From contig VGAE01000011.1 of the NCBI GenBank assembly GCA_016870975.1, positions 1 through 50,726 of the forward strand: a stretch of 50,726 nucleotides of DNA, written 5' to 3'. The notes under the pieces are model-generated. The model was not told where the DNA came from and searched no databases. It saw nothing but the letters and a program-made list of their open reading frames with translations. The translations under genes and the position numbers were made by a program. Source of the stretch: Actinomycetota bacterium (GTDB lineage Bacteria > Actinomycetota > Actinomycetes > Nanopelagicales > Nanopelagicaceae). Below are positions 1-50,726 of this stretch, in pieces (the first letter of the stretch is position 1; each line of letters begins with the position of its first letter).

Positions 1-144
1 AGAAATTGCACCGGAAATGGAGACGAAGTTGACCTCAAGGGTTCGCCTCTCAACTTTGGATATTTCGATATCTAATCCAAGGCTTTCCGCTACCCCAGGT
101 AGGAGATTTACCAGGTGTGATTGGCAGTTAATCGACTCTGGCAT
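1..144 (-). CDS. Partial ORF at left edge, unrecognised, divergent from maf
   Basis: Forty-eight codons are open from an ATG at 144 to the window edge with no stop. I do not recognise the product. A TATCTT hexamer lies exactly 6 nt upstream of the ATG, the same leaderless layout seen at seven other starts here, and codon use resembles the neighbours. A competing plus-strand frame (2-148) is also open but is rich in AGG, which is rare in this window. The only evidence is the open frame plus the promoter-like hexamer. Confidence 0.4.
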   Translation of the reverse strand, partial: MPESINCQSHLVNLLPGVAESLGLDIEISKVERRTLEVNFVSISGAIS

Positions 145-150
145 GTAATG

Positions 151-156
151 AAGATA
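151..156 (-). promoter_or_regulatory. -10 element (TATCTT) of the left-edge partial gene
   Basis: TATCTT read on the minus strand, then 6 nt, then ATG at 144. This predicts a transcript starting at or next to the start codon. No convincing -35 is visible (TTTGCT 17 nt further up is weak). Confidence 0.4.
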
Positions 157-163
157 CCCCAGA

Positions 164-169
164 TAGAAT
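164..169 (+). promoter_or_regulatory. -10 element (TAGAAT) of the maf operon
   Basis: TAGAAT lies 9 nt before the ATG of maf at 179, so transcription would start about 2 nt before the start codon. There is no Shine-Dalgarno sequence before maf. It is back to back with the minus-strand promoter at 151-156. Confidence 0.45.
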
Positions 170-178
170 CGCTAGCAA

Positions 179-784
179 ATGCTTCCACGAATCGTCCTGG
201 CCTCAGCTTCACCCTCAAGAGAGAGATTATTGCGAAGCGCCGGGTTGAATCCTGAGATAAGAGTTAGCGGAATTGATGAAGAAGATTCTAGATATCAAGA
301 TTTATCGCCCAGAGAACTAGTCATCGCGCTTTCGATAGTAAAGGCGCACACAGTTCGCAAGGAGATTAATTTCCCTGCGTTGATAATTGGTTGCGATTCG
401 ACCTTTGAATTTGAGGGAAAATCACTAGGTAAACCACTTACCTCAGATGTCGCGCAAGAGCGAGCTCGAAAACTTAGCGGAAAATCAGGCTTGCTTCATA
501 CCGGGCACTGCATTATTGATACAACAAATAAAATTGAATTGAGCGATGTTGCGACAACGAGAGTTCATTTTGCAGAAATGACTGATTCCGAAATTAACGA
601 ATATGTCTCCACTGGTGAACCGTTAAATGTTGCTGGTGGATTCACTCTAGATGGAATCAGTGCTCCGTTCATTAAAGCAATAGAAGGTGATCCCGCTAAT
701 GTAATTGGCCTATCACTTCCCTTGTTGCGGAAAGCTTTGATGGACTTGAGATATAACTGGTTTGATTTTGTGAGCACTAAATGA
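179..784 (+). CDS. maf: Maf-family nucleoside triphosphate pyrophosphatase
   Basis: 201 residues, the usual length of Maf. The family hydrolyses non-canonical or methylated NTPs, or dTTP/UTP, to the monophosphate and pyrophosphate in the cytosol. Visible family segments are LASASPSRERLL at the N-terminus, GCDS around residue 70, the KP of SLGKP, SGKSGLLHTG near residue 100, and a C-terminal GGF...IEGDPANVIGLSLP. It is first in a plus-strand operon and its TGA overlaps the next ATG (ATGA). In many actinobacteria maf sits near acyl-CoA carboxylase genes; here it heads a nucleoside-related operon, which fits nucleotide clean-up. Whether it acts on dTTP/UTP or on 7-methyl-GTP cannot be read with confidence. 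Confidence 0.9.
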   Translation: MLPRIVLASASPSRERLLRSAGLNPEIRVSGIDEEDSRYQDLSPRELVIALSIVKAHTVRKEINFPALIIGCDSTFEFEGKSLGKPLTSDVAQERARKLSGKSGLLHTGHCIIDTTNKIELSDVATTRVHFAEMTDSEINEYVSTGEPLNVAGGFTLDGISAPFIKAIEGDPANVIGLSLPLLRKALMDLRYNWFDFVSTK

Positions 785-1224
785 CTCTGTATGCAGCATA
801 TGGTTCGAATCTTGATCCAAGACAGATGCTGCAACGCGCGCCTCACTCTCCACATTTAGGAACTGGTTGGCTGCGAGGTTGGCGCCTAACTTTTGGTGGT
901 GAAGAAATCGGATGGGAAGGTGCTGTTGCAACTCTCGCTGAAGATGCCACCGCCAGCGTATTTGTCTCAATCTACGATCTGACTAGACAAGACGAACAAG
1001 CGCTCGATGAGTGGAAAGGAGTAACTACCAAGCTTTACTCAAAAATTAGAGTGCGAGTGGATACTTTAAATGGCGCTCAATTATGTTATGTCTATGTTCT
1101 TAATTCTTTTGAAGGCGGCACGCCATCAAATCGCTATTTGGAGATCATGATAAGTGCGGCTCTAGAGGCTGGTGCACCCGCTGATTACATCGATACATTG
1201 AAAGGATTTGGCGAATCAGAATGA
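781..1224 (+). CDS. Gamma-glutamylcyclotransferase-like (GGCT/AIG2 fold) protein
   Basis: 147 residues. It opens with AAYGSNLDPRQM, the YGSNL loop that binds the gamma-glutamyl group in the GGCT/AIG2 family, and contains an FVSIYDLTRQDEQALDEWKG segment typical of the fold. The family releases pyroglutamate (5-oxoproline) from gamma-glutamyl amines or peptides. Glutathione is unusual in actinobacteria, so the physiological substrate is open. It overlaps maf by 4 bp and the next gene by 4 bp (ATGA at both ends), so it is translationally coupled within the operon, but no functional link to the downstream sugar phosphate genes is evident. Confidence 0.8.
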   Translation: MTLYAAYGSNLDPRQMLQRAPHSPHLGTGWLRGWRLTFGGEEIGWEGAVATLAEDATASVFVSIYDLTRQDEQALDEWKGVTTKLYSKIRVRVDTLNGAQLCYVYVLNSFEGGTPSNRYLEIMISAALEAGAPADYIDTLKGFGESE

Positions 1225-2840
1225 TTTCCGCAAATTTGCGCGCTGCAGTAATTTCGTGGATTGGGGAGGATCCAGATCCCAAGACGCGTAATCAATTACA
1301 GAAATGGCTTGAGGAAGATGCGGTATCTGAAATTGAAAGTTGCTTCCAAGGATTTTTAGAGTTTGGAACTGCCGGGCTTCGAGGCGCGCTCGGACCAGGT
1401 CCATCAAGGATGAATCGTGCCGTTGTTACAAGGACGGCTCTTGGACTTGGCAAATTCATGAAAGATCGAAATCTTCGCAGCATCGTGATTGGTCGTGATG
1501 CTCGCTATGGATCTGAAGACTTCACTAGAGATACCGCTGAGATTATGAGTGGATTTGGCTTTGCTGTTTATGTCCTTCCCAGGCCCCTCCCAACACCAGT
1601 TCTGGCTTTTGCGGTAAAGAAGTTAGGTTGCGATGTGGGTGTAATGGTTACTGCTTCACATAACCCACCGCAAGACAATGGCTACAAAGTTTACTTAGGG
1701 GGTCGCGTTGATGGAATTGATTACAACGGTTCTCAAATAATTTCACCAACTGATTCCGCAATCTCAGAAGAAATATCTAAAGCCCCAAATCTAAATCTGG
1801 CAAAACGAGGTTTGGACTGGCAGATTGTTGGGGAAGAGCACATCGAAAGCTATATCACTGCTACAGCTTCTTTAATAAATCCTAAAACGCAAATTAAGAT
1901 TATCTACACCCCCCTTCACGGAGTAGGTAAGGAAATATTGGTAAAAGTTTTCGCACGTGCCGGTCTTGAAGTAAGCCTGGTGAGCGCTCAAGCCGAACCA
2001 GACCCAGATTTTCCGACGGTTGAATTTCCAAATCCGGAGGAACCTGGCGCTATTGATTTGTCCCTAAAGTTGGCCGTAGAACAAGATGCCGATTTAGTTA
2101 TTGCTAATGATCCAGATGCGGATCGCTGCGCTATTGCCATTAAAGATAATGGATGGCGCATGCTTCGAGGCGATGAAGTAGGTGCGCTTCTAGGCGAATA
2201 CTTAGCAAACAAATATCAAGGCAACTTAGTTTTCGCTAATTCAATAGTCTCTTCATCAATTCTCGAAAAAATTGCGAAGGCTCACCAGATCAAATTTCAG
2301 GAAACCCTAACTGGATTTAAATACTTATCAAAAGTAGAAGGTTTGAGATTTGGCTATGAAGAGGCGCTTGGGTATTCAGTAGATCCGGATTCGGTTAATG
2401 ACAAGGATGGCATCAGCGCAGCTGCAGTTCTCGCTGAGATAGCAGCCGAAAGGAAAAGCACGGGAAGTTCGATATCTGAAATGCTAAATGAGGTCTGGGC
2501 TAAGTACGGTTTTCACGGAACCCGACAGGTTTCAATTAGGACTTCTCACGTAAAAGAGATTACGAAGATCATGCAAAGTTTTCGCACTAACCTTCCTAAC
2601 AAGATTGGTGACTTCAAAGTTACAAAGTTCGATGATCTCGAGCATCCATCAAATGGCTTACCTCCCACAAATGGGGTTCGAATCTGGCTCGATGGGCAAT
2701 ACCGAGTTATCGTGAGACCCAGCGGTACTGAGCCGAAAGTTAAGTGTTATATCGAGGTGGTCACAGAGAATGAAACTGCCGCAAAACCAATTATTGATCA
2801 GATCGAACTCGTATTTCGCTCACTTATGAGGGTAGCGTAG
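1221..2840 (+). CDS. PGM2-type phosphohexomutase superfamily enzyme, probable phosphopentomutase
   Basis: 539 residues, within the alpha-D-phosphohexomutase superfamily. Its four active-site elements are visible: TASHNP with the phosphoserine at S146, the metal-binding DPDADR at residues 297-302, the sugar-binding YEEALGY near 375, and RPSGTEPK near 505 for phosphate. Long members of this subgroup (PGM2-like) convert ribose 1-phosphate and deoxyribose 1-phosphate to the 5-phosphates. It lies 4 bp before deoC and no DeoB-type phosphopentomutase is present in the window, so phosphopentomutase feeding DeoC is the best reading. Phosphoglucomutase or phosphomannomutase activity cannot be excluded. 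Confidence 0.85.
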   Translation: MISANLRAAVISWIGEDPDPKTRNQLQKWLEEDAVSEIESCFQGFLEFGTAGLRGALGPGPSRMNRAVVTRTALGLGKFMKDRNLRSIVIGRDARYGSEDFTRDTAEIMSGFGFAVYVLPRPLPTPVLAFAVKKLGCDVGVMVTASHNPPQDNGYKVYLGGRVDGIDYNGSQIISPTDSAISEEISKAPNLNLAKRGLDWQIVGEEHIESYITATASLINPKTQIKIIYTPLHGVGKEILVKVFARAGLEVSLVSAQAEPDPDFPTVEFPNPEEPGAIDLSLKLAVEQDADLVIANDPDADRCAIAIKDNGWRMLRGDEVGALLGEYLANKYQGNLVFANSIVSSSILEKIAKAHQIKFQETLTGFKYLSKVEGLRFGYEEALGYSVDPDSVNDKDGISAAAVLAEIAAERKSTGSSISEMLNEVWAKYGFHGTRQVSIRTSHVKEITKIMQSFRTNLPNKIGDFKVTKFDDLEHPSNGLPPTNGVRIWLDGQYRVIVRPSGTEPKVKCYIEVVTENETAAKPIIDQIELVFRSLMRVA

Positions 2841-2844
2841 GTAT

Positions 2845-3786
2845 ATGCGGGATTTAATCGATGGTAGCGAACGCTCGTTACTAACTTTTTTGGAAAATTT
2901 ACCCGGTGTAGACAAAGTCGGCGCCGATAGTCGGGCAGCAATGTTAGGCACGCGCAGCATTAAGACTTCCAGTAAAGCGATGGCTATTGATTTGGCAATA
3001 AGCATGATTGATTTAACAACTTTAGAGGGCGCCGATACGCCAGGAAAAGTTAGATCGTTGGCTGCTAAAGCCGTCCGCCCAGATCCAACTGATTCTTCAG
3101 TTCCTAGCGTTGGCGCAATCTGCGTTTACAACGACATGGTAGAAATTGCCCGAAAATATTTAGATGAGTTTGGCGGCTCTCATATTCCAGTTGCCGCAGT
3201 CTCTACCGCATTTCCATCCGGAAGAGCTTCAATGGCGGTGAAAGTTCAAGATACTAAAGATGCAATTGCCGCCGGTGCGAGTGAGATTGATATGGTGATA
3301 GACCGCGGTGCTTTTCTCTCCGGAAGATTAATGGAAGTGTTTGAAGAGATTAGAGAGATTAAGGAGGTTTGCTCAGATAGCGCTCACTTAAAAGTAATTT
3401 TGGAGACTGGAGAACTTGCCACTTACGACAATGTGCGACGCGCTTCTTACCTGGTTATGTTGGCAGGAGCTGACTTCATTAAGACTAGTACGGGAAAGGT
3501 TTCTCCAGCAGCGACTCCTTCGGTAGTTCTAGTGATGTTAGAGGCAGTCCGAGACTTCTATCGACTTACCGGCAGGAGAATTGGAGTTAAACCCGCTGGC
3601 GGAATCAGAACCACTAAAGATGCCATAAAACAATTAGTCTTGGTAAATGAAACAGCTGGAAGTGATTGGTTGAATCCAAAACTTTTTCGAATCGGAGCCA
3701 GTGCGCTATTGAATGATCTGCTGCTTCAACGAATGAAGTTGCGGACTGGCCATTACTCAAGCTCCAATTATGTGACGGTGGATTAA
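2845..3786 (+). CDS. deoC: Deoxyribose-phosphate aldolase
   Basis: 313 residues, longer than the roughly 220-260 of short DeoC types but normal for the long type. It cleaves 2-deoxyribose 5-phosphate to glyceraldehyde 3-phosphate and acetaldehyde. Visible catalytic elements are the Schiff-base lysine K213 in ADFIKTSTGK, the second lysine K249 in IGVKPAGGIRT, and HLKVILETGEL around K183. ATG at 2845 follows the mutase stop by 4 bp; the ribosome binding site is weak, suggesting coupling. Its stop overlaps the aldehyde dehydrogenase start by one base (TAATG), so the enzyme that would oxidise the released acetaldehyde is translated directly after it. Confidence 0.95.
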   Translation: MRDLIDGSERSLLTFLENLPGVDKVGADSRAAMLGTRSIKTSSKAMAIDLAISMIDLTTLEGADTPGKVRSLAAKAVRPDPTDSSVPSVGAICVYNDMVEIARKYLDEFGGSHIPVAAVSTAFPSGRASMAVKVQDTKDAIAAGASEIDMVIDRGAFLSGRLMEVFEEIREIKEVCSDSAHLKVILETGELATYDNVRRASYLVMLAGADFIKTSTGKVSPAATPSVVLVMLEAVRDFYRLTGRRIGVKPAGGIRTTKDAIKQLVLVNETAGSDWLNPKLFRIGASALLNDLLLQRMKLRTGHYSSSNYVTVD

Positions 3787-5240
3787 TGACGAATTTATTT
3801 GAATATGCTCCGGCTCCAGAATCTAGATCTGTTGTAAAAATCGAAAAAGATTACGACTTATTCATTGGTGGCAAGTTTGTCTCAGCTAGCTCTAAGAAGC
3901 GCTTAGCTACGATAAATCCAGCTACTGAAGAGATTTTAAGCAAAGTTGCCTTAGCTGATAGTAAAGATGTTGATCGCGCCGTGAGGGCGGCTAGAGCTGC
4001 TTTGAACAAGAGTTGGGCAAGAACCAAGCCAAAAGAGCGTGCAAAATATCTTTATCGGATAGCAAGAATTCTCCAAGAGCGCGCACGCGAATTTGCGGTT
4101 CTCGAATCGCTAGATAATGGCAAACCAATCCGCGAAAGTAGGGATGTTGATATTCCCCTGGCAGCTGCGCATTTCTTTTATCACGCAGGTTGGGCCGATA
4201 AATTAGAGTTCGCCGGTTTTGGAAATCGCCCCCGCCCTTATGGCGTCGTGGGTCAGATAATCCCCTGGAATTTCCCACTTCTTATGCTCTCTTGGAAGAT
4301 TGCACCAGCTCTCGCAACTGGAAATACCGTAGTTTTGAAACCAGCAGAGACAACACCATTAACTGCGCTTCTATTTGCTGAAGTATGCCAACAAGCCGGA
4401 CTTCCGGATGGAGTTGTAAACATAATCACCGGTGATGGAACAACTGGGGCGGCCCTGATTAACCATAAAGATATCGACAAGGTTGCATTTACCGGCTCTA
4501 CCGAAGTCGGCAAGTTAATTGCTCGTTCGATAGCAGAGCGTGGAATACCGGCTACTTTGGAACTTGGCGGCAAAGGCGCAAATGTGGTTTTTGACGATGC
4601 GCCGATTGATGAAGCAGTTGAAGGGATCGTAAACGGCATCTTCTTTAATCAAGGCCATGTTTGTTGCGCTGGATCTCGTCTACTCCTGCAAGAAAATATT
4701 GCTGATGAATTCTTACTCCGGTTAAAGGAGCGAATGGCAAGAATTAGAGTTGGTGATCCGCTTGATAAGAACACTGATTTAGGAGCCATAAACTCCAGCA
4801 CACAGCTAGCGAAGATTCGTGAAATTTCAGATACTGGAAGTAAAGAAGGTGCAACTCTTTGGAGCGCCCCCTGCTCGCTACCAACTAAAGGTTTCTGGTA
4901 TCCACCAGCAATCTTTACCGGAGTCACTCAAGCTCATCGAATAGCGCGAGAAGAAATATTTGGACCTATTCTCTCAATCTTGAATTTCCGCACGCCACAG
5001 GAGGCGATGGAGAAAGCAAATAACACTCCTTATGGATTATCCGCTGGACTTTGGACTGAAAAAGGTTCAAAGATTCTCTGGGCCGCACAACAATTGAAAG
5101 CCGGCGTTATTTGGGCAAATACCTTTAATAAATTCGATCCGGCAAGCCCATTTGGCGGTTATAAAGAATCGGGTTGGGGACGTGAGGGTGGTCGCCATGG
5201 TCTAGCTGCATATTTAAAAACTGGAGGGGCCAACTCATGA
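3786..5240 (+). CDS. NAD(P)-dependent aldehyde dehydrogenase, catalytic partner
   Basis: 484 residues, a full-length ALDH. Visible landmarks are PWNFP at 160-164, the cofactor lysine K185 in VVLKPAE, FTGST at 235-239, the general base E259 in LELGGKG, and the nucleophile C293 in NQGHVCCAGS. The likely job is oxidising acetaldehyde from DeoC to acetate; glycolaldehyde or other aldehydes made by the neighbouring aldolase operon are possible. It overlaps deoC by 1 bp and the truncated ALDH by 4 bp. The pair resembles a split version of the two-module ALDH16 proteins (inference). Confidence 0.93.
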   Translation: MTNLFEYAPAPESRSVVKIEKDYDLFIGGKFVSASSKKRLATINPATEEILSKVALADSKDVDRAVRAARAALNKSWARTKPKERAKYLYRIARILQERAREFAVLESLDNGKPIRESRDVDIPLAAAHFFYHAGWADKLEFAGFGNRPRPYGVVGQIIPWNFPLLMLSWKIAPALATGNTVVLKPAETTPLTALLFAEVCQQAGLPDGVVNIITGDGTTGAALINHKDIDKVAFTGSTEVGKLIARSIAERGIPATLELGGKGANVVFDDAPIDEAVEGIVNGIFFNQGHVCCAGSRLLLQENIADEFLLRLKERMARIRVGDPLDKNTDLGAINSSTQLAKIREISDTGSKEGATLWSAPCSLPTKGFWYPPAIFTGVTQAHRIAREEIFGPILSILNFRTPQEAMEKANNTPYGLSAGLWTEKGSKILWAAQQLKAGVIWANTFNKFDPASPFGGYKESGWGREGGRHGLAAYLKTGGANS

Positions 5241-6070
5241 GACTAGATGTGAAAAAGACTTATAAATTGTTTATCGACGGCGCCTTTCCGCGAAGTGAAT
5301 CAGGGCGCTCTTACGAAATTAAGAATTGGCGCGGCGCATTCATAGCTAACCCGGCTCAGGCGTCACGAAAAGATCTACGTGATTCTGTACTTGCAGCGAA
5401 GAACGCTCACCCTGGTTGGTCAAATGCCACTGCATTTAATCGTGGCCAGATTCTCTACCGAATAGCGGAGATGCTTGAAGGTCGAACTTCACAATTTATA
5501 GATGAAATAGTTGCCACCACAGGAGTCACGAGCAGCGCAGCGAAGCAAGAAGTAGCCGCTGCAATAGACCTCTGGGTTTGGTACGCTGGTTGGTGCGACA
5601 AGATCACATCTGTTAGTGGTAACAACAATCCAATCGCCGGCCCTTACTACAACTTCACAATTCCAGAATCCTTAGGAGTAATAGGAATTATTGCTGAAGA
5701 GAAAGAATCTCTTCTTGGATTAGTGCGAAGCCTGGCCCCAGTTATCGCTGGCGGTAATACCTCGGTCATTATTGCGAGTCAGAGTCGACCACTTGCCGCG
5801 ATAACGCTCGCCGAAGTATTAGCGACCTCCGACTTGCCTGCTGGAGTAGTAAATATCCTCACCGGAATTAAAACCGAACTTGCCCCATGGTTGGCTAGCC
5901 ATATGGAGATCGATGGACTGGATGTTTCCGGAATAGATAACGTCACCGAACTTCGAAAAAGTGGAGCAGAAAATCTAAAACGGATACATGCTTTTGAAAA
6001 AGATGTTTCGCCGGAGCGGATTTTTACATTTATGGAGTTTAAAACTATCTGGCATCCCGTCGGGATTTAA
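5237..6070 (+). CDS. Truncated, degenerate ALDH-like protein lacking the catalytic domain
   Basis: 277 residues that align by eye with the first half (the cofactor-binding part) of the preceding ALDH, then stop. The catalytic cysteine domain is absent. The cofactor site is also changed: the segment matching PWNFP reads AEEKES (153-158), the lysine loop reads IIASQSRP, and the FTGS position reads LDVSGI. It is therefore not an active dehydrogenase alone. A good Shine-Dalgarno (GGAGGGG) and the ATGA overlap argue that it is a real gene rather than decay. A regulatory or structural subunit of the ALDH upstream is most likely. It ends in a 4-bp convergent overlap (TTAA) with deoA. Confidence 0.85.
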   Translation: MRLDVKKTYKLFIDGAFPRSESGRSYEIKNWRGAFIANPAQASRKDLRDSVLAAKNAHPGWSNATAFNRGQILYRIAEMLEGRTSQFIDEIVATTGVTSSAAKQEVAAAIDLWVWYAGWCDKITSVSGNNNPIAGPYYNFTIPESLGVIGIIAEEKESLLGLVRSLAPVIAGGNTSVIIASQSRPLAAITLAEVLATSDLPAGVVNILTGIKTELAPWLASHMEIDGLDVSGIDNVTELRKSGAENLKRIHAFEKDVSPERIFTFMEFKTIWHPVGI

Positions 6071-7344
6071 TTAATCCGATCTAGTACCAATGGTAAGCGT
6101 TGGACTTTTCCATAAGTTACCGCGCCAGCAAGTGCTGACTTCGCTCTTTCAAATCGTGCTGATTCATCAGTGTGAAGAGTGAATAACGGTAACCCCTCTT
6201 TTATGGTGTCTCCGGGTTTCGCATGAATTTCAATTCCGGCACCAGCTTGAACTTTCTCTCCTTGGCGTTCGCGACCCGCTCCGAGTCGCCAAGCCGCAAT
6301 ACCAACTTGCAAGGCGTTCATAGTTGAGATTTCACCGCTGGCTTCAGCGTTGATTACTAGTTTTTCTCTAGCCGTAGGAAGTGGCGCATCGGGATTGCCG
6401 CCTTGAGCGGTAACCATGCGACGCCAATAATCCATAGCGCTGCCATCTCGAAGCGCTACTTCTGGATCTTTTCCAGATACACCGGCGGCATCAAGCATCT
6501 CTCGAGCAAAGATCAAAGTAAGTTCGACGACATCTTTCGGACCGCCACCCTGTAAAACTTCTATTGATTCTCTAACTTCAAGGGCATTTCCTGCAGTTAA
6601 GCCAAGCGGGACATCCATCGCAGTTACAAGCGCCCGGGTCTTTACGCCAGCGCGCTTACCAAGTTCAACCATAGTTTTAGCTAATTCTTTTGCTTGATCT
6701 GGAGCTGACATAAATGCGCCATTACCAGTTTTTACATCAAGGATTAGTGCGCCTGTTCCTTCGGCAATCTTCTTACTCATTATTGAGGATGCAATCAGTG
6801 GTATCGCTTGCACTGTTGCAGTCACATCACGTAGGGCATATAACTTTTTATCAGCCGGCGCTAAACCACTACCGGCAGCGCAGATAACCGCGCCGCAATC
6901 TTGCAATACTCTAAGCATCTCATCATTCGATAGCGACGCCCGCCAACCGACTATCGCTTCCATCTTGTCCAATGTCCCACCGGTATGGCCTAATCCACGT
7001 CCAGAAAGTTGCGGAACGGCGGCACCGCAGGCTGCAACTAACGGTGCAAGTGGCAAGGTGATTTTGTCACCGACTCCTCCGGTTGAATGTTTATCTACAG
7101 TTGGTCGAACTAGCAAATTCCAATTCATTCGCTCTCCGCTATTAATCATGGCATCGGTCCAACGAGAGATTTCGCGTGAATTCATTCCATTCAAAAGAAT
7201 TGCCATCAATAGCGCTGACATCTGTTCGTCCGCGACAATGCCACGAACATAAGCATCGATTACCCAATCAATCTGGGGATCGGTTAATTCGTTCTTATCT
7301 CTTTTGGCAGAGATAATTTCAACTGCGGCGAAAGGCTGGCTCAT
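6067..7344 (-). CDS. deoA: Thymidine / pyrimidine-nucleoside phosphorylase
   Basis: 425 residues. It phosphorolyses thymidine or deoxyuridine (and possibly uridine) to the base and (deoxy)ribose 1-phosphate. Signature segments are KHSTGGVGDK, SGRGLGHTGGTLDKMEAI, and KIAEGTGALILDVKTGNGAF, followed by the C-terminal alpha/beta domain ending in a hammerhead-like segment. I chose ATG at 7344 because it overlaps the cdd stop by one base (TAATG) and gives MSQPFAAVEII, the usual N-terminus; the upstream start at 7374 lies inside cdd. It is last in the minus-strand operon mtnA-aldolase-cdd-deoA and shares the palindromic stop TTAA with the opposing ALDH-like gene. Confidence 0.95.
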   Translation of the reverse strand: MSQPFAAVEIISAKRDKNELTDPQIDWVIDAYVRGIVADEQMSALLMAILLNGMNSREISRWTDAMINSGERMNWNLLVRPTVDKHSTGGVGDKITLPLAPLVAACGAAVPQLSGRGLGHTGGTLDKMEAIVGWRASLSNDEMLRVLQDCGAVICAAGSGLAPADKKLYALRDVTATVQAIPLIASSIMSKKIAEGTGALILDVKTGNGAFMSAPDQAKELAKTMVELGKRAGVKTRALVTAMDVPLGLTAGNALEVRESIEVLQGGGPKDVVELTLIFAREMLDAAGVSGKDPEVALRDGSAMDYWRRMVTAQGGNPDAPLPTAREKLVINAEASGEISTMNALQVGIAAWRLGAGRERQGEKVQAGAGIEIHAKPGDTIKEGLPLFTLHTDESARFERAKSALAGAVTYGKVQRLPLVLDRIN

Positions 7345-7733
7345 TAATTCAAATCTTTCGGACCAAATCCCCACGGAAGAATCTCAGTCATATTCTTCGC
7401 GCCATCTGGTGTGAGAAGTTCTAATTTCTCTCCACCGTGTTCGAAGAGTAATTGCCGGCAACGGCCGCAAGGAGACAGTAGATCTCCATTCTTATCCACG
7501 CAGACCGCGGCAATCAATCTTCCACCGCCACTCATAATCAATTCAGAGATGAGTGAACATTCCGCGCAGAGTGTCAATCCGTAACTTGCATTCTCGACAT
7601 TACAACCGCTGATGATGCGTCCATCGTCTACTTGTGCAGCGACTCCGACTGGAAATTTTGAGTATGGCGCATATGCTTTGCGCATCGCAAGTTCTGCCTC
7701 GCTCTTTAACTTATTCCAATCAATTGAACTCAT
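7344..7733 (-). CDS. cdd: Cytidine deaminase
   Basis: 129 residues, the size of the small tetrameric deaminases. It converts cytidine and deoxycytidine to uridine and deoxyuridine, feeding DeoA. The zinc site is the three-cysteine type: C56-A-E58 with catalytic E58, and C89 and C92 in SPCGRCRQ. NVENASYG binds the ribose. ATG at 7733 overlaps the stop of the aldolase fusion (ATGA); the stop overlaps deoA by one base. Placement between the aldolase and deoA shows that pyrimidine nucleosides are handled by the same transcript as MtnA. Confidence 0.96.
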   Translation of the reverse strand: MSSIDWNKLKSEAELAMRKAYAPYSKFPVGVAAQVDDGRIISGCNVENASYGLTLCAECSLISELIMSGGGRLIAAVCVDKNGDLLSPCGRCRQLLFEHGGEKLELLTPDGAKNMTEILPWGFGPKDLN

Positions 7734-9691
7734 CTTGGGAATCCTCCTGCTACGCCACCATCGACTGGAATTACTGAACCGGTTGTTCGCGATGATTCAT
7801 CGGAGAGCAGATAAGCAACGGAGCGTGCCACATCCTCAGAACGAACATGCACCTTTAAAAGATTCCGTTCTGCATAGAAATCCTCAAGCTCTTCTGGTTT
7901 GACGCCATGTTCCTTAGCTCGTTGTTCTCTCACGCCACCCTCCCAAAGTTTGCTGTTATCAAAAATAGCGTCGGGGTTTAATGCGTTGGCACGGATACCA
8001 GCAGCACCACCTTCTAAAGCTGCAATTCGCATTAGTTGAATCATCCCTGATTTCGATACGGAATAGCCACCAAATCCTGCTCCTGGTGCAAATGCATTCT
8101 TACTTGCGATGTAAACCAGACTACCGCCCATGCCTTGAGTGCGTAGCACCCTCATTCCATATTTAGTTAATAGGAATGCCGAAGTTAAATTAACTTCCAA
8201 ACCTTTCCGCCATGATTCAGGAGAAAGATCTTCAATTGTGCCTGCGACTGGAATACCGGCATTTAGAACCAATCCATCCAGCCCGCCAAAGTGCGAGATA
8301 GTCCCAGATATGGTCGACTCAACAATAGATTCAGTACTTTGATCGCCAACAATTAATAGCGGCTCTGAATACTTTCGCTCGCGCATCTCTTTTGCGGTCA
8401 CAGCAAGCCCATCTTTATCAAGATCGGCCAGAGTTAAGTTAGCTCCCAAACCTGCTAAATACAGGGCGATTCCACGACCAATTCCACTACCAGCGCCAGT
8501 TACTACATAAATCGCTCCTGCAAGTAGAGCTGGTTTGGGTTTCAATTTCAATTTGTAGAGCTCCATCGGCCAATAATCGAAACCAAAAATTTCGCTATCT
8601 GGCAGCGCCCGCGGTTTCGCGAAGCTATCTGCGACTAGAGCAGCAACCGAGTGGGAATGGAAGGCAATATCAGCCAACATCTTGGTTTCACTACTTGTTG
8701 TGGCCGCTGTAATTGCTCCTAGCCCTGGAACAAGAAATACTCGAGGATCGTTGCCATGGCTAACGTATCCCGGAGGCAAGAGCGAGCGATTCGCTTCAAA
8801 ATAATCGCTATATCGTTTCTGGTATAAAGTTACTGATTCTTCGAACGTATTTAGTGTGGTTACGCAAGACCAAGGTCTGATGCGGAGCATATGGTCAGCA
8901 CTCGAGGTGCCAGCTGCAATTACTTTAGGAAGATCTGGTCGATCCGCTACGGCTCTCAATCGTGTATCCGTTCTAAGAATTTGTCGCTTCCCAAGTTTGC
9001 CGCGCAATTTAAGTAGCAATTCTCTTATTTCAAATTCACTCAAATCTTGATGCTTAAACTCTGCTTTCGGTGGATTTTTAAGTGAATCGAGATACCTCTT
9101 TGCTTTAGCAACGGCAACCAAATTCTTCTCATAGCACTTATTGCTATCGTCATCCCAAACAATTAGTCCATGGTGCGCTAGAACTACGCACTCATAATCT
9201 TTAAGTTCTCCGACTGACTTTGATAATTGGAATCCAGGTCTGATCCAATCAACATAGGCAAAACCCTCGCCTAGCGCTTCTCTGACAGCCGCCCTGCCAT
9301 CTTCGTGATTAGTGAGTGCGCAGATTACGTCAGCATGGACATGATCGATATGGCGAGCCGGCAGAAATGCGTGAAGCAGAGTCTCAATTGAAGGTCGGCG
9401 CGCAGTTGGATCAACTAGCGCTCTTGTTACATAATCGACCATAGTTTCATCATCTAATTCATTCATCTTATTTAATGCGATTAACTCTTCAAGATATAGA
9501 GCTGGGTAATCGACCGCTTCACCATATTGCATATCGGCGCCTGAACCCTTTACCCAAAGCACGGCTCTATTTCGTCCTAGATGATCTTGAATCTCACCTT
9601 TTGCTGAAGTGTTTCCGCCGCCGTACACAACTAAATTCTGATCAGCGCCAAGTTTCTTAGATCGCTCAACTAGATTTTGCAATTCACTCAT
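7730..9691 (-). CDS. Bifunctional class II aldolase / short-chain dehydrogenase fusion
   Basis: 653 residues in two enzymes. Residues 1 to about 380 are a class II aldolase/adducin domain with zinc-ligand candidates H117 and H119 (DHVHAD) and H173-H174 (LAHHG). Residues from about 390 are a classical SDR with the nucleotide loop VVTGAGSGIGRG (396-407), NAG at 477-479 and the catalytic pair Y543/K547 in YSVSK. Proteins of this design are usually annotated as rhamnulose 1-phosphate aldolase/dehydrogenase, but no rhamnose isomerase or kinase is here. It overlaps mtnA by 4 bp, so a more likely substrate is the ketose 1-phosphate made by MtnA, split to DHAP and an aldehyde which the SDR half then reduces or oxidises (inference). 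Confidence 0.9.
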   Translation of the reverse strand: MSELQNLVERSKKLGADQNLVVYGGGNTSAKGEIQDHLGRNRAVLWVKGSGADMQYGEAVDYPALYLEELIALNKMNELDDETMVDYVTRALVDPTARRPSIETLLHAFLPARHIDHVHADVICALTNHEDGRAAVREALGEGFAYVDWIRPGFQLSKSVGELKDYECVVLAHHGLIVWDDDSNKCYEKNLVAVAKAKRYLDSLKNPPKAEFKHQDLSEFEIRELLLKLRGKLGKRQILRTDTRLRAVADRPDLPKVIAAGTSSADHMLRIRPWSCVTTLNTFEESVTLYQKRYSDYFEANRSLLPPGYVSHGNDPRVFLVPGLGAITAATTSSETKMLADIAFHSHSVAALVADSFAKPRALPDSEIFGFDYWPMELYKLKLKPKPALLAGAIYVVTGAGSGIGRGIALYLAGLGANLTLADLDKDGLAVTAKEMRERKYSEPLLIVGDQSTESIVESTISGTISHFGGLDGLVLNAGIPVAGTIEDLSPESWRKGLEVNLTSAFLLTKYGMRVLRTQGMGGSLVYIASKNAFAPGAGFGGYSVSKSGMIQLMRIAALEGGAAGIRANALNPDAIFDNSKLWEGGVREQRAKEHGVKPEELEDFYAERNLLKVHVRSEDVARSVAYLLSDESSRTTGSVIPVDGGVAGGFPR

Positions 9692-10698
9692 AGCGCTTCG
9701 CCCTCTTTAACACGATAAACCCTCTTGTCTGTGATTACCGCGGTTATGTATCTAGCGGGAGTTACGTCAAAAGCTGGGTTGTAAGTCTTTGAGCCAACCG
9801 GCGCCGTATTTACTCCTGCAAAAGAAGTTACTTCAGAATCAGAGCGGAATTCAATTTCAACACGGTCTCCGGAATCAATACTGCGATCAACTGTGGATTC
9901 AGGCGCAACAACCAAGAATGGAACCGCAACTTGATCTGCAGCGACGGCAACGGATAGCGAGCCTATTTTGTTCGCGCTATCACCATTTTTAGCGATGCGA
10001 TCTGCGCCAATCAATACCGCATCGATTAAGCCAGAGAAGAGGGCGCTAGCGGCCGCCCCATCTGGAAGTATTCGATACGGAATGCCTGCTTGTGCTAACT
10101 CCCAAGCGGTCAACCTTGAACCTTGTAGCAGTGGTCGGGTCTCGTCTGTGAAAACTTCCTCTATTAATCCGCGCGAGTGCAGTTCCCTCACAACGCCCAA
10201 CGCAGTTCCCCATTCGGTACTTGCCAGGGCTCCGGTGTTGCAATGAGTTAGAATTCGAAGTTTCTTCTCTCCCAATTTATTCACTAGGAAATCAGCGCCA
10301 ATTCTTCCCATCTCACGACAAGAGTTGGCATCATCATCCGCCAGTGCTAAAGCTTTCTCTAAAACTTTTTTAGATCCGCCTTCAATAAGCGGCTCTACTT
10401 GAGAGACTCCCCAAGCAAGATTTACGGCAGTAGGCCGGGCGTTCTTCAATTCTAAAATTGATTTCGCAATTGATTCTTTACTCCAATTTTCAGCTTCGGC
10501 ATTACGAAGAATTAGTGCGACACCTAGCGCGCCAGTCACCCCAAGGGCTGGTGCGCCGCGCACTGAGAGCCTCTGGATTGCTCCAACTAATTCTTTGGGA
10601 TCTCTAATTACGAGTTCACCAATCGTTCCGGGAAGTTTGGTCTGGTCAAGGAGATGGATGCTCCCACCATTAACTTCGCTCCAAGAGATCGTTCGCAT
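9688..10698 (-). CDS. mtnA: Methylthioribose-1-phosphate isomerase family protein
   Basis: 336 residues, full length for MtnA. The enzyme isomerises 5-methylthioribose 1-phosphate to the ribulose 1-phosphate form; relatives accept 5-deoxyribose or ribose phosphates. Visible are VRGAPALG (46-53), catalytic C153 in THCNTGALAS, and catalytic D233 in IGADRIAKNGDSANKIGS. It begins the operon mtnA-aldolase/SDR-cdd-deoA. The other classical methionine-salvage genes (mtnB, mtnC, mtnD) are absent in this window, so a full Met cycle is not indicated here. ATG at 10698 is 6 nt after a TAGGCT -10, so translation is probably leaderless. Confidence 0.92.
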   Translation of the reverse strand: MRTISWSEVNGGSIHLLDQTKLPGTIGELVIRDPKELVGAIQRLSVRGAPALGVTGALGVALILRNAEAENWSKESIAKSILELKNARPTAVNLAWGVSQVEPLIEGGSKKVLEKALALADDDANSCREMGRIGADFLVNKLGEKKLRILTHCNTGALASTEWGTALGVVRELHSRGLIEEVFTDETRPLLQGSRLTAWELAQAGIPYRILPDGAAASALFSGLIDAVLIGADRIAKNGDSANKIGSLSVAVAADQVAVPFLVVAPESTVDRSIDSGDRVEIEFRSDSEVTSFAGVNTAPVGSKTYNPAFDVTPARYITAVITDKRVYRVKEGEAL

Positions 10699-10704
10699 AC
10701 GGAG

Positions 10705-10710
10705 AGCCTA
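10705..10710 (-). promoter_or_regulatory. -10 element (TAGGCT) of the mtnA operon
   Basis: TAGGCT on the minus strand, then exactly 6 nt, then ATG of mtnA. A TTCAAA sequence 17 nt upstream could serve as a weak -35. No Shine-Dalgarno precedes mtnA, which supports a leaderless mRNA. Confidence 0.55.
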
Positions 10711-10744
10711 AACCCAGAGTTGAAGGTTTTGAACCGGTGCTTCG

Positions 10745-10758
10745 TTACATGATTGTAA
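10745..10758 (+). promoter_or_regulatory. Inverted repeat TTACA-N4-TGTAA, possible operator
   Basis: Perfect 5-bp arms in the divergent region between mtnA and the nucleoside transporter, about 35 bp upstream of the mtnA -10. Two further palindromes lie in the same 205-bp region. No regulator gene is adjacent, so the binding protein is unknown. Confidence 0.35.
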
Positions 10759-10812
10759 TGGGACGCGCATTTTTGAGAGGGCTCCCCTCTCTCGCCGGAT
10801 TTGTCTCTTGGA

Positions 10813-10818
10813 TAGGAT
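10813..10818 (+). promoter_or_regulatory. Weak -10 candidate (TAGGAT) for the nucleoside transporter
   Basis: The only TANNNT hexamer on the plus strand upstream of the binding-protein gene. No good -35 is seen. If used, it gives a leader of about 79 nt that includes both palindromes at 10856-10888. Confidence 0.25.
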
Positions 10819-10855
10819 TTCAATAACCAACCGACCTCTCCCCGGGGATGTTGGA

Positions 10856-10867
10856 AATCGATCGATT
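10856..10867 (+). promoter_or_regulatory. Perfect 12-bp palindrome, possible operator
   Basis: AATCGATCGATT reads the same on both strands and lies 36 bp before the start of the BMP binding-protein gene. A regulatory role is inference from symmetry and position. Confidence 0.35.
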
Positions 10868-10870
10868 ACC

Positions 10871-10888
10871 TGATGCTTAAGTGCATCA
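10871..10888 (+). promoter_or_regulatory. Inverted repeat TGATGC-N6-GCATCA, possible operator
   Basis: Perfect 6-bp arms around TTAAGT, ending just before the Shine-Dalgarno (GAGGAG) of the BMP binding-protein gene. The position suits a repressor site blocking transcription or a small hairpin near the ribosome binding site. Confidence 0.4.
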
Positions 10889-10903
10889 TATGAGAGGAGA
10901 TAC

Positions 10904-11935
10904 ATGTTCAAGCGCATTACAGCTGTACTAGCTGCATCTGCACTTGCGACCGTAGGTTTTGTTGCACCGTCACAGGCAGCATCAGAGGCAGACTGCGGTA
11001 AAGGAATTCGTCTATGCATCGGTCTCGTCACCGACACCGGAAAGGTTGATGACAAGTCATTTAACCAATCCGCTTGGAAAGGTGCACAAGATGGCGCGCA
11101 AGCAGTTGGTGGTTTCGCAAAATATATTGAAACTATCGATCCAAAAGACTATGCAAGCAATATCGGACAGTTTGCTACTAAGAGCTATGACGTAATTATT
11201 GGCGTCGGATTCTTGATGGCAGAGGCAATGACAACTGCAGCAAAGCAGTATCCAAAAATTAAATTTATCGGTGTCGATCAGTTCCAGGGTGCAACTATTT
11301 CCAACCTAACTGGATTGGTCTTCCCAGAAGATAAGGCTGGATTTCTTGCTGGTTATCTCGCTGGCCACCTAACGAAGTCTGGTAAAACTGGCGCAGTGCT
11401 TGGAACCGATGTCGTTCCACCAGTACGTTATTTCGGTGAGGGATATCGAAATGGCGTGGCATACGCTGCTATAGAGCTTGGTAAGAAATATCCAGCTACT
11501 CGACTCATCTACCACGCACCAGATAACGCATTCAACGACCCAGCATGGGGCGGTTCAACTGCACAGCAGTTACTCTCTCAGGGATTTGATGTGATCTTCG
11601 GAGCTGGTGGAAACACTGGTAACGGTGCTCTGCTCCGAATAGCTAAGAAGAAGAATGTCTATTGCATCGGTGTTGACTCTGATCAATGGGGAACTCTTCC
11701 TGAAGCGCGTCCATGTCTCGTCACTTCCGCAATGAAGTTGATTGATAAGGGCGTTGCCACTCTGATTCGACAAGCAAATAAGGGAACTCTCGCCGGCGGC
11801 AACTACTTTGGCGCTGTAGGGCTTGCTCCTTATCACGACTTCTCACGCAAGATCCCTGCTTCGGTTCAGAGCAAGGTAAAAGCGATTACTCCAAAGGTTT
11901 TAAATGGGACCGTCAAGACCGGAGTTAAGCTCTAA
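10904..11935 (+). CDS. BMP-family nucleoside ABC transporter, substrate-binding protein
   Basis: 343 residues. An N-terminal Sec signal peptide (about 25 residues, ending SQA-AS) is followed by a BMP/PnrA-type binding domain starting GLVTDTGKVDDKSFNQSAW, with a VGVGFLM-like segment and conserved GNTGNGALL near residue 240. The family binds nucleosides outside the membrane. No lipobox cysteine sits at the signal cleavage region, which is unusual for a Gram-positive binding protein. ATG at 10904 has a strong GAGGAG ribosome site. It is first in a plus-strand operon with two permeases, an ATPase and purine salvage enzymes. A hairpin follows the gene, probably letting it be made in excess. Confidence 0.92.
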   Translation: MFKRITAVLAASALATVGFVAPSQAASEADCGKGIRLCIGLVTDTGKVDDKSFNQSAWKGAQDGAQAVGGFAKYIETIDPKDYASNIGQFATKSYDVIIGVGFLMAEAMTTAAKQYPKIKFIGVDQFQGATISNLTGLVFPEDKAGFLAGYLAGHLTKSGKTGAVLGTDVVPPVRYFGEGYRNGVAYAAIELGKKYPATRLIYHAPDNAFNDPAWGGSTAQQLLSQGFDVIFGAGGNTGNGALLRIAKKKNVYCIGVDSDQWGTLPEARPCLVTSAMKLIDKGVATLIRQANKGTLAGGNYFGAVGLAPYHDFSRKIPASVQSKVKAITPKVLNGTVKTGVKL

Positions 11936-11959
11936 GAAGTTATAAGTAAGAATATGGCG

Positions 11960-11984
11960 GGTGCGTCTCGGCTCGAGGCGCACC
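11960..11984 (+). terminator. Intra-operon hairpin after the binding-protein gene, possible attenuator
   Basis: A 10-bp stem (one G-T pair) with loop GGCTC lies between the binding-protein stop and the first permease. Only a short mixed T/C stretch (TTCCTT) follows, so termination would be partial. Such hairpins can lower downstream expression or stabilise the upstream mRNA. Confidence 0.5.
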
Positions 11985-12039
11985 TTCCTTATTCCCATAA
12001 TTCAGAGATATAGTCCGCGAAGTAAATTCGAGGAGTTAG

Positions 12040-13104
12040 ATGAAATCTCAGAAGTCCAGTTCGCTATTACTTGGACCATTTCTAATTCCCGTCCTATCTG
12101 TAATTGTTGCTCTAGCAATTGGTGGCATCCTGGTTTACATGCAAGGATCAAATCCGTTGCTTGCTTATCGAGTTCTCTTTACAACTGCTTTTGGTTCTCT
12201 AGACGGAATAGCAACGACGCTGGCAAAAGCTACTCCGCTAGTTCTCAGCGGATTGGCGGTGGCAATCTGCCTTCGCGCTGGCTTATTTAATATCGGTGCA
12301 CAAGGCCAATTGATTTCAGGCGCGCTCGCCTCCGCTTGGGCGGGATATAACTTTGTTGGCCTTCCTATGTTTGTTCATATTCCGCTCGCTCTCTTGTTTG
12401 GCGCATTTTTTGGAGCTTTGGTCGCATTGATTGCAGGTGTTTTGAAGGCTTATCGAGGAGTCCATGAAGTCATAACCACAATCATGTTAAACAGTATTGT
12501 GATTGCGCTTGCCGATTACCTAGCGAGTACGCCTTTTAAAGAGCCAGATCAACCTTTAACTCGAACTCCCAAAATTGAGGATAGCGCAAGAATTCCTGAT
12601 GTATTTGGACTGCCACTTGGCTTCTTTATCGCCGTTATTGTTTCTTATATTTTCTGGTGGATTCTCAAGAACACGACAACCGGTTTCCGAATTGAAACTA
12701 ATGGGCGTAACAAGAACGCTGGTTGGTACGCTGGAATTTCCATAAAAAGAGTAATCATTTTGAGTATGGTGCTCGGCGGCGCCGTAGCAGGAGTAGCCGG
12801 TGCGATTGAAACGCTAAGTATTGTCGGCAGATTCGAACCGGCTTTTAACGCCGGCTTAGGTTTTGATGGAATCACAGTTGCACTCCTTGCTCGTGCAAAT
12901 CCTTTAGGCGTGATCCCGGCCGCGATTGTCATCGGCGGAATGAGAGCAAGCGGTTCAACTGTCCAATTTGAAGCGGGAGTTGCTCCAGAAATTGTTGATC
13001 TTTTATTAGCTTTGATTCTCTTCTTTGTCACCGCCCCACTCCTTGCCAAGTTCTTCCGGAAAAAGAGTGAGGAAGTTGCTGTTGCTAGCGGATGGGGTAA
13101 GTGA
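12040..13104 (+). CDS. BMP-type nucleoside ABC transporter permease 1
   Basis: 354 residues with about eight to nine hydrophobic membrane segments. The cytoplasmic loop CLRAGLFNIGAQGQL near residue 85 is the signature of the larger permease in BMP-type systems (YufP/NupP-like) and of the wider branched-chain permease family. ATG at 12040 has a GAGGAG ribosome site. The next gene overlaps its TGA by one base. With the second permease it should form the membrane channel for the preceding nucleoside-binding protein. Confidence 0.92.
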   Translation: MKSQKSSSLLLGPFLIPVLSVIVALAIGGILVYMQGSNPLLAYRVLFTTAFGSLDGIATTLAKATPLVLSGLAVAICLRAGLFNIGAQGQLISGALASAWAGYNFVGLPMFVHIPLALLFGAFFGALVALIAGVLKAYRGVHEVITTIMLNSIVIALADYLASTPFKEPDQPLTRTPKIEDSARIPDVFGLPLGFFIAVIVSYIFWWILKNTTTGFRIETNGRNKNAGWYAGISIKRVIILSMVLGGAVAGVAGAIETLSIVGRFEPAFNAGLGFDGITVALLARANPLGVIPAAIVIGGMRASGSTVQFEAGVAPEIVDLLLALILFFVTAPLLAKFFRKKSEEVAVASGWGK

Positions 13105-14084
13105 TGCGAATCCAAACTAGATATCTTGTGGCGATTTTCTCACTTCTTGCTTTTGCTTACTTTTATTCACGCGATGGTTTAGTAACGACTTCGGTCGTCT
13201 ATACCGCAATTCAATTTGCGCTACCGCTCGCTCTGGCAGCGATGGTTGGTGTTATGTGTGAACGGACTGGCGTTGTTAATATCGGGATTGAAGGAACGAT
13301 GCTGATCTCGGCCTTCTCAGCATTTTTTATTGGTGCCATAGTTCAGGACACAGTAATTGGTCTAGTCACCGGAATCGCGACTGGAATGGTCGTAGGATTA
13401 CTGCTGGCCTTGATGTCGGTATCTTGGAAAATGGATCAAATTATCGCTGGGGTAATCATAAACATTATGGCGGCTGGTCTTACTTCATTTCTTTACAGCC
13501 AAAATTATTCAATTCCATCTACGCTCTCTCCGATTGATATCCCGATAATTGGAACTTGGCCGATTATCGGACCGATCATCTCTTTCCATGGACCAATCAC
13601 TTACTTTGGAATACTTTTCATCATCGGTCTCTGGGTGGCTCTCTACAAAACGCCTTGGGGCTTGCGATCCCGCGCCGTTGGCGAGCATCCTTCTAGCGCG
13701 GACACTGCCGGAGTATCGGTAATTAAATTGCGATATCTCAACGTAACTTTGGCCGGAGCTGTTGGCGGCTTAGCGGGTTCATATCTTGCACTCGAAGCAG
13801 TTGGAATTTTCGAACGTGGCTTTACCGCTGGAAAAGGTTTTACGGCGCTAGCGATCATGATTTTTGGACGCTGGAATCCCTTGGGCGCATTTGCTGCCGC
13901 AATTTTCTTCGGTCTCGCGCAAGCTGTAACAAACCAATTAATGATTGATGAAGTTGTCCAGATTCCACAGCAATTTATAAATATGTTGCCATATGTTCTA
14001 ACGATCGCGATTTTGGCAATTTCTGCTGGAAAAGTGCGGCCTCCGGCAGCCGAAGGTATCCCTTATGAGAAGGAGAAGGCATGA
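13104..14084 (+). CDS. BMP-type nucleoside ABC transporter permease 2
   Basis: 326 residues, strongly hydrophobic throughout, with the loop CERTGVVNIGIEGTMLI near residue 50, typical of the smaller BMP-system permease (YufQ/NupQ-like). I prefer ATG at 13104, which overlaps the previous stop as TGATG; a GTG three bases earlier is also in frame. It ends in an ATGA overlap with the ATPase gene. Confidence 0.92.
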   Translation: MRIQTRYLVAIFSLLAFAYFYSRDGLVTTSVVYTAIQFALPLALAAMVGVMCERTGVVNIGIEGTMLISAFSAFFIGAIVQDTVIGLVTGIATGMVVGLLLALMSVSWKMDQIIAGVIINIMAAGLTSFLYSQNYSIPSTLSPIDIPIIGTWPIIGPIISFHGPITYFGILFIIGLWVALYKTPWGLRSRAVGEHPSSADTAGVSVIKLRYLNVTLAGAVGGLAGSYLALEAVGIFERGFTAGKGFTALAIMIFGRWNPLGAFAAAIFFGLAQAVTNQLMIDEVVQIPQQFINMLPYVLTIAILAISAGKVRPPAAEGIPYEKEKA

Positions 14085-15589
14085 GCCAACTCCTTGAAAT
14101 TGAAAATCTCACTAAATTTTTTGGCAGCGTTCATGCTAATGACCAGATCTCTCTATCAGTAGCGCCCGGTGAAATAGTTGCACTTCTCGGTGAGAATGGT
14201 GCTGGTAAGTCAACGCTAGTGAAATCTGTCTTTGGCTTAGTCAAACCTGATTCAGGGACTATTAAAGTAAAAGGAAAAGAGATTCCATACGGCGATACTG
14301 CGACCGCAATTACAAATGGAGTAGGTATGGTCCATCAGCATTTTCAACTCGTACCTGTGATGACTGTGACTGAGAATCTAATCCTCGGCGATGAACCAAC
14401 TTCAACTGGATTTATAAAAATGCGAAAGGCTCGAAAAGATGCCGAAGAGATTTCAGAGCGTTTTGGACTCGCAGTAAATCCTGATGCGGTGATTGAAGAT
14501 CTCCCCGTCGGTATGGCGCAGCGGGTTGAAATCTTGAAGGCGCTACGGCGCGATGTGAGCTTGCTTATTCTAGATGAGCCAACCGCCGTGCTGACTCCAC
14601 AAGAGACTGATGAACTATTGGAAGTATTGCGAAATCTTGCGAAGAAAGGTGTGGGGGTTCTCTTCATCACTCATAAGTTACGTGAGGTTATGGCAGTTGC
14701 AGATCGTGTTGTCGTCTTGCGCAACGGAAAATTAGTTGGAACGACTTCTCCAAAGGAAAGTAGTGAGGCGAAGTTGGCCCAGATGATGGTTGGAAGAGAA
14801 GTTGTTCTTGATGTTGAGAAAGATATTGCAACGCCAGGTCAGGCCGCTCTAATTGTCTCTGGAATGAGCGTTCTTGATGATCGTAAATTGGAGGCGGTAA
14901 AGGCGATCTCCTTCGAAGTGAAATCAGGTGAAATTCTGGGAATAGCCGGTGTTGAGGGAAATGGTCAGCGTGAGTTGGTTGAAGCAATCTGCGGCATGCG
15001 GAATCGCATTTCAGGAAGTGTTCGCTTACTCGGAAGCGATCTACCAAATCTAAATCCAAAGGCGGCTCATCAGGCCGGAATTTCGCATATTCCGGAGGAT
15101 CGAGAGAAGCATGGCCTAGTGAGCTCATATTCCATCGCTGAGAATCTCGTACTAAATCGATACGACGAGATACCTTTTGCGAATGGTTGGTTAAGAAACC
15201 TTTCTGCAGTTTCAGATAATGGCGCGAAACTAGTATCCGATTTCGATATAAGGACTCCTTCAGCCAGCCTTCCAGCAAGTTCACTTTCTGGCGGAAATAA
15301 ACAGAAGACCGTGGTTGCTCGCGAGTTAAGTCAGGACAGGAAAGTTGTTGTAGCTGCGCAACCAACGCGTGGTGTTGACGTTGGTTCAATTGAATTTATA
15401 CATAAGCAATTAATTGCTGCCCGAGATAAAGGAGCGGCAATACTTTTGGTATCGGCCGAATTAGATGAGGTGCTCTCGCTCTCTGATCGCATTGCTGTCA
15501 TTTATGGTGGAAAAATTGTGGCGACCTTTAATTCAAAGAGTGCCGACCGTGCTGAAATTGGCCGGTTGATGGCAGGTTCGCAAGCTTGA
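14081..15589 (+). CDS. BMP-type nucleoside ABC transporter, double ATPase
   Basis: 502 residues holding two ABC domains, as in RbsA/NupO/YufO-type ATPases. The first has Walker A GENGAGKS, a degenerate signature (LPVGMAQRVEI) and Walker B LLILDEPTAVL. The second has a degenerate Walker A (GVEGNGQRE), a good LSGGNKQK signature, and a Walker B-like VVVAAQPTRGVD. This asymmetry is normal for the family. It is preceded by AAGGAGAAGG and overlaps the permease by 4 bp, and overlaps the phosphorylase start by 4 bp (TTGA), linking uptake directly with phosphorolysis. Confidence 0.93.
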   Translation: MSQLLEIENLTKFFGSVHANDQISLSVAPGEIVALLGENGAGKSTLVKSVFGLVKPDSGTIKVKGKEIPYGDTATAITNGVGMVHQHFQLVPVMTVTENLILGDEPTSTGFIKMRKARKDAEEISERFGLAVNPDAVIEDLPVGMAQRVEILKALRRDVSLLILDEPTAVLTPQETDELLEVLRNLAKKGVGVLFITHKLREVMAVADRVVVLRNGKLVGTTSPKESSEAKLAQMMVGREVVLDVEKDIATPGQAALIVSGMSVLDDRKLEAVKAISFEVKSGEILGIAGVEGNGQRELVEAICGMRNRISGSVRLLGSDLPNLNPKAAHQAGISHIPEDREKHGLVSSYSIAENLVLNRYDEIPFANGWLRNLSAVSDNGAKLVSDFDIRTPSASLPASSLSGGNKQKTVVARELSQDRKVVVAAQPTRGVDVGSIEFIHKQLIAARDKGAAILLVSAELDEVLSLSDRIAVIYGGKIVATFNSKSADRAEIGRLMAGSQA

Positions 15590-16335
15590 CTTGCCGAATT
15601 GCGCTCCTGGCTGGAACTGGCTTTTACGACCTGCCAGCTCTGGCTGGCAAATCTCCGCAACGAATTGAGACACGTTACGGATCTGCTGAAATCACTATCG
15701 GTCAATGGCAAGGAGCCGAATTAGTTTTTCTTACTAGACATGGTGGCGGTCACTCAATCCCACCACATAAGATCAATTATCGAGCAAATATCCAAGCTCT
15801 GAAGGATCAAGGCGTTTCGGCAATTATTGCAATTAATGTGGTCGGTTGTATCGACACCACACTCGCGCCAGGAGATCTCACGTTAATTGAAGATTTCGTG
15901 GACTTCACCTCCGGACGAACAAGTACTTTTTTTGATGGCGAAGATGGCGTGCGACATATTGATATGACAAATGTTTATTCAAAAACGGTGCGGACAGCGC
16001 TCAGTAATGGAGCCAAGAAATTAGGGATTCCGCTTAGAGAAGGTGGAATTTACGCAGGATTTAATGGCCCGAGATTTGAGACTCCCGCTGAGATTCGGTT
16101 TGCTGCACTTGCAGGAGTAACTGTCGTGGGGATGACTGGCTGTCCAGAAGCGGCTCTAGCTAGAGAAATAGGAGTACCTTACGCTGCTATCGCGTTAATT
16201 GTAAATCCGGCCGCCGGCCTATTTGATGGTGAAATTAGCGAGGATGATATTAAAGATGTACTGGTTCAAGGTAAGGCTAAGACTTTAAGTGTTATTGAAG
16301 CCGCCCTTCCCGAATTGGTGTCGATATATGCCTGA
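15586..16335 (+). CDS. MTAP/PNP-family phosphorylase, probably methylthioinosine or 6-oxopurine type
   Basis: 249 residues. Family landmarks are LAGTGFYDLP at the N-terminus, phosphate-binding TRHGGGH (50-56), NYRAN (64-68), and GMTGCPEAALARE (182-194). The base-binding segment reads VNPAAG (206-211), with Asn at 207, as I recall for Pseudomonas aeruginosa methylthioinosine phosphorylase, rather than the Asp-rich TDYDCW of adenine-specific MTA phosphorylases. This predicts preference for hypoxanthine nucleosides (methylthioinosine, 5'-deoxyinosine, perhaps inosine). The start is TTG at 15586, overlapping the ATPase stop (TTGA) and giving the normal family N-terminus. It overlaps the deaminase gene by 8 bp. 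Confidence 0.88.
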   Translation: MTCRIALLAGTGFYDLPALAGKSPQRIETRYGSAEITIGQWQGAELVFLTRHGGGHSIPPHKINYRANIQALKDQGVSAIIAINVVGCIDTTLAPGDLTLIEDFVDFTSGRTSTFFDGEDGVRHIDMTNVYSKTVRTALSNGAKKLGIPLREGGIYAGFNGPRFETPAEIRFAALAGVTVVGMTGCPEAALAREIGVPYAAIALIVNPAAGLFDGEISEDDIKDVLVQGKAKTLSVIEAALPELVSIYA

Positions 16336-17620
16336 GTTAGATCAAGCAATTAATAATGCTAGATATCTCGTAACATGTAATAGCTCTGGTAAAGTTTTTG
16401 AGAATTATTCAATTGGAATACGAGCTGGCGAGATTGTCAAAATATCAAAATCTCCCCTTGAAGCTACTTCCACTTATGATGCTAGTGGAAAGTTGATAGC
16501 ACCGGGATTAATTAATACCCATACCCATCTAGCCATGACGCTCTTGCGCGGATACGCGGAAGGTGTAGATCTACAAGGTTTCTTAGAGAGAGTTTGGGCC
16601 GCTGAGGGGGCGATTATGGATGGTTCTACTGCCGAAATGGGAACCAAACTTGGCGCTCTAGAGGCGTTACTTAGCGGAACTACAACAACATTGGATATGT
16701 ATCTTTTCCCTGAAGATACGCATCGAGGTGCGGTGACGGCTGGATTGCGTCATGTCGCGGGACCAATCTTCTTTGACTTTCCTGGCTTAGATGCAATGGA
16801 GTGGCCTGCACGAATCGAATTCGCTAGAAGTTGGCCAGATAAATTGCGGAAGATTGGCGGTCCGCAAGTTCCGATTTACTTGATGCCGCATGCAACTTAT
16901 ACCTGTTCGCCGGATCATTTAACCGAGATTGCAGCTCTTGCTAATGAGTTTGATGCCAATATTCATATCCATATCTCTGAAAACAACCGAGAAAATGAAG
17001 ATGTAGCAACGCGATATTCAAGAACTCCGACTGATATTCTTAAAGATTCAGGTCTGCTAAATCGACATTGTGTATATGGGCACGGAGTGCACTTAAGTGA
17101 CTCTGACCTGACAAAGATGAGTGGTAATGCAGCAGTTGCACATTGTCCAGGTAGTAATTTAAAACTCTCTAGCGGCATCGCCGATATAACCAAATATCTC
17201 AAGCATGGAATTACCGTTGCTCTTGGCACAGATGGTTGCTCCTCCAGCAATGATTTAGATATGTGGCCAGTAATGCGCTTGGCGGGCTACTTAATTGCCC
17301 AAAATTGTGGACCCCAAAATTTAGAAGCCGAGAGAATTTTCCGAATGGCCACGATTGAAGGTGCTAGAGCACTTGGTATGGCCGATTCGATTGGAAGTTT
17401 AGAGGTTGGAAAACAAGCGGATATCATCGCAGTTGAATTAAATAGTCCACATTTAATTCCGATTCATAATCTATTTGCTCAATTGGTTTTTGCCGCTGGA
17501 CGATCTGATGTAAGTGATGTATTTGTAGATGGTGAGCAAGTAGTTAAGAATTATCAATCTACCAAACTAGATTTTTCCCAGCTACAAAAAGACGTTACGA
17601 ATCGAATCGCACAACTTTGA
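16328..17620 (+). CDS. Amidohydrolase, MTA/SAH (adenosine-type) deaminase
   Basis: 430 residues, subtype III amidohydrolase of the TrzA/MtaD group. Metal and catalytic residues are visible: H65 and H67 in NTHTHLAM, the HIHISENN segment near residue 215, the GHGVHL histidine near 255, and the aspartate in LGTDGCSSSNDLDMW at about 302. The group deaminates methylthioadenosine, SAH, 5'-deoxyadenosine or adenosine to the inosine forms. I chose ATG at 16328 because longer frames run inside the phosphorylase. The 8-bp overlap with an Asn-type phosphorylase makes a deaminate-then-phosphorolyse pair. Some relatives act on guanine or triazines, so the substrate needs proof. Confidence 0.85.
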   Translation: MPELDQAINNARYLVTCNSSGKVFENYSIGIRAGEIVKISKSPLEATSTYDASGKLIAPGLINTHTHLAMTLLRGYAEGVDLQGFLERVWAAEGAIMDGSTAEMGTKLGALEALLSGTTTTLDMYLFPEDTHRGAVTAGLRHVAGPIFFDFPGLDAMEWPARIEFARSWPDKLRKIGGPQVPIYLMPHATYTCSPDHLTEIAALANEFDANIHIHISENNRENEDVATRYSRTPTDILKDSGLLNRHCVYGHGVHLSDSDLTKMSGNAAVAHCPGSNLKLSSGIADITKYLKHGITVALGTDGCSSSNDLDMWPVMRLAGYLIAQNCGPQNLEAERIFRMATIEGARALGMADSIGSLEVGKQADIIAVELNSPHLIPIHNLFAQLVFAAGRSDVSDVFVDGEQVVKNYQSTKLDFSQLQKDVTNRIAQL

Positions 17621-18042
17621 TGAATCCCGATTCATTGATTAAGTCATTAAAGCTTGAGCCACTCGAGGGCGAAGGCGGATTGTGGAGCCCGATGTATCGC
17701 GATGCTGAAAGCAACGCTATTTATTTCATGATGAGAGACCCAGATTTTTCGGCTTGGCATATTCTTGATGAACCAGAACTCTGGGTTCATCTCGCTGGTT
17801 CACCTATAACTCTTTTCACAATTGAGTCCTGCAAATTGCTAACAACCGAACTATCTAGAGAAGCTGGAAATTTTTCATATCGAGTTTCCGCAAAAACTTG
17901 GATGGCAGCTCGCCCCAACGGCGCCTGGTCACTTGCGCTCTGCGCTCTTACCCCGCCTTTTTCCCAGATGACACTTGGCAAATCAGCAACGTTACGAGAA
18001 GAATTTCCACACCTAGAGATACCAGAGTTATTCCATGAGTGA
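17620..18042 (+). CDS. DUF985 (Cupin_5) family protein
   Basis: 140 residues matching the DUF985 cupin pattern: LIKSLKLEPLEGEGG at the start, IYFMM...SAWHILDEPELWVHLAG in the first cupin strand pair, and WMAARPNGAWSLALCALTPPF in the second. The first motif keeps a WH and a glutamate that could bind metal. The biochemical role of the family is not established; a sugar-phosphate or nucleoside-derived ligand would suit this operon. ATG at 17620 overlaps the deaminase stop (TGATG), and it overlaps the SDR by 8 bp. Confidence 0.75.
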   Translation: MNPDSLIKSLKLEPLEGEGGLWSPMYRDAESNAIYFMMRDPDFSAWHILDEPELWVHLAGSPITLFTIESCKLLTTELSREAGNFSYRVSAKTWMAARPNGAWSLALCALTPPFSQMTLGKSATLREEFPHLEIPELFHE

Positions 18043-18721
18043 ACGCGTTCTGATAACCGGTGCCAATGGCCTGATTGGTCGTGCTCTGGTTGATAAGTAT
18101 GTTTCTAAGGATTACCAAGTTGTGGCTCAAGTTCGGAATTCACAAAATCTTTCACCGCGGAAGAGTCTCGAGATTAAGACCTTTGATTTTGATAAATCTT
18201 CTGGAGCAGATCTCTTAGCAAATATTGGCCGGATCGATATCTTGATTAATAACGCTGCCAATCAAGAAGTGATTCCAATTTCCGACATCTCTAGATCGAA
18301 GTTTGAGGAGATCTTGCGCGTTAATGTAATTGCACCGAGCGAGTTAGCAATTGCGGCAAAAACGGCTGGCGCCAGCCGAATCGTGAATCTGACCTCGGTG
18401 GAAGCAGATGTTGCTAAAGCTGGCCATGAAATCTACGGCGCATCGAAGGCCGCGCTAGAAGCGCTCACTAGAACGCTGGCTAATGTTTTAGCGCCTGTGA
18501 GAGTAAATGGCATACGTCTTGGGTTAATTGGTGAGCCCGAATTAGCTTCTCGTTGGCCAACCGGAGTGACTAATTGGAAGAACGCCGTTGCAGCAAAACG
18601 CTATGCCAGTCCAGAAGAAGTTGCAGATTTCGTCTTTCAAGTTACCGGAAAAGAATTTTCCTATTCAACTGGAGCTATTTTCGATTTTGATGGCGGGAAA
18701 AGTTCTAGCGCTGGTTGGTAA
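18035..18721 (+). CDS. Short-chain dehydrogenase/reductase of unknown substrate
   Basis: 228 residues, compact classical SDR. The nucleotide-binding loop is TGANGLIGR near residue 7, followed by NNAANQ (the NNAG equivalent) and the catalytic YGASK near residue 135. It ends the nucleoside transporter operon and overlaps the cupin gene by 8 bp, so it may act on the aldehyde or sugar produced by this pathway, but the substrate cannot be read. Its last 17 bases overlap the end of trpS on the opposite strand. Confidence 0.85.
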
Positions 18722-19715
18722 TCCCAGGAACTAGTCCAAGCGCATCGTAAACTCGATTTAACGTTTCTACTGCAACTGCTCTCGCCTTGGCACCGCCTTC
18801 ATCAATAATTGATTGAAGTGCTTTTTCATCTGAGAGTAATTCTTGAGCACGCTTTCTTACCGGCTCGAAATAACTTGTGACGACCTCGGCAACTGCCCCC
18901 TTAAAGTCCCCATATCCTTTACCCTCGAATTCGGTCTCTATCTCACTTATTTTCTCTCCAGATAACGCGGAATGAATCGAAAGCAGATTTGATATTCCTG
19001 GTTTATTCTTTTCGTCAAACTTTATTTCTTTACCAGTATCAGTAACTGCGCTCTTAATCTTTTTGATATTAACCTCAGCGCTATCCAAAATATCAATTAC
19101 GCCCGCATTTGAAGAGGCAGATTTACTCATTTTCGAGTTTGGATCTTGTAAATCATTAATCTTGGCAGCGCCCTTAATTATGTGCGCGTCGGGGACTGTG
19201 AATACTTCACCATATTTCGAATTGAATCGTTGAGCTAAATCTCTAGTCAACTCAATATGTTGTCGCTGATCCTCACCAACTGGGACTTGATTTGCTTGAT
19301 ATAGCAGAATGTCAGCGGCCTGGAGTATCGGATAGGTGAACAGTCCGACCACAGTTCTATCCGAACCAGATTTTTGAGATTTATCCTTAAATTGTGTCAT
19401 GCGACTTGCTTCCCCAAAACCAGTGATGCACTCCATAACCCATCCCAATTGGTTGTGTTGAGGAACTTGAGATTGCACAAATAGCGTGCAACGCTTTGGA
19501 TCCAGGCCGAGCGCAATTAATTGAGCAGCAGCAGCCAAGGTTCGTTTCCTCAGCGTTTTTGGCTCAGTTTCAATGGTGAGAGCATGTAGATCAACAATGC
19601 AATAAAAGGCATCGTTACCTTCTTGCAGAGCAACCCACTGTTGAACGGCGCCGAGATAGTTGCCAAGGTGGAGCGATTCGGCGGTTGGTTGGATTCCAGA
19701 GAGGATCCGTTTCAT
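18705..19715 (-). CDS. trpS: Tryptophanyl-tRNA synthetase
   Basis: 336 residues, the normal bacterial TrpRS length. It charges tRNA-Trp in the cytosol. The class I motifs are HLGN (the HIGH motif, within [14 protein letters not shown]) and KMSKS in [30 protein letters not shown] is also typical. ATG at 19715 is preceded by an AGGA ribosome site and lies 12 bp after the CNNM-like gene, so the two are probably co-transcribed. No tryptophan attenuator is visible. The 3' end overlaps the SDR gene convergently by 17 bp. Confidence 0.97.
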
Positions 19716-19727
19716 CTTCCTATCCTC

Positions 19728-21029
19728 TCAAATTCGCTTCAATTGCAAGGTTCCTACGCGCTTTCCTTCCATAGAAAGTACCTTGATTCTGGCTCCTGGA
19801 ATCGCAATCTCATCATTCATTGATGGTATTCGCCCTAATTCGTGCATAACAAATCCACTCAGGGTTTCATATGGACCTTCGGGGATTTCGATTCCCGTTT
19901 CTTCATGTAAATCTTCGAGGGAAATTAAGCCATCAATTTTAAACTCTCCGCTATTTGGACTGGAAACTTCTACTTCATGCGAATCGTATTCATCGTGAAT
20001 ATCTCCTATTAAAGTCTCTACCAAGTCTTCCAGCGTCACAATGCCATCTGTACCGCCATATTCATCAAGCACAATAGCAATCTGTTGTCTTTGGGCACGC
20101 ATTTCAGATAAAGCTGGTAGGACGCCTTTTGTTCCAGGCAAAAACATAATAGTTCGAATCAAATCCATAATGGTCTTACTCGAATCAGCGCTAGAAGGAT
20201 CTAGTAAATCTCGAACGTGAATGAAGCCAATGACCTCATCACTGTTTCCTCGAACGACTGGGAAACGCGAGTGAGCTTTCTTCTTTGCTATCTCTATCGC
20301 TTCAGCAAAAGTAAGGCTAGCGTCCAAGAAATCAACTCTCGTTCTTGGCACCATTATTTCGTGTACCAATCGTTCACTTGCATTAAAGACTTCTTCAACA
20401 ATGTCGCGTTCTTCTTCAGTGAGAGCTTTATGTCCCGTGACTAGATCTACTAATTCCTCTTCGGAAATTTCCTCGCGTGAAGCTTTAGGATCTATCCCTA
20501 AAGCGCGCAAAATCAAATCAGATGAGTGCGCGAGCAACCAGATCAGTGGCTTGAAAACTCTTGAGATAACTGCGACTGGTGTGGCAACGGCTAGCGCAAT
20601 TGATTCCGTCTTATGTAAAGCGATTCGCTTTGGGACTAACTCTCCTAGCACTAGCGAGAAGTAGGCAATCACTAAGGTAAGTAGAACTAGTGATAAACCG
20701 GCGCTCACATCCTCGCTCAGTCCAGCGCTCTCTAAAGCCGGAATTAGGTAATCGCCAAGTTGGTCTGCGCCAAAGGCAGCGGATAGAAAACCGGAGAGAG
20801 TTACGCCAACTTGTACAGCTGCTAGAAATCTATTTGGGTGTCCGGCCAATTCAGCGACTTTTCGTCCGCGGCGGCCAAACTCTTCCATCGCCTTTACCTG
20901 TCCCTCTCGTAGGGAGATTAAAGCGATCTCAGCGGCAACAAAGACTGCGCCCAGGAAGATAAAGAAAAAGACTACGGAGAGGTCGAGAGCCAGGCTACCG
21001 ACGGAGAAGGCACCACCAGGGTCATCCAT
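19728..21029 (-). CDS. CNNM/CorC-type membrane protein (DUF21 + CBS pair)
   Basis: 433 residues from the ATG at 21029. The N-terminal DUF21 region has about four hydrophobic segments (first: DLSVVFFFIFLGAVF). A CBS pair follows at about residues 200-330, and the C-terminus holds a CorC/HlyC-type domain from about 345. Such proteins are linked to magnesium or cobalt efflux and resistance; older annotation calls them hemolysins. An in-frame GTG at 21062 is possible, but a TAATCT -10 lies 10 nt before the ATG, which favours the shorter form. Divergent from the UgpC-type ATPase. Confidence 0.88.
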   Translation of the reverse strand: MDDPGGAFSVGSLALDLSVVFFFIFLGAVFVAAEIALISLREGQVKAMEEFGRRGRKVAELAGHPNRFLAAVQVGVTLSGFLSAAFGADQLGDYLIPALESAGLSEDVSAGLSLVLLTLVIAYFSLVLGELVPKRIALHKTESIALAVATPVAVISRVFKPLIWLLAHSSDLILRALGIDPKASREEISEEELVDLVTGHKALTEEERDIVEEVFNASERLVHEIMVPRTRVDFLDASLTFAEAIEIAKKKAHSRFPVVRGNSDEVIGFIHVRDLLDPSSADSSKTIMDLIRTIMFLPGTKGVLPALSEMRAQRQQIAIVLDEYGGTDGIVTLEDLVETLIGDIHDEYDSHEVEVSSPNSGEFKIDGLISLEDLHEETGIEIPEGPYETLSGFVMHELGRIPSMNDEIAIPGARIKVLSMEGKRVGTLQLKRI

Positions 21030-21039
21030 AGAGCGCCCT

Positions 21040-21045
21040 AGATTA
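21040..21045 (-). promoter_or_regulatory. -10 candidate (TAATCT) of the CNNM-trpS operon
   Basis: TAATCT on the minus strand 10 nt before the ATG at 21029, giving a leader of only 3-4 nt. No good -35 is visible. Confidence 0.4.
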
Positions 21046-21054
21046 GCCGACCGC

Positions 21055-21083
21055 TTGCCCACCCCGCCTCTCTCGCCTAGCCT
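21055..21083 (+). promoter_or_regulatory. Promoter of the UgpC-type ATPase gene
   Basis: TTGCCC (-35, 21055-21060), a 17-nt spacer and TAGCCT (-10, 21078-21083). Transcription would start near 21090, giving a leader of about 57 nt with the ribosome site GGAAGAA before the ATG at 21147. Confidence 0.55.
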
Positions 21084-21146
21084 TTGCGCTCACTTGCTTC
21101 ATCCAACGGACCGTCGGGCACGTACCTGCCCGGAGAAGGAAGAAAA

Positions 21147-22229
21147 ATGGCTTCAGTCGTATTTAAAGATGCCTCTCGCATCTATCCCGGAACTACTTCG
21201 CCTGCTGTAGATAAATTAAATTTAACCGTTAAAGATGGTGAATTTTTAGTTCTGGTTGGACCATCTGGATGTGGAAAATCAACTTCGCTTCGCATGCTTG
21301 CTGGTCTAGAAGAGATTGATAATGGCGCGATTTTTATCGGTGATCGCGATGTCACAAATGTGGCGCCAAAGGATCGCGATATCGCGATGGTTTTTCAGTC
21401 TTATGCACTCTATCCGCATATGACAGTTGCTGAGAATATGGGATTTGCTCTGAAAATTGCAGGTATAGCAAAAGAGGAGCGCGATCGTCGAGTTCTTGAG
21501 GCCGCCAAGCTTTTGGATTTGGAGCCATATTTGGAGCGCAAGCCAAAGGCGCTATCTGGCGGGCAACGACAAAGAGTTGCTATGGGTCGTGCGATTGTTC
21601 GTGAGCCACAAGTCTTCTTGATGGATGAACCGCTATCCAACTTAGATGCCAAATTGCGCGTTGCAACTAGAACGCAAATTGCAGCGCTACAACGCCGCCT
21701 CGGAATTACTGCGGTCTATGTGACTCATGATCAGGTCGAAGCTATGACTATGGGAGATCGTGTTGCCGTACTTAAGGATGGTCTTCTTCAGCAAGTCGAT
21801 ACGCCACGAAATCTTTATGCTCGCCCCGCAAACGCCTTTGTTGCTGGTTTTATTGGTTCACCCGCTATGAACTTATTAGTTGCTCCAGTTTCTGGTGGTA
21901 AAGCCAAGCTTGGGCATCTTGAAATTGATGTGCCTGCTAGCGCGGGAAATTTGGTAATAGTTGGAATTCGCCCCGAAGGATTCGCTCCGGCTGCTGCTGG
22001 TTTTGAAATTCAAGTAGAGGTTGTTGAAGAACTTGGCGCAGATGCCTTCGTATACGGAAAGCCAATCGATACTTCAGTTAGATTTAATAATGCTAGCGAT
22101 GAAAGCGCCCAAGTAATTGTGAGATGGGATCCGAAGTCGCCACCTAAATCCGGCCAGAATGTTACGGTTTCTGCAAAAGGCGATGCGATTCATCTCTTTA
22201 GCGCAACTAATGGCGAACGGATTAACTAG
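21147..22229 (+). CDS. Sugar ABC transporter ATPase, UgpC/MsmX/MalK type, without adjacent permeases
   Basis: 360 residues. The ABC domain has Walker A GPSGCGKS, signature [12 protein letters not shown], Walker [16 protein letters not shown], and the switch histidine in [14 protein letters not shown], followed by a C-terminal TOBE-like regulatory domain (from about 240). This type energises CUT1 carbohydrate importers. No binding protein or permease gene is near, so it may serve several transporters, as MsmX does in Bacillus. The start at 21147 has a GGAAGAA ribosome site; a longer TTG frame from 21084 would include its own promoter. It ends in a CTAG overlap with icd. Confidence 0.92.
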
Positions 22230-23440
22230 CCCTGTTTCTTCTCAAGATTCTCGTCAAGTGCGGCGAGAAACTCTTGAGTATTCAACCAAGGCGCATCGTT
22301 GCTTATGAGCAACGCTAGGTCTTTGGTCATCTTTTCGCTCTCAACTGTCTCAATACATACCTGTTCAAGGGATTTTGCGAAATTGGCAACTTCAGGGGTG
22401 TTATCTAACTTGGCGCGATGCTGTAATCCTTGAGTCCAAGCAAAGATAGAAGCGATTGGATTTGTTGAGGTGGCTTTACCGGCCTGGTGATCACGATAAT
22501 GGCGGGTAACCGTTCCATGAGCTGCTTCCGCTTCTACAGTTCTGCCATCTGGAGTCATTAATACCGAAGTCATCAAACCAAGAGATCCATAACCTTGTGC
22601 GACCGTATCACTCTGTACATCGCCATCGTAATTCTTACAAGCCCAGATATATCCGCCTTCCCAACGAAGCGAGGTGGCAACCATGTCATCAATTAATCGA
22701 TGGTCATATTCAAGACCGAGCTCCTTAAACTTAGATTTAAATTCGCTCTCAAATATTTCTGCGAAGATATCTTTAAAACGTCCATCGTAAGCTTTCAAAA
22801 TTGTATTTTTTGTTGAAAGATAAATAGGGTACTTACGAGAAATTCCGTAGTTGAATGAGGCACGGGCAAAATCGCGAATTGACTCATCGAGGTTGTACAT
22901 CGTCATGGCGACGCCAGATCCAGGGAAATCAAAAACATTAAATTCCATCGGAGCCGAGGCATCGCTTGGAGTAAAAGTTACGGTCAATTTGCCTGGACCT
23001 GGAACTTTAAAATCTGTTGCTAGGTATTGGTCACCAAAGGCATGACGGCCGATAACAATTGGCTTACTCCAGTGTGGAATTAACCTTGGCACGTTCTTGA
23101 TAATGATTGGCTCACGGAAAATAACGCCGCCGAGAATATTTCGTATAGTGCCATTTGGAGATTTCCACATTTGCTTTAAATTGAATTCTTTAACACGAGC
23201 TTCATCCGGAGTAATCGTCGCGCACTTAACGCCTACGCCATGTTTTTTTATGGCATTAGCACAATCAATAGTTACCTGGTCATTTGTAGCATCGCGATGC
23301 TCAATTCCAAGATCATAGTAATCGAGATTGATGTCAAGATAAGGAAGAATTAGCTGTTTCTTGATGAAGTCCCAGATAATTCGGGTCATCTCGTCGCCAT
23401 CCAATTCAACGACAGTTCCCACTACCTTTATCTTTGACAT
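22226..23440 (-). CDS. icd: NADP-dependent isocitrate dehydrogenase (homodimeric, eukaryote-like type)
   Basis: 404 residues, the length of the type II NADP-IDH subfamily rather than the E. coli type or the large monomeric enzyme. It converts isocitrate to 2-oxoglutarate in the TCA cycle. Typical segments are [12 protein letters not shown] at the start, KSPNGTIRN (about 92-100, phosphorylation-loop equivalent), and [31 protein letters not shown] at 23440 has an AAGAGGAAAA ribosome site 11 bp after mdh. It is last in the pcrA-sucCD-folD-mdh operon. The stop is shared with the convergent ABC ATPase (CTAG). Confidence 0.96.
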
Positions 23441-23451
23441 TTATTTTCCTC

Positions 23452-24408
23452 TTATAGATCTTTCACATCTGCTTGTTTAGTGCGAACTGCTTCAGCAGCT
23501 TTCTTTAACTCATCTAATTCCGGTGGAGTTAGGGCGCCTTCAACAACTTTTACAATTCCGCCTCGGCCAATCTCGGCCTCGACGCCTAGATATACATCCT
23601 TGATTCCATATTCGCCAGTGACCCAGGCGCAAACTGGCATTACTAATTTGGCATCTTCAATAACCGCCCGCGCCATCCGCGCGGCCGCAGCTGAAGGCGC
23701 GTAATAAGCCGATCCGGTCTTGAGTAGCGCGACGATTTCTGCACCACCATTTCTAGTGCGAGTTACTAATTCGTCAATATCCGCTTGACTTAAAAGTTCG
23801 CTGAGCGGTTTTCCATTTACGGTGCAACGGCTCGGCACTGGAACCATCGTTTCGCCATGTGATCCCAAAGTTAGAGTCTTCACACTCGAGACAGGCAGAT
23901 TTAACTTCTCAGCTACAAAATGAGTGAAGCGCGCAGTATCAAGCATGCCTGCTTGTCCCATAACTCGTTGATACGGGAATTTACAAGCGATTTGAGCCAA
24001 CGCGGTCATCTCATCAAGAGGATTTGAGACAACTATAAGAACTGCATTTGGTGAATACTTCGCAATATGCTCGGCTACACCGCGCACTATGCCGGCATTT
24101 ACTCCAATCAAATCCATGCGACTCATTCCCGGTTTACGAGGTAAGCCAGCGGTGATAACAACGACATCAGAATTAGCTGTCGCTTCGTAACCCGCACCTT
24201 CCGCTGTTGTGGTCTTTCCAATTACCTTAGTTTCAAAACCCTCAATAGATCTTGATTGATTAATATCAAGTGCCAGACCTTCAGATTTACCCTCGACGAT
24301 ATCGGTGATTACTACCGATTCAAATATGTCATATTCGGCTAAGCGAAGAGCTGTTGTGGAGCCATAGTAACCGGCACCGACTACTGTGACTTTTCCTGAT
24401 CTACTCAT
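23452..24408 (-). CDS. mdh: Malate dehydrogenase (LDH-like type)
   Basis: 318 residues from ATG 24408. It oxidises malate to oxaloacetate with NAD. Visible are the Rossmann loop VVGAGYYGS, SNPLDEMT near residue 122, the GMLDTARF segment, and the catalytic histidine in LGSHGETMVP. The loop ITAGLPRKPGMSR places arginines where malate enzymes have them, supporting Mdh over lactate dehydrogenase. A GTG at 24429 overlaps the preceding stop (GTGA) and would add 7 residues, so the start is uncertain. The neighbours folD, DUF3017 and icd match the actinobacterial arrangement. Confidence 0.93.
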   Translation of the reverse strand: MSRSGKVTVVGAGYYGSTTALRLAEYDIFESVVITDIVEGKSEGLALDINQSRSIEGFETKVIGKTTTAEGAGYEATANSDVVVITAGLPRKPGMSRMDLIGVNAGIVRGVAEHIAKYSPNAVLIVVSNPLDEMTALAQIACKFPYQRVMGQAGMLDTARFTHFVAEKLNLPVSSVKTLTLGSHGETMVPVPSRCTVNGKPLSELLSQADIDELVTRTRNGGAEIVALLKTGSAYYAPSAAAARMARAVIEDAKLVMPVCAWVTGEYGIKDVYLGVEAEIGRGGIVKVVEGALTPPELDELKKAAEAVRTKQADVKDL

Positions 24409-24425
24409 GCGGCAGAACTTACCTG

Positions 24426-24635
24426 TCACCTACGTGGAAGCGCCAATGCGACTGTTATTAGAGACACAATTAGCGCGACGGGAACCAATTTCTCAACCGT
24501 TCTGCAGCTCCGGAAATCTGGAATGGTGTAGAGAGTTAGCGCGATTGCCAAGGTAATTGCACCAATTCGAACAGAGTAGAGAAATGCTGTAATTAGTCCA
24601 ATTAGAGTTAATATCCAGGAAATCTTACGAATCAT
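24426..24635 (-). CDS. Small DUF3017-type membrane protein
   Basis: 69 residues, almost entirely two to three hydrophobic segments (ILTLIGLITAFLYS, ITLAIALTLYT, LVPVALIVSLITVALAL) joined by short charged loops. In actinobacteria a DUF3017 membrane protein lies directly after folD, as here. The function is unknown. I chose ATG at 24635, which overlaps the folD stop (ATGA); a longer frame lies within folD and is not credible. Confidence 0.75.
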   Translation of the reverse strand: MIRKISWILTLIGLITAFLYSVRIGAITLAIALTLYTIPDFRSCRTVEKLVPVALIVSLITVALALPRR

Positions 24636-25462
24636 TTTGACGCCAATTCCAGAAGGTTCTGAAGCAACACCGCTCGGGTAACTGGTCCAACACCCCCAGG
24701 AACCGGAGTAATCCAACTTGCAATATCAGAAACTCCTTCCGCAACATCACCTACCAAACCCTTATCCGTTCTTGTAAGGCCAACGTCTACCACAATCGTA
24801 CCCGGTGAAACCATCTGTGGTGTGAGGAAATTCGGCACACCTACCGCTGAAATCACAATCTCGGATCGCTTGGTATGTGCGCTTAAATTATTTGATTTCG
24901 AGTGCAAAGTGGTGACGGTTGCATTTATCTGCTTCGAGGAAAGCAACATCGATAGTGGCCGTCCTACCGTCGTACCCCTTCCAATTACCGCGATTTCGCG
25001 ACCACTTAAGTCAATTTCATATCGTTTTAGTAATTCAATTATCGCAAGCGGCGTACATGGTTTTATTCCGTCTTGATCTAAAACTAACCGTCCTAGATTT
25101 ACTGGATGGAGACCATCTACATCCTTGGAGGGGTCAATCGAGCTCATAATTGATTCCACTGAAACTCTGTTTGGTAATGGGAGTTGCACTAAAAATCCAG
25201 TGCAAGATTTATCGTTATTCAATTTCGCAACTGCGGACTTAATATCATTTTCATCGGCGTTTGCTGAAAGTTCTATCCGAGTACTTTTAATTCCTAACTC
25301 AGCACAGTCCCGATGTTTCCCATTTATATAAGTAATAGAAGCGGGATCATCTCCAACTAAAATAGTTCCAAGTGTTGGCGGATTTTCAAATTTTAGGATT
25401 TTCGCTTTTATGGATTCTTTGATAGCGGTAGCCGCTGCACGCCCATCAAGAAGTTTCGCCAT
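24632..25462 (-). CDS. folD: Methylene-THF dehydrogenase / methenyl-THF cyclohydrolase
   Basis: 276 residues, standard FolD length. It interconverts 5,10-methylene-, 5,10-methenyl- and 10-formyl-tetrahydrofolate. Visible are SITYINGKHRDC with the catalytic Tyr and Lys, QLPLP near residue 98, DVDGLHPVNLG, the NADP loop GRGTTVGRP and the C-terminal PGGVGPVT. It overlaps the upstream membrane-protein gene by 17 bp and DUF3017 by 4 bp. In many actinobacteria purN and purH lie between the PerM-like gene and folD, but here they are missing. Confidence 0.97.
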   Translation of the reverse strand: MAKLLDGRAAATAIKESIKAKILKFENPPTLGTILVGDDPASITYINGKHRDCAELGIKSTRIELSANADENDIKSAVAKLNNDKSCTGFLVQLPLPNRVSVESIMSSIDPSKDVDGLHPVNLGRLVLDQDGIKPCTPLAIIELLKRYEIDLSGREIAVIGRGTTVGRPLSMLLSSKQINATVTTLHSKSNNLSAHTKRSEIVISAVGVPNFLTPQMVSPGTIVVDVGLTRTDKGLVGDVAEGVSDIASWITPVPGGVGPVTRAVLLQNLLELASK

Positions 25463-26576
25463 GGCGCGATTGTAGTTGGCGAATTGAACTAATTAACCGT
25501 GGCGTCAAGAGATAAAGAGCGCCACCTAGGCCAATTTGAGCGGTAATAGCAATTGGCATGGCCCACCAAATTGGGCCAGTGGATTTAAGGTTTGAAGAGA
25601 GTAACTCGCCGCTACTTAATCTCGCTAAAAGAAGTGAAATCAGTAGTACAAAAGCAAGGGCACTATAAAGATATCGATCACGTTCTGGCCTGGAGTAGCT
25701 CTCGACCCCGTATCTAGTTATCAAGGCGCCTGCAACTACGGGTAGAGCTATCGCTAATAAAAAAATTGGAATACTTGAGGTGGGTATTGCTCCAAGTAGT
25801 GGTATCGCGGGAAGTTCATCAATTTGATAAGAAATCGGTGAGATATAGCTATTTATTCCGATCTCAAAACCACTTCCAATCAAATAACTCAACGTGGCGA
25901 TAGCGATATTTGGAAGATAAAACAGTTGTATTAGGGCCAGCATTATCCCACCAAAAATTCCCGGTTCAACGACGCGCGTTACGGTCAGTACCGTGTCAAA
26001 ATGCCAAATTAGAGACCCGGCGAATACCAGGAAACTAACTCCAACCAAGGCGGAAAAAGCAATTACTGTTGCGCGGAGCGATCGTTGCCATGGGAACTGG
26101 GTAGCATTTCTTGGCGAGATGCCACTTGTTAGATACGCAAAGAAAGTTGAAACCAAAAAGATTATCGGTATCGTTATATAAAATGGCGACGAAACCGTTC
26201 TATTCAAAGCTGGAATCGAAATGAGATATAAAATCAAGGAGTAAGAAATTGAGAAAGTTAAGATGTAGCCTCGGCGATCACGAGTTCCGATTGCACCCAG
26301 AATTCCAACCATCCTTTGGATTCCGCTCTTGACTGCAATGTAGGGAATAAATAGTGCGCCTAGCGGAAGGAACGTTAGATAACTAGAGTTCAATTGCAAT
26401 GGCACTTGGTGAGCAACCAATATTGACCAGAGAGCGGCTCTTATGGGGTCGGCGGTATTGCCTGTTGAACTTCCGGATGTTGCCCAGACAACTAAAGCCA
26501 TAAATGAAATCGGAAGAAGAAGTAGAATGATGCTGCGGATGGCTTGTTGTAAGCCAACGCGCAGAATCTCAAGCAT
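25446..26576 (-). CDS. DUF6350 multi-pass membrane protein (PerM/Rv0955-like by position)
   Basis: 376 residues with about nine to ten hydrophobic segments and no catalytic motif. Its position directly after sucD matches Mycobacterium tuberculosis Rv0955 (PerM), a DUF6350 membrane protein connected with the divisome. The assignment rests on position and topology rather than a sequence signature. It overlaps sucD by 8 bp and folD by 17 bp, so it is fully embedded in the operon. Confidence 0.72.
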
Positions 26577-27450
26577 TACGAAGTAGCTCGCGCAGTAGTC
26601 GCGCCGTCTCGCTAGGTGTTTTACCTACTTTTACTCCGGCTGCTTCTAGCGCTACTTTCTTAGCTTCAGCGGTTCCAGATGAACCAGAAACTATCGCACC
26701 AGCATGTCCCATAGTTTTACCTTCGGGAGCGGTAAATCCTGCGACATATCCGACGACTGGTTTAGTTACATATTCCTTTATAAATGCGGCAGCACGTTCT
26801 TCGGCATCGCCTCCAATTTCGCCAATCATAACTATCGCTTCGGTTTCTGGATCGTCTTGGAAGGCGCGCAAACAATCGATATGGGTCGTTCCGATAATCG
26901 GATCACCACCAATTCCGACTGCAGTAGAAAAACCAATATCTCTCGATTCATACATCATCTGGTAGGTCAACGTGCCAGATTTAGATACTAAACCAATTCG
27001 ACCTGGACCAGTTATGTCCGCAGGAGTGATTCCGATATTGCACTTGCTGGGGGAGATTAATCCAGGGCAATTTGGTCCGATAATTCTCGTACTTCCTTGT
27101 TGAGCATATGCAAAAAAAGCTGCGGTATCGTGGACTGGAATTCCCTCAGTAATCACGACGACTAATGGAAGCTTTGCATCAATCGCATCAATTACTGCTG
27201 CTTTGGCAAACTTTGGTGGCACGAATACAACCGAAGCATTTGCACCGGTTGCGGCTACCGCTTCGCCGACCGAGTTAAAGACTGGGAGTTTCTTACCCTC
27301 TATTTCAACTTCTTGTCCGCCTTTTCCAGGCGTCACGCCACCAACAATCTTTGTGCCGCTTGCCAACATTCTTCCGGTGTGCTTTGTTCCCTCAGAACCA
27401 GTCATGCCTTGGACGATTACTTTTGTGTTTTCGTTAATAAAGATAGTCAT
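26569..27450 (-). CDS. sucD: Succinyl-CoA ligase, alpha subunit
   Basis: 293 residues, normal length. With SucC it makes succinate and ATP or GTP from succinyl-CoA in the TCA cycle. CoA-binding [10 protein letters not shown] lies near residue 16, GPNCPG near 123, and the phosphorylated histidine in GHAGAIVSG near 246. ATG at 27450 overlaps the sucC stop by 4 bp. Confidence 0.98.
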
Positions 27451-28610
27451 CGTTGTACGGCCAATTCTGCGGCGCGAGCAGCGGCGCCATCCATGGTATC
27501 TAGCTGTTGAACGAGCGGATGATTAGCAGATTGAAGAATCTTTCTGCCTTCAACAACATTATTTCCATCTAATCTAACAACTAATGGTTTAGTGGCCTTG
27601 TCGCCGAGTATTTCTAGCGCTTGGATGATTCCGTTCGCTACAGCATCACAGGCGGTAATCCCACCAAAGACGTTTACAAAGACAGAGCGGACTGCGGGAT
27701 CTCCCAAAATTATCGAGAGACCGTCAGCCATAACTTGGGCGCTGGCGCCGCCGCCAATGTCTAAGAAATTAGCCGGTTTTACTCTATATTTCTCGCCAGC
27801 ATATGCCACAACATCTAGCGTGCTCATCACTAGCCCTGCGCCATTTCCAACGACGCCCACTTCGCCTTCTAATTTAACGTAATTTAAATCCCTCTCTTTG
27901 GCTAAAGCTTCTAGTGGATTTGTGGCGGCATGATCAATAAGTGATTCATATTCTGGATGGCGAAAAGCAGCGTTATCATCAAGAGTTACTTTTCCATCAA
28001 GAGCGATTATCTTGCCATCGGCCGTTTTTACCAGCGGATTTACTTCAACCAGGGTGGCATCCGATTTTTGGAGAGTCTCCCAAAGTTTTATTAAAACATC
28101 TGCCACCTGAGTTTCAACATCGCGTGGAAATGCCCCGGCGCGGACAATCTCAAGAGCTTTTGTTTTATCGAGACTGGTATTTGAGTTTACATGTACTCGC
28201 GCCAATTTTTCCGGAGTTTTATGGGCTACTTCTTCGATATCCATACCGCCAGCAACTGAGGCCATTACTAAAAAGGATCTAGCGGCACGATCTAGAAGTA
28301 TTGCGAGGTAATACTCACTCTCAATGGGAGCAGCTTGAGCAATCATTACTTTGCGAACTAAATGGCCTTTGATATCCATTCCTAGGATTGCCTTAGCTTT
28401 TTCATAAGCATCGTCCGGAGATTCTGCGAGTTTTACACCACCAGCCTTACCTCGGCCGCCAATCTTTACCTGGGCCTTTACAACTACTTTTCCACCAAAT
28501 TTCGCTGCCGCTAATTTTGCTTCTTCAGGAGTCATAGCGACTGCGCCACCTAGAACTGGTATTCCATTTGCCTCGAAGAGATCGCGCGCTTGGTGCTCAA
28601 AGAGGTCCAC
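27447..28610 (-). CDS. sucC: Succinyl-CoA ligase, beta subunit
   Basis: 387 residues. The ATP-grasp N-terminus ([19 protein letters not shown]), the [16 protein letters not shown] lysine-rich segment and the C-terminal LDIGGGA and NVFGGI segments identify the beta subunit. The start is GTG at 28610, 3 bp after the pcrA stop. The nucleotide specificity (ATP or GTP) is not decided here. Confidence 0.97.
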
Positions 28611-28613
28611 GGG

Positions 28614-30842
28614 TCATAACTTATCTACTGGCGCATATCGGAGCAACAAACGCTTATCTCCGTAACTTCCGAAATTGATAGTCGCTTCTGATTTTTCTCC
28701 TTCACCTGAGACCGCAATCACAGTTCCTAACCCAAAAGTGTCATGAGATACCCGATCGCCAATAACAAGTTGCAAGGTAGAACTCTGTTTTCCGGTTGCT
28801 CGCGGTGATGGTGTCGTTGATTTTCTGCGAATAATTGGAGGGGAGGTAAATCCACTCGCTGATTTATTCCATTCCACTAATTCATCAGGTATTTCTTCAA
28901 GAAAACGTGATGGTGGATTGTAATTTGGCGTACCCCATGCAGAGCGATATTCAGCGCGTGATAGATAAAGTCTTTCTCTCGCACGTGTGAGTCCCACATA
29001 TGCTAAACGTCGCTCCTCTTCTAACTCTTTTTTCTCACCGAGAGTTCTCGAGTGTGGGAAAACTCCCTCCTCCATTCCAGTTAGAAATACCGTAGGAAAT
29101 TCCAAACCTTTTGCAGTATGCAGAGTCATTAACGTAACAACGCCACCGTGATCTTCTCCTTCTGGAATTTCATCAGCATCTGCGACCAGGGAGACTTCCT
29201 CAAGGAAGCCAGCAAGCGTGGGAGTTTCACTTTCTCCAACAATTCGCTCTTCATACTCTTCAATTACCGCCACCAATTCCTCTAGATTCTCTACGCGCAC
29301 CTCATCTTGAGGGTCGCCACTGGCACGAAGTTCCGAGAGCAATCCAGATTGTTCGAGTACCGCCGCAGCAATTGTTGCCGGAGGGCGATTGGCTTCAACT
29401 AGAACTTGGAGTGCGCTCATCATGGAGACAAACGCAGAAATTGATGCGGATGCTTTAGGAGTTAGCTCAGAACTATTTGCTCTAGAGAGTGCACTCCAAA
29501 AAGTTATAGATTCTGACTTAGCAACGCCACCAATGACATCAAGAGCGCGATCGCCGATACCTCTCTTCGGCGTATTAATAATCCGTTGCAGCGAAACTTC
29601 ATCACTTGGATTCACTAGAACACGAAGGTAAGCGAGGAGATCCTTAACCTCTTTTCGCTCATAAAAACGGACTCCGCCAACAACCTTGTAGGGAATTCCA
29701 GAGCGCATAAAGGTCTCTTCAAAGACACGGGATTGGGCATTTGTCCGATAGAAGATTGCGGTATCGCCATGGCGCGAAGCTCCCTCATCAATTAGACGGC
29801 GCATTTCATCTCTGACGAATTCAGCTTCATGATGTTCATTTTCAGCGACAAAACCGATGAGTTTTGCGCCACTTCCAGATTCAGACCATAGATTTTTCTC
29901 TTTCCGTGATTCATTTTTTGCAATGACTGAATTAGCAGCGCTCAATATATTCTGGGTTGAGCGATAGTTCTGTTCCAGTAATATTGTGGTCGCATCTAGG
30001 TAGTCCTCTTCAAATTGGAGAATATTTCGAATTGTGGCACCGCGAAATCCATAGATGCTCTGGTCGGCATCTCCGACGACGCAGAGTTCGGCTGTTGGAA
30101 TTCCTTCTCGATCGGTTCCAACAAGTTCTCTTATCAATATATATTGAGCATAATTGGTATCTTGGTATTCATCTACCAAGATATGTTTAAAGCGATTTCT
30201 ATACCTCGCTCTCGCCTCGGGAAATTTCTGTAGAACTTCCACAGTTTTCATAATTAAGTCATCAAAGTCCATAGCATTTGATGTTGTTAATCTCTGTTGA
30301 TAGACGGCGTAAATTTCAGCGACTATTTCTTCAAAATATGTTGAGGTGCTGTTTCGATAATCGGCCGGACCAAGTAATTCGTTCTTAGCATTAGATATAA
30401 GAGCCGCTACCGCACGCGGGTTATATCTTTTCTGGTCGATATTTAAATCTCGCATTACGAGCGTAATGAGTCGGACGCTATCGGATTGGTCATAAATTGA
30501 ATATGAAGTTGTGAAGCCAAGGCGTGAACCTTCTTGTCGAAGGATGCGAACGCAGGCGGAGTGAAAAGTTGAGACCCAGATTGCTTTTGCGCGATTTCCA
30601 ACTAGCGAGGCAACTCTCTCTTTCATCTCTCCGGCAGCTTTATTTGTGAAGGTAATAGCCAATATCTCAAATGGTTCAAAGCCGCGTTTTGCGAGAAGGT
30701 AAGCAATTCTTCGGGTTAATACTCGCGTCTTACCTGAGCCCGCGCCAGCTACGACAAGGAGTGGACCTCCCTCATGGGTTACGGCAGATTGTTGTTCTGG
30801 ATTGAGTCCGTCGAGCAAAGTAGATTGCAAACTCTCGGACAT
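28614..30842 (-). CDS. pcrA: UvrD/PcrA-family DNA helicase
   Basis: 742 residues, superfamily 1A 3'-5' helicase for repair and removal of replication blocks. Motifs in order are GAGSGKT (Walker A), TFTNKAA (Ia), DEYQDTN (II), GDADQSIYGFRGA (III), EQNYRST (IV), TLHTAKGLEF (V) and YVGLTRARE (VI). The C-terminal GDRVSHDTFGLGTV segment is the Tudor-like RNA-polymerase-binding domain of PcrA. The ATG at 30842 is exactly 6 nt after a TAGACT -10, so translation is probably leaderless. It starts the eight-gene operon through to icd. Confidence 0.96.
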   Translation of the reverse strand: MSESLQSTLLDGLNPEQQSAVTHEGGPLLVVAGAGSGKTRVLTRRIAYLLAKRGFEPFEILAITFTNKAAGEMKERVASLVGNRAKAIWVSTFHSACVRILRQEGSRLGFTTSYSIYDQSDSVRLITLVMRDLNIDQKRYNPRAVAALISNAKNELLGPADYRNSTSTYFEEIVAEIYAVYQQRLTTSNAMDFDDLIMKTVEVLQKFPEARARYRNRFKHILVDEYQDTNYAQYILIRELVGTDREGIPTAELCVVGDADQSIYGFRGATIRNILQFEEDYLDATTILLEQNYRSTQNILSAANSVIAKNESRKEKNLWSESGSGAKLIGFVAENEHHEAEFVRDEMRRLIDEGASRHGDTAIFYRTNAQSRVFEETFMRSGIPYKVVGGVRFYERKEVKDLLAYLRVLVNPSDEVSLQRIINTPKRGIGDRALDVIGGVAKSESITFWSALSRANSSELTPKASASISAFVSMMSALQVLVEANRPPATIAAAVLEQSGLLSELRASGDPQDEVRVENLEELVAVIEEYEERIVGESETPTLAGFLEEVSLVADADEIPEGEDHGGVVTLMTLHTAKGLEFPTVFLTGMEEGVFPHSRTLGEKKELEEERRLAYVGLTRARERLYLSRAEYRSAWGTPNYNPPSRFLEEIPDELVEWNKSASGFTSPPIIRRKSTTPSPRATGKQSSTLQLVIGDRVSHDTFGLGTVIAVSGEGEKSEATINFGSYGDKRLLLRYAPVDKL

Positions 30843-30848
30843 GTTAGA

Positions 30849-30854
30849 AGTCTA
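30849..30854 (-). promoter_or_regulatory. -10 element (TAGACT) of the pcrA-sucCD-icd operon
   Basis: TAGACT, 6 nt, then ATG of pcrA on the minus strand. It shares two base pairs with the opposing -10 at 30853-30858, centred on TCTAGA. Confidence 0.5.
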
Positions 30855-30858
30855 GAAT
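30853..30858 (+). promoter_or_regulatory. -10 element (TAGAAT) of the PIG-L deacetylase gene
   Basis: TAGAAT, 6 nt, then GTG at 30865. Together with the opposing TAGACT it fills a divergent gap of only 22 bp, so the two promoters probably exclude each other. Confidence 0.5.
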
Positions 30859-30864
30859 ACGGCG

Positions 30865-31587
30865 GTGACTCCGCTAGCTGATGAAGAGATCAAACGCATA
30901 TTGGTCGTAATGGCCCATCCAGATGATTGCGATTTTGGCGCTGGCGGCACCATTGCCCTCTGGACTAAAAAAGGAATTGAAGTTTCCTATTGTATTGTTA
31001 CCAATGGCGACCAAGGTGGCGAAGCCTCAGAATTCTCACTCGAAGAGATAGCAAAGGTAAGGCAGCGCGAACAACGCGAGGCTGGAAAAGTATTGGGAGT
31101 TTCGCGAGTAACTTATTTGAATTATCGAGATGGATCGCTCGTTCCTACACTTGAACTTCGTAAAGATATTGTTCGCGAAATTCGGCGAGCTAAACCTGAT
31201 CGAATGGTAGTTCAGTCTCCAGAACGCAATTGGGAGCGAATTTTCGCAAGTCACCCAGATCATCTTGCAGCCGGAGAAGCCGCAATCCAAGCGGTTTATC
31301 CAGATGCCAGAAATCCATATGCATTTAGTGACTTAAAAGAGTCTGGATTTGAACCATGGCGAGTAAGAGAGCTTTGGATAACCGGATCGCCACAACCAAA
31401 TCACTTTGTAGATATCACCGAAACTTTTCCGAAGAAGATTGATGCGTTAAAGGCACATGTAAGCCAGACCGCACACAACCCAGAATTAGAGGCGATGGTA
31501 AGAAGTTGGGGCGAGAAGAATGGCGAAGCAAGTGGTCTCGCTGCTGGAAGAACTGCGGAAATTTTTAAAGTTGTAAATACCGATTAA
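30865..31587 (+). CDS. PIG-L family N-acetyl deacetylase
   Basis: 240 residues. The zinc-binding AHPDDCDFGAGGT near residue 16 and SHPDHLAAGEA near residue 132 define the PIG-L/LmbE family, which removes acetyl groups from N-acetylglucosaminyl compounds; actinobacterial members include MshB and Mca of mycothiol metabolism. No mycothiol gene is nearby, so the substrate is open. The start is GTG at 30865, 6 nt after a TAGAAT -10 and without a ribosome site. It stands alone, ending in a TTAA overlap with the cyclophilin gene. Confidence 0.88.
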   Translation: MTPLADEEIKRILVVMAHPDDCDFGAGGTIALWTKKGIEVSYCIVTNGDQGGEASEFSLEEIAKVRQREQREAGKVLGVSRVTYLNYRDGSLVPTLELRKDIVREIRRAKPDRMVVQSPERNWERIFASHPDHLAAGEAAIQAVYPDARNPYAFSDLKESGFEPWRVRELWITGSPQPNHFVDITETFPKKIDALKAHVSQTAHNPELEAMVRSWGEKNGEASGLAAGRTAEIFKVVNTD

Positions 31588-32246
31588 CGAAGAACAGCTC
31601 GCTCAATAACCAGCGGGCGCATTGGTTTGCCATCAGTTCCGCCCTCTTCGATACCGCCTTCTGAAATAAAGTGCAATATTTCCATGCCACTTACTACTCT
31701 TCCCCAGACGCTATGGTTTGGTGAAAGCGTTGTCTCTTTATAGAAAATGAGGAATTGGCTGCTGATTCCATTTCGATTTTGAATGGCAACAGTCCCCTCG
31801 CGATATTTTCCAAAGCGTTTCGGAAGATTCTCTTTCTGGTAGGTAAATACTTTGTCCCCCATTCCAGTTCCTGTGGGATCGCCACATTGAATGAAACTTG
31901 TGACGTCGGTAGTTAATCGATGGCAAGAGGTCAGATCAAAATACTTCTGTTGAACTAGCGAGCTCATAAATGTTACGGCGACTGGCGCCCCTCCAAATTC
32001 CGGGCGAATCGTAATCACCCCACAATTCGTCATTAGATCGATAAAACGAGGTGGACGCTTCAATAGCTGGCTCGGTAAGGCGACTTTCTTTATTTCATTT
32101 GCTCTTGCTACCGCCGGCTCATCGACACAAACCACATCCTCTACAATTTGTGCTTCTTTCTTTCCATTGGTATCAGCGCTAGCAGGAATAGATATTGATA
32201 TAAAAGAGGAGCAGAAAACAGCCATCGTGGCGACTTTGAAACGCAT
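31584..32246 (-). CDS. Exported cyclophilin-type peptidyl-prolyl isomerase
   Basis: 220 residues from ATG 32246, which has GGGAG at good spacing (an alternative ATG at 32261 overlaps guaA). An N-terminal signal peptide ends near PASAD. The rest is a cyclophilin domain: SCHRL (FHR equivalent), FIQCGDPTGTG (active-site Gln), and NGISSQFLIF. Folding of exported proteins outside the membrane is the likely role. It is last in the guaB-guaB3-guaA operon, as an unrelated passenger, and converges on the deacetylase with a shared TTAA. Confidence 0.87.
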   Translation of the reverse strand: MRFKVATMAVFCSSFISISIPASADTNGKKEAQIVEDVVCVDEPAVARANEIKKVALPSQLLKRPPRFIDLMTNCGVITIRPEFGGAPVAVTFMSSLVQQKYFDLTSCHRLTTDVTSFIQCGDPTGTGMGDKVFTYQKENLPKRFGKYREGTVAIQNRNGISSQFLIFYKETTLSPNHSVWGRVVSGMEILHFISEGGIEEGGTDGKPMRPLVIERAVLR

Positions 32247-32251
32247 CGCTG

Positions 32252-33808
32252 CTACTCCCATTCAATGGTGCCTGGCGGCTTCGACGTTACATCGAGTACC
32301 ACTCGGTTTATTTCTCGTACCTCATTGGTGATTCGATTCGAAATCTTGGCAAGTACTTCGTTTGGAACTCGGTACCAATCTGCCGTCATCGCATCCTCGC
32401 TTGACACCGGGCGAAGAACAACGGGGTGGCCGTAGGTTCGACCATCACCTTGAACTCCAACGCTCCTTATATCGGCAAGCAATACGACTGGGCACTGCCA
32501 AATCTCGCCATCGAGACCAGCCAATTGTAATTCTTCACGCGCGATAAAGTCAGCCTCGCGCAGAATTCTAAGTCTTTCTTGAGTAACTTCACCGACGATT
32601 CGAATCGCAAGACCCGGACCTGGGAATGGCTGACGCCAAACTATGGGAGAAGGAAGTCCTAATTCCATTCCCACTTGCCTCACTTCATCTTTAAATAGAT
32701 TCTTAAGCGGTTCAATTAATTTAAATTTGAGCTCGTTAGGAAGTCCGCCGACATTGTGATGTGATTTGATATTAGCTGTTCCTGTGCCGCCACCTGATTC
32801 AACAATATCTGGATAAAGGGTTCCTTGAACGAGATATTCCACTTCTCCAGTTGTAACTAATTCTCTAGCCACATCTTCAAAGGCGTGGATAAATTCTCGT
32901 CCAATAATTTTTCGCTTCTCTTCCGGGTCCGTTACCCCAGAAAGCGCGCTAAGAAATCCCTCTTGAGCATTTACTACAACTAAATTGACTCCAGTCGCTG
33001 CAACAAAGTCACGTTCGACCTGGTCGGCTTCACCTTTTCGTAAAAGTCCATGATCAACAAAGACGCAGGTGAGTTGAGCTCCGATCGCTCGTTGAACGAG
33101 TGCGGCCGCAACTGCGGAATCAATTCCGCCTGATAAGCCACAGATTACCCGCTTGTTACCAACTTCGGATTTTATGTTTATCACTTCATTTTCGATTATG
33201 TTCTCAGCGTTCCAATTAGGTCGCAATTTAACGGTCTCAATTAACCAACGTTCTAGGATTGCTTGTCCATTTTCGCTATGCATGACTTCAGGATGAAATT
33301 GCACTCCGGCAAGAGTTCCATCCTCATTTTCGAAGGCTGCTACAGGGGTACCATTTGTGCCTCCGATGGTCTGAAATCCACCAGGAGGTTGAATCACGCT
33401 ATCTCCGTGACTCATCCAAACATCGAAATTGGATTCAAGTCCTGCAAATAATTTTGAGGTTAGATCTGCGGCGAATTTCGTTCGACCAAATTCAGACTTA
33501 CCTGTCTTTTCGACAACGCCTCCAAGAGCTTGTGCCATCGCCTGAAAGCCATAACAAATTCCAAAAATCGGAATTCCACTTTCAAAGAGTGAGCCATCGA
33601 TTTGAGGCGCACCTTCAACATATACCGAAGCTGGACCGCCTGATAGAACTATGGCGCGTGGGTTACGCGCTCTAATCTCATCTACCGACATGGTGGAAGG
33701 CACAATCTCACTGTAAACACCAGCTTGTCTGATTCGCCTCGCAATTAATTGTGCGTATTGAGCGCCAAAGTCGATTACTAAAACATGATTGCCCCGTGAA
33801 TTAAGCAA
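32252..33808 (-). CDS. guaA: GMP synthase (glutamine-hydrolysing)
   Basis: 518 residues. It converts XMP to GMP with glutamine and ATP. The class I amidotransferase domain has GICYGFQ with the nucleophile Cys and a VQFHPEV His segment; the ATP-pyrophosphatase domain has the P-loop [10 protein letters not shown] near residue 220; the C-terminal dimerisation domain ends [11 protein letters not shown]. The start is TTG at 33808, with GAGG 7 nt before it; no better start is available. It follows guaB3 by 3 bp. Confidence 0.97.
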
Positions 33809-33811
33809 TTA

Positions 33812-36056
<2,245 letters not shown>

Positions 36057-36069
36057 ATGGGTCAGGTAT

Positions 36070-36957
36070 TCAAGCTCCAACTGCCCGTTGGATTTCCTCG
36101 CAAGCCTCTACAAGACCTTCGACATAAACCGCACTCTGTGGATCAGATGTTCTCCAGCCACGACCACCAATAACAATCCTTGGCGCAGGTCGCACATTTG
36201 GTAACTCCGCCAAGATATCTAGGTCGCCATTTTTATTTAATTGCGCCCAGAGAAATATCGCGGGTGGCGCAGAACGTTTCACAATTGCACTAATCGCTTC
36301 TATTGGAGTTCGCGCACCTAAAAATTGCGTCTGAATATTTCTCTCCGACAGCGCTGCGGCCAGCGCATGTAACGGAAGTGAATGCATCTCTTCGCCGATA
36401 CAAGCAAGTAGCACTGGGCGGGCATTTATCGGATTAGTCACATTCTCATGATTTGCATGAAGCAGCCGTTTGATAATTTCGCTCACCAAATGTTCAGTCT
36501 CAATACCGGTGCCTTGATCGGCCCATTCATCGCCCAACATGATTAACAGTGGGACAATGACCTCATTCCAAGTTGAAGTGATTCCACTTGAGGCAATCTC
36601 AGTTCGCAACAACTCTTCAACAAAAGAGCGGTCGTAGGCATGGGCGGCTCGGTAAAGGGTCTCAACAAGCTCTTCGCGAACTTTTATCTCTCGGTCGACC
36701 GCTCGAGTCCCATCGTTCTCTAAGCCTTCAAAGGAGAGGGCGCGCTGCGCCGCCTCTGCCGGAGAAGCACCTGAGATAACTAACTTTCGCATCAGGGTTA
36801 ACCGCGCCAGATCTCTGGCGCTATAGCGACGATGTTCGCCTGAGCTATGTTCTGATGGGCCTAAGCCATAGCGACGGTCCCAAGTCCGGAGAGTCGCTGG
36901 CGCAACGCCTAGACGGCGAGCTACCGCAGCCACCGTTAAAAATGTGCTCTTAGTCAT
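36070..36957 (-). CDS. MerR-family regulator with B12-binding domain (CarH/LitR-like)
   Basis: 295 residues from ATG 36957 (ribosome site GAGGA; the longer frame from 36984 is less likely). The N-terminal winged helix reads LTVAAVARRLGVAPATLRTWDRRYGL...HRRYSARDLARL. The middle four-helix part has W145-N9-E155-H156, the CarH Wx9EH motif. A C-terminal Rossmann-like B12 domain has GEEMH with H192 as the likely lower cobalt ligand. CarH-type proteins release DNA when light destroys adenosylcobalamin. The residue after W145 is Ala, where T. thermophilus CarH has the histidine that caps cobalt after light (from memory). No carotenoid gene is adjacent; whiB3 is divergent. Confidence 0.82.
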   Translation of the reverse strand: MTKSTFLTVAAVARRLGVAPATLRTWDRRYGLGPSEHSSGEHRRYSARDLARLTLMRKLVISGASPAEAAQRALSFEGLENDGTRAVDREIKVREELVETLYRAAHAYDRSFVEELLRTEIASSGITSTWNEVIVPLLIMLGDEWADQGTGIETEHLVSEIIKRLLHANHENVTNPINARPVLLACIGEEMHSLPLHALAAALSERNIQTQFLGARTPIEAISAIVKRSAPPAIFLWAQLNKNGDLDILAELPNVRPAPRIVIGGRGWRTSDPQSAVYVEGLVEACEEIQRAVGA

Positions 36958-37008
36958 ACCCCAATCCTCACCTAAGCGCGCCACAGCGGCATCTTGAAAA
37001 GAAGGTAC

Positions 37009-37037
37009 TTGAACAACTCACGGCGCGATTGTATCTT
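37009..37037 (+). promoter_or_regulatory. Promoter of the whiB3-like gene
   Basis: TTGAAC (-35, 37009-37014), a 17-nt spacer, TATCTT (-10, 37032-37037), then 6 nt to the ATG at 37044. This is the most complete leaderless promoter in the window. Confidence 0.7.
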
Positions 37038-37043
37038 TTGTCC

Positions 37044-37346
37044 ATGACCGAGATGACCCGCCTACCAAAGCCCGTTGCGAGCAACTGGGAGTGGCAGTAC
37101 GAGGGCGCATGTAGATCTCTGCCAACTGAGATGTTTTTCCATCCAGAAGGCGAGCGTGGACCAAGGCGTAGAGCGCGTGAGATTGCAGCAAAGGCAGTCT
37201 GCGCCTCTTGCCCGGTAATTGCACAATGCCGAGCCCACGCACTTGCTGCTCAAGAGCCATATGGGATTTGGGGCGGCTTAACTGAAGATGAGCGATTAGA
37301 CATTATTAGTAAAGCCACTCGCCAAGCCCATAGCTTGAACGCTTAA
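37044..37346 (+). CDS. whiB3: WhiB-family iron-sulfur transcription factor, WhiB3/WhiD-like
   Basis: 100 residues from ATG 37044, fixed by the promoter 6 nt upstream (a frame from 37029 would start inside it). The [4Fe-4S] ligands are C23, C53, C56 and C62; the turn GIWGG is at 74-78. FFHPEGERG and SCPVIAQCRAHAL...EPYGIWGG are close to mycobacterial WhiB3. In M. tuberculosis whiB3 also sits beside groEL1 and near guaB2-guaB3, as here. WhiB proteins bind the primary sigma factor and respond to redox or nitric oxide. The stop is shared with terC (TTAA). Confidence 0.93.
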   Translation: MTEMTRLPKPVASNWEWQYEGACRSLPTEMFFHPEGERGPRRRAREIAAKAVCASCPVIAQCRAHALAAQEPYGIWGGLTEDERLDIISKATRQAHSLNA

Positions 37347-38260
37347 GTAATCACGCCAGGTTTCTGGCGCAAACTAATAACAGTTGTAACGGCAAGCGCC
37401 GAAATAATGACCCCAAGCGAGACCGCTAAGGAAATATGTGGAATCGTGTAACCGAAGGCCTCGTGTATTCCAATTCCATGAAGAGCTTCAATTATTAATT
37501 TAACTCCGATAAAGCCCAGCACAATCGATAGTCCTTTTGATAGAAAAATTAACCGCTTTAAGAGAATACCTACTAGAAAATAAAGTTGGCGAAGGCCCAT
37601 TAAAGCAAATGCATTAGCCATAAAGACAATATATGGATCGCGTGTTAATCCGAAGATAGCCGGGATTGAATCGAGTGCGAAAAGTAGGTCGGTAGTTCCG
37701 AGGGCAACTAAGGCGAGTGAAAATGTAGAGAGGCCTCGTTTGCGAAGTGCGGTAATGATTCGATTCTCTCGCCACTCATCTTCCTCAGGATCTTCGGTGA
37801 TTAATTTATAGGCCGTCCAGAGCAAGATTGCACCAAAGAGGAAGAAAATCGCAACAAAACGCTCGACGACAGCGGCTCCGATAACAATAAAAATTCCGCG
37901 CATAACTAGCGCCATCAGAATTCCGAGTAGAAGTACTAGTTGCTCCTTTTCTCTCTCAATTTTCAGTCTGGTCAAAATAATCAAAAAGACAAATAAGTTA
38001 TCGATGGAAAGAGAGTATTCGGTTATCCAACCAGCAAAGAATTCCGCACTTGCGGTTGGCCCATCCCAACTTCGCATTGAAATTCCAAAAGCTATTGCGG
38101 CGCTTACATAGATTGCGGTCCAAGTAGCGGCTTCGCGAAGGCTGGTTACCGTATCTCTTCGATACCAAGCCCAAGCTAGATCGAAGAGAATTACAACACT
38201 AACTACTGCAAAAGTAATTAGCCAGACAGTTAGCGAGACATTTACTGTTTCAGTGGACAT
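37343..38260 (-). CDS. TerC-family integral membrane protein
   Basis: 305 residues with about eight to nine membrane segments. TerC landmarks are the acidic residues in ITEYSLSIDNLFVFLII and TTDLLFALDSIPAIFGLT, thought to bind metal, and the charged loop ITEDPEEDE. The family includes Alx and MeeF-type manganese exporters and factors for metalation of exported enzymes. No other tellurium genes are near. ATG at 38260 follows a TACACT -10 by 7 nt, directly after the groEL terminator, so it has its own promoter. Confidence 0.9.
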   Translation of the reverse strand: MSTETVNVSLTVWLITFAVVSVVILFDLAWAWYRRDTVTSLREAATWTAIYVSAAIAFGISMRSWDGPTASAEFFAGWITEYSLSIDNLFVFLIILTRLKIEREKEQLVLLLGILMALVMRGIFIVIGAAVVERFVAIFFLFGAILLWTAYKLITEDPEEDEWRENRIITALRKRGLSTFSLALVALGTTDLLFALDSIPAIFGLTRDPYIVFMANAFALMGLRQLYFLVGILLKRLIFLSKGLSIVLGFIGVKLIIEALHGIGIHEAFGYTIPHISLAVSLGVIISALAVTTVISLRQKPGVIT

Positions 38261-38267
38261 TGGCGTG

Positions 38268-38273
38268 AGTGTA
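38268..38273 (-). promoter_or_regulatory. -10 element (TACACT) of terC
   Basis: TACACT followed by 7 nt and ATG 38260, on the minus strand. It lies 5 bp beyond the groEL terminator hairpin, which occupies the place of the -35. Confidence 0.45.
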
Positions 38274-38278
38274 ATGAG

Positions 38279-38301
38279 AAAGGGCCCCGCAGGGCCCTTT
38301 T
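38279..38301 (-). terminator. Terminator of groES-groEL
   Basis: A perfect 9-bp stem (AAAGGGCCC / GGGCCCTTT) with a 4-nt loop, 5 bp after the groEL stop. The A/T ends let it work in both directions. Confidence 0.8.
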
Positions 38302-38305
38302 CAAA

Positions 38306-40236
<1,931 letters not shown>

Positions 40237-40283
40237 CGTCATACCTCCTTCGTATCTAGAACTGCTTAACTGATTCGGGCGAC

Positions 40284-40310
40284 TTATCACTCTCACCCGG
40301 CGAGTGCTAA
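40284..40310 (-). promoter_or_regulatory. CIRCE operator (HrcA binding site) of groES-groEL
   Basis: TTATCACTC-N9-GAGTGCTAA differs from the consensus TTAGCACTC-N9-GAGTGCTAA at one base. It starts 5 bp after the -10 and covers the predicted transcription start, so bound HrcA would block initiation. hrcA itself is not in the window. Confidence 0.9.
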
Positions 40311-40315
40311 CGGCA

Positions 40316-40344
40316 AGCCTAGGGCGAGTTATTCCACCGCTCAA
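40316..40344 (-). promoter_or_regulatory. Promoter of groES-groEL
   Basis: Minus strand: TTGAGC (-35, 40339-40344), a 17-nt spacer, TAGGCT (-10, 40316-40321). The predicted start near 40309 lies within CIRCE. Confidence 0.7.
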
Positions 40345-40350
40345 ATTGGC

Positions 40351-40373
40351 GCTCAGCAGGCCCGAACCTGAGC
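40351..40373 (-). repeat. GC-rich inverted repeat upstream of the groES promoter
   Basis: GCTCAG-N11-CTGAGC, perfect 6-bp arms, between the tsaD terminator candidate and the groES -35. Part of a structured, GC-rich 188-bp intergenic region (40237-40424). Confidence 0.4.
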
Positions 40374-40380
40374 TGGGCCC

Positions 40381-40418
40381 GAAAGCAAACGTTGTCGAGC
40401 GCGAGCGAGACGGTTTGC
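40381..40418 (-). terminator. Candidate terminator of tsaE-tsaB/rimI-tsaD
   Basis: Six bp after the tsaD stop, arms GCAAAC (40385-40390) and GTTTGC (40413-40418) with an inner GTC/GAC stem; on the minus strand the hairpin is followed by TTTC. The U-run is short, so efficiency is uncertain. Confidence 0.5.
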
Positions 40419-40424
40419 GAGGGC

Positions 40425-41450
40425 CTAGATCAGGGGCAGATTTGCTGCCGCATTTGAGGAGGCGGTTAGACCGAGGGTGGATGGCGGTTTGCCGGCTGAG
40501 AGGGCTAGCGACCCGAGCGCTGCCACCATCGCACCATTATCGGTACAGAGTGCTGCCGGCGGAATCCGTAGTTCAATCTTTGATTTTTCGCAACGCATTT
40601 TGGCCACTTCACGCAACCTTGAATTTGCGGCAACGCCACCTGCGATTAGAAGTGAATCAACTCCAGAGTCAATAGCTGCTTTTATCGATTTATTCAACAG
40701 CACATCGACGACCGCTTCTTGGAAAGATGCAGCAACGTCATTTCGATTGGCCTTGGGATTTGCTACGAGATAACGTGAAACTGCAGTTTTTAATCCAGAG
40801 AAAGATAGATCGAAAGGTCGCTCCAACATATCGCTTGCTTGAGAGAGTCCACGGGGAAAATTAATAGCCTCCCTATTTCCATTCATGGCCTCCCGATCAA
40901 TTAACGGTCCTCCGGGAAATCCAAAACCAAGTAATCGCGCAACTTTATCGAAGGCCTCTCCGGCTGCATCATCAATCGTTGCGCCAAGAATTGCGATATC
41001 TTCAGTCAAATCATTTACTTGCAGGATTGATGAATGGCCACCGCTAACTAGTAGTGCAATAGTGGGCTTGGCATTATTCTCTAAATTATCTACGGCAATA
41101 TGTGCTACAAGATGATTAACGCCATAAATTGGTTTATCTAAAGCGAGCGCTATCGCATTTGCGGCGGATAGTCCAACTAAAAGCGCTCCAATTAGACCTG
41201 GGCCGGCGGTTACCGCAACCGCATTGATATCCTTTAGAGAGACTTTTGATTCGCTCAGCGCCCGTTGAATAACTCGCTGCATAGCTTCTAGGTGAGCGCG
41301 CGAAGCCACCTCTGGGACTACGCCGCCGAATCTTGCATGTTCTTGAACGCTCGATGCAATAACATTAGCGAGTAACTTTCTGCCCTTTACTATGCCAACA
41401 GAAGTTTCATCGCAAGAGGTTTCGATTCCGAGAACTAGCGGTTCACTCAC
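40425..41450 (-). CDS. tsaD: tRNA N6-adenosine threonylcarbamoyltransferase TsaD
   Basis: 341 residues. TsaD transfers threonylcarbamoyl to A37 of ANN-reading tRNAs. Family segments are [15 protein letters not shown], the metal-binding histidines in [13 protein letters not shown] and [17 protein letters not shown], and the C-terminal [14 protein letters not shown] and TDNGAM. The start is GTG at 41450, overlapping the tsaB-rimI stop by 8 bp. All the required partners TsaB and TsaE are in the same operon; TsaC is not seen. Confidence 0.97.
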
Positions 41451-42444
41451 TGCTCACCTCTTTGCGCATAATTAGCGCATCCATCCCTGGTCGGTAATAA
41501 TCTTTTCGCTTGGAGATAGTGCGATAACCGCGCTTTTCATAGAGCTGTTGCGCATCAATATTTCCTTCGCGCATTTCTAACATCAGCGCTGCAACGCCCT
41601 TTGCAATCGCCCACTTCTCCAATTGCTCAAGCATCTGGCTGGCTAAACCAGCTTTACGGTGAGATGGAATTACAGCGAGAGTATGGATATCTGCAACATC
41701 GCCCACAATTGCAACTCCCGAATAACCAACTATCCGCCCGGATTCAGTAGCAACGAGGTACCGATGGGTTCTCGGAGCTCCCGCCAGCTCCTCTTTGAAC
41801 TGTGCGGCACTCCATGGCGATTCCGTAAATATCTCACGATCAAGACCAACTAGGACTGGGACATCAACTATCGCCATCTCTCTGATCTCAATCTGACGCG
41901 TTGCAGTTGGTTGCGCGTCGGGCCTTCTCAAATAAATAGGACTTGTGAAACTTTCATGATTGGCTGCTTCTAGAAGTTTTCCTGGGCTTGGAAAAAGTGG
42001 TTCGGTGAATCCGTATCCAAAAGCCTTTTCAGAATTAGAAATATCTTTTGGAGTACCAACAGCAGGCCCCAATACCCGTCGATTATCTTTATAGCGAGCC
42101 CAAAAAACTTCTTTTCGCCGCGCATCTGTTGCCACGAGATATTCATCCGCAGCTACTTCGATTCCATCTAAAGAACAGACACCAATCCAGGGTATCTCTC
42201 TTGCGCTGGCAAAAGTTTGCGCAAAGACAATTCCAACTCTAAGTCCGGTAAATGGCCCAGGTCCCATTCCAACTATTACCCGATCAATTTTTTCATTTTT
42301 GTTGAGGGCTTTTGCAACCAATTTAGGAAGTACCTCAGCATGTTCAGTCGCGCCATCTTTAAACCCAGAATAGATCAGCGATTCGCCTTTAAAGAGAGCG
42401 CAGCTCGTTCGATCAGTTGAGGTATCTATAACCAAGGTATTCAT
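41443..42444 (-). CDS. tsaB-rimI: TsaB-RimI fusion (tRNA t6A partner + N-acetyltransferase)
   Basis: 333 residues in two parts. Residues 1 to about 185 are TsaB, the inactive TsaD-like partner ([27 protein letters not shown]). Residues from about 186 are a GNAT acetyltransferase of the RimI type ([58 protein letters not shown]...ALIM). In most actinobacteria these are adjacent genes. No stop or start separates the halves. ATG at 42444 overlaps tsaE by 4 bp. Confidence 0.93.
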
Positions 42445-42884
42445 AATTTAAATCCCTGCCATCTTGGGCCGTGCGGGATGAAATCTAGAGATCGCTCGGT
42501 ATCGCTGATAAATTCAATTGTTATCTCAAGAAATTCATCTTTTAGTAGCGGTGCTAAATCACTTCCCCATTCAATTACTGTGACGACCTCGCTCATCTTT
42601 GAGGGAAGATCGAGGTCTTGAAATTCGAGTAATACGCCCGGAGATTGAATTAAACGGTAGGCATCGACATGAATTAGAGGAACTCGTCCATTATGAATTC
42701 TTGAGATAACAAAGGTCGGTGAGGTGATCTCGCTGATCCCAAGCCCACGGCCAATTCCCTGAGATAGCGCAGTTTTTCCGGCACCAAGTTCGCCACTGAG
42801 AATAATTAAATCGCCAAGTTTGAGTTGGGCGGCAATTTTTTCGCCAATGGTACGCATCTCATTTACTGAACTGACCTGAATCAC
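42441..42884 (-). CDS. tsaE: tRNA t6A biosynthesis ATPase TsaE
   Basis: 147 residues. The P-loop is GELGAGKT near residue 33; TSPTFVISR and HVDAYRL are typical. TsaE resets the TsaBD complex by ATP hydrolysis. Two consecutive GTG codons are possible starts; I chose 42884, exactly 6 nt after a TAGCCT -10. It begins the operon tsaE-tsaB/rimI-tsaD. Confidence 0.94.
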   Translation of the reverse strand: MIQVSSVNEMRTIGEKIAAQLKLGDLIILSGELGAGKTALSQGIGRGLGISEITSPTFVISRIHNGRVPLIHVDAYRLIQSPGVLLEFQDLDLPSKMSEVVTVIEWGSDLAPLLKDEFLEITIEFISDTERSLDFIPHGPRWQGFKL

Positions 42885-42890
42885 CACATA

Positions 42891-42896
42891 AGGCTA
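42891..42896 (-). promoter_or_regulatory. -10 element (TAGCCT) of the tsaE operon
   Basis: TAGCCT, 6 nt, then GTG at 42884 on the minus strand. It lies 13 bp beyond the terminator of the upstream hydrolase operon. Confidence 0.5.
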
Positions 42897-42909
42897 GCCG
42901 GGAAAGCAA

Positions 42910-42935
42910 ATGGGGCCCGGTCTCTCGGGCCCCAT
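42910..42935 (-). terminator. Terminator of the Liv-type transporter / hydrolase operon
   Basis: A 10-bp perfect stem (ATGGGGCCCG / CGGGCCCCAT) with a 6-nt loop, 24 bp after the hydrolase stop, followed on the minus strand by TTTGCTTTC. Confidence 0.75.
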
Positions 42936-42959
42936 AAGCCTGATCAGCTTTACTTCATT

Positions 42960-44546
42960 TTACTTCTGGTAGAACTTGAGCAATGGTGCAGTGAAGGTTG
43001 GATCGTAAGTGATTCCTCCCGCTGCCCTAATTACTTTGCGTACAGTCTTTGTATTAACCGACTTGCCGCTTGACGAAGCTGCTAACAAATCAACTATTGC
43101 CAAGTGTTGATCGACAGTGGTGTTGCAGTGTCCAGTTCCATTAATGCCAGCTGGAGTTACTGGTGTGGCTCCGCTGAACTTAGTGTAAGAACTTGGAGTG
43201 CGCTGCCATAGGGCAAGAAGGTTCTTGCTCTTCTTCGCAGCCGCAGCATCGATTAACCATTGCTGGTTTCCGGCTGGAGTTACGTTATCTGCAGTAGCTG
43301 CAAGGCTGATTGTTGGAACCTTGAAGTCACCCTCGTGAGAGAGCAGCGTGCGCATCTTTGCAATTGCAGTTGCATCACCCTTCATTCTTGGGTATGCCGC
43401 TAGATAAGCAAGCATCGCATTTGTGGCATCGCTGCCGCTAAGTGCTGATGCATATTCGCGCTTGGTATCACCAAGCTGCGCTGCATAATCAGTTGCAGTG
43501 TTATCAAATACTGGGCCACCAGAATCTCTCTCGAGATCATAGGTAGCTAAAACGCCAAGCGTTGCTGCATCAGCCAAGTTCTGAAGTGCGCCAAGTGCTG
43601 GCGAAATTCCAGAAGCGAATTGGAATGAAGTCAATACATCGCCAGGACCAGAAGTTCCATCAAAGCTCTTGCTCTGGGTTGGAACACCTGACATTGCAGC
43701 GATCATTACAAGAGCAGAACGTGATGGAACTAATGCCTTCAATGCGGCCGGCGCTCCAGATGTTGCAGGCCAAGCTGGGAAGGGTGCGTTAGCAGTAATG
43801 TTCGCCAGCATTGTAGTAAGCGCATCAGAGATCTTGCCCATATCCGAGTAAACCTGAAGCACAGACTTGTAATTGCCACCTTGGATTGTTGGATCAAGGA
43901 AAGCTTTGATTCCCCAGAGCGCATCTCCGGCCATCTTTAATTCAGCCTCAACGCTTCCAGCTGCTGGACAGAGAAGTCCGGCTGCTGAAATTAGTTTCGT
44001 GTTTCGCTCAGAAAGTCCTTGAGTTATGTATGCGCCGAGAGAACTACCCCAAGCGATAACTTTCTTTATCTCAGGAAATTCTTTGCGGAGCATCTCTATC
44101 AACTCAACATTGGTCTTTAGCGCATCATCTGCATTCCATCCCTTGCGAGTGAAACCAGATCCGGCAACCGCGTGACCCTTTGAGAGAATTCCGGTAGCAA
44201 CCTCGGTAATTTCCGCAACAGTTCTACCTGGAGCCGGTTCTGGGGTCTTGCCAACCTTGTAATCCAAAGTTGGGATATCTACTGGGTAGCGATATCCATG
44301 GGTGTATAGGAAGAGGGTGCCATTAAAGGCTTGTTCCAATGGAAGTTGAACAACATATTGAGCTCCATCAGAAGTGACGCCAACGCATTCGCGGTATAAC
44401 TGATACGGAGTGAGGTTGAGATTGATCTTCTCTGAGCAGACTGGCGCAGCAGTAGCAACACTAGGTGCTGCAATCAGCGCAGTTGTTGAGAGCACGAAGA
44501 TCGCCGAGACGGCGAGAATCCGCTTCTGTAGATTATTGGTTTTCAT
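42960..44546 (-). CDS. Secreted alpha/beta-hydrolase
   Basis: 528 residues with a Sec signal peptide (hydrophobic ILAVSAIFVLSTTALIAA, cleavage probably after ATA). Features of the alpha/beta-hydrolase fold are LFLYTHGYRYP (oxyanion region), the nucleophile elbow AWGSSLGAYI with GxSxG near residue 168, a likely acid in ATADNVTP and a likely base in GTGHCNT near residue 475. A large insert (about 190-380) probably forms a lid. The exact substrate (ester, amide or peptide) is unknown. It overlaps the binding protein by 4 bp, so its product may be what the transporter imports. A strong terminator follows. Confidence 0.82.
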   Translation of the reverse strand: MKTNNLQKRILAVSAIFVLSTTALIAAPSVATAAPVCSEKINLNLTPYQLYRECVGVTSDGAQYVVQLPLEQAFNGTLFLYTHGYRYPVDIPTLDYKVGKTPEPAPGRTVAEITEVATGILSKGHAVAGSGFTRKGWNADDALKTNVELIEMLRKEFPEIKKVIAWGSSLGAYITQGLSERNTKLISAAGLLCPAAGSVEAELKMAGDALWGIKAFLDPTIQGGNYKSVLQVYSDMGKISDALTTMLANITANAPFPAWPATSGAPAALKALVPSRSALVMIAAMSGVPTQSKSFDGTSGPGDVLTSFQFASGISPALGALQNLADAATLGVLATYDLERDSGGPVFDNTATDYAAQLGDTKREYASALSGSDATNAMLAYLAAYPRMKGDATAIAKMRTLLSHEGDFKVPTISLAATADNVTPAGNQQWLIDAAAAKKSKNLLALWQRTPSSYTKFSGATPVTPAGINGTGHCNTTVDQHLAIVDLLAASSSGKSVNTKTVRKVIRAAGGITYDPTFTAPLLKFYQK

Positions 44547-45844
44547 GAGTTTGTAGGTATTCCCTTCGCTGGCAACTTCGCTCTCTTTGGAGCAACTTTA
44601 TTTACTGGACCTGCAGCTGAATCAGTCACATAAATCGTGCGACCAGTATCAACTGGGCTCAGTGCACCCGATGCATTGAATTTACCGATCCAGAAACCGG
44701 TATATCCAGCATGGGTTGAATCGCTAACTCCGTAAGGTGCAAAGGCGGCGCTTACAAAGGTACGACCCTTAGTTTCAATCGCATTAATCAGCGATTGACG
44801 GGTTGGATTGCTTCCAGCGGCGCGAAGCGCTTGTACAGTCAACATACCGGCATTCATACCAACCATTACGTTGGCATCGAAGTCGACATTGTTGTTGTAC
44901 TTCGCATTTACTTCACGGAAGAACTTAACAAAGCGATCGCTGGTGTCGGCTGCGTCAGGTAGCCAAGAAGCGCTGATTGCATTACTTAGCAGAGCAGCGG
45001 CTTGTGGGTTACCGGATGCGATGCGGATAGTCGTTGGGTCGGCGCCAACGGATCCAAGGATCCACTGTGGCGCAAACTTAAGCGCAGCTGCAGCACCAAG
45101 TAGAACTGTGGTGGCAGTTGTAACGCTGAAGGTGACTACAACTTCGCACTTAGCGCCGGCAAATTTCTGTACCCAACCAGCTGCAGCAGCAGATGATTGA
45201 GAGCCGGAGACGTAGCGAACTGTTTCACCAAAAGTAATTCCCGCAGTTGCAAAACCTCTTGCAGCATCATCGCCGAAATCATCGGCTTGTGCTAACAGAC
45301 AAGCCTTCTTACCTGCGAAGTTATCCTTTATGTAGGTTGAAAGTACTTTTGCCTCAGTTGCATATGAAGGGAAATGCATAAAAGAGGTTGGATATTTGGA
45401 TTTATCAGCGAATTCGCTAAAACCAGTATTCAAAAATAGAGATGGAACGCCACGTTTAGCGAGCTGAACTTTGCTTGCTACTGCAATGTGGTTTGCGGTT
45501 CCAAGTTGGCCAACAAGTGCGAAGACCTTATCTTGTAGAAGTAGGTCGTTAGTAGCATCGATTGCAGACTGGGTCTTATAACCATCATCCTTAATGACTA
45601 ATTTGATCTTTCGACCGTAAACTCCGCCACTTGCATTTATGTAGTCAAAGTAGGCTTTCATCGCCGGCGCTACCTTGTTGTAACCGGTCGCAGCAGGTCC
45701 AGTCTGCGGCACGGTAATGCCGAGCTTGATCTCTGTTGCAGAGACGCCATCTACTGCGTTAGCTGGTACCGCGCTCGCAACAAGTGCAAATGAGGTGACA
45801 GCGACGGCAGCCAGAACGCTCTTCTTCCGTCCTAAGCTGATCAT
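44543..45844 (-). CDS. Branched-chain-amino-acid-type ABC transporter, substrate-binding protein
   Basis: 433 residues. A Sec signal peptide ending near AVPANA-VDG is followed by a type I periplasmic-binding fold of the LivK group (IKLGITVPQTGPAA, YFDYINASGGVYGRKIKLVIKDDGY). There is no lipobox cysteine. The group binds branched-chain amino acids, amides, urea or aromatic acids, so the ligand is not fixed. ATG at 45844 has a GGAAGGAAA ribosome site. In the operon livG-livF-livH-livM-SBP-hydrolase. Confidence 0.92.
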   Translation of the reverse strand: MISLGRKKSVLAAVAVTSFALVASAVPANAVDGVSATEIKLGITVPQTGPAATGYNKVAPAMKAYFDYINASGGVYGRKIKLVIKDDGYKTQSAIDATNDLLLQDKVFALVGQLGTANHIAVASKVQLAKRGVPSLFLNTGFSEFADKSKYPTSFMHFPSYATEAKVLSTYIKDNFAGKKACLLAQADDFGDDAARGFATAGITFGETVRYVSGSQSSAAAAGWVQKFAGAKCEVVVTFSVTTATTVLLGAAAALKFAPQWILGSVGADPTTIRIASGNPQAAALLSNAISASWLPDAADTSDRFVKFFREVNAKYNNNVDFDANVMVGMNAGMLTVQALRAAGSNPTRQSLINAIETKGRTFVSAAFAPYGVSDSTHAGYTGFWIGKFNASGALSPVDTGRTIYVTDSAAGPVNKVAPKRAKLPAKGIPTNS

Positions 45845-45872
45845 TTATTTCCTTCCATCGAGGGTTTGTTCT

Positions 45873-46856
45873 TCAATGTTTTGCGTGTGCCTCGCGACGT
45901 TTTCTCATCGCCTCGGCCGGACCGTTTGGCGAGAAGAGAACTGTCAGGATTAGCAACGCGCTAACAATGAAGCCTGGCAGGTTCGTGCTGATCTTTTCGG
46001 AATCACCGAGGCGATGAGCTATCGCGTCGGCGATCTCGGGGACCACCACGAGAACTACGGCGCCTAGCATGCTACCTAGGAGGCTGGTTACGCCAGCCAG
46101 CACGGCTCCGGTAATTATTGTGAAAGAGAGGCTCAATGGGAAGGCGCTCGGGGCAACGATGCTGATCATCCCTAATAGGGCCCCGGCAAGCCCGGCTACG
46201 CCCGCGCTGATGGTGAAGGCGAGGATCTTGGAGGAGGCGACATTCACCCCGGCGAGGGCTGCTGCCGTTGGGTTAGCTCGCAGCGCTTTCCAATTTCGAC
46301 CAAACCTACTATTCAGTAGATTCCGAAGAAGGAAGATAGAGATTAAGACAACTAGAGCAGCAATCCAGAAGAACCATTTATAGAGAGTGAACTCCTCGCC
46401 AAATCTTGCTGGCGGTGATCCTGCGTCATAGACCAATCCAGTTTCACCGCCAAGAAAAGCAAATTGATTTGCCAGTGTTGGCAGCCCAACTGCGAGTGCC
46501 AGAGTTGTACCGGCAATATATGGACCAGATAATCTCCCGGCAGCAAAGCCTAAAATAAAACCAAAGGCTGCTGATACCAAGATTGCAATTAAAAAGGTAA
46601 ACCAAAATGGCGAACCCCAATAACTCTGGGCGATCGCAGCTCCATAGGCGCCGATTGCTAGAAATGCGCCGTGACCAAGTGAAACTTGACCGGAATAACC
46701 CGTTAGGAGAATGATCGAAGCAATCGCAAGAGTCAGAATCGCGATTGTGGCTCCTTGATAAACCCGAAGTTCACTAACTCGATCGGCAACTAGAACTAAG
46801 GCCCATCCAAAGAGCGCATACGCGATAAAGGCTTTCTTGGTCGATAACTTATGCAA
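45873..46856 (-). CDS. livM: ABC transporter permease, LivM type
   Basis: 327 residues with eight to nine hydrophobic segments and the LivM loop GYSGQVSLGHGAFLAIGAYGAA near residue 53. The end is a charged tail (MRKRREAHAKH). The start is TTG at 46856, overlapping livH by 8 bp; no other start is available in frame. The gene's 3' part (about 45,880-46,260) is GC-richer than its neighbours. Confidence 0.93.
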   Translation of the reverse strand: MHKLSTKKAFIAYALFGWALVLVADRVSELRVYQGATIAILTLAIASIILLTGYSGQVSLGHGAFLAIGAYGAAIAQSYWGSPFWFTFLIAILVSAAFGFILGFAAGRLSGPYIAGTTLALAVGLPTLANQFAFLGGETGLVYDAGSPPARFGEEFTLYKWFFWIAALVVLISIFLLRNLLNSRFGRNWKALRANPTAAALAGVNVASSKILAFTISAGVAGLAGALLGMISIVAPSAFPLSLSFTIITGAVLAGVTSLLGSMLGAVVLVVVPEIADAIAHRLGDSEKISTNLPGFIVSALLILTVLFSPNGPAEAMRKRREAHAKH

Positions 46857-47745
46857 TACGCACCCGCTTCGATCCTATTAATCCATTTGGTCTTAAAATC
46901 AGAGAGAGAATCAAAACAATAAAGACAGAAGGGAATACGAGAACCGTACTAATATAATTAGTTATTAACGCAACTCCGATTCCAAGTGCTAGACCACCAA
47001 CTACCGCTCCTGGCAAACTCTCTAAACCGCCGATTACTGCCGCCACGAAACCAAAAACTAGAAGCACATCTAACGAATTCGGAGAGAGGATGTCATTAGG
47101 CGTAACCAAGACTCCCGCAAATGCGCCCGCAGCTCCGGCAAAGACCCAACCAATAGTTCTAATTGGTCCCACTCGAATTCCAGCTAATCGAGCAATCTCA
47201 GGTTGGAATGCCGACGCTCTTAACGAGAGTCCGAGATCAGTTTTTTGGAAAATGAAAGAGAAGATAATCATCACAATAGCGGCGCCAATAATTACCACTA
47301 AGTTCAACATCGAAAATGGCAACGGTTGGCCATTAAATACGAAACCGGTTGTTGAAACGGGTGGCGCAATCGATCGGAACTCATTCCCCCAGATCATTCC
47401 CACAACGCTACGAATTATCCCAAGAAGTCCAAGTGTTGCGATTACTGGTGCAATTGCGGCAACGGGTCCTTCATCAGCATGGCGGAAGAGAGTTCGCATT
47501 AAGAAATATTCAATACCGGCGCCGAGTAACGCTCCCGCAACTACCGCAAAGAGAATTGCGAGCCAGAAAACGCCGGTGCGATTAATGATTTCATAGGCAA
47601 TATAAGTGGTGAGAATTGCTTGACCAGCTTGCGCAAAATTTATAACTCGAGTTGAGCGCCAGACAAGAACTAGTGCCAGTGCCATCAAGCTATAGATAGA
47701 GCCAAGTGTTATACCTATTAATAGCGTGCCAATTAACTCTCTCAT
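46849..47745 (-). CDS. livH: ABC transporter permease, LivH type
   Basis: 298 residues with about eight hydrophobic segments. The loop VWRSTRVINFAQAGQAILTTYIAY near residue 28 and the second cytoplasmic loop SAFQPEIARLAGI are typical of LivH. ATG at 47745 overlaps the livF stop by one base (TGATG). Confidence 0.93.
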   Translation of the reverse strand: MRELIGTLLIGITLGSIYSLMALALVLVWRSTRVINFAQAGQAILTTYIAYEIINRTGVFWLAILFAVVAGALLGAGIEYFLMRTLFRHADEGPVAAIAPVIATLGLLGIIRSVVGMIWGNEFRSIAPPVSTTGFVFNGQPLPFSMLNLVVIIGAAIVMIIFSFIFQKTDLGLSLRASAFQPEIARLAGIRVGPIRTIGWVFAGAAGAFAGVLVTPNDILSPNSLDVLLVFGFVAAVIGGLESLPGAVVGGLALGIGVALITNYISTVLVFPSVFIVLILSLILRPNGLIGSKRVRIA

Positions 47746-48458
47746 CAGAACCCCAAATAGGCAGATTTAAGCGCGGGATCTGCCAAAATATATCGCGCAT
47801 CCCCGGCGGCGATCAATTCGCCTAGGTTGAGGATTACACCTGTATCTGCAACAGCCAATGCGCTGACTGCATTCTGTTCAACTAAAACTACCGTCATGCC
47901 CATGTCCTTTCGCAATCGCTGGACTACGGTAAAGATTTGTTCGATTATTAAAGGTGCCAAGCCAAGTGATGGTTCATCAAGTAGAAGCAATTTCGGTCGC
48001 GAGACCAGGGCGCGTCCAATCGCCAACATCTGGCGTTCGCCACCAGAGAGAGTATTTGCGCTCTGTTCCATTCGTTCGCCCAATCGTGGGAAGAGTTCAA
48101 CAGCTTCAGCAATCGCTTTATTAGTATCGCTTCGATTTCGTCGCCATAAGCCACCCATCAATAGATTTTCGTGTACCGATAATTCGGGAATAACCGATTT
48201 ACCTTCCGAAACATGTGAAATACCAAGTCGCACTAAATCTTCAGGCTTCTTGTTAAGAATATTTCGTTCTCTCCAAGTTACAGTTCCATTTGATGGTGAT
48301 TTCAATCCAGAGAGGGTGCGTAACAACGTAGTTTTGCCAGCGCCATTTGCACCGATTATCGCGGTTATCTCGCCTTGTTTAACTTCAAAGCTAACATTTG
48401 AGAGCGCCCGAATAGCGCCGTGATCCACAGTTAAATTACTTACCAACAACGAACTCAC
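47745..48458 (-). CDS. livF: ABC transporter ATPase, LivF type
   Basis: 237 residues, one ABC domain: Walker A GANGAGKTT, signature LSGGERQMLAIG, Walker B LLLLDEPSLGLAP, switch His replaced in VLVEQN as is normal for LivF. The start is GTG at 48458, overlapping livG (GTGA). Confidence 0.95.
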   Translation of the reverse strand: MSSLLVSNLTVDHGAIRALSNVSFEVKQGEITAIIGANGAGKTTLLRTLSGLKSPSNGTVTWRERNILNKKPEDLVRLGISHVSEGKSVIPELSVHENLLMGGLWRRNRSDTNKAIAEAVELFPRLGERMEQSANTLSGGERQMLAIGRALVSRPKLLLLDEPSLGLAPLIIEQIFTVVQRLRKDMGMTVVLVEQNAVSALAVADTGVILNLGELIAAGDARYILADPALKSAYLGF

Positions 48459-49228
48459 TTGGCACCTGCTTCGTGGGAGCCGAGATAGGCAGTTATAACA
48501 GCTGGGTCATTACGTACTTCTTCTTTGGTTCCCGAGGCAATTAACTCACCAAAGTTCAAAACTGAAATGCGATCACAGATCGACATCACAACATCCATAT
48601 GGTGCTCGACAATGATGATTGAAGTTGTGCTTTTCAAATTCTTAATCAGACCGTTTAGCCATTCAATATCTTGTGGACCAAGTCCGCCGGCTGGTTCATC
48701 AAGGAGAAGTATTCTCGGTTCACTTACAAGAGCCCGCGCAATTGAAACTCGTTTGGTATCTGGGTAAGCAAGAGTGTCGGCTCGACGTTCGGTAAGACTT
48801 CCAGAATACGCTCGCTCTAACGCTGATTGTGCACGTTCTTTCAGGCCGCGCTCATCTTTACTCGTTACGCCTAAGAAGGATTCGATTAATCCTGATTTCG
48901 CCAAACTGTGGGCGCCAACCATTACATTCTCTTCAACAGTTAGATCTGGAAAAAGTCCTACCCCTTGCAGAGTGCGCGCAATTCCATGAGAAACGAGTTG
49001 GTGTGGCTTCGGCCAACTAACTTTTCGCCCATAAAGCTCTAGTTCACCGCTTGCTGGTGTAATTAACCCCGAAAGTGCATTAAACACAGTGGTCTTACCA
49101 GCACCGTTTGGGCCAATGAGGCCGAGGACTTCGCCTCGATGGAGATCGATATTTACATTTGAAAGCGCCTGTAAACCACCGAAGTTAACCGAGAGGTTCC
49201 TAATAGAAAGGACTCTCTCTTGTGACAT
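48455..49228 (-). CDS. livG: ABC transporter ATPase, LivG type
   Basis: 257 residues, one ABC domain: Walker A GPNGAGKTT, signature unusual (TLAYPDTKRVSIARAL in place of LSYGxQRR), Walker B ILLLDEPAGGLGP, switch IIVEHHMDVV. The C-terminal segment ending VITAYLGSH is LivG-like. ATG at 49228 has an AAGGAG ribosome site. First gene of the transporter operon, 44 bp after alr. Confidence 0.94.
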   Translation of the reverse strand: MSQERVLSIRNLSVNFGGLQALSNVNIDLHRGEVLGLIGPNGAGKTTVFNALSGLITPASGELELYGRKVSWPKPHQLVSHGIARTLQGVGLFPDLTVEENVMVGAHSLAKSGLIESFLGVTSKDERGLKERAQSALERAYSGSLTERRADTLAYPDTKRVSIARALVSEPRILLLDEPAGGLGPQDIEWLNGLIKNLKSTTSIIIVEHHMDVVMSICDRISVLNFGELIASGTKEEVRNDPAVITAYLGSHEAGAK

Positions 49229-49257
49229 CAGAGACGCTCCTTCTATCCAGTTCTACA

Positions 49258-49278
49258 AACTAGTTGCGACAACTAGTT
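49258..49278 (-). promoter_or_regulatory. Perfect 9-bp inverted repeat between alr and livG, possible operator
   Basis: Arms AACTAGTTG and CAACTAGTT around a 3-nt centre (CGA). It covers the alr stop codon and lies 30 bp upstream of livG. There is no U-run, so an operator or weak hairpin is more likely than a terminator. A TAGTTT hexamer on the minus strand within one arm could be a livG -10. Confidence 0.45.
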
Positions 49279-50394
49279 GATATGTACTAGCGGAACTCTG
49301 GGACCAATTCGCGTCACGATCTCATAATTGATGGTGCCACAAGCTCGTCCCCAAGCGTCGGCAGTGTATCCGTCACCGCCTTCCGAGCCAATGAGATAAG
49401 CCCAATCTCCCGTGCGCGCTATCGAATCGTTACCTAAATCAACAACAAATTGATCCATCGATACGCGACCCAGTATTGGAGCTTTCCGGTTACCCACACG
49501 CACGCCGGCTCTACTATCCGCATTTCTTGGAACGCCATCGGCATAACCCATCGCAACAACTCCAACTTTTGTCGCTGCTGATGTTATTGCAGTTCCACCA
49601 TAGCCAACCTGAGCACCGGCTGGGACTTCCTTAACCAATTGCAGCCGTGCTCGTAACGACATGACTGGCTGTATTCCTAATTTTGTAGAATCTCCAAGAT
49701 TTTCGACATCAGGCGATAGCCCATACATCGCAATCCCCATGCGGACTAAATCAAAATGAGATTTCGGATCAATTAGCGTTGCCGCTGAATTACTTAAGTG
49801 GAGAATCTCTGGTCTAATTCCTAACTCTTCTGCTTCTTTAACTCTAAATTTAAAATTACTAAGCTGTTCCTCATTAAATGGATGACCGGGCTCATCGGCT
49901 CTGGCAAAGTGAGACCAGATACCTATTACCTCAACTTTCCCCTTCTTAACTGATTCTGATACTGAATTGAGAAGCGCCCGCCATTCCGAGAGCGCACCCC
50001 CTCTTGTCATTCCAGTATCTACTTCGAGATGAATCCGTGGAGTAATGGAAGTTCGCGCTGCTGCTTTTTCAATTGCTGCCAAATGATCAAGTGAAGGGAG
50101 AGCTAGATCGATTTTCTTTTTTAATGCGCTTTCGAAATCATCTTGAAGCGGAGTTAGCCAAGCCAGAATGGGAACTTGGATTCCGCTCTCTCTAAGTTTT
50201 AGCGATTCCTCTAAAAGCGCAGTACCTAACCAAGATGCGCCAGCTGCTACAGCTCGCTGCGCTACTGGAATTAGACCATGGCCATATGCATCAGCTTTTA
50301 CAACCGCTAAACCTTTACCTTTAGAGATTGAGAGAAGATGGCGAACGTTTGACTCGAGCGCGCTCAAGTCGATTAACGCTTCAGCCCGACTCAC
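49273..50394 (-). CDS. alr: Alanine racemase
   Basis: 373 residues. It makes D-alanine for peptidoglycan using PLP. The PLP lysine is K33 in [10 protein letters not shown], the catalytic tyrosine lies in [10 protein letters not shown] near residue 264, and HLSNSAA and [10 protein letters not shown] are typical. The start is GTG at 50394, exactly 6 nt after TAGAAT, so it has its own leaderless promoter lying inside the glmS remnant. Confidence 0.96.
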
Positions 50395-50626
50395 GCCACA
50401 ATTCTAAGTCTCTTCTCATAAGGGGGCTGGCTCGGCTCTCCTTCATTGAAGCTTCCTCTAGGTTGGCGAGTTTTCCGGCACGCTTTGCAATAAGCAGTGG
50501 TTTCTTCGCCTCTTCGACAAGCGCTATTCCAGCGGAGTCATAACCGCGATACTCAAGTCTTCGGAGCCCTTCAATTATTTTAGATTGCGCGGAATCGGAA
50601 CCGGTGTAGCCGATGATTCCGCACAT
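50381..50626 (-). pseudogene. glmS: 5' remnant of glmS (truncated glutaminase domain)
   Basis: The first 59 or so residues are clear Glm[17 protein letters not shown] with the glutaminase nucleophile C2, [17 protein letters not shown], and [11 protein letters not shown]. Then homology ends and about 22 unrelated residues follow to a stop inside alr. The rest of the glutaminase domain (including the HTRWATHG segment) and both sugar isomerase domains are missing, where the intact protein has about 600 residues. The start and a good ribosome site (AAAGGAG) remain. A deletion joining glmS codon ~59 to the alr promoter explains it. Assembly error is the main alternative. Confidence 0.85.
50401..50406 (-). 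promoter_or_regulatory. -10 element (TAGAAT) of alr
   Basis: TAGAAT, 6 nt, then GTG at 50394 on the minus strand, located in the unrelated tail of the glmS remnant. Confidence 0.5.
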
Positions 50627-50637
50627 CTTCTACTCCT

Positions 50638-50726
50638 TTAAATAGAGAGTTCTGATTTTACTAGCGCTGCGATTGATTCTGCGAACTCGGTTGCGCTCTT
50701 TTCTTCGGCGGCTTCCACCATGACCC
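50638..50726 (-). CDS. glmM: Phosphoglucosamine mutase, C-terminal end (partial)
   Basis: The last 28 residues, from VMVEAAEEKSATEFAESIA to the TAA, match the end of GlmM, which turns glucosamine 6-phosphate into glucosamine 1-phosphate. The gene continues beyond the right edge. It lies 11 bp upstream of the glmS remnant, as glmM precedes glmS in many actinobacteria. Confidence 0.75.
   Translation of the reverse strand, partial: VMVEAAEEKSATEFAESIAALVKSELSI

Follow-up and report, generated by a model that had tools for sequence, protein, structure and literature searches.

A candidate DHAP shunt ending in a RhaEW-like fused enzyme within a nucleoside-salvage island of freshwater acI Actinomycetota

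Introduction

Which reaction follows an MtnA-type isomerase whose gene overlaps one for a class II aldolase fused to a short-chain dehydrogenase (SDR)? The question is raised by contig VGAE01000011.1 (assembly GCA_016870975.1), analysed here over 50,726 nucleotides (the window), from a metagenome-assembled genome (MAG) of the Nanopelagicaceae, or freshwater acI, which is 88% complete with 5% contamination. A preliminary description had placed the pair at the end of a dihydroxyacetone phosphate (DHAP) shunt. The comparisons reported below make it probable that the locus encodes such a shunt for 5'-methylthio- and 5'-deoxynucleosides, lying in a nucleoside-salvage island and ending in an enzyme that resembles RhaEW, the L-rhamnulose-1-phosphate aldolase/L-lactaldehyde dehydrogenase described in PMC3870299. 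Gene order, protein families, conserved active-site residues, co-occurrence, replacement of the fusion by a stand-alone aldolase and the missing matches for MtnB and RhaA in the genome and for ARD in the family sample were all observed in the sequences.

The operon and its island

The operon extends past mtnA and the fusion gene to cdd and deoA; the preliminary description mentions neither these two genes nor an entry by deaminase and phosphorylase.

6067..7374, minus strand: deoA, pyrimidine-nucleoside/thymidine phosphorylase, same operon as mtnA and the fusion
7344..7733, minus strand: cdd, cytidine deaminase, same operon as mtnA and the fusion
7730..9691, minus strand: class II aldolase/SDR fusion, 653 amino acids (P0001; domain matches)
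9688..10698, minus strand: mtnA-like isomerase, 336 amino acids (P0002; TIGR00512)

The overlap of mtnA with the fusion gene noted in the preliminary description (9688-10698 against 7730-9691) was confirmed and amounts to 4 bases; the fusion gene and cdd also share 4 bases, and cdd and deoA share 31. A promoter scan gave two sites against a mean of 6.7 in shuffled sequence, fewer than in the shuffles. The divergent Bmp/Nup-type transporter, the phosphorylase and the deaminase-like protein are part of the same island.

1221..2840, plus strand: phosphohexomutase/phosphopentomutase-like protein (7 NCBIfam models matched, none above its cut-off)
2845..3786, plus strand: deoC, deoxyribose-phosphate aldolase (NCBIfam)
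3786..5240, plus strand: aldehyde dehydrogenase family (NCBIfam)
5237..6070, plus strand: 277-residue protein with similarity to aldehyde dehydrogenases in their N-terminal half only (NCBIfam)
10904..11935, plus strand: Bmp/PnrA-like binding protein of the divergent ABC importer (domain match)
12040..13104, plus strand: importer permease (domain match)
13101..14084, plus strand: second importer permease (domain match)
14081..15589, plus strand: importer ATPase (domain match)
15586..16335, plus strand: S-methyl-5'-thioinosine (MTI) phosphorylase family (NF006599, 249 bits, cut-off 223)
16289..17620, plus strand: amidohydrolase resembling MTA/SAH/5'-deoxyadenosine deaminases (below cut-off for all 25 NCBIfam models shown)
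17617..18042, plus strand: Cupin_5 (DUF985) protein (domain match)
18035..18721, plus strand: second SDR, after the cupin gene (domain match)

Of 13 loci of the nucleoside type, 12 have the Cupin_5 gene after that for the deaminase. Met or Ile is found in 16 of 17 distinct phosphorylase orthologues at the presumed 5' site, whose position and role we assume (His presumably stands there in purine nucleoside phosphorylases); the copy in the window and its nearest relative, L050, have Glu. Residue counts made by pattern, here and below, refer to distinct sequences in stop-to-stop open frames. The genome also encodes a separate DeoD purine nucleoside phosphorylase.

The isomerase and the fused protein

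P0002 passes the methionine-salvage model for MtnA (TIGR00512 salvage_mtnA; 373.2 bits, cut-off 279) and scores far under the cut-off of the ribose-1,5-bisphosphate isomerase model (TIGR00511; 141.7 against 314.1). The motifs of Cys153 and Asp233, which we take to be the catalytic residues, are present, as are the Cys and Asp motifs in all 45 distinct MtnA orthologues examined. By its sequence, P0002 would supply the MtnA-family isomerase of a DHAP shunt.

P0001 consists of an Aldolase_II domain (residues 6-195) and an SDR domain (about 390-650). His117, His119, His174 and Glu103 are present in the aldolase half, and N501-S530-Y543-K547 and Asp423 in the SDR half; presumably these have the roles that their motifs suggest. 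A fold search with the whole model gave only SDR structures among the matches listed, the N-terminal 385 residues being searched apart; residues of about 209-385 were covered by none of the fold matches listed, a gap that does not point to a new fold.

Eleven of the 25 NCBIfam families shown are of the "bifunctional aldolase/SDR" type, and the protein stays below the curated cut-off of each (for instance TIGR02632, 490.5 against 567.75; NF006190, 519.6 against 1014); therefore the label "rhamnulose-1-phosphate aldolase" is not earned. In the class sample it is 32-37% identical to RhaEW-type fusions and its close relatives occur only in Nanopelagicaceae, while the 21 RhaEW-type records of a plasmid collection all lie under 36%. 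For a tree, 68 loci with a single tblastn stretch of more than 600 residues were used, loci without one being left out; L062 was dropped because of a stop, and merging of identical rows left 60. In this quick tree, as in the others supported by SH-aLRT values only, P0001-type sequences form one side of a branch with a support of 99. The fusions of other loci, kinase-type ones included, share 56-69% identity with P0001 and group in a single clade with the nucleoside-type fusions. Glu103 and Asn501 are each found in 41 of 41 P0001-type fusions, as against Asp and Met, respectively, at these positions in 17 of 19 other fusions. The other two, L011 and L024, have the Glu and Asn of P0001 and lie near 2-oxoacid-dehydrogenase-like genes.

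Co-occurrence in the family

A sample of 121 Nanopelagicaceae genomes was searched for the fusion types, MtnA, RhaA and ARD. MtnA was found in 24 of 24 genomes with a P0001-type fusion and in 4 of the 97 others (Fisher p = 1.5e-21, on hand-tallied counts that treat related genomes as independent, uncorrected for relatedness), and in none of the 23 genomes with a RhaEW-type fusion (33-37% identity) only. In 23 of the 24 the P0001-type fusion and mtnA are neighbours on one contig; in the remaining genome, G202, the fusion begins at contig position 10. A contig scan with a single-protein query, which reaches close relatives only, yielded 45 named fusion loci, several from records titled Bifidobacterium breve, Streptomycetaceae or Clavibacter bins, taken as MAG labels. 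In 43 of them mtnA lies directly upstream of the fusion on the same strand, and in the other two, L091 and L093, the fusion gene is cut off by the contig end. The adjacency is not due to chance. In G175 both paralogues occur, the P0001-type beside mtnA and the RhaEW-type beside RhaA.

A stand-alone aldolase in place of the fusion

Four genomes have MtnA but no P0001-type fusion. In G297 mtnA stands at a contig end, and in G231, G275 and G242 a stand-alone class II aldolase follows mtnA instead of the fusion. Two of these three have an MtnA with 96% identity to the MtnA of an operon carrying the fusion. At the DNA level, the two flanks of the swap show 93.5% and 96.2% identity between G231 and the fusion-bearing L088, and 89.6% and 96.1% between G275 and the fusion-bearing L105. 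The stand-alone aldolase of G231 (L095 copy, the only one searched) had as its best PDB match 6BTD (E 3e-24), which is DrdA according to PMC6079011. Since a stand-alone aldolase replaces the fusion in three genomes, the comparison indicates that aldol cleavage after MtnA would be the conserved step.

The proposed pathway

The DHAP-shunt interpretation put forward earlier gains support from the co-occurrence (24 of 24), the aldolase swap, the salvage-type modules (a methylthioribose (MTR) kinase in sister operons, the deaminase-like protein and MTI-type phosphorylase in the window) and the missing matches for ARD in the family sample and for MtnB in the genome, which together point to the following scheme. 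5'-Methylthioadenosine (MTA) or 5'-deoxyadenosine would be imported or made internally. The deaminase-like protein (16289-17620) and the MTI-type phosphorylase (15586-16335) would give a 5-substituted ribose 1-phosphate, which MtnA would convert into the ribulose 1-phosphate form. The aldolase half of P0001 would then cleave this to DHAP and an aldehyde, either methylthioacetaldehyde or acetaldehyde. The SDR half, of NAD type, would reduce or oxidise the released aldehyde on the same polypeptide. The aldehyde dehydrogenase at 3786..5240 is another possible fate of the aldehyde. The substrate (5-methylthio-, 5-deoxy- or plain ribose 1-phosphate), the fate of the products and the direction of the SDR are what we infer.

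Against the scheme, the score of the amidohydrolase reaches the cut-off of none of the curated deaminase models shown. The presumed 5' site of the phosphorylase speaks both ways, with Met or Ile in relatives but Glu in the window and L050. An internal supply of MTA is doubtful, because no spermidine synthase match was found in the genome (88% complete); radical SAM proteins, with five matches, could be a source of 5'-deoxyadenosine.

Alternative readings

Plain ribose 1-phosphate was initially favoured as the substrate because of cdd and deoA. DeoA and DeoD would release it from uridine, cytidine and purine nucleosides, MtnA would form ribulose 1-phosphate and P0001 would split this into DHAP and glycolaldehyde, to be processed by the SDR or the neighbouring aldehyde dehydrogenase, as a bisphosphate-free end of the haloarchaeal pathway compared below. 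The presence of cdd and deoA in the operon does point to ribose or deoxyribose 1-phosphate and against 5-substituted substrates; each was found in 11 of 45 loci (counts per locus, here and below, cover only the DNA stretch at hand for each), also in reshuffled clusters. The nucleoside-type importer divergent to mtnA and the Glu at the presumed 5' site of the window's phosphorylase fit as well, and a ribulose-1-phosphate aldolase and a glycolaldehyde reductase are reported as demonstrated in haloarchaea (PMC9700705). This reading was nevertheless demoted, and is now considered rather unlikely though still the main rival, because sister operons carry an MTR kinase, the phosphorylase is of MTI type and DeoD is encoded separately. 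Moreover, the characterised DrdK showed no detectable activity on ribose (PMC6079011), the fusions of other loci, kinase-type ones included (56-69% identity), share one clade with the nucleoside-type ones, the mutase-like gene beside deoC would offer the ordinary route to ribose 5-phosphate, and no title or abstract among the literature matches listed has a bacterial ribose-1-phosphate isomerase.

That P0001 is an ordinary RhaEW enzyme of L-rhamnose degradation, standing beside mtnA by accident, is highly improbable. The two-domain architecture is the same, the identity reaches 32-37% and the RhaEW models score best in NCBIfam, but all those cut-offs are missed, the branch is separate (SH-aLRT 99) and Glu103 and Asn501 stand where other fusions usually have Asp and Met. 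No RhaA (PF06134) match was found in the window's genome (control matches in 3 of 14 known genomes), whereas RhaA adjoins a RhaEW-type gene in 8 of 12 RhaA-bearing genomes; of the remaining four, two have the pieces on different contigs and two have no fusion above threshold. On context, clade and cut-offs the rhamnose reading is rejected, and the low scores and the lack of RhaA bear out the doubt already cast on that label. Still less credible is a role of MtnA in classical methionine salvage (MtnB-MtnW/MtnX or MtnC-MtnD) encoded elsewhere in the genome. P0002 does pass the methionine-salvage MtnA model, but there is no MtnB in the genome (88% complete), since its sole Aldolase_II match is P0001 itself, and ARD/MtnD was found in 0 of 121 family genomes (control search: matches in 5 of 14 known genomes, 2 over the cut-off); on these grounds this reading too is rejected. 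The absence of mtnB and mtnD claimed for the window extends to the genome and the family sample, respectively, and the searches named in advance as able to overturn the DHAP shunt, for rhaA and for mtnB and mtnD of a complete methionine salvage, left it standing.

Modules of the sister operons

MTR kinase was found in 8 of 45 sister loci and an MTI phosphorylase/deaminase in 13, never both in the stretch examined; the one kinase checked (L081) passes TIGR01767 with 387 bits against a cut-off of 275. Neither module is present in 24 of 45 stretches, some of them long (L061, L062, L067 and L094, about 22 kb), which weighs against the proposed scheme. A RuBisCO-like protein (RLP) occurs in 26 of 45 loci (in L078 at 13886-14989), and the N and C parts of a split transketolase in 15 and 16. 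Motif patterns were matched by 0 of 16 transketolases and, for the His-Pro pattern, by 4 of 25 RLPs. We take 3QFW to be RLP1 of Rhodopseudomonas palustris. No RLP match was found in the window's genome or in 14 other sampled genomes of its genus.

It is tempting, if rather speculative, to see the MtnA product in many acI operons as a branch point between cleavage by the fusion and 1,3-isomerisation by the RLP, often with the split transketolase. If so, 5-deoxyribulose 1-phosphate would give 1-deoxyxylulose 5-phosphate, an isoprenoid precursor, and ribulose 1-phosphate would give xylulose 5-phosphate, a direct transketolase substrate; by this bypass nucleosides or imported pentoses would enter central metabolism.

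Comparison with known systems

In the DHAP shunts of E. coli, R. palustris and R. rubrum (MtnK or MtnP, MtnA, Ald2, ADH), as proposed for the window, MtnA is coupled to a class II aldolase yielding DHAP and an aldehyde, and the genes are clustered; in the E. coli locus L110, genes resembling those for the kinase, MtnA and the aldolase follow the order published for mtnK-mtnA-ald2, while strain K-12 is without the shunt. Published shunts are described as entered via Pfs and MtnK, or MtnP (PMC10986504), whereas entry in the window would be by a deaminase-like protein and an MTI-type phosphorylase, and a single RhaEW-like protein stands in place of Ald2 and a separate ADH. The DrdK-DrdI-DrdA system for 5-deoxyribose disposal in Bacillus thuringiensis (PMC6079011) has the same order of steps, and DrdA is the nearest solved structure to the L095 stand-alone aldolase found in place of P0001; P0001 differs in its fusion to an SDR, in having RhaEW-type proteins as its nearest sequences and in its place among pyrimidine salvage genes. 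With RhaEW itself it shares the arrangement of aldolase, middle region and SDR (32-37% identity), but not the partner, which is MtnA and not RhaA/RhaI, nor the residues at 103 and 501, nor a score above the family cut-offs. The RhaEW of C. aurantiacus formed no DHAP in the absence of NAD+ (PMC3870299). The haloarchaeal non-carboxylating pentose bisphosphate pathway, as outlined in PMC9700705, likewise has a class II aldolase splitting nucleoside ribose into DHAP and a two-carbon aldehyde, which is then reduced, but the window lacks its R15P isomerase (P0002, 141.7 against 314.1). R. palustris is reported to route the MtnA product to both Ald2 and RLP1 branches (PMC5893883). The MTA-isoprenoid shunt of R. 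rubrum and R. palustris (RLP1) resembles the sister operons that pair MtnA and the fusion with an RLP; it differs in that the window's genome has no RLP match and many acI operons add a split transketolase.

Among the titles and abstracts listed, none has MtnA together with an aldolase/SDR fusion, or an acI DHAP shunt, which is a weak negative. The pathway type is already known; what looks new, judged by sequence, is the fused RhaEW-like end enzyme and the entry by deaminase and MTI-type phosphorylase.

Biological significance

If the proposed shunt is correct, a rhamnose-type bifunctional enzyme would have been recruited in freshwater acI to salvage SAM by-products or nucleoside sugars, and annotations of such fusions as "rhamnulose-1-phosphate aldolase" can be wrong. 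The exchange of fusion and stand-alone aldolase in nearly identical operons offers a ready-made functional test. The analysis also brings to notice the RuBisCO-like proteins of the sister operons, and it suggests a way in which acI cells may recover carbon from 5'-deoxynucleosides.

Gene island and host

The source assembly (1.45 Mb in 81 contigs, 88% complete, 5.2% contamination) includes the window as contig C11, and the host belongs to the freshwater acI actinobacteria, family Nanopelagicaceae, where NCBI also places Candidatus Planktophila lacus. The island comprises the following features.

5237-6070, second aldehyde dehydrogenase gene, 277 aa, matching the N-terminal half only
6067-7374, minus strand, deoA
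7344-7733, minus strand, cdd
7730-9691, minus strand, class II aldolase/SDR fusion of 653 residues (P0001)
9688-10698, minus strand, mtnA
15586-16335, divergent side, methylthioinosine (MTI)-type phosphorylase
17617-18721, divergent side, after the deaminase gene, Cupin_5 (DUF985) protein and second SDR
divergent side, Bmp-type ABC importer genes
divergent side, amidohydrolase resembling MTA/SAH/5'-deoxyadenosine deaminases
far side of the operon, a mutase-like gene, deoC and a pair of aldehyde dehydrogenase genes, the second being the one at 5237-6070

The minus-strand genes overlap by 4 (mtnA/fusion), 4 (fusion/cdd) and 31 bases (cdd/deoA), and the divergent set starts 205 bases from the mtnA operon. 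The preliminary description was thus right that mtnA overlaps the fusion gene; mtnA lies directly upstream of the fusion, on the same strand, in 43 of 45 named loci, and in the two exceptions (L091, L093) the contig end falls within the fusion gene. A search for tRNA genes in the window gave none, and the sole Rfam match, msiK at 21089, is outside the island. The half-length aldehyde dehydrogenase stands beside a full-length one in related clusters too. In 12 of 13 nucleoside-type loci the gene after the deaminase encodes the Cupin_5 protein, with the second SDR next (identities from about 30%); these two proteins are candidate enzymes for the methylthio aldehyde or alcohol.

Two kinds of fusion and their partners

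In the profile search P0001 scored under the cut-off of each curated bifunctional aldolase/SDR model shown. A fusion was detected at E <= 1e-60 in 70 of 197 genomes of the class sample; identity to P0001 is above 65% in just five of them, the window's genome plus four family-mates, and 32-37% in the rest. A tree of 60 fusions places the 41 P0001-type rows together on one side of a branch whose SH-aLRT support is 99. All 41 carry Glu103 and Asn501; among the other 19, position 103 is Asp in 17 and Glu in 2, and position 501 is Met in 17 and Asn in 2. His117, His119 and His174, together with Ser530, Tyr543, Lys547 and Asp423 of the SDR, are invariant in all 60. Judged by motif, Glu103 presumably matches the catalytic Glu of FucA/DrdA, and Asn501 presumably belongs to the SDR tetrad. 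The canonical tetrad hints that the SDR half may work as an alcohol dehydrogenase and not, like RhaW, as an oxidiser of aldehydes. The catalytic residue of DrdA is Glu76, according to PMC6079011. A third aldolase/SDR type, in loci L046 and L047, has Glu and Asn as in P0001 and neighbours a lipoyl acyltransferase (E2) gene in L046 and a transketolase-like E1 beta gene in L047.

Among 121 Nanopelagicaceae genomes, 47 carry a fusion at E <= 1e-50: P0001-type in 24 (two as fragments only) and RhaEW-type in 26 (some fragments), three having both. MtnA occurs in 28, namely all 24 with the P0001-type fusion and four others, and in none of the 23 with the RhaEW-type fusion alone. Rhamnose isomerase (RhaA) occurs in 12, within 250 bases of the RhaEW-type fusion in eight; the pieces lie on different contigs in two, and two have no fusion over the threshold. 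An annotated RhaEW plasmid cluster has rhaS and rhaI near the fusion. Genome G175 carries both paralogues and serves as an internal control: its RhaEW-type gene adjoins RhaA, and its P0001-type gene adjoins MtnA.

Exchange of fused and stand-alone aldolases

Four genomes have MtnA without a P0001-type fusion. In G297 mtnA is at a contig end; in G231, G275 and G242 it is followed by an open frame of 221-223 residues, which in G231 and G275 sits between mtnA and cdd-deoA. All three frames match class II aldolase models, under every cut-off shown, and the one from G231, the only one of the three searched against solved structures, best matched 6BTD (E 3.1e-24), the DrdA structure according to PMC6079011. 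The MtnA proteins of G231 and the fusion-bearing locus L088 share 96% identity, as do those of G275 and G270. The MtnA tree requires three changes between fused and stand-alone partners, and for two of these the branches that demand them are well supported. Between the G231 locus (L095) and L088, DNA identity is 93.5% along the 9.8 kb leading up to the swap and 96.2% along the next 6 kb; for the G275 locus (L096) and fusion-bearing L105 the values are 89.6% and 96.1%. Fused and stand-alone aldolases are only weakly similar (blastp E 1.8e-5 and 1.4e-4), and occupy the same operon place. This swap is the strongest evidence supporting aldol cleavage as the probable step after MtnA, and implies that the SDR half of P0001 is replaceable.

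Probable sugar substrates

The upstream modules vary from locus to locus. MTI phosphorylase with the deaminase was found in 13 of 45 loci and methylthioribose (MTR) kinase in 8, never together; 24 have neither module (many are short stretches, some about 22 kb). The single kinase checked against models is a clear MTR kinase, and the L070 and L075 operons (Peripla_BP_4/BPD_transp_2 importer, kinase, mtnA) much resemble the annotated sugar ABC transporter-mtnK-mtnA cluster of S. meliloti. The presumed 5' position of the phosphorylase orthologues is Met or Ile in 16 of 17 distinct sequences, replaced by Glu only in the window's enzyme and L050. The window's genome has a separate DeoD, five radical SAM matches and no spermidine synthase match. 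Because of the combination of entry modules, phosphorylase 5' site, DeoD, radical SAM matches and lack of a spermidine synthase match, 5-deoxy- and 5-methylthioribose 1-phosphate would be the favoured sugars, the internal source being presumably 5'-deoxyadenosine and the external source imported nucleosides. Ribose 1-phosphate is a possible substrate, since cdd and deoA belong to the operon, and both substrate kinds could pass through MtnA and the aldolase.

Further genes of the sister operons

A RuBisCO-like protein (RLP) occurs in 26 of the 45 mtnA-fusion loci (stretches with RLP/transketolase: L075:15664-20335, L078:11896-14989 and L081:11934-16246, among others), with the motifs KPMG and KDDH in 25 of 25 distinct copies; the L078 copy, the one searched, has 3qfw as nearest solved structure. 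A split transketolase is frequent (N part in 15/45 loci, C part in 16/45). Genome G199 (99% complete as listed) has RLP and the split transketolase where a contig begins (L103, G199:C13:1-14000) and no match to MtnA or the fusion. Upstream of mtnA, some sister operons (L067:6382-8142, L034:11433-13193) encode an apionate-lactonase-like protein, whose L034 copy scores 260 bits against a cut-off of 750, together with an IolG-like oxidoreductase and one more SDR, a hint that another sugar may feed in.

Relation to known systems

Published work describes two known entries to the DHAP shunt, Pfs plus MtnK or MtnP (PMC10986504), as well as DrdKIA (PMC6079011), two fates of the R. palustris MtnA product (PMC5893883), RhaEW (PMC3870299) and a haloarchaeal ribulose-1-phosphate route (PMC9700705). 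No MtnA-coupled fused aldolase/SDR was described in the titles and abstract openings among the literature matches listed. The preliminary description had also seen no rhamnose gene nearby to back the rhamnulose 1-phosphate aldolase label, which agrees with the scores of P0001 below the model cut-offs and with the lack of a RhaA match in the 88% complete genome; its proposed pathway, a shunt ending in one polypeptide, is supported, at the level of sequence, by the 24/24 co-occurrence with MtnA and the stand-alone aldolase swap. Compared with the DHAP shunt, the entry pair of the window differs (deaminase and MTI-type phosphorylase), and a RhaEW-like fusion replaces Ald2 and the separate dehydrogenase. 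The predicted system is a variant of the DHAP shunt with a different entry pair and a RhaEW-like fusion.
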